Of a stretch of 45,935 nt of DNA, positions 1 to 45,935 are shown in pieces. Location: assembly GCA_022566715.1 (NCBI GenBank), contig JADFIH010000008.1, forward strand, positions 1 through 45,935, read 5' to 3'. The notes under the pieces were generated by a model. It searched no databases and was not told the DNA's origin. It saw only the letters and a program-made list of their open reading frames with translations. Both the position numbers and the translations under genes were made by a program. Every line of letters begins with the position of its first letter. Position 1 is the stretch's first letter. The stretch comes from Pseudomonadota bacterium. GTDB lineage: Bacteria > Pseudomonadota > Alphaproteobacteria > SHVP01.

Positions 1-170
1 TGACGCGCCGGCGGCATCGGCACCGGACTCAAGATGCTCTTCGCCTGTCCTCGCACCTTCGCATGCGCCGAACCGATTCCGGCTACGTGCGGCGTTCCTT
101 GGGCGAACGTCACGGGAGTCGGGACACCGAATTCGCGGGGCCGTGGGAGTACCGCGCAAGACCGGACCAC

Positions 171-204
171 GTTGGTTTCCGGCCAGGCCGGAAACACTCT
201 AGTG
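171..204 (+). repeat. Terminal-hairpin fragment of the dispersed repeat (copy E)
   Basis: GTTTCCGGCC-a-GGCCGGAAAC followed by ACTCTAG, matching the right end of copies A-D. Confidence 0.6.
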
Positions 205-270
205 TTTTGCTCGAGTTGATCCGCGCCCGCGACACCGGAACCGAGAGCGGCGGTAAGATCTGAAGTCAAC

Positions 271-1335
271 ATGCTCGCTTCGCATCGCACCTGGACGGAG
301 TTCCTTCGCCAACCCGCCGATCCCTTTTGGTGGGCCAAGAAGGCGATCGATTATCAACGCAAGACCGAGGCCGCGTCCGGCCCCAATGTCGAGCGGGCGC
401 AACAGTTAGCGGAAAGCGTCTGGCTGATTTCGACGCGAAAACTTTCGAATCGCGAGGCCATCAAACTGCTCGTCGCCCGGCGATTTCTAGGGCGCGAGCC
501 CTCGCGCGCCCTGGCCCTATTCACCGCGCGGGAGTACCAGGAGTACCTGAGGCCGGCCGACGCGAATTTCGACCAACCGAGAACGCGCGCCGAGCTCGTG
601 CGTTTTCTGCTTCGGCGCCGTTTCACCTACTACCCGGATTGGATGCGCGAAAGGGCGTCGCGCAAACGCGAGGTCGATATGGACTCCCTGCCCGAGTCGC
701 AGATCGTGCGGATCGTGCAGCAGTTCTTGCACGGCGGTCCGGAGGAAGACGCCCCGCGGAGCATCGAGGACCGTCATTCCTTCCGCGGGGCCATCCCCGA
801 AGCTTTCCCAAAGTCTTCGCCCGGCGCCTTGTCCGTGACCGCCCCTCTTCCCGAGCCACTAACCGCCGTCACGTACGTCAGACACCGTCTCGATCGAACT
901 CGCCGCGTGCCCTTGCCCGACGAATTCGTCGAGTGGGCCGTTGAGCAGACGGTCGCCTTCTTCGAAGCCCACTCGTCACCGCGGCCGGCCAGGGGCGGCG
1001 CGCCACGGCAAACGCAGATGGCAATACAAGACGCCCGGATCGAACGGCTCCGGGCACGCGCCGAACGGCGGAATCCGGAAGCGCAGTACCGCTTGGCCAA
1101 AGCCTTTCTGTGCGGAGAGGGCGTGCGGCAAGATCTGCGGCGCGGTCTATTCTGGATCGCGTTGGCGCGGCGGAGCGGTCACGCCGGAGCGGAACTCCTG
1201 TTTGCAAAATTTCGTAAAACCATAACCGGGACGGCCTTGGAACGATTGCTGGCCGACGCGGAAGCAGCCGCGGATCAATACGAGACCTTCTCCGACGTGA
1301 AGATTCCGCGGGGCGGCGCTCTTATCGTGGATTAA
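271..1335 (+). CDS. Hypothetical protein with C-terminal Sel1-like repeats
   Basis: 354-aa ORF; C-terminal 'NPEAQYRLAKAFLCGEGVRQDLRRGLFWIALARRSGHAGAELL' resembles Sel1/TPR-like repeats. Confidence 0.7.
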   Translation: MLASHRTWTEFLRQPADPFWWAKKAIDYQRKTEAASGPNVERAQQLAESVWLISTRKLSNREAIKLLVARRFLGREPSRALALFTAREYQEYLRPADANFDQPRTRAELVRFLLRRRFTYYPDWMRERASRKREVDMDSLPESQIVRIVQQFLHGGPEEDAPRSIEDRHSFRGAIPEAFPKSSPGALSVTAPLPEPLTAVTYVRHRLDRTRRVPLPDEFVEWAVEQTVAFFEAHSSPRPARGGAPRQTQMAIQDARIERLRARAERRNPEAQYRLAKAFLCGEGVRQDLRRGLFWIALARRSGHAGAELLFAKFRKTITGTALERLLADAEAAADQYETFSDVKIPRGGALIVD

Positions 1336-2146
1336 AGGATTCACCGAAGTTCCGCAGGCGAAGTTTCTGCAGAAGCAGATAGTAGATGAACAAGGTGTTG
1401 TTCCGGGCATAGCGCTTCCACAGCCGCCGTGGCTCCTGGATGGTCCGGTAGAGCCATTCGAGCCCCGATGTCTGCATCCAACGCGGGGCCCTCTTGACCC
1501 GGCCCGTGTTGTAGTCGAACGCCGCACCGACGCCGATCAACGCGGGCGCATACAAGAACGGCCGCATTTGCGCCATCCATTTTTCCTGCTTCGGCGTGCT
1601 CAGGCCCACCCAGACCACGTCCGGGCGGGCGGCATTGATGAGCCGGACGACCTCGTCGCGCTCCGCGCCGGTGAGTTCCCGGTAAGGCGGGGTGCAGGTT
1701 CCGGCGTCGACGATGCCCGGGAATTTCGACCGCATGGTCGACGCCAACTCGTCCGCGATGCCGGAGGCCCCGCCATAGTAAAAAACGCGCCGTCTTTTTT
1801 TCGCCAGGCCGCGGGTCAGCGCCAACATGAAATCCGGGCCAAAGACCCGCGAGACCTGAGCGTACCCGGCCAGCCTGGAAAGCCAGACCATGGGCATCCC
1901 GTCGGGAACGGCTAACCCGGCGCCGTTCAGAATCCGCTTGAAGGTGGCGTCCCCCTGGGCCTCGACCACGCCGTGCACGCCGGTCACGGTCACGTAGTGC
2001 CGGTCGCCGCGCTCGACCCAGCCCAGCACCCGGTCCACCGCCGCCGCCATGTCGACGGCGCTGATCGTGACGCCGAGAATTTGGGGATTTGCCGGCTCGG
2101 TGGTGTCCGGCGAATGTAAGGCGCTGGGAGCGCTGGACAGCGTCAC
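1322..2146 (-). CDS. WecG/TagA/CpsF-family glycosyltransferase
   Basis: Motifs 'TVTGVHGVVEAQ', 'VPDGMPMVWLSRLAG', 'RPDVVWVGLSTPKQEKWM', 'GVGAAFDYNTGRVKRAPRWMQTSGLEWLYRTIQEPRRLWKRY' typical of the family. Confidence 0.93.
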   Translation of the reverse strand: MTLSSAPSALHSPDTTEPANPQILGVTISAVDMAAAVDRVLGWVERGDRHYVTVTGVHGVVEAQGDATFKRILNGAGLAVPDGMPMVWLSRLAGYAQVSRVFGPDFMLALTRGLAKKRRRVFYYGGASGIADELASTMRSKFPGIVDAGTCTPPYRELTGAERDEVVRLINAARPDVVWVGLSTPKQEKWMAQMRPFLYAPALIGVGAAFDYNTGRVKRAPRWMQTSGLEWLYRTIQEPRRLWKRYARNNTLFIYYLLLQKLRLRNFGESFNPR

Positions 2147-2169
2147 GGGCGATAGAGCCTAGAACGGCG

Positions 2170-3165
2170 TCAGGCGGCGCGCTTGGACGCCATCTGGTCG
2201 AAAATCCACCGGTAGGTTATCTCCATCCCCGCTTCGAGGGTGATGCCCGGCGCCCAGCCGAGGTCTTCCGCGATCCGGGTGTTGTCGCTGTTACGCCCCC
2301 GAACCCCCTGCGGTGCGTCCAGCTTATACCGGCGTTTCAGCTTCGTGCCCGCGATATCTTCCACGATGTCGACCAAGCCGTTGATCGTCACCAGGTGGTC
2401 GCTCCCCAGGTTCAGAGGCTCGGTCACGCCGCTCTCCATGATCAGGAACGTGCCTTTCACGCAGTCGTCGATGTACATGAAGCTTCGCGTTTGCTCGCCA
2501 TCGCCCCAGATTTCGATCTCGTTGGTCCCGCTTCGTTTGGCCTCGATCACCTTGCGGCAGATCGCCGCCGGCGCCTTCTCCCGCCCGCGGTCGAAGGTCC
2601 CATGCGGACCGTAGACATTGTGGTAGCGCGCGACTCGCGTGACCAGGCCGTAGTCATCCCGGAAGTGACGGCACATCCGCTCGCTGAACAGTTTCTCCCA
2701 CCCGTATCCGTCCTCGGGCATCGCCGGGTAGGCGTCGCTCTCCTTGAGCGGCGTCACGTCGGTTTCGGTCTGCTTTTCGCCCGCGTACACGCAAGCCGAG
2801 GAGGAATAGAAAAAGCGGTCGACGCCCTGCTCCTTGGCCGCCATGAGCATGTGCGTATTGATCAGCACCGACAACATGCAGTCGGCCTTGTTGTTCTCTA
2901 TAAAGCCCATTCCGCCCATGTCGGCGGCAAGGTTGAAAACCGCCCCGACGCCGTCGCAGGCCGTTTGGCAAGCGCCCCATTCGGCCAGGTCGAGCCGCAG
3001 GGACTCGGCCTCGGGGTGGACCTGGAACCACTCCGGAACCGGCTTGATGTCGACGCCGCGGATTCGTCCGAAGCCACGTTGAACGAGCTCGGCGACGATG
3101 TGCCCGCCGATAAATCCACCTGCACCCGTAACCAGAACGACCGAGTCTTTATTCACGGCAACCAC
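2170..3165 (-). CDS. Extended SDR NAD-dependent epimerase, GDP-mannose 3,5-epimerase-like
   Basis: GxxGxxG 'VTGAGGFIGGHIV'; 'RVARYHNVYGPHGTFDRGREKAPAAICRKV' and 'APQGVRGRNSDNTRI' resemble GME. Confidence 0.88.
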   Translation of the reverse strand: MVAVNKDSVVLVTGAGGFIGGHIVAELVQRGFGRIRGVDIKPVPEWFQVHPEAESLRLDLAEWGACQTACDGVGAVFNLAADMGGMGFIENNKADCMLSVLINTHMLMAAKEQGVDRFFYSSSACVYAGEKQTETDVTPLKESDAYPAMPEDGYGWEKLFSERMCRHFRDDYGLVTRVARYHNVYGPHGTFDRGREKAPAAICRKVIEAKRSGTNEIEIWGDGEQTRSFMYIDDCVKGTFLIMESGVTEPLNLGSDHLVTINGLVDIVEDIAGTKLKRRYKLDAPQGVRGRNSDNTRIAEDLGWAPGITLEAGMEITYRWIFDQMASKRAA

Positions 3166-3213
3166 CTCTCAAAAGAAACCGACACACATGGACAAAGCGG
3201 CGTTCGGCCGGCG

Positions 3214-4218
3214 CTATTCGCCGACCACCGCGAGGGTCTTCCCGCCGACCCTCGGCCTGTCCCGGAACTCGAAATACTCGATCGTGCGCCGAAGCCCCTC
3301 GGCAAGTTCGGTCTGCGGCTTCCACTGGAGGTGCCGCCAAGCCCGCGTTACGTCGGGGCAGCGCCGCCGCGGATCGTCCACGGGGAGCGGCCGGAACACG
3401 AGCTTGGAGCGGGACCGCGCCAGCGCCTTCACGCGCTCGGCGAACTCGAGAACCGTGACCTCCGTCGGATTCCCGAGGTTGAAGGGCTCCACCGTTCCCT
3501 TCGGCGCGTTCATGAGCGCCAACAGGCCCTCGATCAGATCGTCCACATAACAAAACGAGCGGGATTGCTGGCCATCGCCGTAGATCGTCAGCGGTTCGCC
3601 CGAGAGCGCCTGGACGATGAAATTCGAGACGACGCGGCCATCGTTCGGATGCATCCGGGGGCCATAGGTGTTGAAAATCCGCGCGACACGAATTTCGAGC
3701 CCGTGCTGACGCCTGTAGTCGTAGAAAAGCGTTTCGGCGCAACGCTTCCCTTCGTCGTAGCAGGCCCGGGGACCGATCGGACTGACCCGTCCCACGTAGT
3801 CTTCGTTCTGCGGATGTTCGTCGGGGTCGCCGTAGACTTCGCTCGTCGAGGCTTGCAGTATCTTGGCCTTCGTGCGCTTTGCGAGCCCGAGCATGTTGAT
3901 GGACCCGGCGATACAGGTTTTCGTGGTCTGTATGGGATCAAATTGGTAATGGACGGGCGAGGCCGGACAGGCCAAATTATAAATTTCGTCAACTTCAACG
4001 TACAGTGGAAAGGTGACGTCGTGACGCATCACCTCGAAATAGGGGTTGGCCAACAGGTGGGAAAGGTTCTCCCTCGATCCGGTGTAGAAGTTGTCCACGC
4101 AGAGAACTTCATCGCCGTCTTCAAGCAACCTCTCGCACAGATGCGAACCTAAAAACCCGGCGCCACCCGTCACCAAGACTCGTTTACGATCACCTTTCAT
4201 CGCTGATACCAACTCCAC
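3214..4218 (-). CDS. UDP-glucuronate decarboxylase (UDP-xylose synthase)-like SDR
   Basis: '[40 protein letters not shown]', '[22 protein letters not shown]', '[27 protein letters not shown]' are UXS hallmarks. Confidence 0.93.
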
Positions 4219-4221
4219 AAA

Positions 4222-5673
4222 TTAGGCATAACGCCGCGTCTCCGTTTCCCGCCCGTAGTCGTCGCTAAATCGAATAATGTCGTCCTCGCCGAGGTAACCG
4301 CCGTGCTGGACTTCGATCACCGTCAAGGGATCGGCCGTAGGATTCATGAGGCGATGAAGCGTCCCTTTCGGCACGAAGGCCGATTCGTTCTCTTCGAGAT
4401 CGAACGTCCTGTCGCCGATCGTCACGCGCGCGCGGCCCGCGACGACCACCCAATGCTCGCTCCGTTTTTCATGTAATTGGGCAGACAATTGGTGGCCCGG
4501 CGACACCTTGAGCCATTTGACTTGAAAGCGGTCACCGGACTCGATGGATTTGTAGGAGCCCCAGGGACGGCTCACCTCGGCGCGCGTCCGCACCTCGCGG
4601 CGCGGCCTCGATTCGAGCTGGGCGACGATTGCCCTCACGTCTTGAGACCGCCCCTTGGGCGTGACGAGGACGGCGTCCTCCGTCTCGACGATGATCATAT
4701 CGTCGACCCCCATGGCGGCGACGGTCCGGCCAGTGCTGTGAACATAGGAATTTCTGCAATCTTCGAGGATCACGTCGCCTCGCGTCGCGTTGCCGGCCTC
4801 GTCCTTGCCGCTGACCTCCCAGAGGGCGGCCCATGACCCGACGTCGCTCCAACCGAAATCCGCCGGCACGACGGCGGCGGACTCGGTCCGCTCCATGACG
4901 GCCTTATCGACAGGCTTGCCGCGGATCGACCGGAAGGGGTCCGCCGCGAGCCGCAGGAAATGCAGATCACTTTGGGACCCGGCGACGGCCGCCCGGCAGG
5001 CCGCCAGCATCGCGGGTTCCCAGCGTTCGAGTTCCTCCAGGAAACGGCCGGCCCGGAACAGGAACATTCCGCTGTTCCAGAGATACTCGCCGGTCGCCAA
5101 AAACTCCCGCGCTTCGTGGAGCGCGGGCTTCTCGGCGAAATGAGTGACCCGATGGACCCCGGCGGCGCCACTCAACGCGGGACCCCGCCTGATGTACCCG
5201 AACCCCGTGTCCGGGCCGCGCGGCGCGATTCCAAAGACGACGAGATGCCCCTGCCGGGCCGCCGGCAGGCCTGTTCTCACCGCGCCATGGAACGCCTCGG
5301 CGTCATCGATCAAATGATCCGACGGGACCACCATTGCGACCGCATCGGGGTCCTCCGCCGCCAGCAGGAGACACGACACCGCCACCGCCGGCGCCGTGTT
5401 ACGGCCCACCGGTTCGAGCACGATCGAGTGCCAGGGAAGGCCCGTCTCGCGCACCTGCTCCGCGACGAGGAAGCGGTGATCGTCGTTGCAGATGATCGTG
5501 GGCGGCGCGAACAGCGCGGTTCCTCCCATCCGCCGCATGGTTTGCTGGAACAAACTTTCATCCGGGCCGAGTTGAATCAACTGCTTGGGCCGGAGCGCGT
5601 TCGACAGGGGCCAGAGACGGGTTCCGCTGCCCCCCGACAAGACGACCGGATTGATCGGCGCGCGGTCCGTCAT
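4222..5673 (-). CDS. manC: Mannose-1-phosphate guanylyltransferase / mannose-6-phosphate isomerase
   Basis: 'NPVVLSGGSGTRLWPLSNALRPKQ' nucleotidyltransferase signature plus C-terminal PMI-II cupin 'SRPWGSYKSIESGDRFQVKWLKVSPGHQLSAQLHEKRSEHWVVVAGRARV'. Confidence 0.95.
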   Translation of the reverse strand: MTDRAPINPVVLSGGSGTRLWPLSNALRPKQLIQLGPDESLFQQTMRRMGGTALFAPPTIICNDDHRFLVAEQVRETGLPWHSIVLEPVGRNTAPAVAVSCLLLAAEDPDAVAMVVPSDHLIDDAEAFHGAVRTGLPAARQGHLVVFGIAPRGPDTGFGYIRRGPALSGAAGVHRVTHFAEKPALHEAREFLATGEYLWNSGMFLFRAGRFLEELERWEPAMLAACRAAVAGSQSDLHFLRLAADPFRSIRGKPVDKAVMERTESAAVVPADFGWSDVGSWAALWEVSGKDEAGNATRGDVILEDCRNSYVHSTGRTVAAMGVDDMIIVETEDAVLVTPKGRSQDVRAIVAQLESRPRREVRTRAEVSRPWGSYKSIESGDRFQVKWLKVSPGHQLSAQLHEKRSEHWVVVAGRARVTIGDRTFDLEENESAFVPKGTLHRLMNPTADPLTVIEVQHGGYLGEDDIIRFSDDYGRETETRRYA

Positions 5674-5924
5674 TTACGGCTCAAACCGGCCCGCATCAGG
5701 CCCCGGCTTTCGTGCGAATATTTTTTGATTTCACCGTAAAAAGCGCCAGGTTGCGGAAGAAACAGACTCTCGCCCGATGTGGGAAGCCCACCCATCTAAC
5801 ACCATTTGAGCGGCCTTCGCCCGTGTCGAGAGGTACCCCGACCGGATGATTGTGGCGACGTTCTAAGGGATTCAGGGCAGCGCATTAGGGGGTAGGAAAT
5901 GCGGCGCGGCCCAATATCTTTGGC

Positions 5925-6106
5925 CTAGCGTTTCCGGTTTATCTGGAATCGCCCATGGCTGCTGGAATCGCCCAGGGCCGCGAGGCGGCCCTCCGGTTAT
6001 CCGGCGCGCCCGCGTAGGCGCGGACCGTGGGCCCGCTGCCGTGAGCGACAAAAACTAGAGTGCTTCCGACCCCAAGTCTTCCGGCCAAGCCGGAACCACT
6101 TTAGCG
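5925..6106 (+). repeat. Dispersed structured repeat, copy A (long form)
   Basis: Shares 'ggccgcgaggcggccc..ccggttatccggcgcgcccgcg...ccgtgagcga..aaaactagagt' and a terminal palindrome with copies at 27719, 29163 and 43113. Confidence 0.85.
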
Positions 6107-6182
6107 GCCGGCGGACGGCAAACATGGAGTCGGCAAACTGAATTGATGATGTGCCCGCGCGTCTTGCAGGGCCGCGCGCGTT

Positions 6183-8519
6183 TCAGGTGCGCCGCAGAAA
6201 TCTGCCCAGGCCATTTTCGTGGCCGCCCGCGGGCTGCGGGGGCGCGTAAAGACCATAGTACGATCCGTGTCCGACCTGACCGAAGGCCTTCAGCTTGCGC
6301 ATGTTGGCCCGCGTCAGCATCACGCCCGCGATGTTGCGGGCCGACGCATGCAGCTCCTTGAGTCCCCCGAACGCGGCGTCGGCCGAGGTATGGCCCCACC
6401 TCACGAGATAGACCGTAACGTCGGCCAGCCTGGAAAGCACAAGAGCATCCGATACCGGTAGTACGGGCGGCGAGTCGAGAACGATCAGTTCGTATTCGAG
6501 AGACAACCTGACGATGAGCGCCCGCATGGCGCCGGAGCGCAATAGGTCCAACGGCGACCCCACGTCAACCAAACCCGGACCAAGAAAGTGACAGCCCGTA
6601 TCGGGGTCGGTGACGATCGCCGAGTCGGGGATGAATTCACCCTTCAGAATGTCGGCCAGACCGGAGGGCGCGTGGCCGGCGAACCGGGATGCGGGCGTGG
6701 GATCAGGCCGTCTCAGGTCGCAATTAATATGTATGGTCTTCTGGCCGGACCTTGCGGCCACTTCGGCGAATGCCCGTGACACGGTCGACTTCCCTTCGCC
6801 GCCCAGGGCCGAGGCAAACAGTATGATTCGCGGCCGCTTATTCGGATCGCCCAGGTGCATGACGGTGCGAAGGCGCTGCATGGCCTCCGCAAAGGTAGAA
6901 TAGGGATCGCTAAGGGCACGCTTAGGTGAACCCGACCGGCGCGGCCCGCGCCGAATCCACCCGCGCCAACCTTCGTTCAAGTTGGGAACAATGCCGATCA
7001 CTTGCGTCCCCCAGCGCTCCACTTCCTCCGGGGTGTGAATGCCCCGCTTCAGCTTTTCCGCGATGAGAACGACCAAAAAGCCAAAAAGGGTGGACGCCAC
7101 GAGCGCGAGCGCGAGTGTCCTTCCCTTCTTCGGCGCGCTCGGAAACAGGGGCACGGCGGCCGCCGAGATAATCCGGGCGTCGGCCTGTTGGAAGTCGATC
7201 TGTTCGGTCGTCTCCTTGAAGCGGGTGAGAAACGCCAGGTAAATGTCGCGGTCGGCCTGGGCTTCCCGCTCCAGCTCCCCTAGGCGGATCTGCGTTATGT
7301 TCTCGTTCGCCACACGTCCGGTCAAATCGTGCAGGCTCGACTCGAGGGAGGCCACCCTGACCCTTGCGATCCGCACCTCGTTACGAACGCCTTCGACGAT
7401 TCTTGCGGTCTCAATCTCTATTCTCATCTGCAGGTCACGCACCTGCGCCCGCACTTCGATCATCCTGGGATGACGATCCCCAAAGGTCGTCGAAAGATCG
7501 GCTTCGGTCCGCAGAAGCAGGGCCTCTTGACCCCGTAAGGTCTGTATCAGTGGCGATTGGAGAACTTCGACGGCGCTCGACGCGCCGAGGCGATTTGCGA
7601 GGCGCTCCTCGATCGTCTGCAACCGGGCGGCGACACTGTCGCGTTCGAGCCGCGCGTCGACAAGCTGTCCATTGATCTGCGCGACTTGCTGCGTGGTGAG
7701 CGTACTCGGGTTTCCCGCCAAATTGGCGGTGCGCACGACCCCGGACCGCACGCGGTACTCTTCGACGGCGGCTTGCCCAACCAGCATCCGCTCCCGCAAC
7801 GTATCGAGCCGCTTCTTGAGAAAATCGTTGGCGGCACGGGCGGCGGCCAGTTTTGTGTCGAGCTGACGCTGGATGTAGGTCTCGGCAAACGTGTTGGCCA
7901 CAAGGGCGGCTTTGCGGGGGCTCTTCGAGTCGAACTTCAAAGAGATCATGTAGGACTGGAGTCCGGGTTTGATGGTGGTCCGGGCGCGAACCGCCTTTAC
8001 GGCCCTATTATCCACGAGGGCCCCCGCCTCAACCGGCGCCGCGGCCGAAGGATTGGACCCCAAGCCCGGAAGGTATCCCGCCACCCGGTCCAACGCGCGC
8101 TCGAAAAAACCAGGCGCAATAAACTCCGGATCACGGAACAGAGCGAGCTTTTGAGCCACATCGGCCGCCAAGGACTCCGCCTTGAGCGTCGCCACCTCGG
8201 TTTGGACTTGCAGCAGATCCAACCGCGCGTCGGGAAGCAGTCTTTCGATGTTGATCAAGTTCGTCTTCTGTTGCCCGACCACGATCAATGTTTCGGCCGT
8301 ATAGGTGGGCGTCACCTTGAAGACCAGAACTCCGGTCGAACCCGTTATCAGGAAGATAGTCCCCAACAGCAAAAACTTGCGGCGCCACAACGTCCGTAGC
8401 GCCCGGCGGATATCGATTTCGTCCTCGGGCGGCGCGCCCCGCATCTGGGGCCGCGGGATGAGGTCCGCCGGCGCCGGCAACTCGGGCGCAACGGGAACGA
8501 GGCTCCTTGAGCGATCCAT
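6183..8519 (-). CDS. wzc: Polysaccharide co-polymerase / tyrosine autokinase (Wzc-like)
   Basis: Two TM segments with a long coiled-coil periplasmic region; Walker A 'SALGGEGKSTVSRAFAEVAA', Walker A' 'INCDLRRPD', Walker B 'ELIVLDSPPVLPVSDALVLSRLAD'. Confidence 0.93.
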   Translation of the reverse strand: MDRSRSLVPVAPELPAPADLIPRPQMRGAPPEDEIDIRRALRTLWRRKFLLLGTIFLITGSTGVLVFKVTPTYTAETLIVVGQQKTNLINIERLLPDARLDLLQVQTEVATLKAESLAADVAQKLALFRDPEFIAPGFFERALDRVAGYLPGLGSNPSAAAPVEAGALVDNRAVKAVRARTTIKPGLQSYMISLKFDSKSPRKAALVANTFAETYIQRQLDTKLAAARAANDFLKKRLDTLRERMLVGQAAVEEYRVRSGVVRTANLAGNPSTLTTQQVAQINGQLVDARLERDSVAARLQTIEERLANRLGASSAVEVLQSPLIQTLRGQEALLLRTEADLSTTFGDRHPRMIEVRAQVRDLQMRIEIETARIVEGVRNEVRIARVRVASLESSLHDLTGRVANENITQIRLGELEREAQADRDIYLAFLTRFKETTEQIDFQQADARIISAAAVPLFPSAPKKGRTLALALVASTLFGFLVVLIAEKLKRGIHTPEEVERWGTQVIGIVPNLNEGWRGWIRRGPRRSGSPKRALSDPYSTFAEAMQRLRTVMHLGDPNKRPRIILFASALGGEGKSTVSRAFAEVAARSGQKTIHINCDLRRPDPTPASRFAGHAPSGLADILKGEFIPDSAIVTDPDTGCHFLGPGLVDVGSPLDLLRSGAMRALIVRLSLEYELIVLDSPPVLPVSDALVLSRLADVTVYLVRWGHTSADAAFGGLKELHASARNIAGVMLTRANMRKLKAFGQVGHGSYYGLYAPPQPAGGHENGLGRFLRRT

Positions 8520-8533
8520 CCGTTAACGTCGTC

Positions 8534-9226
8534 TTAGAAGAAACGCTCTGGCACGACGACGATATCCCCCGGAGAGATCACCGCGCTGCCGGCAATTCGC
8601 TGCTCCCCTTTTTCCGGTTCGGACGCCCTCGTAACGCGCATCCCGTTCTTCTTCGCCCGGTAGGAGAATCCTCCGGCCAGGGCGACCGCCTTGAGGGCCG
8701 TGAGGCCAACCGTATACGGGTAGCTGCCCGGAACACCGACCTCGCCCAGCACATAAATCGCTCGAAGACTCAGCACTTCGACACTGATCCGGGGATTTTT
8801 CAGGTAACCATCCAGAAGTTTCTCTTCGATCGCGGCCTCGAGGCGCTCCGCCCCGCCATTCGCCGCCGCGACCTTGCCGATCAGTGGCATGGAAATGAAC
8901 CCGGCGGCGTCAACCTCGAATTCCCCGGAAAGATCGGGGTGACTGAATACCGTGACCCTCACCCGGTCGCTGGACGCCAGAATGGCGTCGCCCTGCGCAA
9001 AAGCATCCGGCGCCCCTTGCGCGAGGAGCGCGACCAGCACGAGGATACAGAATCCTAAGACGGTCTTGGGAAACCGGGTCTTGGGAAACCGGGTCTTGGG
9101 AAACCGGGTCTTGGAAATCCAGGTCATGGAAAACCAGGTCTTGGACAACCGGGTCTTGGGCAAATGGCAGCCAACACCCGCGCCCGCATGTACCAAACTC
9201 CGCTCGCCCAACACGCCCTCCCGCAT
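8534..9226 (-). CDS. wza: Polysaccharide export outer-membrane protein (Wza-like, Poly_export/SLBB)
   Basis: 'GDAILASSDRVRVTVFSHPDLSGEFEVDAAGFISMPLIGKVAAANGGAERLEAAIEEKLLDGYLKNPRISVEVLSLRAIYVLGEVGVPGSYPY'. The ORF track starts at a GTG (9262); ATG at 9226 has a GGAG 5 nt upstream and is preferred. Confidence 0.9.
   Translation of the reverse strand: MREGVLGERSLVHAGAGVGCHLPKTRLSKTWFSMTWISKTRFPKTRFPKTRFPKTVLGFCILVLVALLAQGAPDAFAQGDAILASSDRVRVTVFSHPDLSGEFEVDAAGFISMPLIGKVAAANGGAERLEAAIEEKLLDGYLKNPRISVEVLSLRAIYVLGEVGVPGSYPYTVGLTALKAVALAGGFSYRAKKNGMRVTRASEPEKGEQRIAGSAVISPGDIVVVPERFF
9061..9165 (-). repeat. 15-bp-period tandem repeat (unit AAACCGGGTCTTGGG on + strand), about 7 degenerating units
   Basis: Three near-identical consecutive units then diverged ones; encodes (KTRFP)n before the signal-peptide core of the Wza-like protein. 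Confidence 0.9.
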
Positions 9227-9228
9227 GG

Positions 9229-9269
9229 AAACTCCGTGCCGCCATCTTATTGATGGAGGCACGGAGTTT
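9229..9269 (-). promoter_or_regulatory. Hairpin covering the probable wza ribosome-binding site
   Basis: Minus-strand RNA AAACUCCGUGCCUCCAUC-AAUAA-GAUGGCGGCACGGAGUUU-CC-AUG: 18-bp stem with one U/C mismatch; the GGAG lies in the 3' arm. Confidence 0.7.
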
Positions 9270-9349
9270 CAGAACAACTGCGGCGAAAGCCGTCCGAAGC
9301 AGGTGAAAATCTTCAGGGCATTTCGATCGGGAAAATCGACTGCGACCCA

Positions 9350-9415
9350 GAGCAATTTCCGAAGCGATTGAACCGGCGCGGTTCAACGTCCCCGGCCCGC
9401 CGGAAAAAATTGCTC
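9350..9415. repeat. 66-bp nested imperfect palindrome between wza and the barrel gene
   Basis: GAGCAATTTCC...GGAAAAAATTGCTC outer arms and ATTGAACC-ggcgc-GGTTCAAC inner arms. Confidence 0.7.
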
Positions 9416-9489
9416 ACCTCTTCAAGAGGCTGGAGCAGCTTTATCCGTTCAGTGACCGCCGAACGCGTTCCACCTGAACGGATGCTGCG

Positions 9490-10938
9490 CTAGAGCCGGC
9501 CCACAAACCTCAGAAAGTACCGGTTCCGATCGAAGTCCTGCGCGGCGACGTCGGAATCGCGCGTCGTCATGTTGACGCCGAATTCCGCGACGAAGCGGGG
9601 GTGAATCAGGTATTGCGCTGCGGCACGAAAATCGAACGTCCGGTCGTCGCGGGCGATGCCGCGAAAGTCCTCGATGACGTTCGAAACATCGGCGCTGAGA
9701 ATCAGATTCCGCAGAAGCTCGTGATCGATCCCAAGCGCCGCGGACGTGCGAAGGACGCCCGACGTGCCCGTAAGAGTCGTTTCCTCGACGGAACGTGAAA
9801 CCGCCGCCGTAACCGTGGTGAGCGTCGTTACATTCCAATCCACGCCAAGCTGGAACGTGGAGCCATTAACGTCGGGAAGCCCGGTATCGTCGAAGGATTG
9901 CGCGAACACGCCGACAAGAAAATCGACGAACACCGTTCCGGTAAGGTCGAGAACCAACCCGCCTTGAATGGCGTAGCCATCGGACTCCCTGTTGAAGCCG
10001 AGATCGTCGAGCGAGGCGTCGTATTCGGTCTGATTATAACTCCCCACGACCTGCGCCTCGGACGTCGGATTGATCTCCAATCCGATGCGCAGCGAAGCGC
10101 TGTACTCGGACCGGTCCCGGTCGTCATTGTTGATATTGGCGCCCGCCGCGGTCCTGGCGTCGTCGAAATCCAGCCGGCTAACCGATCCATTGAGCCCGAA
10201 GCTTACCCGGTTGAAACCGTGAAAAACGCCGACCTGGGCGGACGTCACGGCGAACTCCGTAGGCTCCAGGCCGCCGACGTCGTCCGGCGACGACCGTTGC
10301 TCGTGCTGAACGCCAAAGGCCGCGCCCGCCGTTATGTTCGTGGACCGCCGTACGTCGACCCGGCTATCGAAGCCAACATTGTAATCCTGGTAATCCTCCC
10401 GGCTGCGGTCGCTGAATCGCGCGAATTCGGCGTCCGCCGAGAAATTGAGGGCGTGATTGTTCCAGTCCGACTGAAGCCGAAGCGCCGGATTGACGAGGGT
10501 TACAAAATCATCGACTTCGTTCGTGTTGGTGGAAAAAATATTGTCGTCCCAACGCCCCGTAATGCCGATGGACGGAAAGACGAGGAATGAGCCCGACCGG
10601 GCGCCTTCCGGTTGGAAGCGGCGGCTCACCCGCTCCTCAATGCCCTCCCCGCGTTGCGGCCCGGCGCTCGTTTGGGCGAGAACGATCGGCGCTTCGGACG
10701 GGGTTTCAACCCAAGGAACCAAGGCTCCGCCGAGTGGCTCGGCAAGGGCGCCAGCGTCGGGACCGGACATACGCTCCCCCGTCGCGGCCGCCACGGACTG
10801 CGGAACGAAGGCAAACAACGAGACCGGAAGCATCAGGGCGAAGGCGGCCAAACGGTGACTGTTTGTCAGCCGTCCGGGGGCCTCGCTGGTCTTTCCGCCA
10901 TCTTTTCGAGACGATCCTTCACGAACATACTTCAACAC
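9490..10938 (-). CDS. Outer-membrane beta-barrel protein of EPS locus (EpsL/BBP2-like)
   Basis: Signal peptide-like N-terminus, alternating amphipathic strands, C-terminal 'NRYFLRFVGRL'; adjacent to wza/wzc. Confidence 0.8.
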   Translation of the reverse strand: MLKYVREGSSRKDGGKTSEAPGRLTNSHRLAAFALMLPVSLFAFVPQSVAAATGERMSGPDAGALAEPLGGALVPWVETPSEAPIVLAQTSAGPQRGEGIEERVSRRFQPEGARSGSFLVFPSIGITGRWDDNIFSTNTNEVDDFVTLVNPALRLQSDWNNHALNFSADAEFARFSDRSREDYQDYNVGFDSRVDVRRSTNITAGAAFGVQHEQRSSPDDVGGLEPTEFAVTSAQVGVFHGFNRVSFGLNGSVSRLDFDDARTAAGANINNDDRDRSEYSASLRIGLEINPTSEAQVVGSYNQTEYDASLDDLGFNRESDGYAIQGGLVLDLTGTVFVDFLVGVFAQSFDDTGLPDVNGSTFQLGVDWNVTTLTTVTAAVSRSVEETTLTGTSGVLRTSAALGIDHELLRNLILSADVSNVIEDFRGIARDDRTFDFRAAAQYLIHPRFVAEFGVNMTTRDSDVAAQDFDRNRYFLRFVGRL

Positions 10939-11143
10939 TAGCCTATCCTCCCCGGTCCGCGTTGTTCGTTCGATTGTAGTAACATGGCCCCCGCATTTAT
11001 AGGTCTAATGAGATTCTCTCAGCTCCCCCGCGGCCGGAGCCGGACGGGGTACCGCGCTTGCGTCGGCGTTGCGCCCGATTGCACGTCCGGCGCCCGTCCG
11101 CATCTCGACGCCACATCGAAGGGACGCCGCGGATGCGCCCCGC

Positions 11144-12280
11144 CTAAAGCGGATGTTCCAACGCTTGCAAATACTGCATGGCGATGTTGGAAGGTGCATA
11201 CCGCCGCCGAATTTCGGCGACATCCTTGGCGGCGACCCGATGGTTCGCGGGTGCGTCCAACACCTCCGAGATTCGGTCCGCCCACTCTCCCACGCTGTAC
11301 GGATCCTGCACGTAGGCGGCGCGGCCAAGCGTTACTTCCGGAAGGGAACCGCAACGAGTCGTAATCGTCGGGACGCCAAATCCCATTGCCTCGAGGGGAG
11401 GCATTCCAAAACCCTCGAAAACCGAAGGAAACGCAAACAGGGTTGCGTTCCGCAAGAGGCGGCCGAGTTCCTTATCGCTGAGGTAACCCGTTATCACCAC
11501 CGAATCGGACAGGCCTTCTTCGGCAATGAGCTTGCGCAAGTCGGTGCCGCCACGGGTTCCCAAAAGGCGATCCCCGGCCTGACCAACCAAGAGGAGTTTG
11601 TAGTCCGGGTGGCGCTTGCGGACCTCGCCGTACGCTCGGACCAAGGTTGCCAGGTTCTTGTGTGGATACTGCGCCGCCACGCTGAGAATGTATGGCTCGC
11701 CGGGAGGCGCGAGATCGTCTTCGTCCTCAAACCTCGTCCAATCGATCGGATCATGTATGACCGTTGTCCGGGCGGCCGCGGCGTCTCCATAGTGTTTTTC
11801 GATGTCGTCGCGCACCGACGAGGAGATCGCGATGACCTTGAATGCCTTCCGCAAGGTGAGCCGGTGCGCCATGTTCATCCAGGCCCGTCTCTGCCTCGAA
11901 AAATATTCAGGAAAATACCGATACTGAAGGTCGTGGATGACCGTCAGTGGGTTGCCGACCCGCCGTGGGATGATCGGCGGGGTAAAGTAGTTTGGAAAAA
12001 CCACCGCGTCCCCAGCGATTTCGCGGTCGAGACAGGCCATCTGCTCGGCCAGGAATCGGCGCGAGGACTTTCCTGTAACGATCATTTCGCCGCATTTTTC
12101 GCTTTCGAACCAACCGCGAAAACCGGGGTCGAGTTGATCGGGGTTCGCCACAAGCAGCTTGACCGGCTGGCCGATTTGGCGAAAACCCTTGATGAGGCCG
12201 TAGAGCATTTGCTCGGCCCCGCCGACCCGGCCGGCCTGCACGAAATGTGCGCTCACGAGGAGATCCATCCGGCTGTTCAT
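11144..12280 (-). CDS. Glycosyltransferase (GT4-like)
   Basis: 'GGAEQMLYGLIKGF', 'VIHDLQYRYFPEYFS', 'PYILSVAAQYPHKNLATLVRAYGEVRKRHPDYKLLLVG', 'FAFPSVFEGFGMPPLEAMGFGVPTITTRCGSLPEV'. Track start 12424; MNSRMDLLVSAHFV start at 12280 looks more natural. Confidence 0.9.
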   Translation of the reverse strand: MNSRMDLLVSAHFVQAGRVGGAEQMLYGLIKGFRQIGQPVKLLVANPDQLDPGFRGWFESEKCGEMIVTGKSSRRFLAEQMACLDREIAGDAVVFPNYFTPPIIPRRVGNPLTVIHDLQYRYFPEYFSRQRRAWMNMAHRLTLRKAFKVIAISSSVRDDIEKHYGDAAAARTTVIHDPIDWTRFEDEDDLAPPGEPYILSVAAQYPHKNLATLVRAYGEVRKRHPDYKLLLVGQAGDRLLGTRGGTDLRKLIAEEGLSDSVVITGYLSDKELGRLLRNATLFAFPSVFEGFGMPPLEAMGFGVPTITTRCGSLPEVTLGRAAYVQDPYSVGEWADRISEVLDAPANHRVAAKDVAEIRRRYAPSNIAMQYLQALEHPL

Positions 12281-12284
12281 GGAG

Positions 12285-12350
12285 GCCGAAACCTGGGGCG
12301 CCGGAATCCCAGGTATCGAAACCCGGGACGCCGGAACCCGTTGCGTCCGG
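12285..12350 (-). repeat. 15-bp-period degenerate tandem repeat just upstream of the GT start
   Basis: GAAACCTGGGGCGCC / GGAATCCCAGGTATC / GAAACCCGGGACGCC / GGAACCCGTTGCGTC. Confidence 0.65.
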
Positions 12351-12458
12351 GCGGCCCGCACCGCGCTGTTCATTGCGTTTCCGCTGCCGTCATGGGGCGC
12401 CGTGCGCCGCTCGGCCGGGTGCATCGGTCATTCGCGGCGGAATGCAGGCGGGGCCGCG

Positions 12459-13718
12459 TCACGAGAACCGGCCCGTTCTGACTTTCTTCCACCCACGGCT
12501 CCTTTTGCCGGATGATTTGATCCAAAGTGTTCCATCCGTTTTCGAACAAAGCGATCCAGGGGGCGCAACGACTTGACCTTCCGGTCCAACGTCCGTCGAC
12601 GACCAGATGACCGGACCAAGCTGCATCGACGTTTGCAGGCTGCCGCTAAACTTCGCCTGTTCCCGATGCTTGCTGTTGATGCCGGTTTTCAGATCGCGGT
12701 AGACCCAGTCGTAGCCGTCGTTGATGAGGTTGCGGTAGGTCGTCTGGGGCCCCGCGCCATTGCCATCCTCGATCAGAACGACCGCCTCGTCGGTCCCTTT
12801 GACCGCGCCGGCTTTCCACGCCGCGATGTTGTCCAAGGTGAGATATAGCCCGTTGCCGCCTCTGATCGGGCGGTACCGAATGACGGCGCGGTGCTGGTCG
12901 GGCCGTGTCGCTTCCGTTTCGAGGCTGTAGACGGCGAAGTGCCCGCTGCCGAAACTGTTGTGGTCGATCTGAATCGGGAATTCGCCGCTGTCGTCTATTT
13001 GAATTCCAAACATGGCGATCGCGACATTGTTCGTCGCCGGCCCGCCCGTGTAGCGGAAGAAATGCTTTCCGCAGTTGGTGCCGGTCACGTTGAACAAGTA
13101 AAAGTTCGAGGCGGCTTCCTCGATATGGATGCCGGTCCGTGGCGCGCTTACCAGCATGACGTCGCGTATGGTGGTATTGAAGCCGGGTCTTCTTAGCCGA
13201 ATGAGATCGAAATCGCCTTCGTTATTCGCCCTGTTCCCGTCAATGACCATCCCCTCGAATATGACGGCGTGGGCCCAGTCATCGAATGAGTCCCGGGGAG
13301 CGAACAAATGCGTGCGCCGGTTGTCCGCCAGTCTGACGACGGTTCCGCCGTATTCTCCTCCCATGGCGCCGCTATTCAGGGGCGCCCCGGAGCCATGGAA
13401 GCGTATGTTGGCCGAACAATCTATGGGCGTGTCGTCCTCGACATACAGGCCAGGGCCGATATACACGTCGCCGGATTTTCTCGCCGTCGGTCCAGATCCT
13501 TCCTCCGGCAGGGATCTGACCGCCGCGGCCACGCTTCGCTTCGCGGACGCCGGTGAGCGCCCGTCGTTGGTGTCCTTGCCGTCGGCGCGGACGTAGCGGA
13601 CTTTGTCAACGGTGGTGGCCGCCGCCGCATCCGACGAGATACCGCGGAGCACCGCGGGCGAGGCACCGATGACCGCGGCCGACAGCCCGAACGCCTTTAG
13701 AAGCTCTCGTCTTTTCAT
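12459..13718 (-). CDS. Tat-exported right-handed beta-helix protein, possible polysaccharide lyase/hydrolase
   Basis: Tat-like 'MKRRELLKAFGLSAAVIGASPAVLRGISSDAAAA', 'YVRADGKDTNDGRSPASAKRSVAAAV' pectate-lyase-like start; repeated strand-rich core. Confidence 0.75.
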   Translation of the reverse strand: MKRRELLKAFGLSAAVIGASPAVLRGISSDAAAATTVDKVRYVRADGKDTNDGRSPASAKRSVAAAVRSLPEEGSGPTARKSGDVYIGPGLYVEDDTPIDCSANIRFHGSGAPLNSGAMGGEYGGTVVRLADNRRTHLFAPRDSFDDWAHAVIFEGMVIDGNRANNEGDFDLIRLRRPGFNTTIRDVMLVSAPRTGIHIEEAASNFYLFNVTGTNCGKHFFRYTGGPATNNVAIAMFGIQIDDSGEFPIQIDHNSFGSGHFAVYSLETEATRPDQHRAVIRYRPIRGGNGLYLTLDNIAAWKAGAVKGTDEAVVLIEDGNGAGPQTTYRNLINDGYDWVYRDLKTGINSKHREQAKFSGSLQTSMQLGPVIWSSTDVGPEGQVVAPPGSLCSKTDGTLWIKSSGKRSRGWKKVRTGRFS

Positions 13719-13742
13719 CCCGCATCACTCCATCTCAAAACC

Positions 13743-15089
13743 TCAGACATAGGAAACGTGGCCTGGATTTTCCGCGACGGTCTGGGTGGCGATCCGCGCC
13801 TCCCGCCTTTGCCTTTCGCTCAGGGCGATTCCAAAACCCATTACGCTCCAAAACCAAATTCCGCCTTGCGGGCCTTCGAGGTAAACGTCAAACGACATGT
13901 TGACGAGCAAGGCCGTCGTATATGCGAGAATCCAGAGGCTGGCGTTCGCGAAGTGCCGTTGTCCAAGCCGGCGGGCACTCAAGTAGGCTTTGGTCATGGA
14001 GGCGTAGAATGTCACCAGGACCATCACCCACAGCACCAACCCGGGCACGCCCGAACGCGCCAGAATCGTTATGTGTGCGTTGTGGGGGCTGCGAAGGCTT
14101 CCGTTCGTCTGGAACCCGTCGCTATCGGCCAGATTGATCCCGAAGCCTTTGCCGGTCCAGAAGTTGTCGCCAAAAATCGTGTAGTTAATGACCTTGCCCC
14201 ACCAGTCGAGGCGCCATTGAACCGTTCCGGCGAGCCCGCTGTTGCGGGAACTGTCGAAGATGCTGACCGCGTTTTCGACGACCTGTGAGAGGGAGATCGT
14301 ACGATCGAAGATCTGTACGTTGCCCACCACGGTGAACAAAAGAGCGAAGGCCCCGAGGGCGAGACCCGCCCCCAGCAACAGCCGCGGCGACTGCTTGGTT
14401 CGGCGAAACGCGAGAACCAGCAGGATGGCAGCGACGACGGCGAGCATTCCGCCCCGGCTTTTCGCGGCCAAAACCACGAAGGCGACGGACCATGCGCCCC
14501 ACAGCAGCAAATCCCGGCGCTGCGCCAGGGACCGCACCACCGGATGCACTTTGTGAAGGCCAAGGAGCATGAAGGCGCCCGCGCCGGCGATATGAACGCC
14601 GATATCGCCGGGTTTCACGGCCAAGATCGGCACGTCGCCTCCCGGCATGCGTGGAAGGGACTCGCCGAATAACGTGGACAGCAAGAATGCAATGGGCGCC
14701 CAAATCAGGAACCAGGAAAACCAACTTCCGTACCAGTCGAGCACGCGTGCTTCCAGGCCCGACTTCATCAACACGCCGCCCACCAGCAACGCGAATAAGG
14801 CGTAGATCCAGACGGCGCTGTCCCGATAGACCATAAGTCCGAAGGTGCCGACGTCGGGAAGGGCGACCAGCAGGCTCCATCCGACGTAAGCGAGCACCAT
14901 CCAGCTCACGGGCGACCGCAAGACCCTTGTGCTGACGGAACCGGCGGCCGCGACCAACAGTCCGGCCAGCAGCGCGATCTCTCCGACGAACAACGGCGAA
15001 CGCGGAAGTGATGCAAAGCCCCTGTCGAGAAAGGCATACCCCAGAAGCAGGCCCGCCATGATGACGAGGTAGAGTTTGCTGGCGGTCAT
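13743..15089 (-). CDS. O-antigen ligase/polymerase family membrane protein (Wzy-like)
   Basis: Polytopic; 'WRLDWWGKVINYTIFGDNFWTGKGFGINLADSDGFQTNGSLRSPHNAHITILARSGVPGLVLWVMV' Wzy_C-type loop. Confidence 0.88.
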   Translation of the reverse strand: MTASKLYLVIMAGLLLGYAFLDRGFASLPRSPLFVGEIALLAGLLVAAAGSVSTRVLRSPVSWMVLAYVGWSLLVALPDVGTFGLMVYRDSAVWIYALFALLVGGVLMKSGLEARVLDWYGSWFSWFLIWAPIAFLLSTLFGESLPRMPGGDVPILAVKPGDIGVHIAGAGAFMLLGLHKVHPVVRSLAQRRDLLLWGAWSVAFVVLAAKSRGGMLAVVAAILLVLAFRRTKQSPRLLLGAGLALGAFALLFTVVGNVQIFDRTISLSQVVENAVSIFDSSRNSGLAGTVQWRLDWWGKVINYTIFGDNFWTGKGFGINLADSDGFQTNGSLRSPHNAHITILARSGVPGLVLWVMVLVTFYASMTKAYLSARRLGQRHFANASLWILAYTTALLVNMSFDVYLEGPQGGIWFWSVMGFGIALSERQRREARIATQTVAENPGHVSYV

Positions 15090-15147
15090 CCAGGTCTCGC
15101 CGTGTTCGCCGCCGGCATGCGGGCTGATTGCATGCCTAGGATCGGCG

Positions 15148-16449
15148 TCATGGTCGAATTCCCACCGAGGCCTTCACATGCCGGCCGCCCGCCAAGCCCC
15201 GCAGCCACCGAACGAGTCCCAGACTCAGGGCCGAAATCGACACAACGAGAACCAAAAGGAACCCCATCGCCGCGCCGGTCACCCCGAACGCGTGGATAAG
15301 GGGATAGGCGGAGACAAGCGCAACGAAGGCGGAAAGTACCGCGGCCACGAAAATCGGCATCGTGTGCTCAACGGCCTTGAGCGCGGCCTGCAGAACCACC
15401 TGGACAAAAACCAGCACATAAATGACCGCGAACCACCGCACCAAACCCCCAAAACCGACATACGCGTCGCCGAAGACGAGACCCAGCCAGAACTCCGGCG
15501 TCGCGCCAATCGCGATCCCGACAACAATCGTAACCGTGCCCCCGGTCAGCGCGACGCTCTGTATATAACTCAGGAGACCGGCGGCGCCCTGGTGATGAAA
15601 ATGCCAGCTCGCCTTCGCGGGCAGAACGTTCTGCAATCCCAACGCAATAACCTGATTGACCCCCATGAGGTTTTGGGCCGCCCTGAGCGCCCCGACCGCC
15701 GTGGGCCCGAGCGCCGCACCGGCGGCAATCACGTATAGGTAGCCCGCGCTGAACTGGAGGACGGCGTCCGCGGCAAGCCAGCGCGCGAACCGCCAATGCC
15801 GGCGGGTCACTTCGCGAAACGGTAGTTCGGACCAAGTCAATCGCTGAACAAGCAAACCCCCGACCAATATGGCCGCCGACGAGGTCGCGACGACGGCCCA
15901 AAGCGCGCTGCTCGCGGTGAGCGACCCGCTCACGAACAACCAGGCGACAATGCCCACCTGCCCGCAGTAGCTCGTAATATCGACGCTCAGCGCCGCGCCG
16001 CGCCGGCCCAGCAAAAAAAAGTAGCGGCGCAGAAAATCCTTCGCTTGATAGGCCGCGGCGCTGAGCGCGATCGGTATGGTCAATTCTCCGACGCCCCATT
16101 GCGGTGCGAATATCGCGCTTATTGCGACGGCGGCCGCGACGATCACGAAGGTTCCCGCCGCGAAGATCGCCTGCTGAAGAAACACCACCCCAAAATAGGC
16201 AGGCCGAATGCCCTCGTCCTGCTTCGGGCCGATGCTCATCATCGGGGCGCTGATCAGCGCGAATTGAATGCCGGCAAAGAACAGAACGACGAACCAGGCG
16301 AGCGAGTACACGCCAAACGCACCGGGCCCGAGCGCCCGGGCAATGAAAATGACCGTCAGGAAATTAGCACCGCTGACCAGCGCCTGATCGGCGATGGGAA
16401 AGGCCGATGATCCCAGTACCTTTTTCGACATCAATGCCGTCAAGATCAC
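15148..16449 (-). CDS. Lipopolysaccharide/polysaccharide flippase (Wzx-like)
   Basis: 12+ TM pattern, 'QALVSGANFLTVIFIARALGPGAFGVYSLAWFVVLFF' MATE/PST-type N-terminus. Confidence 0.88.
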   Translation of the reverse strand: MILTALMSKKVLGSSAFPIADQALVSGANFLTVIFIARALGPGAFGVYSLAWFVVLFFAGIQFALISAPMMSIGPKQDEGIRPAYFGVVFLQQAIFAAGTFVIVAAAVAISAIFAPQWGVGELTIPIALSAAAYQAKDFLRRYFFLLGRRGAALSVDITSYCGQVGIVAWLFVSGSLTASSALWAVVATSSAAILVGGLLVQRLTWSELPFREVTRRHWRFARWLAADAVLQFSAGYLYVIAAGAALGPTAVGALRAAQNLMGVNQVIALGLQNVLPAKASWHFHHQGAAGLLSYIQSVALTGGTVTIVVGIAIGATPEFWLGLVFGDAYVGFGGLVRWFAVIYVLVFVQVVLQAALKAVEHTMPIFVAAVLSAFVALVSAYPLIHAFGVTGAAMGFLLVLVVSISALSLGLVRWLRGLAGGRHVKASVGIRP

Positions 16450-17765
16450 TTGGCCACCCGCGCCGCTTGTCCGTCCCGAACCACCCGGGCGTAAAGCTCC
16501 TCAACTGTTTGCAGTCTCGAATCCCAGCCGAACAGCTTTTGCGCCGCCGCCATGCCATCCTTGCTCGCGCGGGCAAGCGGCGCCCGCCGCGCGATGAACC
16601 CGAGCAAGGCCGCCCGGATTTCCTCGACGGTCCGCTTGCGCGACCGCGCGGGAACGAGGAACCCGCCGCCTTCACGCAGCAGGACCGCGGGCCCCGCACG
16701 GTCCAGGGCCAACACCGGCAGCCCCAACGCCAAAGCCTCGCAGATCGCCGAGCCCCCACTATCCCGGAGGCTTGGAAAGACGAGCAAATGAGCCTTCGAC
16801 ATCCAGCGCAGCGCTTCGGTCCGCGGCACCGGACCGGTAAACTCGACCACGTCCTCCAGCCCAAGGGTCTTGGTTCGCCGCTCCAGATACGCCTTGCCCG
16901 GGCCGCCGCCGACCAGCACAAAGTGAATTCGCCGCCGCGACGCGGGATCGATCCCGGCAAGCGCCTCGAGTATCAGGGTATGCGCCCTCATCCGGACGAA
17001 CTCGCCGACTCCTAGTATCAACAAGGGGTCGCCCGACGGTTCGTAACGGCCGCGGGGCTCGGCCGAGACCGCGTTGGCCGGAAGCAAGACAAAATTGCCC
17101 TTTGGATGAATCCGTTTCAGGCCCCTCAACGTGTCCTGGTTCGAAACCAGGATCGCGCTGGAGTACCGCAATGTCCGGCGTACGCCCGGCAGCCAGGGCG
17201 AAATCCAGTTGGACATCTGACGCGTCGCCTCGAAGGCGAATCTCCAGCCCACAAGCGGAAACAGCCGCAGCGGAATACTTTCGAGACCCGCGACCGGCCC
17301 CCAAATGAACGGAGGATTTCCCGGTCTCGCGAGCCGCCCGTGAAACCGGAAGGAATGGAAGGTGAGCTGGTGAACGACGTCGAATCGCCGTTGGCGCAAA
17401 AGGCGCTCGCCAAGGCGCGCCGCCGCCCTTTGCCAGAACCAGTAGTAGAGGTACCAGCCGGGCCATCCCATCCGGCTCAAAAAGCGGAATTTCGATTCGT
17501 CGATACCGATCAGGTGCAGGTTCTTGGGACGCAGGGACTCGCTATGCCGGACGCCTTGCTCCCAGGCAATGACCGTGACGCGATGCTTGGCGGACAGGCG
17601 GCTGACCCATTCCCAACCGAGAAGATGTTCGCCTCCCAACGCCGGACTGCAGGCGTAAGCAATGATCAGGACGCGCAACGGACGTGCGCCGCCATCCGCC
17701 TCGGGCCGGGCGCGGGCAGAGCCGTCCTCGGCCGCAACCGGCGTAATCCGCTCCTGAACCGACAT
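16446..17765 (-). CDS. Glycosyltransferase (GT4/GT1-like)
   Basis: 'RVLIIAYACSPALGGEHLLGWEWVSRLSAKHRVTVIA', 'HLLVFPSLRDSGGSAICEALALGLPVLALDRAGPAVLL'; 4-bp overlap with the upstream flippase gene. Confidence 0.9.
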   Translation of the reverse strand: MSVQERITPVAAEDGSARARPEADGGARPLRVLIIAYACSPALGGEHLLGWEWVSRLSAKHRVTVIAWEQGVRHSESLRPKNLHLIGIDESKFRFLSRMGWPGWYLYYWFWQRAAARLGERLLRQRRFDVVHQLTFHSFRFHGRLARPGNPPFIWGPVAGLESIPLRLFPLVGWRFAFEATRQMSNWISPWLPGVRRTLRYSSAILVSNQDTLRGLKRIHPKGNFVLLPANAVSAEPRGRYEPSGDPLLILGVGEFVRMRAHTLILEALAGIDPASRRRIHFVLVGGGPGKAYLERRTKTLGLEDVVEFTGPVPRTEALRWMSKAHLLVFPSLRDSGGSAICEALALGLPVLALDRAGPAVLLREGGGFLVPARSRKRTVEEIRAALLGFIARRAPLARASKDGMAAAQKLFGWDSRLQTVEELYARVVRDGQAARVAK

Positions 17766-17768
17766 CGC

Positions 17769-19079
17769 CTAGCCGGCCGCCGCCGCGGCAAGAACGGGGG
17801 CCGCCGCCCCGGCAGCGCCCCAGTCTTGCGCAAGGTTGAAGGCTGAAAGGATGTTGTCTTCGATCGAGCAGTAGGCCCAGGTGCCGTAACGGCCCAGGAC
17901 AAACACATTGCGCCGGGCCAGACTCTCGATGGCTTTGGCCGCCGCTTCTTGCGACGCCTCGCTCACGTGCACATAAGCCGGATCCATCAGGACGCTGGCC
18001 CAACTCACCAGCTCATGATCCACGATCACGCCGCAGCGCCGTAGATCCGCGATCGTGCGTTCGAACAGGGCGTCGAGTTTCATGGGGGCGCCGGACGGCA
18101 GGGCGATTTCCACGTAGAGGCTCATCCTGTCCTGACCCAGGATGTTGTCGTAGTGCCCCACCCGGTAGAAAACCTGTTCCGGATCGGGGTAATAGACCCA
18201 GTGATCGGACCGGGGCGACGGGCGGTCGAACCCCAGGTTGAAAACCAGCACCTTGTTCGCCGTAAACACGCTCTCGTCGAAGGTGATCCCGCAGAGCCGC
18301 AACAGACGCGGAAGCGGCACCGAGGAAACCAGCCTGTCGTACCGCAAGGTCTCGCCCCCGGCCCGCACGGTTTGTTCGCCGAGATCGATCCCGCCGCATT
18401 CGACGCCCAAATGAATGACGCCGCTCGGCACATAGGACGCCAGGGCGTCGACGAACCCTTTCGCGCCCCTCCGGTGATAGCGGAAGGTATCGTTGTAGGT
18501 CGGCTGGGTTGCGCGGCCCGTCAACACCTCGAGAAGCTTCGAGAACTCGACGTGCGGGAAAAACCTTCCCATCGCGGCGGGGTCGAGCCGTTCCGCCGAC
18601 GTCGCGTATTGCTTTTCCGTGTAAGGAATCAGAAACAACTCCGCTATGGACGCACCGTAGCGGGCGACGAGCATTTCCCGGAAGTTCCGGTAGCGGCCCG
18701 TGTCTTGCCGCTGCGCCTCGTGCATGTCGGCGAGACAGCGCAGCAAGTCCGGCTGGGGAAGCTGGTGAATGTTGAACTGGAACGGATAATCGATGTAGGT
18801 GTCGCGGAAATACACTCGGGTCCGTTTCTTGGACGTGACGATATCTTCCGCATTCATTCGGGCTTCAAGGTAGTCGGCCACCCACTTCTCGCGGAAATGG
18901 AAGAAGTGGCCCGAATAGTCCCAAGTGAATCCGTCCTGATAGATGGTCCGGCAATATCCACCGAGCTCATCTTCCTTTTCGAGCAAAAGGCAATCGAAAC
19001 GATCGGCTAGGAACCCGGCGACGGAGAGGCCCGTAACGCCGCCGCCGATGATCAGCACCTTGTCCTTCACCGGACTCAC
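17769..19079 (-). CDS. FAD-dependent amine oxidase/protoporphyrinogen-oxidase-like protein
   Basis: 'KVLIIGGGVTGLSVAGFLADRFDCLLLEKEDELGGYCRTIYQDGFTWDYSGHFFHFR'. GTG start at 19079 overlaps the preceding stop as GTGA, so track start 19238 is probably too early. Confidence 0.88.
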   Translation of the reverse strand: MSPVKDKVLIIGGGVTGLSVAGFLADRFDCLLLEKEDELGGYCRTIYQDGFTWDYSGHFFHFREKWVADYLEARMNAEDIVTSKKRTRVYFRDTYIDYPFQFNIHQLPQPDLLRCLADMHEAQRQDTGRYRNFREMLVARYGASIAELFLIPYTEKQYATSAERLDPAAMGRFFPHVEFSKLLEVLTGRATQPTYNDTFRYHRRGAKGFVDALASYVPSGVIHLGVECGGIDLGEQTVRAGGETLRYDRLVSSVPLPRLLRLCGITFDESVFTANKVLVFNLGFDRPSPRSDHWVYYPDPEQVFYRVGHYDNILGQDRMSLYVEIALPSGAPMKLDALFERTIADLRRCGVIVDHELVSWASVLMDPAYVHVSEASQEAAAKAIESLARRNVFVLGRYGTWAYCSIEDNILSAFNLAQDWGAAGAAAPVLAAAAAG

Positions 19080-19882
19080 CGGCCGCCGACAAGCGCCTGA
19101 TCGCGCAACCGGGTATACGCACCTTCCGGCAGCACGGTTTTGACGCCTTGTTTGATTCGGTACGGCCAAGCGCGCGCCCGGCCGTCGAGGATGCGGCGGA
19201 AGGCGGCGAGATCGCGGTGGCCAAACATCGGCCAACACCGCACCTTTCCTTCAAGGGGAAAGCCCGCATAGCCCCATTCCATCGTCCGCATGACCTTGTA
19301 ACCGGCGATCTCGGCGGCGATGAAACAGTCCAGCGAATAGTCGCCGTTGGGAAAAGCGAACCACGCGACCTCCGCGCCGATCAAGTCTTCCAGCGCGGCT
19401 TTGGACCGTTCGCATTCCTTGCGCCGCTGCTCGAAACTGAGCTTCGTGAGACGCCGGTGCGACATGGAGTGGGACCCAATCGTGTGTCCGCTCTCGGCCA
19501 ACCGGCGAACGTCCGCGCGGCCAAGGTAACCCTTGGATTCGAGGCGATCGACGACGATAAAGAAGACCGCCGGCAACCCCTGACCCGCCAACACCTCCGC
19601 CCCGTCCAGGTGATCGGACGTACCGTCATCGAAGCTTAGGCAAACGTGCGTGCCGTCCATCATTTGGATGAGAGGACCGCTCACGCTGCGTACGCGCGTC
19701 GAAACCTCTTCCATTTGCCGCTCGAAATCGGCAAGGGACACATCGTAATGAACGGTGCGCACGCCCGGCGCAACGAGGCGGTGATAGGTTAGGAATGCGA
19801 CAGCGCCCTGCTTGACCAACATTCGTCCTTTCACCCGCGCGTTTCGCGGCCGCCATAAGTGCGGCGGCGGCGCGTTTTGCAC
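19076..19882 (-). CDS. Polysaccharide deacetylase family protein
   Basis: 'GTHVCLSFDDGTSDHLDGAEVLAGQGLPAVFFIVVDRL', 'HTIGSHSMSHRRLTKLS' NodB-fold motifs. Confidence 0.9.
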   Translation of the reverse strand: MQNAPPPHLWRPRNARVKGRMLVKQGAVAFLTYHRLVAPGVRTVHYDVSLADFERQMEEVSTRVRSVSGPLIQMMDGTHVCLSFDDGTSDHLDGAEVLAGQGLPAVFFIVVDRLESKGYLGRADVRRLAESGHTIGSHSMSHRRLTKLSFEQRRKECERSKAALEDLIGAEVAWFAFPNGDYSLDCFIAAEIAGYKVMRTMEWGYAGFPLEGKVRCWPMFGHRDLAAFRRILDGRARAWPYRIKQGVKTVLPEGAYTRLRDQALVGGR

Positions 19883-20270
19883 CGCGTGTTTTGGCCCGGT
19901 GTTTTAGTGCGAGTGCCTTGGTATCACAGACGCGCCGCCCACGCGGCCCGGCGCCGCGGATCACTTGGGCTGACGGCCAATATCTCTTGGCCGCAGCAAA
20001 CCGGTGTTTCCAAGAGACCGTTTCTTGTCCTGCGGCGACGATCGCGCGCGCCCGTTCGATACGTCCGACATCGATTCGCCGCAACTGTTTGTGCAGCGCC
20101 GCGGGCTCGGATTCCAAACCGAATTAATTGAGTCACTACAGATACAGTTGCGCCGCGCCGCGTAACGCAGTGTCACGAAATAATTACATTGCAACGGCGA
20201 GGCGCCTTACGGCGTTCGATGATTCGGCGGCGATCCCAACCATTTCAAGACGTTGCGCGCACGCGTTCCA

Positions 20271-20286
20271 TGGCACGGCGCTTGCT
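20271..20286 (+). promoter_or_regulatory. Sigma54-type -24/-12 promoter
   Basis: TGGCACGGCGCTTGCT, full match to TGGCACG-N4-TTGCW, about 215 bp upstream of the sugar transferase start. Confidence 0.75.
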
Positions 20287-20501
20287 CCCGCAGTCGTACC
20301 GGCGGATTTCGATTGGGGCGTTTTCGCGACCGGTTCTTCTTGGGGAGAACGCACTGCCCTTTTTTTATCGCGCCGGTTCAGTTGATCAAGACATCACGAC
20401 TTTCGTTCGCCCCGGCGTCGTTTCCCCCCGACGTCGTTTCCTAAAGAATTGGGAGCACGGCGCGCGGCGCCGCGACGAATTTTGTTCCCGTTGGAGTTCG
20501 C

Positions 20502-21179
20502 ATGAGCACGGATAGCACCCCTTCGCACCCCGCCGGCCACGCAATCGCCCCGCGCACGGCGAACGTCGGGGCTGTAAGATTCCTTTTCGAATGGCCGGTC
20601 GCGCTGCTCCTATTCGCATTATCGCTTACGCCGATCGCGGTGCTGGCCATTTGCATCAAGCTTATCGACCGTGGCCCGGCCTTCTATCTGCAAGAGCGTG
20701 TCGGTCTCAATGGGAAACCGTTCAAGATCATCAAGCTGCGAACCATGCGGACCAACGCCGTGGAGCTCCTCGACGATTATTTGGAGTCCAACCCAGAAGA
20801 ACGGGAGGAATGGCTGCGTCATTTCAAACTTCGGTCCGATCCGCGCATCATTCCGAGGATCGGCCTGTTTCTGCGCAAATACAGCCTCGACGAAATGCCG
20901 CAGCTTTGGAACGTACTGCGCGGGGACATGGGTCTTGTGGGGCCGCGTCCATTTCCGGCCTATCACCTCGCCGGTTTCGACGCCGACTTTCGCGCTCTTC
21001 GAGAGTCCGTGCGGCCGGGAATAACGGGGCTGTGGCAAGTCGAGGTGCGGAGCGACGGCGATCTCTTGCTCCAAAAGGAGCTCGACTCGCGCTACATCTT
21101 GACTCAGTCCCTATGGACGGACCTCGACCTCTTGTTCCGGACGGTGTGGGTCGTGTTCAGCGCCCGGGGCGCACGCTAG
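20502..21179 (+). CDS. Undecaprenyl-phosphate sugar-1-phosphate transferase (ExoY/WcaJ C-terminal-type)
   Basis: 'GPAFYLQERVGLNGKPFKIIKLRTMRTNA', 'KYSLDEMPQLWNVLRGDMGLVGPRPFPAYHLAGFD', 'VRPGITGLWQVEVRSDGD'. Confidence 0.94.
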   Translation: MSTDSTPSHPAGHAIAPRTANVGAVRFLFEWPVALLLFALSLTPIAVLAICIKLIDRGPAFYLQERVGLNGKPFKIIKLRTMRTNAVELLDDYLESNPEEREEWLRHFKLRSDPRIIPRIGLFLRKYSLDEMPQLWNVLRGDMGLVGPRPFPAYHLAGFDADFRALRESVRPGITGLWQVEVRSDGDLLLQKELDSRYILTQSLWTDLDLLFRTVWVVFSARGAR

Positions 21180-22114
21180 GCGCGGGCGCCGACAACCAGC
21201 ATCGGATTTCCGAACGTCGAAATGAGTCCCTCGTGTAAAGTAGTGGAGGCGGCGACGCCAAGGGTGTCGCGGGCAAGGCGAGGATCGCCGAGGGAGCGCC
21301 GCATGTCGCCGGCTCGTGCCGGGCCTTGCGTTACCGGAACCTGCCTGCCGCAAACATCGCACAGGACGTCGAACAGAGCCCTGACCGAGGTGGCGCGCCC
21401 GGAGCACACGTTTAATATGAGAGGGTGCGTGGAGGCCGCCGCCATGGCGGCAACCAGGAAATGAACGACATCGCCAACGTATACGAAATCGCGGCTTTGC
21501 TTGCCGTCGCCATGAATCACCACGGGCTCGCCCGCCATGATCCTTTGCGCAAAGATGGAGATGACGCCCGAGTAGGGCGAGTTCGGGTCCTGTCCGGGGC
21601 CGTAGACATTGAAGAACCGCAGCGCCGCCGTTCGCACACCATGCAGCCGCATCGCCACGGCGGCGTGAAACTCGCCGCCCAGCTTATCGGCGCCGTAGGC
21701 GTTCAGTGGGCGCGTCGCCGAGTCCTCGGTGAGGGCTCCCTCGGGATGGTCTCCGTAAACGGCGGCGGAGGACGCATAGACCACCGGCACCTTACCCGCA
21801 TCGCGGGCGGCCTCGAGGATCGTTACGGTCCCCCCGAGGTTCACACGATGACAGGCCACCCATTCTTCGTTGGAGCGTTCCACGGAAGCGATGGCCGCAA
21901 GGTGGAAGCAGCCCTCCATGCCGGTCATGGCGCTGGCGGCGGCGGCGGGATCGGTGATGTCGCCGATCCGGACCTCGCAAGCGTCGGGCGCGTTTTCGCG
22001 GTGGCCAGTGGAAAGGTCGTCCAGAATCCGGACCGAGTGTCCCGCCCGGCACAGTGCGTGGGCCAGGTGGCCCCCGATAAATCCGAGCCCCCCGGTGATC
22101 AGGTATTTAGACAC
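21176..22114 (-). CDS. NAD-dependent epimerase (UDP-glucose 4-epimerase-like SDR)
   Basis: 'KYLITGGLGFIGGHLAHALCRAGHSVRILDDLSTGHREN', 'YASSAAVYGD', 'LRFFNVYGPGQDPNSPYSGVISIF'. Confidence 0.92.
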   Translation of the reverse strand: MSKYLITGGLGFIGGHLAHALCRAGHSVRILDDLSTGHRENAPDACEVRIGDITDPAAAASAMTGMEGCFHLAAIASVERSNEEWVACHRVNLGGTVTILEAARDAGKVPVVYASSAAVYGDHPEGALTEDSATRPLNAYGADKLGGEFHAAVAMRLHGVRTAALRFFNVYGPGQDPNSPYSGVISIFAQRIMAGEPVVIHGDGKQSRDFVYVGDVVHFLVAAMAAASTHPLILNVCSGRATSVRALFDVLCDVCGRQVPVTQGPARAGDMRRSLGDPRLARDTLGVAASTTLHEGLISTFGNPMLVVGARA

Positions 22115-22269
22115 GATTCAGGGACGCAAGCGCGGGTTCCACATGGCCGGAGGACAAAGGTTACCGCGCCGGTCCCCGGCCGACCGCGAGTCTTTAGGGG
22201 TAGCCCACATGGTGAATATGCAGTTATTTGGGCCGCCGATAGCATCGCGCCGAACAGCGGTGGACCGGG

Positions 22270-23973
22270 GTGGCTTTGATGCCTGACCAGATTTTATTGG
22301 ACGATGCACAGACCCTTTTCGAAGCCGGCAAGGTCGAAGCCGCCGTCGTCATCTACGATAAACTGGCCAGCCTGGGTTCGGCGGAGGCCGCGCTGCGCCT
22401 GTCTTGGCTCTACGGCTCGGGCCAGCACGACGACGCTCTCGAACGCATCACCGGGGTCTCAAGCCGCCGTTTCTTTGACGATTCGCCCATGGGCATCGTG
22501 GTCCTCGATTCGGCCGGGCTCATCATTGACGCCAACGCCGCTTTCCGGCGCATGGTGGGGGAAGAGAGCGACCTGACGGGAGGGCGCCGCCTCTTAGACT
22601 TTGTGGGTAGCGAGGACGGCGAAAAACTCGGCGCTCGCTTGACCGCGCCCGGCGCGGAAACGGCCCCGCTCAGCATCCGCTTTGAGACGGGGCAACGGGC
22701 CGAGGCCTATGTTGGCGGCCCCGGGGGCGGCCCTGGCGGCGATACCGCCGGATCGGTCGTTTACCTGCTTTCAGCGAAAGAGCGGGCGCAGAACAACGAC
22801 GAGCTCGCCCAGTCCAAGAAACTCCAAGCCGTCGGTCAGCTGGCGGGTGGAATCGCCCACGACTTTTCCAATCTGCTGACGACGGTGATCGGCTATTGCG
22901 ATCTTTTGCTGTTGCGCCATGGCGACGACGAGGAAACCAGCGCCGACATCATGCTGATCAAGCGCAGCGCCAACCGCGCCGCCAACCTCGTGCGCCAGTT
23001 GCTTGCGTTTTCACGCCAGCAACGCATCCAACCGAAAATCCTGGCCCTGACCGAGGTTCTGAGCGAGACCTCGGAGCTCATCAGGCGGCTGATCGGGGAT
23101 GGGGTCGAACTCAAGATCATTCATGGACGTGACCTCGCGCCGATCCTCGTTGACCAGGGCCAGCTCGAGCTCGTCATCATCAACATCGTGCTGAACGCCC
23201 GCGACGGCATGCCCGACGGTGGGACCCTGACCATGCGGACGGACAACGCCCGACTTGGCGCGCCCCTGCGCCACCGCGACCAAACCCTGCCTCCGGGCGA
23301 GTACGTGGTTCTTTCCATCACCGCCGGCGGTCTCTACATGGAGCCCGACCAGCTCGATGAGCTGTTTGAGCCCTTGATTATGTCCAAGGGCGTGGGTCTG
23401 GGCTTTGGCCTGTCGATTGTCCGCGAGATCGTCGAGCAAATGGGCGGAACCATCATCGCTTCGAGTAGGGAGGACGACGGGACCACGTTCGAAATCTTCT
23501 TGCCGCGCTTCCAGGAAAGCCGGGCCGTTGAGGCCGCACCCGAGCCCGCGGCGGACGCGGAGACGGAGGCGGCGGAGCCCGAGGAGGCGGAACCCGCCGC
23601 GACGATCCTTCTCGTCGAGGACGAAGAGGCGGTGCGCCGGTTCTCTGTGCGGGCCTTGGAAAATGCCGGCTACCGGGTGGTAAGCGCCGAGCATGGCGAA
23701 GCGGCCCTGGAAGTCCTCCAGCAGCAGCCCGGCGGGGTCGACCTCTTGATCACCGATGTCGTCATGCCCCGAATGGACGGAGTCGAACTGATCAAGGCGG
23801 TGCGCCGCATCTACCCGGGCATGAAAGCCATCATGATTTCGGGCTATGCCGAAGACGTGTTCCGCAAGAACCTGGACCGCGAATTGGACGCCACGTTCGT
23901 GCCCAAACCCTTCAGCCTGAAGGACCTTATCGAGGCCGTGGAGGACAAACTCGGTACGGACGGCAAGGAATAG
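22270..23973 (+). CDS. CckA-like hybrid histidine kinase (PAS-HisKA-HATPase-REC) with degenerate G1 box
   Basis: 'GGIAHDFSNLLTTVIGYCDLLLLRHGDDEETSADIMLIKRSANRAANLVRQLLAFSRQQ' strongly CckA-like; C-terminal REC 'ILLVEDEEAVRRFSVRALENAGYRVVSAEHGEAAL..LLITDVVMPRMDGVELI..KPFSLKDL'. Confidence 0.92.
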   Translation: MALMPDQILLDDAQTLFEAGKVEAAVVIYDKLASLGSAEAALRLSWLYGSGQHDDALERITGVSSRRFFDDSPMGIVVLDSAGLIIDANAAFRRMVGEESDLTGGRRLLDFVGSEDGEKLGARLTAPGAETAPLSIRFETGQRAEAYVGGPGGGPGGDTAGSVVYLLSAKERAQNNDELAQSKKLQAVGQLAGGIAHDFSNLLTTVIGYCDLLLLRHGDDEETSADIMLIKRSANRAANLVRQLLAFSRQQRIQPKILALTEVLSETSELIRRLIGDGVELKIIHGRDLAPILVDQGQLELVIINIVLNARDGMPDGGTLTMRTDNARLGAPLRHRDQTLPPGEYVVLSITAGGLYMEPDQLDELFEPLIMSKGVGLGFGLSIVREIVEQMGGTIIASSREDDGTTFEIFLPRFQESRAVEAAPEPAADAETEAAEPEEAEPAATILLVEDEEAVRRFSVRALENAGYRVVSAEHGEAALEVLQQQPGGVDLLITDVVMPRMDGVELIKAVRRIYPGMKAIMISGYAEDVFRKNLDRELDATFVPKPFSLKDLIEAVEDKLGTDGKE

Positions 23974-24058
23974 CGGGCCAAAGGCGCGTTAACCCTGTTG
24001 GCCGAAGCGGAGCGTAACGCTTAGCCCGGGTTCTCCCCGAATTACCCCTAGGTATTCG

Positions 24059-27000
24059 TTGCCGCCCCCGCTTCGGGTGGATAATCGTGGTCCAAGTGGA
24101 TTTTCTTGTATGAGCTCGCGTCGGCGGCGGAACGTTGCCTCGGGCGCGGGCGTGGCCGAAACTGATTTCGGTGCTGAGTTTGGCATGAGCGAACAGCGAC
24201 CCCATACCCCAAGCGTCTGGCTCTGGCCACTCACCCTGGCCGCCGTGGTCACGGCGCTGCTTGCCCTCATCGTCTGGCGTCCAGCCTCGTCGGCCCTCGA
24301 GCGGGAGATTTCGGCGCGGGAACGCGAACGGGTCGAAGATCAGCTCGCCATCATCGGAACCAACCTCCAGCAATCCTTGCGCAGCCGGGTCTCGATCCTG
24401 GAAGGGATCGCGGCCTTCGTCGCATCCGAGAGCACACTCGACGAGGGCCGGTCCATTCGTGACACACGGGAGCGGTTTGTGGCCTACGCCGGAAACTTGC
24501 CGCTGGAGAAGGCGGACATCCTGCAAGCCTGGATTGCCCGCAGCGCCATGGTCACCGCCGTCGCGCCGCTCACGGGGAACGAGGATCTCCTGGGGCGGCG
24601 GCGCCATCCGGCGGACGGCGGCATCGCGCCCGGCGAAACCCGCGTGGAGGTCAGCGACATCGCGGCGCCCGGCGGCGAGGCCCTCGTCACGGCCGTGATC
24701 GAACTGGCCGGCGCCGGTCCACCCAGTGTGCAGGTCGGAATCGATTTCTACGCGCACGCCCTGATCGAGGAGGCGAATCTTGGCCGATACGGCCGGAATA
24801 TCGTCGTGTCCTTGCGCGATGGCGGGGGCAGGAGCGTATTTCCCCTGGGCCGGGGCGCCCTCGTCGAACCCGCGATCTATCCCATCGGCGTTTCTCGCGG
24901 GTTTTGGGAACTGGCGGCGGTTCCCGCCGGCGGCTGGAACGATGCAGCGGACAGGTATGTGCCGATATTCCGCGGCGGAGGTTGGGCGGCTTCGATGCTG
25001 TTGGGCTTGCTCGTCCTTTACACCCGTTCGACCCGCGCCCGGCGCCGCCGCCGCACCCACCGCCTGGAGGCCGATATCCTCGAAACCGAGGCCCGTTTCA
25101 ATGAGATCGCCTCTTCGATCCCAGGCGTCATCTTCCGGCTGGTCCGCAAGCCGAGCGGGGCCATCCAGTATTCCTATCTGAGCGAAGGCGCACGCGACGT
25201 CTTTGGCGTCGAGTCCGCGCAAGCGGCGGCGGATTCGTCATGGATTCGGCGCACGATCCATCCCGACGACCGGACCAGGTTCGACGACATGTTGGGCGCC
25301 TCCGCGGCGCGCCGGACGCCCCTGACTTTCGAGTTCCGTGTCGTCTCCAACGGTGGGGAAACAAAGTGGCTGCGGTCCATTTCCCTCCCGCGGCTGTGCC
25401 CGAACGGCGACGTCATCTGGACCGGTCATATCGCGGACATCACCGACGCGAGGCACCGCCTCGATCTCCTGGAAGAAAGCGAGGCGAGGTTCCGCGCGGC
25501 CTTCGACGCCCATCCGGACGGCATCGCGCTCCATGACCACGATGGCGGCCTCGTCGCATCGAACGACGCCGCGCAGGGAATGTTCGGGAACGCCATTCCA
25601 CCCCTCGCCAAGCCCGGGCCGGAGTCCGGACAAAAACCCGATGCGGCCGCCACCGGTTTGGCGAGGATCCGCCGGCCCGACGGGGCCAGCGCCTGGGTCC
25701 TGACGGATAGCCGGCCCATTTTCCGGACGGGCGACGCAAAACCCGCCGGCTATCTTCAAACCTTCACCGACGTTTCCGACCCCCACGATCGCGAGGCCGG
25801 CCTCATCCGGGACGGGCGGGTCTATCGGGATGCGGTCGATTCGGCCCTGGACGTTCTATGGCGGACCGACGCCGATCTGCGCTTCACGGCAATGGACGAA
25901 ACCGCGAGCGGCGAACCCCACCCCATTGCCGGGGCGCTCATCGGGACGCGGCTTCTCGACCTGCATGACGCGGACGCCGAAGACGGGACGGACGAAATTC
26001 ACCGGCAAATCGGCTCCCACGAACCGTTCCGCAACCTTCGATACGACTTCGACGAACCTGGGGCCGACACAGGGACCGACCGTGGGGCCGACCCAGGTCC
26101 AGAAGCCGGGGCCGGACGCGTTTTCCGCTTCAGTGGAACGGCGGCGCTGGACCAATCCGGGATCTTTCTCGGCTACCATGGCGCGGCGCGGGAGGAAGCC
26201 ATCGCGGCCGGTCTTCCGGAATTGGCGCCGGAGCAGGCCGATCTGCTGGCGGGCTTGACCCGGGCCGCCGACGACCTGCCCGTGGGAATAATCTTTTTCG
26301 ATCGAGGCGATCAATTCGTATTCCGCAACCGCGCTTTCGATCTCGCCGAACCTCACACCGACCTGATCCGCCCCGGTATTTCTCCGGCGGGGTTCCAGAG
26401 TGCGCTCCGCGAGCGCGGCGTCACCCCGCCAGTGCCGGCAATGCCGACAACCGCTGACGGCGAGGACATACCGGAAAACGAGGCCATCCCGGAAGACGGG
26501 ACCACGCCCACGGCGCAGGCCGTCGAGGTGGATGCGTTCTTCGAGGGTTGGATCGGGCCCCATTGGCTGCAAATCCGCCGCCACGACCTCGAGGGCGACG
26601 GAACCCTCTTCGTGGTCTCGGACCTCACCGACCTCAAGGACGAAGAGGATCATGCGGCGCAGCGGCGGATGGTCGACGCCGCCTTCGAAGCGGCCTGCCG
26701 GATTGCCGCCGACCTGAACCGCGCGCTGGCCGATAGTCTGGGCGACCTGACGCGGCTCAAGGAGGGCCGTGGCGCCGGCGGCGACATCATCGGCCGTGCC
26801 CTCGCGTCGAGCGAGCGCGGCGCCGCGCTCGGCATTCGGCTTTTGTCGCTTCTCCAAGGCCGGACGTCGCGCCCGGTGCAGGCCGATCCATCGGCCCCGG
26901 CATCCGACACCGGCGACATGCCGCGCGCCGCCCTTCAGGATCAGGATCGCGCCGAGGTCGAAGAGCCCACGGCCGAAGCCCCGGCCCGACGCACGGCAAT

Positions 27001-27343
27001 CGTGCTGGAACCCGATCCCGATGTCCGCCGAGTGACGGCGAGTCTCCTGCGCCTGCTGGATTACGAGGTCATGGACTCGGGAGATGCCGAAGACGCCATC
27101 GCATACGGCGACGAAGCGCCGGCCGATCTTCTCGTCACCGAATGCAGGCTGCCGGGGGCTTGGACGGGCGAGACATTGGCGGCACGGTTGCGGCGCACGG
27201 CGCCGGGTCTGCGGGTTGTCCTGACCTGCGATACCGATTTGGGCGCGTCCGGGGCAAGCTTCGGCGAAGCGGCGATTCTGCTGAAGCCTTTCGGTCTCGA
27301 CGAGCTCTCCGCGCTTGTGAAATGGCGAGACGCCAGCGAATGA
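24059..27343 (+). CDS. CHASE/PAS multi-domain pseudo-hybrid sensor with degenerate receiver
   Basis: TM 'WLWPLTLAAVVTALLALIVW', CHASE-like periplasmic region, PAS 'FNEIASSIPGVIFRLVRKPSGAIQYSYLSEGARDVFGV', degenerate DHp, C-terminal REC-like. True start may be ATG 24110 or 24185. Confidence 0.85.
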   Translation: MPPPLRVDNRGPSGFSCMSSRRRRNVASGAGVAETDFGAEFGMSEQRPHTPSVWLWPLTLAAVVTALLALIVWRPASSALEREISARERERVEDQLAIIGTNLQQSLRSRVSILEGIAAFVASESTLDEGRSIRDTRERFVAYAGNLPLEKADILQAWIARSAMVTAVAPLTGNEDLLGRRRHPADGGIAPGETRVEVSDIAAPGGEALVTAVIELAGAGPPSVQVGIDFYAHALIEEANLGRYGRNIVVSLRDGGGRSVFPLGRGALVEPAIYPIGVSRGFWELAAVPAGGWNDAADRYVPIFRGGGWAASMLLGLLVLYTRSTRARRRRRTHRLEADILETEARFNEIASSIPGVIFRLVRKPSGAIQYSYLSEGARDVFGVESAQAAADSSWIRRTIHPDDRTRFDDMLGASAARRTPLTFEFRVVSNGGETKWLRSISLPRLCPNGDVIWTGHIADITDARHRLDLLEESEARFRAAFDAHPDGIALHDHDGGLVASNDAAQGMFGNAIPPLAKPGPESGQKPDAAATGLARIRRPDGASAWVLTDSRPIFRTGDAKPAGYLQTFTDVSDPHDREAGLIRDGRVYRDAVDSALDVLWRTDADLRFTAMDETASGEPHPIAGALIGTRLLDLHDADAEDGTDEIHRQIGSHEPFRNLRYDFDEPGADTGTDRGADPGPEAGAGRVFRFSGTAALDQSGIFLGYHGAAREEAIAAGLPELAPEQADLLAGLTRAADDLPVGIIFFDRGDQFVFRNRAFDLAEPHTDLIRPGISPAGFQSALRERGVTPPVPAMPTTADGEDIPENEAIPEDGTTPTAQAVEVDAFFEGWIGPHWLQIRRHDLEGDGTLFVVSDLTDLKDEEDHAAQRRMVDAAFEAACRIAADLNRALADSLGDLTRLKEGRGAGGDIIGRALASSERGAALGIRLLSLLQGRTSRPVQADPSAPASDTGDMPRAALQDQDRAEVEEPTAEAPARRTAIVLEPDPDVRRVTASLLRLLDYEVMDSGDAEDAIAYGDEAPADLLVTECRLPGAWTGETLAARLRRTAPGLRVVLTCDTDLGASGASFGEAAILLKPFGLDELSALVKWRDASE

Positions 27344-27512
27344 ACCTGGCCCACGGGGACTCGGCGCCACTTGGCTTTACCGGATCGGGACCATCATCAG
27401 GGGTAAGCATGTCCCAAAATGGTTAGACCCTATGCTGTTTTGTTTCGCCGACGCCCCGAGCCTAATATCCACCTTGACGCGAAGGCGTTCCTTCCCTCTC
27501 TGGTGTGCACTG

Positions 27513-27543
27513 CCCCCCGCTTGTTCGCGGGGGGCTTTTTTTT
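27513..27543 (+). terminator. Rho-independent terminator
   Basis: CCCCCCGC-TTGTT-CGCGGGGGGC followed by T8. Confidence 0.85.
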
Positions 27544-27718
27544 GGGCTCGAATTCTTGGTTAACGGACCGCGCCCGCCGAGGTTGGTTGACGCCAAACAG
27601 CCGCGCCGCCGCACGCCATGGGCGGCCGCGGCGCCTCGGCCGGGACGCGGGAGAAGAGTACAGGAAGGGTTGGGGCTCGGAGGGCGCACTTTACCGCCGC
27701 TGGGGCCCGATCAGGGGG

Positions 27719-27893
27719 CTTAGAGTGGTTCCGGCTTGGGCCGGAACCACTCTCTAGTTTTTATCGCTCACGGCTGCGGACGAGACAATCTCGGATGAAT
27801 TAAGGATGGCCGCGCCTGCGTGAGCGCGCCGGATAACCGGCGGGCCGCCTTGCGGCCTTGAGCGATTCTAGATGAACCGGAAGCGTTCTAGCG
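27719..27893 (-). repeat. Dispersed structured repeat, copy B (short form, inverted)
   Basis: Reverse complement matches copies A, C, D; contains a perfect GAGTGGTTCCGGC-ttgg-GCCGGAACCACTC hairpin. Confidence 0.85.
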
Positions 27894-28193
27894 GGTGGTT
27901 ACGGGCTGCAGAATATCGATGCCGTCGGCGAACCGGTTCTGCCGCAGCAGGAAGATCAGGAGGATCGGTCCGATGGCCTCGCGCGCCCGGGACGTGCTCT
28001 CACTATCGCCCGTACCGCGCGCCCGAAGCTTGTCCAGATCGACCAGGGCAGCACTGGAGCCAATTGGGCTCGCGTCTTCAATCAGGGCCGGACGGGTATC
28101 CTCGAGATCGCTTTCGGCCGCAGTGGCCTCGCCAGCCAGCGCCGCCGCCAGGAGAATCCCACCAAAAGTGGCTGTGACCCTTGCAAATCTCAT
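27888..28193 (-). CDS. Small exported protein with predicted signal peptide
   Basis: 'MRFARVTATFGGILLAAALAGEATAAESDLEDTRPALIEDASPIGSS...'; internal ATG at 28193 preferred to track start 28316. Confidence 0.55.
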   Translation of the reverse strand: MRFARVTATFGGILLAAALAGEATAAESDLEDTRPALIEDASPIGSSAALVDLDKLRARGTGDSESTSRAREAIGPILLIFLLRQNRFADGIDILQPVTTR

Positions 28194-28651
28194 CGATCCG
28201 GCTCCCCTGCGTAGTGGGCGAAACGCGCCCGAATCCCCGTCCCATTGCACTGATTCGGGGGCCGGCCAGCAACTGTGCAAATGGTGTAGCGGCGCAGTAT
28301 TCGAGGGGAAACCCAAGGTGTTTCAAGGACTTCGAAGCGGGCACGCCAAGGGGGTTCCCCAAATGGTGTAATCGATCCGTCGCTTCGCGGGATCGTTTGG
28401 CCGCCCGGCGGCGGTATCCCTGGACCCTGGGACCCCCGGCGCCGGCCCAGGGGCGCGCAGGCCCGGCTCCCTCCAACGCGCCGGGGTACCCCTTATTCGA
28501 CGCGGCGTAACCCCCTCGCTTGATCCGCAGGGTTCAGCCATGTGGCATCGTTTTTGGTGTTGCGGGTGTCGAGGCGCTGGCCATCACCACGCCCCTCCCG
28601 CGTCCGCGCAATCGCGCCGGATGGCTTTGCCGCAATAGGGGCGGCATCGCG

Positions 28652-28861
28652 ATGTTAGACACGACGGAGTGGCCAATGTCCTGGGATTTGTTCTTGCTGA
28701 CTTTTGCGGTTGGGCTTGCGTACGGCGCCGTGCTGGCGATCCTGGCACTGTATCTGCTGGTCATCGCGCGGCGAACTCGCCAGGACGCGGCTCCCGCCGC
28801 ACCGGTGGTCTTCGACGCCGACAACGTGACCCGGCTGCATCGGGTCGACCGCTACTGCTGA
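28652..28861 (+). CDS. Small single-pass membrane protein
   Basis: 'MLDTTEWPMSWDLFLLTFAVGLAYGAVLAILALYLLVIARRTRQDAAPAAP'; start inferred from internal ATG. Confidence 0.45.
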   Translation: MLDTTEWPMSWDLFLLTFAVGLAYGAVLAILALYLLVIARRTRQDAAPAAPVVFDADNVTRLHRVDRYC

Positions 28862-29162
28862 GCGGACCGCGGCCGGCCGCGGCATCGAGAACCTCGCGCT
28901 GGAGCGGGCTCCGCGCCGCCATCCGGAGCACCGCGTCCCGCGCAACAGCGCCCGAACCGTGGTCTTCCGTCAGGACCATCGTCGCCTCGCGCAAATTTGA
29001 TAGTGCTAGGCGCGCAATACCTCCGATTTGAAATGGGCCTCCCCGGAGTCACCGTTTACAAATACCCACTGGAAAAACGAGCGCGTAACGGCGCCGCAAC
29101 AGCGTAATGTTCCGCGGAACAGGGCGCTATGGCGTGCCGCCCGGTTTTGGTTTTGGACCGGT

Positions 29163-29314
29163 CTAGAGCGTTTCCAGTTCACCTGGAACCGCTCAAGGCC
29201 GCAAGGCGGCCCGCCGGTTATCCGGCGCGCCCGCGCAGGCGCGGACCTTCCGGTCCGCAGCCGTGAGCGACAAAAAGCTAGAGCGGTTCCGGCCAAGCCG
29301 GAATCGCTCTAGCG
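29163..29314 (+). repeat. Dispersed structured repeat, copy C (short form)
   Basis: CTAGAGCG...CGCTCTAG inverted termini; hairpins GGCCGC/GCGGCC, GCCGG/CCGGC, GCGGACC-ttcc-GGTCCGC. Confidence 0.88.
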
Positions 29315-29498
29315 TCAGCATGGAGCAAGAGCCGTCAGCGGACTCCGGGAGTTTTCGGGAACAGATGTCGAGGCCGTTGCGGGCCTGGCCGAGCGCGTTG
29401 TCGGCGCGCCCCCGAACGAGGCGGCGCGGCAACGCCGTCGTCAAAATCTATTCGACATTTTCCTCAACCATCCGCATGGCGACACAAACATACGGTCC

Positions 29499-30422
29499 TT
29501 GGTTTTCGAGGAAAAAGGAGGCCGTATCGTAGGCTTCTTTGGGCGTGTTCCGAAGCCAATACTCTTCAGGGGTGATGTCATTTCGGGCGCCGTCGGTACA
29601 CACTTTCTGGTGGATCCGGCAAACCGGGGAAAGTTCGTCGGCATTCGGTTATTGCGCGCTGCGTTAGCGGGACCACAGGATCTATTATACGCGGACGCGA
29701 CATCCGATATGGCCCGAAAACTTCTGATTATTGCGGGCGCGGGTGTTTCGGCTCCATTGAGTTGCCATTGGCTGCGCCCCCTTCGGCCGCTCTCGCTCGT
29801 GCTGTCCAGGGCGAAGGGGGCGGCGCCGACGAGGCTCCTCGCCAGGGCGGGGACTCCGACCGCGCTGATTCTGGACCGCCTGTCGTCGCGCCTGCCATAC
29901 ATTAGAGTTCCTCCCCCGGCCGCCGATTTGTCGCTCCGGGAAATCGATTGCGAATCCCTTCTAAAATGCAAATCGAGGCTGGAGCCAAGGAAGGTCATAC
30001 AGCCCGACAACAATACCTGGCTAAGCTGGGCGCTCGGCCGCTTACGGGCGGGTAAGGAAATGTTTGGGCGCCTTCGCATACTTGGCGCTTATGACCGAAC
30101 GGAAAACCTGGTCGGCTGGTGCGTCCTTTGCACGAAACCCGGCCAAATCGCCGAGCTACTGGACTTCGGCGCGACGGACAAGGCCGCGCCGAAGCTATTC
30201 GACCTCGTGATCCGGGAGGCTTATCGCGCCGGCGCGGCCGGCCTGGCGGGCCGCGCCGATCCCGTCCTGCAGGGAATTGTCTCCCGCTCTCATAGTTTTT
30301 TCCGGCCGAACGACGAATGTATGGTTTTCCACTCAAGGCATCCCGAGATTTTCGACGCCTTTCAGCGCGGTGACGTAAACCTCTCCCGTCTGGACGGCGA
30401 ATTCGTTGCCGGACCGCCGTAA
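29499..30422 (+). CDS. GNAT-like acetyltransferase; apparent 5' end disturbed
   Basis: 'GGRIVGFFGRVPKPILFRGDVISGAVGTHFLVDPANRGKFVGIRLLRAAL' GNAT motif A. Convincing coding sequence continues upstream in frame to 29313 without an ATG/GTG/TTG start. Confidence 0.7.
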   Translation: MVFEEKGGRIVGFFGRVPKPILFRGDVISGAVGTHFLVDPANRGKFVGIRLLRAALAGPQDLLYADATSDMARKLLIIAGAGVSAPLSCHWLRPLRPLSLVLSRAKGAAPTRLLARAGTPTALILDRLSSRLPYIRVPPPAADLSLREIDCESLLKCKSRLEPRKVIQPDNNTWLSWALGRLRAGKEMFGRLRILGAYDRTENLVGWCVLCTKPGQIAELLDFGATDKAAPKLFDLVIREAYRAGAAGLAGRADPVLQGIVSRSHSFFRPNDECMVFHSRHPEIFDAFQRGDVNLSRLDGEFVAGPP

Positions 30423-30649
30423 ATTTCCGTGCCGGGGCGGGAAACGGCATGCCGTGGAGTCGAGGGGTTGGTGCGACCCATCGGGTGACGCACCGCGGAG
30501 TCGGACCTTGAAAACCGGCTACGCCGCGTCCCGCTGATTGACGATGGGTCCGCGTTCGGGCCGGCCGATGTCAAACGCGGGATCGTTCCAGCGCACCCCA
30601 CGTCCGTGCTCCGGACCATGGGCGCCCTTCGGTTCCGTCTCGATGAAGA

Positions 30650-32014
30650 TCACGGCGAGACGCCCGCGTCCTTGAGAAGACCCACCCGCTGAAGCGCGTT
30701 GGCCGCGTGTTTAATGCGGGTGAACGCGAGGCCCGACCGCTCGGCGATGTCCAATAGGCTATGGCTTCCGTCGCACAGATTCAAAACCCAGAGCAGCGGC
30801 AGTTCCTCGAGCTTTTCATCACTCTGACCGGAGACCTCCCGATAGAGGCCGCGGCGTCCAAGCTGCGGTTCACCCTTGGGACTCTGATTGATCAAAATCC
30901 GGTTGTTATCGAGCACGTGGAAGATCGAAAGGCACTTGTGAAAAGAATCGGCCAAGGCGTCGGGACGCACGAAATCCAGGTTGTCCGCGGACGTGTGGTA
31001 CTCGGCAAATCGCTCGAAGGGGGTCCGCATCAAAAGCCCGACCGGAAGGTCGAAGCCGGGCGAATTGAACTGCCGTTCGTCATAGCCGTAGGGGGAGAAA
31101 TCCACGACGTCGAACGGATCCCCCGACTGTCCAAGGATATGCGCCACCGCGCGATCGATCTCGCGGCCGCCGTGGCGGCTCTTCTTATAGGTCGGCGGCC
31201 CCGGATCCCCCAGACACGAAAGGACGAGTCCCGCCCGGATGCGGCCGAGACCGGCTTCATTGCGCGCGAGCCAGGTGATCGCGCCGATCAGGCTGGGAAT
31301 GAAGATGAAGCGATAGGTATAGGTGAGGTCGAGCCCGCCGAGATGGCCCGCCAGAGCCGTCGCAATCGCGACACCCGACAGGTTGTCGTTGGCGAGCGCG
31401 GGATGACAGATATGACAGGAGACCAGCACCTCCTCATCGCTGCGGCCTTGGATCACGCACTCGCCGTAGGTGAGCGACCCGTCGCTGAGCGTCGAGTCGA
31501 TGCGCACATGGTAGTCGCCGTCCGGAAGCGCCTCCAACTGACGATGGCTCAGGCAAAAGCCCCAGGCGTTGCCGTAATGCGAATACCGGTAGGGCACCCA
31601 ATCGGGATGCTCGGGCAGGCTGTAGAGCCTCGGCCGCAATTCCGAAAGCGGCATCGTCGCGTCGATCGGCGCACTGGAATAGACGACGTGCAGATTGCAG
31701 TCGGCGAAATCCAGAACCGTGTCGCCGGCGCTCGTTTTGAGACTGGCGCCACGGATGTTCCATTCCTTCGGGACCGTCCAGTCCAAAACCTTGGTTCCAC
31801 TTGGAACCTCGTGAATTTGCAAGGGTATTCTCTGGCCGATGCGGCGCAGGGTTTCGCGCACGCCGTCGCCCGTGATGCATCGCGGTATGGGATAGAGCTC
31901 GGCGATGAAGTCGTGAATCTCCTGGCCCATGGACTCCAGGCGCGGCACCCGATCGAAAACCGGGCGCGGGCTGTCCTCGGCCGGAAGGGTCCGGCTATTG
32001 CTCGGAACGTTCAT
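30650..32014 (-). CDS. DUF4910/DUF2172 aminopeptidase-like protein with C-terminal winged-helix domain
   Basis: 'LYPIPRCITGDGVRETLRRIG', 'VSCHICHPALANDNLSGVAIATALAGHL' metallopeptidase-like; ATG at 32014 overlaps the preceding stop (ATGA). Confidence 0.85.
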   Translation of the reverse strand: MNVPSNSRTLPAEDSPRPVFDRVPRLESMGQEIHDFIAELYPIPRCITGDGVRETLRRIGQRIPLQIHEVPSGTKVLDWTVPKEWNIRGASLKTSAGDTVLDFADCNLHVVYSSAPIDATMPLSELRPRLYSLPEHPDWVPYRYSHYGNAWGFCLSHRQLEALPDGDYHVRIDSTLSDGSLTYGECVIQGRSDEEVLVSCHICHPALANDNLSGVAIATALAGHLGGLDLTYTYRFIFIPSLIGAITWLARNEAGLGRIRAGLVLSCLGDPGPPTYKKSRHGGREIDRAVAHILGQSGDPFDVVDFSPYGYDERQFNSPGFDLPVGLLMRTPFERFAEYHTSADNLDFVRPDALADSFHKCLSIFHVLDNNRILINQSPKGEPQLGRRGLYREVSGQSDEKLEELPLLWVLNLCDGSHSLLDIAERSGLAFTRIKHAANALQRVGLLKDAGVSP

Positions 32015-32691
32015 GACCGGCCGGAACGACTTGGGCCGGTCAGAACGATCTTGCGGCAGTGAAAGCCCTCGGCGTAACCATCGGCCGCGCGGCACTCGAT
32101 ACCCCTTAGGCGCATCAGCCCGGTGAACGTTTCCGGCGAGAACCAATGTTTCTTCGCTTGAGTTTCAAAACAACGCATCAACATTTCAACCTTGCGCTTG
32201 AGAAACCGTTCGGAAATCGGCACGAAGAAATTCGGCTGCCCGATATCGCCATCATATTTCGGGACCTCGTATTCGAGGATCAGGCTCTCGCGAAACGTGG
32301 TCCAAGTCAGATCCGAAATAACCCGGTGATCCTGATGCAAGTCCTGACGATAATGCGTGAAAATCACCTCCGGTTGAATTTCTCTCTTGAGTTGCTCGAA
32401 GTATTCTTTTATCTCCAAACCGATATAAGGAAAAAAGCTGTTGCGGAACTCCTTGAAAACGATGTCCGTTCGGTGCTCTTGCCCAAATAACATTTTGGCG
32501 GCACGGCTTGTCTCCGCGGCGCGGCGCGCGTCGGAGCTGAATACCACCCATCGAATTTCGGCGGCCGGGTACTCCTCGGCGAAACGAAGAAGGGTCGCAC
32601 CGCATCCGATTTCGATGTCGTCGCAGTGGGCGCCTAGACAGAGCACCGTTTTGGCCTCGCCAGAGCCCGGGCCCAACGTTAATTCCAGCAT
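32011..32691 (-). CDS. PIG-L/LmbE family deacetylase
   Basis: 'VLCLGAHCDDIEIGCGATLLRFAEEYPAAEIRWVVFSSD', 'THYRQDLHQDHRVISDLTWTTFR'; track start 32823 would translate an upstream tandem repeat. Confidence 0.88.
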   Translation of the reverse strand: MLELTLGPGSGEAKTVLCLGAHCDDIEIGCGATLLRFAEEYPAAEIRWVVFSSDARRAAETSRAAKMLFGQEHRTDIVFKEFRNSFFPYIGLEIKEYFEQLKREIQPEVIFTHYRQDLHQDHRVISDLTWTTFRESLILEYEVPKYDGDIGQPNFFVPISERFLKRKVEMLMRCFETQAKKHWFSPETFTGLMRLRGIECRAADGYAEGFHCRKIVLTGPSRSGRS

Positions 32692-32767
32692 GGTCCCCTG
32701 GACCCGGACCATGGAACAAAAACCGCACCGCCGCGCGATCGAGACCGGGTTCCGGAGGTCCACTGAA

Positions 32768-32830
32768 CGGCGCGCCAATCCGTCCCGCGCCAATCCGTCC
32801 CGCGCCAGTCCATCCCAGGCCACTCCATTC
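32768..32830 (-). repeat. 15-bp-period tandem repeat upstream of the PIG-L gene
   Basis: GCGCCAATCCGTCCC twice, then GCGCCAGTCCATCCC and AGGCCACTCCATTCC (+ strand). Confidence 0.85.
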
Positions 32831-32896
32831 CAGATACGGCGGGGCGAGCCTCACACGGACACCTGTTCCGTGCCCTCATCCGGTTCGAGGCCGGCA

Positions 32897-34237
32897 TCAA
32901 AGCCCGATCCCGTCATACCGCTCGATGCCGTCCATCCTGAGCGTTCTCCGCCCATCGACAACCAATGGCGCGTTCGAACGGCCGGACAACAGGGCCGGAA
33001 GACACTCGAACTCGCGCCAACTCGTCGCAATAACGACAGCGTCCACGCCTTCGATGGCTTGTTCAAGGCTGGAAGCAATCGTAATCGGCGGGCCGGCCGG
33101 CAAGACTTTCTCCGCGGCCCCGTTCACGACGGGATCGTATGCGGTCACGGACACGCCGGCGCCAATCAGTTCGCTGATGATTGAAATAGCGGGAGACTCC
33201 CGCATGTCATCGGTATCGGGCTTGAACGCGAGGCCCAGCACCGAAACGCGCAGTCCCTTTAGTCGAGGGAAGTGCCGGCGGATGATGCCGATCATGCGCG
33301 CGGGTTGGGTTTCGTTGACGCTCATGACGCCTTTCAGCAATGTCATCGGCTCACCGGCCGAACGGCCTTGCGCAACCAAGGCCTTCACATCCTTCGGCAG
33401 ACAGCTCCCTCCGAATCCACAGCCCGCGTGCAGGAACGACGTGATCGGCGCCGTGCTGCGTTTTCCGCCCTCGGTTGGCATCGTGAAATACCGCGACAAG
33501 TGAACCGCGTTCATGACCTCGACGGCGTCGATGCCTCCGAGAGTCGAGGACAAGTTCGCGATTTCATTGGAGAACGAGATCATGGTCGCCAGGACCGCGT
33601 TCGAGGCGTACTTGATCATCTCGGCGGTCTTGTTGGTGGTACGAACGACCGGCGCACCCTCGAACGGCGCATAGACTTCGGCCATAACGCCGATCGTCCG
33701 GTCGTCGATTCCTCCGAGCACGATGCGGTCGGGATTCATGAAATCCTCGACGGCCGACCCTTCCGTCAAGAACTCCGGGTTCATTCCAACCCCAAACTCG
33801 TTTCCCACGGACCGCCCGGACGCTTCGGCAAGCGCCGGCGTCACGACATCATCGGTCGTCCCGGGAACCACCGTGCTTTTCATGACGACGACGTGGTAGG
33901 CGTTCTTCGCGCGAAGCGCCCGCCCGACCTGCTTTGCGGCCTGACGCACATAGGAAAGATCTATTTGCTCGCCGTCAAACGGGGTTCCAACCGCGATGAA
34001 GGTCAGATCGCTTTCCAAGACGGCGGCCGGAAGGTCGTCCGTCACGTTCAATCGGCCTCCGATCCGGCGCTGGAGAATCGACTCCAAGCCTTCCTCGAAG
34101 ATCGGCGACCGGCCCCGGCCTATGGCCTCCAGCTTGAGCCGGTCATTGTCCACGCAGGTGACATCATGCCCGACCTCGGCGAGGCACGCACCCGTGACCA
34201 GGCCAACGTAGCCGGTTCCCACAATGGAGATGCGCAC
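32897..34237 (-). CDS. UDP-glucose/GDP-mannose dehydrogenase family protein (UDP-glucose 6-dehydrogenase-like)
   Basis: 'RISIVGTGYVGLVTGACLAEVGHDVTCVDND', 'HAGCGFGGSCLPKDVKAL', 'VSVLGLAFKPDTDDMRESPA'. Confidence 0.94.
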   Translation of the reverse strand: MRISIVGTGYVGLVTGACLAEVGHDVTCVDNDRLKLEAIGRGRSPIFEEGLESILQRRIGGRLNVTDDLPAAVLESDLTFIAVGTPFDGEQIDLSYVRQAAKQVGRALRAKNAYHVVVMKSTVVPGTTDDVVTPALAEASGRSVGNEFGVGMNPEFLTEGSAVEDFMNPDRIVLGGIDDRTIGVMAEVYAPFEGAPVVRTTNKTAEMIKYASNAVLATMISFSNEIANLSSTLGGIDAVEVMNAVHLSRYFTMPTEGGKRSTAPITSFLHAGCGFGGSCLPKDVKALVAQGRSAGEPMTLLKGVMSVNETQPARMIGIIRRHFPRLKGLRVSVLGLAFKPDTDDMRESPAISIISELIGAGVSVTAYDPVVNGAAEKVLPAGPPITIASSLEQAIEGVDAVVIATSWREFECLPALLSGRSNAPLVVDGRRTLRMDGIERYDGIGL

Positions 34238-35365
34238 CTAGGCCTCCACTGGTTCGCGCGCGTGGTGATACCAGATGATGCTGCGGCGAATGCCCTCTTC
34301 GATCGAAACTTTCGGCTCATAGGCCAGGTGTTCACGCGCCTTATCGATCAGCGGACACCTGCGGTTCGGGTTATCGACGAGATAGTTTTCGTCCTTGCTG
34401 ACCTTGTGTAGAATCTTTCCCTTGTATCCGAACAATTCCTTGGCCGTTCCGATCATGCGCTCGGCGAGCTCCGTGACCGAAATCTCGGGCCGGTCGATGC
34501 CGATGTTGTATGATTCCCCGGACCGGCCATTGATCAGCGCCTTGTAGTAACCGGAGATGGCGTCGGCGCTGTAACAAAAGGTTCTCTTGGGCGATCCGTC
34601 GGAATACATGACGATGTCACGGTCATGGAAAATATCGCGCGCGAAATCGGGGATGACGCGCCCGTCCGTGATCTTCAGCCCAGGCCCATAATTGTTGAAG
34701 GGCCGGGCAATCGTAACTTGCAGCCCATATTCCTGTGCGAAGGAGATGCAGAGGGTTTCGCCAAAACGTTTGGATTCGTCGTAGCACGCGCGGGGACCGG
34801 TACACGAGACGTTGCCCCGGTAGTCCTCGCGAGTTGGAATCTCTTCGGGTGGCGGATCGCCATAGATTTCACTCGTGGAAAGATACAGAAGCCCCCGCAT
34901 CGGCTTGCCGCGATCTTTCTGGGCGACCGCGTGATCGAGCAGATTTCGTAATCCGTTGACGTTCGAATCCATCGTTTGAATGGGCCGGCGCCGGTAGTAG
35001 GTGGGAGACGCAATGCATGCCGCATGAATAACGTAGTCGAAATCGGGCATGTCCCGCGGCAGCGGCTCGCACATGTCGTGCGTCACCAGCCTCAAGTTTT
35101 TATTTCCTTCGAGATTTTTCAACCAGTTGGGCATCCCGCCGACATAGTTGTCGAACACCGTGACGCGAATCGCTTGATCCGGCCGGCGCGCCTCGTTCCA
35201 GTGCAGCGGCGCTTGAACGAGATAGTGACCAAGAAAGCCGGCCCCACCGGTAATGAGCAGACGCTTCCCCCCCATTCGCGCGAATTCCTCGCTCAGGTCA
35301 GCGCAAATATCGTCCAGGTCAGCCCGAACCAAACCTTCCAGCGACGGAACCGCATTATTCTTCAC
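34238..35365 (-). CDS. NAD-dependent epimerase/dehydratase (extended SDR, UXS-like)
   Basis: '[16 protein letters not shown]', '[43 protein letters not shown]', 'ARPFNNYGPGLKITDGRVIPDFARDI'. Confidence 0.9.
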   Translation of the reverse strand: MKNNAVPSLEGLVRADLDDICADLSEEFARMGGKRLLITGGAGFLGHYLVQAPLHWNEARRPDQAIRVTVFDNYVGGMPNWLKNLEGNKNLRLVTHDMCEPLPRDMPDFDYVIHAACIASPTYYRRRPIQTMDSNVNGLRNLLDHAVAQKDRGKPMRGLLYLSTSEIYGDPPPEEIPTREDYRGNVSCTGPRACYDESKRFGETLCISFAQEYGLQVTIARPFNNYGPGLKITDGRVIPDFARDIFHDRDIVMYSDGSPKRTFCYSADAISGYYKALINGRSGESYNIGIDRPEISVTELAERMIGTAKELFGYKGKILHKVSKDENYLVDNPNRRCPLIDKAREHLAYEPKVSIEEGIRRSIIWYHHAREPVEA

Positions 35366-35430
35366 GAAAACCTCTCAAGCGCCCGGCGTTCAAAGTCCCG
35401 CGCCCCGGGGATGGATATGGCGCCCACATG

Positions 35431-36252
35431 TCATGCCTGTACGGCCGCGCGCAGGGCTGTCTTCGCCCGGTTGCCGCGGCGATTCCACAGTTCCCAAGGC
35501 GCGTCGCCACTCGCGTACAGGTCCTCGAGATACTGCTTGTCCTTGAAGGTATCCATCGCCTGCCAGAACCCGTCGTAGCGGTATGCCATGAGCTGCCCTT
35601 CCGCGATCAGGCGTTTGAAAGGCTCGAGCGCCAGCTCTTCCCCCGGCCGCATGTAGTCGAAGATCTCCGGGCGGAAGATGAAAAAGCCCCCGTTGAGCCA
35701 AATTCCCGTGTCCTTGATTGGATCGATGCCGATCACCCGATCGTCGCCGCCCAGGGAAACGGCGTAGAAGGACTGGGTCGGCTTTACCGCGACGAGACTC
35801 GCGACCTTGCCGCTCCGTTCAAAGGCGTCGAGGTTGTCCGGCAACGGAAGGTTGGTCACGCCATCCGAATAGTTGACGAAGAACATCTCCTCGTCCGCCA
35901 GGTAGTCCCGGACCGCCACGAGTCTCTCGCCGATGTTCGAGTTGATTCCCGTGTCGACGAAGGTGATCTTCCAGTCGTCGATATCGGTGTTGAGTAGCCG
36001 GACCTCGCCCCCGCCCCCTACGATGACGAAGTCGTTCGAGATGGCCTCGTTATAAGTCAGGAAGAAGTTCTTTACGACGTCGGCCTGGTGCCCCAGGCAA
36101 AGTATGAAATCGTTATGCCCATGGTAGGCATAGTACTTCATGACGTGCCATAGGATCGGCCGGTACCCGATCTTGACCATTGGCTTGGGAATCGTCTCGG
36201 AATAATCCCGGAGGCGCGTACCCTTGCCTCCACAAAACAAGACCACCTTCAT
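35431..36252 (-). CDS. rfbF: Glucose-1-phosphate cytidylyltransferase
   Basis: 'MKVVLFCGGKGTRLRDYSETIPKPMVKIGYRPILWHVMKYYAYHGHNDFILCLGHQADVVKNFF' is characteristic of RfbF. Confidence 0.93.
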   Translation of the reverse strand: MKVVLFCGGKGTRLRDYSETIPKPMVKIGYRPILWHVMKYYAYHGHNDFILCLGHQADVVKNFFLTYNEAISNDFVIVGGGGEVRLLNTDIDDWKITFVDTGINSNIGERLVAVRDYLADEEMFFVNYSDGVTNLPLPDNLDAFERSGKVASLVAVKPTQSFYAVSLGGDDRVIGIDPIKDTGIWLNGGFFIFRPEIFDYMRPGEELALEPFKRLIAEGQLMAYRYDGFWQAMDTFKDKQYLEDLYASGDAPWELWNRRGNRAKTALRAAVQA

Positions 36253-36290
36253 AAGATGCCGTCCTTGCGATCCATGTTGGTGGCCGGCGC

Positions 36291-37595
36291 CTAGCCGTAC
36301 ACCCGCACTTCGGGAATGAAGACCACGAACTTGCCGCCCCAATCCCGTATGTATGAAAGCTGCGCCATGATCTCGTCCTTCAGGTTCCAGGGCATGATCA
36401 CGACATAATCCGGCCGGGTCCGCGCGATGTGCTCCGGCGGATGGATGGGGATGTGGGTGCCGGGCAGGAACTTGCCGTGTTTGTAAGGGTTCCGGTCGAC
36501 CGTGAAGGCAATCATGTCGGTCCGAACCCCGCAGTAGTTCAGCAGCGTGTTGCCCTTGCCGGGCGCGCCGTACCCGGCAACCGACTTGCCCTCGCGACGG
36601 CGCGCGATCAAGAAATCGAGCAGGTCGCGCTTGACCGCCTCCACCTGTCCGCGGAACGCGTCGAACGTGTCCAGGCGGGTCAGGCCGGCCTCGGTCTCAC
36701 GCTTTTGAAGCGCCGCAACCCGGGACGCCACGGGCTTCGTTTGATCGGCCGCATGGCGCAGGAATAACCGGAGCGACCCACCATGGCTGGGCAGCTCCTC
36801 GACATCGAACATGGTCATGCCGTGGCGGGCAAAGATTTGCGCCGCGGTGCTGAGGGAGAAGTATGAAAAGTGCTCGTGATAGATGGTGTCGAACTGGTTC
36901 TCGCTCATCAGCCGCATCAGATGAGGAACTTCGATGGTGGCGACGCCGTCCGGCTTGAGCAACGTCTTGATGCCGGCGACGAACCCATTCAGATCCGGCA
37001 CCTGGGCCAGAACGTTGTTGCCGATGATCAGGTCGGCGGACTTGCCCTCGCGAACAAGTTGCGCCGCTAGGGACTCGCCGAAAAACGCCGTCATCGTGTT
37101 GACGCCCCGGCCGACCGCCGCCTTGGCGACATTTTGGGCGGGCTCGATGCCGAGCACCGGAATTCCACGTTCGACGAAGTACTGAAGCAGGTACCCGTCG
37201 TTGCTGCCGAGCTCGACCACCAGCGAGGAGCCGCCGAGTCCGAACCGCCCGGCGGCCAGATCGACATACGACTTGGCGTGGGCAAGCCAACTGCGCGAAT
37301 AGGACGAGAAGTAGGCGTACTCGGTGAAGATCTCCTCGGGCGCGACGTAAGTCTCGAGCTGGACCAGGAAACAGCCGCCGCAGACATGAGCGTGCAGAGG
37401 ATAGAACGGCTCCATTTGGTTGAGCTGTTCCGGCCCCAGAAAGCTCTCGCACAAGGGAGACATGCCAAGATCGACGAACGTCTGGCTCAGCGGGGCGCCG
37501 CAGAACCGGCATTCGGGCCCCGGCGCCAGGTGCGGCTCGACAGCGGCCACGGCGGCGGATTGCACGGCGGCGGATTGATTGACCATCGCGCTCAT
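36291..37595 (-). CDS. SAM-dependent sugar C-methyltransferase (zinc-binding N-terminus, TylCIII/NovU-like)
   Basis: 'CRFCGAPLSQTFVDLGMSPLCESFL', 'CGGCFLVQLETYVAPEEIFTEYAYFSSYSRSWLAHAKSY', 'VVELGSNDGYLLQYF'. ATG 37595 preceded by GAGGAGG. Confidence 0.92.
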   Translation of the reverse strand: MSAMVNQSAAVQSAAVAAVEPHLAPGPECRFCGAPLSQTFVDLGMSPLCESFLGPEQLNQMEPFYPLHAHVCGGCFLVQLETYVAPEEIFTEYAYFSSYSRSWLAHAKSYVDLAAGRFGLGGSSLVVELGSNDGYLLQYFVERGIPVLGIEPAQNVAKAAVGRGVNTMTAFFGESLAAQLVREGKSADLIIGNNVLAQVPDLNGFVAGIKTLLKPDGVATIEVPHLMRLMSENQFDTIYHEHFSYFSLSTAAQIFARHGMTMFDVEELPSHGGSLRLFLRHAADQTKPVASRVAALQKRETEAGLTRLDTFDAFRGQVEAVKRDLLDFLIARRREGKSVAGYGAPGKGNTLLNYCGVRTDMIAFTVDRNPYKHGKFLPGTHIPIHPPEHIARTRPDYVVIMPWNLKDEIMAQLSYIRDWGGKFVVFIPEVRVYG

Positions 37596-37727
37596 CCCAA
37601 CAACCTCCTCAGGCGGCTTCCGGGGCGGCGACCCGGTGCAAGGCCGGGCCGGGCCCGCCGCGGTCCAATCGCTCTCCGGCGCCATTGATGCCAAAGCTTC
37701 ATCGCGAGTGCCCCAAATAGACGAGTG

Positions 37728-38681
37728 TCAAGCCGGCCGCGGCGGACGCCGGGAGCCGAAGCCAAGATAGTTGTGCTGTCCTGGAACAAACACGTGACCC
37801 AAGAAACCCGGCCGCCGCACCAACATGGCGATCGTCCAAAGCATGTGCGCCCGCTGGAGCGCGCTCAACCGTGTGCGCCGCACCGCGGCAAGATAATCGC
37901 GCAGCATAAGCATGTGCGCGTTCCCCGAATAATGGTGCGGATTGATCAGCACCGCCTTCTCCCTGGTGCCGTAGTCGGTTGTCTGCCCTTTCCGGGAACG
38001 CTTGAAAAACAGGGTCTCGCCGATCTGGTTTAGCCGTCCGAGAAGGACGATCTCGGCGAGGATAACCTTGTCGTGACCGAAGTAATTCTTGCGCCAGGCG
38101 ATCTTGCGCAACATGTCGGCGCGAAAGACGCCGTAGATATGGAAACAGCCGTCCATGCTTCGCAGCACATCGCGGAAGCGGTGCTGTGGCGTCGGGCCCT
38201 CGCCGACCCGCAACTTGTCCAAGCGCGTCACCGGTTCGCCCACGCTGTCCAGGTAAGCACGCCGTTTTTCATCGTAAGGCAGGGGCTCACCGTGCTCGCC
38301 GATGAAGCCGGTCTCGCTATGGCAAAGGACCACCTCGGGCTCGCGATCGAGAACATCGATGCAGCGTTCGAGAAACGCCGGGTCGTGCCGGTCGTCGTGA
38401 GAAACCCATTTGAAATAGCGAGTCTGGCTGAGCTCGAAGACGCGGTTGACGTTCGGCCCCATGCCCAGGTTGCGTGGGCTACGGGTGTAGCGGATGCGAG
38501 AGTCGCGCGCCGCGTACTCACGGCAGATTTCGCTTGTGCGGTCGGTCGACGCGTTGTCCGAGATGATCAGTTCGAAATCGCCGAAGGTCTGCGCGGCGAT
38601 GTCGTCCAGTGCGACGCCGACATGATCCTCGCCATTGTATACTGGCAAACCGATCGTTAGCGGTGGCGAGGCGTCCGACAT
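37728..38681 (-). CDS. Family 2 glycosyltransferase
   Basis: 'LTIGLPVYNGEDHVGVALDDIAAQTFGDFELIISDNASTDRTSEICREYA'; start inferred at 38681 (track 38786). Confidence 0.92.
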   Translation of the reverse strand: MSDASPPLTIGLPVYNGEDHVGVALDDIAAQTFGDFELIISDNASTDRTSEICREYAARDSRIRYTRSPRNLGMGPNVNRVFELSQTRYFKWVSHDDRHDPAFLERCIDVLDREPEVVLCHSETGFIGEHGEPLPYDEKRRAYLDSVGEPVTRLDKLRVGEGPTPQHRFRDVLRSMDGCFHIYGVFRADMLRKIAWRKNYFGHDKVILAEIVLLGRLNQIGETLFFKRSRKGQTTDYGTREKAVLINPHHYSGNAHMLMLRDYLAAVRRTRLSALQRAHMLWTIAMLVRRPGFLGHVFVPGQHNYLGFGSRRPPRPA

Positions 38682-38848
38682 TTCAGCGAAGCTAGCACAC
38701 GCGCTTCCCGGTTTAACTCGATCTGTGGAGTGTATCCGCCGGGCGCATCTTTTGGTTCGATCGGCGCGTCCATTGGTTCCGTGCAAAGGTTACGCACGCA
38801 ACCTTGCGGCGCGGTTCGTCCGGGTATGCGCGGATGGGCCGCCGGATA

Positions 38849-39769
38849 TTAGGCCGGCGCGGCGTATGAACCGGGGCCGGTGGACTCGGTTCCGTCCTCA
38901 TACAGGCCGACCAAATCGTCCGGAACGCCGGATAAGTCGTGCGCGCTCCGGAATTCCCGCAAGACGGTGCCTGTACAGGCACTGTCGAGGTTGGCGGCGC
39001 CCGTTCCCGTTCGAAGGTCGGCCGCGGCGACGGTACGGAAGTCCAAGCTGAACCGCGTCCTTCCCGTCGCATTGGCCACGCTAGAGTGCAGGTGCGCCCC
39101 CGAGAACAATATGAGACCGCCGGGAGGTACGATGATGCGGTGGTCGTCGTCCGCCGCGACCGGCGCGAGCGGTTTCGGCAGGGGCCGGGGATCGCTGTTG
39201 ATGTGTTTAGTCAGCGCAGGACCCCGATATTTCCGGTTCCATTCGTAGTAATTGAAAATCCGGGAATCGTTTTTGATCGGCCTGCCCCACCACGCCGTGT
39301 GGAACGCCATGCAGTTGCCCGGAAGAATGTCATAGATGGGCATCCACCAATTAATCTGACATGGAGGGGCCGAGTACCAGGTGTCTCGATGGGGATGCCA
39401 GGCGTAGGCAATGCCGGCCGTGAGGTAGTTGTCGCTCGTGGAGGTGCGGAGCTTGGGCACTTCGAAGTAGGTCGCGGCCGCATCACAACCGAACCGCGAC
39501 AAAATTTTCTGAATGTGGGCTTTTGACTCCGGATGATGAATGAACCGGGGCTTCAAGTCACCGAGCAGGCGCGCGAAGTCCTCGACCACCATGCCGTACT
39601 GCGCCATCTCGGGATCGAGACCGCCGAAGGCGTCCTCGATCATCTTTCCGGCAAAGTCCTTGAACGCCAATGTTTCCGGCGTTGGCCCGTAGACAAAAAT
39701 ATCGCCTTGATACAGGCGCTCCCGCCGGGCTTGGTCGTCAAGCCGAGCGTCGAAATGTACCGTCGTCAT
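38849..39769 (-). CDS. Phytanoyl-CoA dioxygenase-like (2OG-Fe(II)) protein
   Basis: 'AYAWHPHRDTWYSAPPCQINWWMPIYDILPGNCMAFHTAWWGRPI' (HxD) and 'IVPPGGLILFSGAHLHSSVANATGRTRFSLDFRTV' (distal H and R). Confidence 0.78.
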   Translation of the reverse strand: MTTVHFDARLDDQARRERLYQGDIFVYGPTPETLAFKDFAGKMIEDAFGGLDPEMAQYGMVVEDFARLLGDLKPRFIHHPESKAHIQKILSRFGCDAAATYFEVPKLRTSTSDNYLTAGIAYAWHPHRDTWYSAPPCQINWWMPIYDILPGNCMAFHTAWWGRPIKNDSRIFNYYEWNRKYRGPALTKHINSDPRPLPKPLAPVAADDDHRIIVPPGGLILFSGAHLHSSVANATGRTRFSLDFRTVAAADLRTGTGAANLDSACTGTVLREFRSAHDLSGVPDDLVGLYEDGTESTGPGSYAAPA

Positions 39770-39956
39770 GCCGAGTGTGCCCTCGCCGATCTCTCGCCCC
39801 ACTCTCACCTATGGGTATTCTTGCACGGACGGCCGCGGGACCGATACGGGCGGGCTCAACATCTTTTGGGTGCGATATTTAGCGGGACGGGCCGCTCGGA
39901 TGCCGGACTCGCGCGCGCCCGCATGGAGGGCCTTTCGAAATTGGGCGGCGACGCTG

Positions 39957-41222
39957 TTAAAGGCGCGCTCCGCGACGGGAGTCGATGCTGTATTTTTCCA
40001 TCAAGCGGTAGAGCGTCACGCGGGACACGCCCAGGTGCTCGGCTGTCCGCTTGATGTTGCGGCTGTGCAACTGCAAGGCGCGGCGCAGCAGATCCTTCTC
40101 CATCTCGCGCCGGGCCTCGTCAAGTGAGGGCAACTCGGAGGAATCCCTTCTGACCAGTTCCGGCGTGAAGACCTTGCCTGATCTGCCGCTGTTTCCGCCA
40201 CCGGGCGCGGTTACGGGGGCGGGACGGACCTCGGGCGGCAATGCGCTCGGCAGACCGAGATCATCGGCGGAGATTCTGTCGCCGTCCGTCATGACGACGG
40301 CCCGGCGGATCGTCGCGATGAGCTCGCGGACATTCCCGGGCCAATAATAAGAACGCAGCAAACGCTGCGCGTCGTCATCCAGACCGCTGACCGGACGGCC
40401 CATTTCGTCGGCGAACAAGCGTAGAAAGTAGGTCGACAGCAAATCGATGTCCTTGCCGCGCTCGCGCAGCGGCGGCAACTCCAAACGCAGCACGTTGAGC
40501 CGGTAAAACAGGTCGCCCCGGAACTTGCCGTCCGCCACGGCCTGGCGCAGGTCGGCGTTGGTCGCCGCAATGACCCGGACGTCCACGTCGATGTGCTGGC
40601 GGCTTCCGACCCTGTCGATCGTCCCCTCTTGCAGGAAGCGCAGAAGATGCGCTTGTAACTCGAGCGGCAGGTCGCCGATCTCGTCGAGCAGGACGGTGCC
40701 GCCCGCCGCGGACTCGATCCGCCCGATGTGCCGTTGGTCGGCGCCGGTGAAGGCGCCCTTCTCGTGCCCGAACAACTCGGACGCGATCAGTTGCGGCGGC
40801 AAGGCGCCACAGTTGATCGGGACAAACGGACCCGCGGAATAGGACGAACGCTCGTGGATCGCAAGCGCCGCGAGCTCCTTGCCCGTGCCGCTTTCCCCGC
40901 TCAGCAGGATCGGCGCCGCGGTTACGGCGATCTTCCGGATGGTGTCGTAGACATGCTGCATCGCCGGGTCGGAGCCAACCATGTGCGGCTCATTTGGATC
41001 GCCGCGTGCCGCGGCCCCCGGTGCGGCTTTGGCGCCGCCTTTATTCGGCGGTTGCGCCATCTTGCGCCGCACGTTCTCCAGAAGCTTGGAATCGCTTGCG
41101 GCTCCGTCCAAAACGAGTTGCGCAAGCTGCGCGGCGCCGAGCCCGATCAGGGACTCCTTGGTGATGACCCTCGCCTTCGGACTGGAGGTTTCCACGGTCA
41201 ACTTCGGAGGGACATCACTCAT
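39957..41222 (-). CDS. Sigma54-dependent enhancer-binding protein (AAA+, Fis HTH; no receiver domain)
   Basis: 'LLSGESGTGKELAALAIHERS', 'ELFGHEKGAFTGA', 'GGTVLLDEIGDLPLELQAHLLRFLQEG', C-terminal 'NIKRTAEHLGVSRVTLYRLMEKYSI'. Confidence 0.95.
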   Translation of the reverse strand: MSDVPPKLTVETSSPKARVITKESLIGLGAAQLAQLVLDGAASDSKLLENVRRKMAQPPNKGGAKAAPGAAARGDPNEPHMVGSDPAMQHVYDTIRKIAVTAAPILLSGESGTGKELAALAIHERSSYSAGPFVPINCGALPPQLIASELFGHEKGAFTGADQRHIGRIESAAGGTVLLDEIGDLPLELQAHLLRFLQEGTIDRVGSRQHIDVDVRVIAATNADLRQAVADGKFRGDLFYRLNVLRLELPPLRERGKDIDLLSTYFLRLFADEMGRPVSGLDDDAQRLLRSYYWPGNVRELIATIRRAVVMTDGDRISADDLGLPSALPPEVRPAPVTAPGGGNSGRSGKVFTPELVRRDSSELPSLDEARREMEKDLLRRALQLHSRNIKRTAEHLGVSRVTLYRLMEKYSIDSRRGARL

Positions 41223-41755
41223 GCAGCGCCCTCAATGTTGTAAAAAGACAACGGTACGCGCGTTTTTCGGTTCGCGAGACCTCCGGAACAACCAAGATTC
41301 ACCTTAAGACCGGCCCTCTCTAACCACCCGTAGCAACAGGCGGTACCTCCGATACTCCATGTAGTGGAATTTAGACGCTCGGTGCGCACCAAGCCATGAC
41401 GCATACGGATACTCGCCAAGGGGTGTCGAGGCATATCAAAGGTGGCAGCGGGGCCGGAAGCGCTTTGATTCATCGTTAAGGCCCGGTACGCTTGCCCGGT
41501 ACGCTTGGTTGTGCCCTGGCTCGAGGCGATTCGGACACGGGAGGTACCGACGACGCCCAGGGCCGGGAACCTAGGCAATTGAAGTTAATTTTGTTAGGAT
41601 TCAACATATTGGAGCGTTTTCCCGGCGCCGGTCCCGGCGTAAATTTTTGGGGCGGGAACTCCCGTTTTGCGGGATTAAGCGCGGGGAGCGCATAAAGGGC
41701 GGGCCCTGGACCTTCATGTCCGGTGGAAATCTCGCCTCGTAGCAGGGGTCGACAG

Positions 41756-43027
41756 ATGATCAAGCCATTCAAAGCCGCCGCCGTTGCGGGACTGGGGCTC
41801 GCCGCCGCGGTCCTCATGAGCGGCGTGGCCTTCGCGGGAGACGGCGGCGCGAATACGGGTGAGGAACTGCACACGCTGCGGACGCTCATTCAGGAACAGC
41901 GTCTACAGATCGAGGAGCAACAGCGCGCCCTGACGGCGCAGGACCGGCGGCTGGAGCTGCTGGAGGCCCAGTTCATCATGCCGGTCATCGAGCCACGGGT
42001 GCAGACGGTCGCCGCGCCGGGCGGACCGCCGAAGTTCCTGCGGCGGCGCGATTATTCCCTAGTGCAGGACAACCAGGACCGGGTCGGCGAAGCGCCGGAG
42101 GACCGGCGGCCGCAGGTTGCGATCGTCCAGCAAAACAGCGGCGTCCTGACGCCCGCCGGCACGCTCGTCTTCGAGCCCAGCATCAGTTTCTCGCATACGG
42201 ACGTGAACCGCTTCGTCGTGGGCGGCGTGGCCATTCTCGACACCGTCCTGATCGGCGTGTTCGAGGTGACCAAAGCCGACCGCGACACCATCACGTCGTC
42301 CTTCGGCCTCCGCTATGGCATCAGCGACCGGATCGAGGTTGAAGCGAGCGTCCCCTACATCGCGCGCAACGACACCACCACCAACACCGTAGTCTCGGGC
42401 GGAGGAACGGCGGCGCAGACAAGCCTGCGGTCCGACGGCATGGGCGACATCGAGTTCGCGGGGCACGTTCAATTGAGCAGCGGCGGTGGCGGCCTGCCCT
42501 TCGTGGTGGGCAATTTGCGCTTCAAGTCCAATAGCGGCAAGGGGCCCTTCGAGGTCAAGCGCAACTCGGCGGGAACCGAGGAGGAGCTGCCGCTCGGGTC
42601 CGGCTTCTGGGCCATCGAACCCAGCCTCACATTTCTCTTGCCGTCCGATCCCGTGGTGTTCTTCGGCAACATCGGATACCTGTGGAACATCGCCCGCGAC
42701 ATCAATAAGACCATCGGCGCGACGCTCATCGGTGAGGTCAACCCGGGCAATGCCGTCCGGGTCGGGTTCGGCATGGGCACGGCGCTGAATGAGCGCGTAT
42801 CCATGTCGCTGGGCTATCAGCACGACTTCATCGCCGAGACGAAAACGGTGGCCGATGGCGTGAAGAACGATTCGGAGCGGCTGTCCGTCGGCACCTTCTC
42901 GGTTGGCGTGAATTTCAAGATCAGGGAGGACGTGTCGGTCAATGTCGGCGTCGCGATCGGCGTGACCGAGGACGCACCCGACGTGGGAATCAGCCTTCGC
43001 GTCCCGACCTCCTTCCAGATCCGTTAG
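41756..43027 (+). CDS. Outer-membrane beta-barrel with N-terminal coiled coil (FapF-like / 'transporter')
   Basis: Signal peptide 'MIKPFKAAAVAGLGLAAAVLMSGVAFA', coiled coil 'EELHTLRTLIQEQRLQIEEQQRALTAQDRRLELLEAQ', then repeated amphipathic strands; track start 41723 is probably too early. Confidence 0.82.
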   Translation: MIKPFKAAAVAGLGLAAAVLMSGVAFAGDGGANTGEELHTLRTLIQEQRLQIEEQQRALTAQDRRLELLEAQFIMPVIEPRVQTVAAPGGPPKFLRRRDYSLVQDNQDRVGEAPEDRRPQVAIVQQNSGVLTPAGTLVFEPSISFSHTDVNRFVVGGVAILDTVLIGVFEVTKADRDTITSSFGLRYGISDRIEVEASVPYIARNDTTTNTVVSGGGTAAQTSLRSDGMGDIEFAGHVQLSSGGGGLPFVVGNLRFKSNSGKGPFEVKRNSAGTEEELPLGSGFWAIEPSLTFLLPSDPVVFFGNIGYLWNIARDINKTIGATLIGEVNPGNAVRVGFGMGTALNERVSMSLGYQHDFIAETKTVADGVKNDSERLSVGTFSVGVNFKIREDVSVNVGVAIGVTEDAPDVGISLRVPTSFQIR

Positions 43028-43045
43028 GGGCACCGTAGAGTTAAA

Positions 43046-43077
43046 GGGAGTCCGGGGATCCGGGCTCCCTTTTTTTT
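43046..43077 (+). terminator. Rho-independent terminator downstream of the FapF-like gene
   Basis: GGGAGTCCGG-ggat-CCGGGCTCCC followed by T8. Confidence 0.85.
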
Positions 43078-43112
43078 CGTGCCTCGACGCGAAGCGAATG
43101 GTCTTTGACCTT

Positions 43113-43296
43113 TTAGGGCCTTTCCGGTTGGTCTGGAATCGCCCGAGGCTGCTGGAATCGCCCAAGGCCGCGAGGCGGCCCGCCGGTTATCCGGCGCGCC
43201 CGCGCAAACGCGGACCGCAGGTCCGCAACCGTGAGCGATGAAAACTAGAGTGGTTCCGGCCCCAAGTCTTCCGGCCAAGCCGGACCTACTCTAGCG
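43113..43296 (+). repeat. Dispersed structured repeat, copy D (long form)
   Basis: Same layout as copy A, including duplicated 'ctggaatcgccc' and 'ccccaagtcttccgg' segments. Confidence 0.87.
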
Positions 43297-43392
43297 TCCC
43301 GCCGGCACCTCAAATCGAGACCACTCCCGGCCGCGCCCCGGAGAGAGAGCGTCCAAGGCTCGCCCAGGAGAGAGGCTCCTGGACTCGCTTGC

Positions 43393-43977
43393 CTAGAATA
43401 GGCTCGACAGTCCGATTTGCGCCCCAATGGAACTCGACAGAATATTCGCCGAGAAGCTGTTCAAGGCGGCCTGAAGCGTCGCTGAGATGGTGATGTCGAA
43501 TTGCGCCGTATTCGTGATGTTCAGGTTATTTCCCGAGGTCTCGACGATCGATTTGAAAATATTTTCATTTAGCTGATGCACGATCGTCGTGGATTCGGTG
43601 GTCAGGGTCGTTTCCACGCCGTCGTCCGTCACCACGACCGTCTGTCCGTCGTCGGGGTCCGGGCCGGGAATGAACGTCGTGCTGTTGGTCTCGACGCCGC
43701 CCTCCTGATTGAAGCTGAGCATGGAAACGAGGCCGATATCGTTCACAAAGCTTTCGAAAATGATGTCGATGGCGATGTCGAAATCGAACCCGTTGAAGCT
43801 AAACCCGCCGCGTAGTTCGGCGAGCTCGGGATTGGTCAGCGCCTCATAAGGGATAAAAGGGTCGATCCCCGCGTCGGCGCTCCCCGGCAACTGGCTGCCG
43901 AGAGCCAGAACCCCCGCGGCCGCCACCGCCGCGATGGTGGATGCTCTCGCCCGCCGTGAAATCTTGTGACTAAACAT
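43393..43977 (-). CDS. Exported Fap-like substrate with double-glycine leader motif
   Basis: Signal peptide, then 'LTNPELAELRGG|FSFNG' and an N/S/T-rich beta-prone C-terminus. Confidence 0.75.
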   Translation of the reverse strand: MFSHKISRRARASTIAAVAAAGVLALGSQLPGSADAGIDPFIPYEALTNPELAELRGGFSFNGFDFDIAIDIIFESFVNDIGLVSMLSFNQEGGVETNSTTFIPGPDPDDGQTVVVTDDGVETTLTTESTTIVHQLNENIFKSIVETSGNNLNITNTAQFDITISATLQAALNSFSANILSSSIGAQIGLSSLF

Positions 43978-44034
43978 CTCTCTCCCCTATGTGGTCTGGC
44001 CTCAAGGCCTGGTGGTGTTGCGGTGACCCCATTC

Positions 44035-44742
44035 CTAAAATTCGTTTTGAGCTGGTAGACGGAGCTGGAAGGAAGCCAGTCCCTGCCGGCGGAGACCTTG
44101 CTGGGTCGGCGCCCGGGTGCGGGCCAGCCACTCGTCCGAAACGTTGAAGTTCGACTGGGCAAGCTGGGTTTCGTCGCGGATGACGAAGATGATCCCTTCC
44201 CAGATCGCCTCGAACTCCGCCTGTGTGTACACGGTCATGCCGAAGGCCGGATCGCCAACCAGCACGTCGCCGCCATCGAAGCCCTTGATCACCACGAAGT
44301 GCTTGTAGCCACCGGTATCGATGAGGGCGATGCCGGGGATGCCCGCCTCCGACAGTTCATCGAGGGAAATACGGAATCCGTCGGCGCGAACGTCGACGGT
44401 CTCGAGATAATTCTTCATGTCGAGAAGCGAAAATCCGGATTTGCGAATCGCGTCCTGGTCGCCCACTTCGAACATTTTCTCGAAGGTCTTCGCCTCGGTC
44501 GTCGGCCGCGCGTAGTGGAAGCTGAGCAGGGTGGCCAAGGCGGCCGAGCCGCAACTGTAGTCGAACTGCTGCTGGATCACCGATTTGAATTTGGCTTCCC
44601 GGATGCTGATGACCGGAATCGAAAGAAGCCCTCCCGCGATGCGGACACTGGTTGAACCCGCCTCCGCCGGAAGACCATGCACCGCCGCCCCAACCGCCAT
44701 AACGACGGCAAGCGCTGCCGCGCCGCCCCGCACTACCGACAT
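44035..44742 (-). CDS. Exported stand-alone C39-like cysteine peptidase (FapD-like)
   Basis: Signal peptide; 'VIQQQFDYSCGSAALATLLSFHY' catalytic Cys; 'YKHFVVIKGFDGGDVLVGDPAFG' His and Asp; no ABC transporter domains. Confidence 0.88.
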   Translation of the reverse strand: MSVVRGGAAALAVVMAVGAAVHGLPAEAGSTSVRIAGGLLSIPVISIREAKFKSVIQQQFDYSCGSAALATLLSFHYARPTTEAKTFEKMFEVGDQDAIRKSGFSLLDMKNYLETVDVRADGFRISLDELSEAGIPGIALIDTGGYKHFVVIKGFDGGDVLVGDPAFGMTVYTQAEFEAIWEGIIFVIRDETQLAQSNFNVSDEWLARTRAPTQQGLRRQGLASFQLRLPAQNEF

Positions 44743-44815
44743 ATCTTTTTCCTTCCTCGGTTTGCCACCTCTGATCCCTGTTGGGAGGCTTTCGCCCCGC
44801 CGCCCCGAAACGTCC

Positions 44816-45232
44816 CTATTGGAAGTAAATATTAAACTGCACCACGGTGCTTACGTTGTTGAGGTTCCCCGACACCTTCGAGATCACGAACATGCCGCGG
44901 TTGTTCAGGAAGGTGTCGCCATAGATCTTCCCCGTGACCAAGGTCGCGCTGCTCCCTCCGTCACCGGCCTCGATGATAAGCGGGCTGTGGTCGTTGTCCT
45001 GGTCGCTATCGGCGTAATTCTTTTGGGTAAAGTTGTTGGAATCCTTGTTAACCACGTTGTGGTCGCCGTTGACGCTCACGCCCAGGCCCGCCAAAGCGCC
45101 GAGCTCCTCGGTTTCGATAATCCGCCACTTGGACAGGGGATCGTTTATGTCCGACTCGCCAGAAACCGCCGCACCGGTACCGATCCCGAGTGCCGCGGCC
45201 AAAATGACTGCAAACTTGATTTTTTCCCGCAT
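44816..45232 (-). CDS. Exported N/D-rich small protein, probable Fap-like substrate
   Basis: Signal peptide 'MREKIKFAVILAAALGIGTGAAVSG', 'IIETEELGALAGLGVSVNGDHNVVNKDSNNFTQKNY', ends 'NNVSTVVQFNIYFQ'. Confidence 0.72.
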   Translation of the reverse strand: MREKIKFAVILAAALGIGTGAAVSGESDINDPLSKWRIIETEELGALAGLGVSVNGDHNVVNKDSNNFTQKNYADSDQDNDHSPLIIEAGDGGSSATLVTGKIYGDTFLNNRGMFVISKVSGNLNNVSTVVQFNIYFQ

Positions 45233-45279
45233 GACGCCGCCCTTGCCAATTTCAGAAAAATTTCCCTTCCGGAGAAAGG

Positions 45280-45307
45280 AACCGGTGGGCCAAAAGGCCC
45301 ACCGGTT
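45280..45307 (-). terminator. Intergenic perfect hairpin, possible terminator/attenuator
   Basis: AACCGGTGGGCC-aaaa-GGCCCACCGGTT 12-bp perfect stem just 3' of the Gly-rich gene; weak U-tract. Confidence 0.5.
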
Positions 45308-45319
45308 TAAGCGTAGAGA

Positions 45320-45935
45320 CTAGTTGAAGCTGGCGTTGGCGTTCACGCTCACCGAGATGTTCTGGTTCACGTTGATGCCAGACGACATGGAGATGTTGGT
45401 GATGCCCCGAACGTTGGTGAGGTTCACCGAACCAACAGCACCCGTGCCCAACCAAGCGAACACCTGGTTGCTGCCGCCGCCGTTACCACCAGTGGCCGTC
45501 GCATGCTGCTTGGCCTTGTTGCTCTGGTCGTTGTCAGCATTGCCACCATTGGCGGTCGCGTCCTGGTCGGCAAGGTTGATGGCCTTGCCGTCGCCACCAT
45601 CGGCGGTCGCTGCGCCGTCCTGGTCGTTGGCCGCGTCGCCACCCTTGGCATCGGCATGGCCGTCCTGGTCGTTGGCCGCGTCGCCACCGTTAGCCCGAGC
45701 GCCGGACTGGTCGGGGTTTTGCTCCGCATCCAGGTTGCCCGCGCTGGCATCGGCCATTCCGCCGGTGCCGCCGGTGCCGCCGGTCGCGCCGGAGCCACCG
45801 TCGCCACCGCGGCCGCCGTGGCCGCCTTCGCTGGCAGCGGCGAGGGTGATGTCCGAGATGGACATGCTGGCGCTGTCGTTGGCCTCGAGGCTAACCTCGG
45901 CGGAGCCACCCTTGATGTCGTCGACATCGTTGGAC
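45320..45935 (-). CDS. Gly/Asn/Asp-rich repetitive exported protein (truncated by window end)
   Basis: Frame stays open past the track ATG to the window edge: 'SNDVDDIKGGSAEVSLEANDSASMSISDITLAAASEGG...'; repeats 'GGDAANDQDG', C-terminal 'GINVNQNISVSVNANASFN'. Confidence 0.75.
   Translation of the reverse strand, partial: SNDVDDIKGGSAEVSLEANDSASMSISDITLAAASEGGHGGRGGDGGSGATGGTGGTGGMADASAGNLDAEQNPDQSGARANGGDAANDQDGHADAKGGDAANDQDGAATADGGDGKAINLADQDATANGGNADNDQSNKAKQHATATGGNGGGSNQVFAWLGTGAVGSVNLTNVRGITNISMSSGINVNQNISVSVNANASFN

Follow-up and report, generated by a model that had tools for sequence, protein, structure and literature searches.

What kind of system is encoded at the end of this alphaproteobacterial contig, and what would its exported peptidase cleave? 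The stretch analysed here (hereafter the window) spans 45,935 nucleotides. A preliminary description had read its last genes as a diverged Fap-like functional-amyloid secretion module with non-homologous or rapidly evolving subunits, possibly joined with a nearby EPS locus in one matrix-building island. All open reading frames of that description were found again at the same positions; the two smaller cargo candidates, A and B, are exported, and the third, C, is rich in N, G and D (Table 1). The window ends with its contig at 45935, and C is open at the 5′ end.

Table 1. Position and basis of assignment of the features of the locus within the window
Feature	Position	Strand	Basis
Sigma54 activator (AAA+ and Fis-type HTH, no receiver domain)	39957..41222	-	Pfam Sigma54_activat 7e-68
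F, FapF-like outer-membrane barrel	41756..43027	+	NCBIfam, crystal-sequence match, AlphaFold2 and Foldseek
Coiled coil of F	about 41855-41974	+	
Barrel of F	about 42161-43018	+	
A, exported 194-aa protein, presumed main D substrate	43393..43977	-	Directly after D, Sec signal, leader
Putative double-glycine leader of A, residues 47-58, LTNPELAELRGG	43804..43839	-	Sequence, family profile, shuffle control
D, FapD-type exported C39 cysteine peptidase	44035..44742	-	NCBIfam FapD, Pfam Peptidase_C39
B, exported 138-aa protein, likely minor subunit, one C-terminal Fap-like repeat	44816..45232	-	Before D, B family alignment
Putative degenerate leader of B, residues 39-50, IETEELGALAGL	45083..45118	-	Sequence; weak in the window copy
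C, N/G/D-rich repeat protein, likely major subunit, 5′ end missing	45320..45934	-	Before B; long repeat proteins there in relatives

Two proteins of the locus are homologous to components of the Pseudomonas Fap system. The NCBIfam FapF model matches F with an E-value of 4.1e-51 (174 bits, short of the equivalog cut-off of 700 bits), and the sequence of the crystallised FapF does so with an E-value of 1.4e-34. The AlphaFold2 model of F bears out the predicted coiled coil and beta-barrel, comprising a Sec signal, a helix at residues 34-73, a disordered linker at 78-125 and the barrel. Its best Foldseek matches are the FapF structures 5o67 and 5o65 (E 2.7e-22, TM 0.82 by target length) and not an unrelated porin. 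By sequence and fold, F is a FapF-type barrel with a periplasmic coiled coil; its trimeric state is assigned by homology. The gammaproteobacterial Halomonas-type F proteins (~355 aa, e.g. L054 9480-10553) seemingly lack the N-terminal coiled coil of the alphaproteobacterial ones. Profile matches likewise agree with the reading of D as an exported C39 peptidase (NCBIfam FapD, E 2.9e-46, 157 bits as against a cut-off of 330 bits; Pfam Peptidase_C39, E 5e-21). Residues Q58, C64, H148 and D164 are intact in D and invariant across the 101 loci described below, and D has the catalytic Cys, His and Asp of a periplasmic, FapD-type C39 peptidase.

Close relatives within the family lack the locus, so searches were extended to the class, the phylum and the whole collection. 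FapD-type loci, selected by D alone, were gathered by profile from genomes of the same class and from 84,980 species genomes, giving 101 loci including the window. Gene calling used a basic ORF caller, with export judged by a heuristic test for signal peptides, and some calls (L044, L081 and L113) are wrong or doubtful. The gene group recurs in about 100 loci of Alpha-, Beta-, Gamma- and Deltaproteobacteria and is, for that reason, not a chance assembly. A FapF-like barrel is present in 94 of the 101 loci (within 5 kb in 85), and the usual order is C (a long repeat protein), B (~115-145 aa), D and A (~150-290 aa), with F adjoining A and frequently encoded on the other strand, which is also its orientation in the window. 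The genes are thus kept together in relatives, as a Fap-type module would predict. By position, C and B would be the counterparts of FapB and FapC, and A that of FapE.

The cargo proteins resemble known subunits less directly. Searches of Pfam and NCBIfam returned no family match for A, B or C of the window, and the FapA, FapB, FapC and FapE models do not recognise its subunits, in line with the divergence expected of them; the FapB and FapC models also find nothing among the C and B proteins of relatives. A C-terminal repeat like GIGTVIQNTGNNVAIQNATSVNV is nevertheless common to B and, in several relatives, to C. The B and C repeats are QN-rich, of the GxxxVxQNxGNNxxxQ type, and the C-position proteins of L118, L036 and L039 carry 4, 9 and 29 copies, respectively. 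Profile comparison also aligns the A family with B at the C-terminal repeat (E 2.7e-11 over 29 columns). In the window itself the repeat copy of B is borderline and the terminal Fap repeat is not significant alone in A and C, which, together with the missing start of C, counts against the secretion model set out below. The open frame upstream of B in L039 (10004-18001, minus strand) is far longer than any other C, with 2665 aa and ~29 QQNNG-type repeats.

The low complexity of C, its variability between relatives and the failure of the FapB and FapC models with the window and the C proteins tested could also mean that what is exported is a set of soluble or adhesin-like surface proteins instead of an amyloid fibre. 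We consider this doubtful, given that the QN-rich repeats of B and C are common to Fap and that a FapE-type partner is present, as in Fap. Fibre formation, which we infer from the family resemblance of the subunits, is retained in the model set out below.

Evidence on the substrate of D comes from the N-terminus of A. In the window, the Sec signal of A is followed by LTNPELAELRGG, with a predicted cut before F59. Neither this segment nor its degenerate counterpart in B figures in the preliminary description. The double-glycine leader consensus of bacteriocin precursors is LSxxELxxIxGG, with GG or GA at the cut; the segment in A and the profile in its relatives are of this C39 leader type. When the first exported ORF downstream of D was sampled whatever its sequence (n=79), R[GA][GKR] occurred within the first 70 mature residues of 72 proteins, as against 9.6 expected from shuffling, and a fuller leader pattern in 53 as against 0.47. 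Among the 72, position -12 is Leu, Val or Ile in 60, -8 is Glu in 39, -7 is Leu or Met in 70, -1 is Gly in 70 and +1 is Phe in 57. The strict leader consensus is also commoner in exported proteins near D (28/255) than in those far from it (3/153, p 7e-4). The AlphaFold2 model of A (mean pLDDT 70) comprises a short helix at residues 49-55 just before GG, a beta domain and a C-terminal helix, and a fold search with it against the PDB gave no significant match.

Because the A proteins are related to one another, these motif counts are not independent events, and related leaders ahead of dissimilar mature parts would be the more telling sign. Such leaders occur in B proteins, where they end in RGR, RGK, RGG or RGL among relatives, and in small proteins encoded next to distant D-F pairs (such as LSDTQMDSVVGG and LNDSQMDNVTAGA) that match no NCBIfam family. 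The leader of B in the window is weak, with GL in place of GG, and this counts against the model. The string SNDVDDIKGG at the cut end of C was considered as a leader and dropped, since the true N-terminus is missing and the C proteins of relatives have no clear leader. In same-class genomes (L046-L052), distant D-F pairs lie beside small Sec-exported proteins with leader-like segments (such as LSDTQMDSVVGG, LNAEQMDSVAAGG and LSAAQMDEVTAGA), which may represent a wider class of cargo with two leaders.

The same type of leader is found in FapE. Canonical FapE proteins carry an A-type leader ending in G-R or G-K (ELKDAEMAELRGRY), and in those above the curated cut-off the Sec signal is soon followed by ELKDAEMAELRG[R]YVMPG or ELKDQELAQLRG[K]YVMPG. 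When the A family and FapE were compared as profiles, the alignment had an E-value of 4.4e-8 and was restricted to the leader and the start of the mature part; the A rows were preselected for the motif, making this alignment supportive rather than independent. The curated FapE model, which is independent of that preselection, matches the A protein of L039 over the leader segment (E 1e-4) and does not match A of the window.

These leaders bear on what is reported for Pseudomonas, where secretion requires the FapD cysteine, no canonical C39 site occurs in the Fap proteins and, in mass spectrometry, FapE alone was missing its N-terminus (Rouse et al., PMC5557850). A G-R or G-K leader in FapE, as predicted here, fits all three statements. 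In 2017-2018 the substrate and cut site of FapD were reported as unknown and canonical C39 sites as absent from Fap proteins (PMC5557850, PMC6173800), while a 2025 review gives FapF and the N-terminus of FapE as the presumed targets of FapD processing (PMC12822426). The altered leader would explain this supposed want of a canonical target, and it is the canonical GG site kept in window-type systems that makes the G-R/G-K form recognisable. We found no open-access paper giving the FapD site; most subscription papers lay outside the search, so a prior description is possible.

The ELxxLRG[G/R/K]-F/Y segment could have another role, as a docking or folding element that binds, for example, the FapF coiled coil, with D acting as a chaperone or cutting the linker of F. 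GG motifs are present in the FapF linker, for which processing has been proposed, and some C39 domains are chaperones only. The predicted P1 residue varies (G, R, K, A or L), which counts against a C39 cleavage model; such variation is unusual for C39 enzymes. Yet the profile is that of a C39 leader (positions -12, -8, -7, -4, -2 and -1) and recurs ahead of different mature parts, the catalytic residues of D are invariant and the FapD cysteine is required in Pseudomonas, and we judge a docking role unlikely. A chance neighbourhood of unrelated genes, with an ordinary porin as the barrel and low-complexity noise as the small proteins, is contradicted by synteny conserved in about 100 loci and by the specific FapF match of the barrel, so that even with low-complexity exported proteins being common and C of the window incomplete we give it next to no weight.

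Most likely, the locus specifies a secretion system of diverged Fap type that builds a matrix fibre at the cell surface, in which D would remove a periplasmic leader and F would serve export. C, B and A would cross the inner membrane by Sec. In the periplasm, D would recognise the leader that directly follows the Sec site of A (E/D-L-x-x-L-R-G-G|F), as well as the less strict form present in B, and cut it off. Assembly of the mature proteins would follow outside the cell, after their passage through the F barrel. In this scheme C is probably the bulk subunit, B probably a minor or nucleating subunit and A probably an anchor or starter like FapE, with secretion licensed by the maturation of A.

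The cargo leader probably indicates what FapD cuts more generally. On balance we favour, with some reserve, the view that FapD-family enzymes are general periplasmic double-glycine proteases, that a tandem Sec and C39 leader marks cargo of FapF-type barrels in many Proteobacteria, and that Pseudomonas FapE is cut at ELKDxEMAELRG-R/K-Y. If true, this would settle the substrate and site of FapD. Amyloid secretion in Pseudomonas cannot do without FapD. The proposal for its target is specific and testable, and the leader data suggest a more widespread mode of secretion for substrates with two leaders in succession.

Compared with Pseudomonas fapABCDEF, the locus has a homologous C39 peptidase and barrel, the same order of subunits, D, FapE-position protein and F, a leader segment in the FapE-position protein and, in relatives, QN-rich repeats in the subunits. 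Unlike that operon, the window has no match to FapB or FapC in B and C, and the FapA model found none among the proteins of the window, in which the contig is cut; FapA is often absent (PMC6173800). Further differences are that A has only the leader and start in common with FapE, that the leader ends in GG rather than GR or GK, that a sigma54 activator lies beside the operon and that F is often on the opposite strand. We would count D and F as Fap members by homology, though both score below the equivalog cut-offs. Position and leader make A the equivalent of FapE, and membership is not recognised for B or C. Canonical-type fap genes seem to be duplicated in tandem in L159 (3000-12700), with two FapE genes and paired FapC-like and FapB-like genes.

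Co-localised fapD and fapF have been reported outside fap operons in five further phyla (PMC6173800). These resemble the present loci in having D and F as a unit, but that account deals with the pair only, the cargo leaders and the C-B-D-A order being described here. Acinetobacter Fil has a related peptidase (FilB, 2.6e-35) and barrel (FilC, 9e-24), but both scores are under the curated cut-offs (122 against 475 bits and 85 against 630 bits) and the Fap models score higher; small exported proteins near some FilB-type genes have an LSGITGQ variant and not GG. Examples beside FilB-type peptidases are L170 733-1410 and L175 969-1412, with MDDAALSGITGQDGI right after the Sec signal, which may be a GQ variant of the double-glycine leader. 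Peptidase-containing ABC transporters (PCAT) of bacteriocin export have the same C39 fold and leader consensus, whereas window-type D is free-standing, Sec-exported and predicted to be periplasmic, with no ABC transporter and with substrates that have a Sec signal ahead of the leader.

The sigma54 activator already noted beside the locus probably regulates it: 50 of 101 loci have a homologue (E<1e-60) no more than 7 kb from D, and sigma54-like sites are enriched in relatives 1.5-3.5 kb upstream of D, ahead of C (15 against 3.4 expected, p 1e-6). Upstream of F in the window there is no such site within one mismatch. Of the preliminary description, the diverged Fap-type module stands, given the homology of F and D to FapF and FapD and an order that parallels fapB/C-D-E-F, but the proposed EPS-amyloid matrix island does not: homologues of the EPS genes of the window occur near only 5 of 100 related loci, and the adjacency looks local and not conserved. 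The EPS locus itself (4222-21179) encodes a ManC-type enzyme, Wzz, a Wza-type export protein, a BBP2_2 barrel and an initiating sugar transferase, and two large PAS/receiver sensor proteins, one of them a hybrid histidine kinase, lie between EPS genes at 22270-27343.
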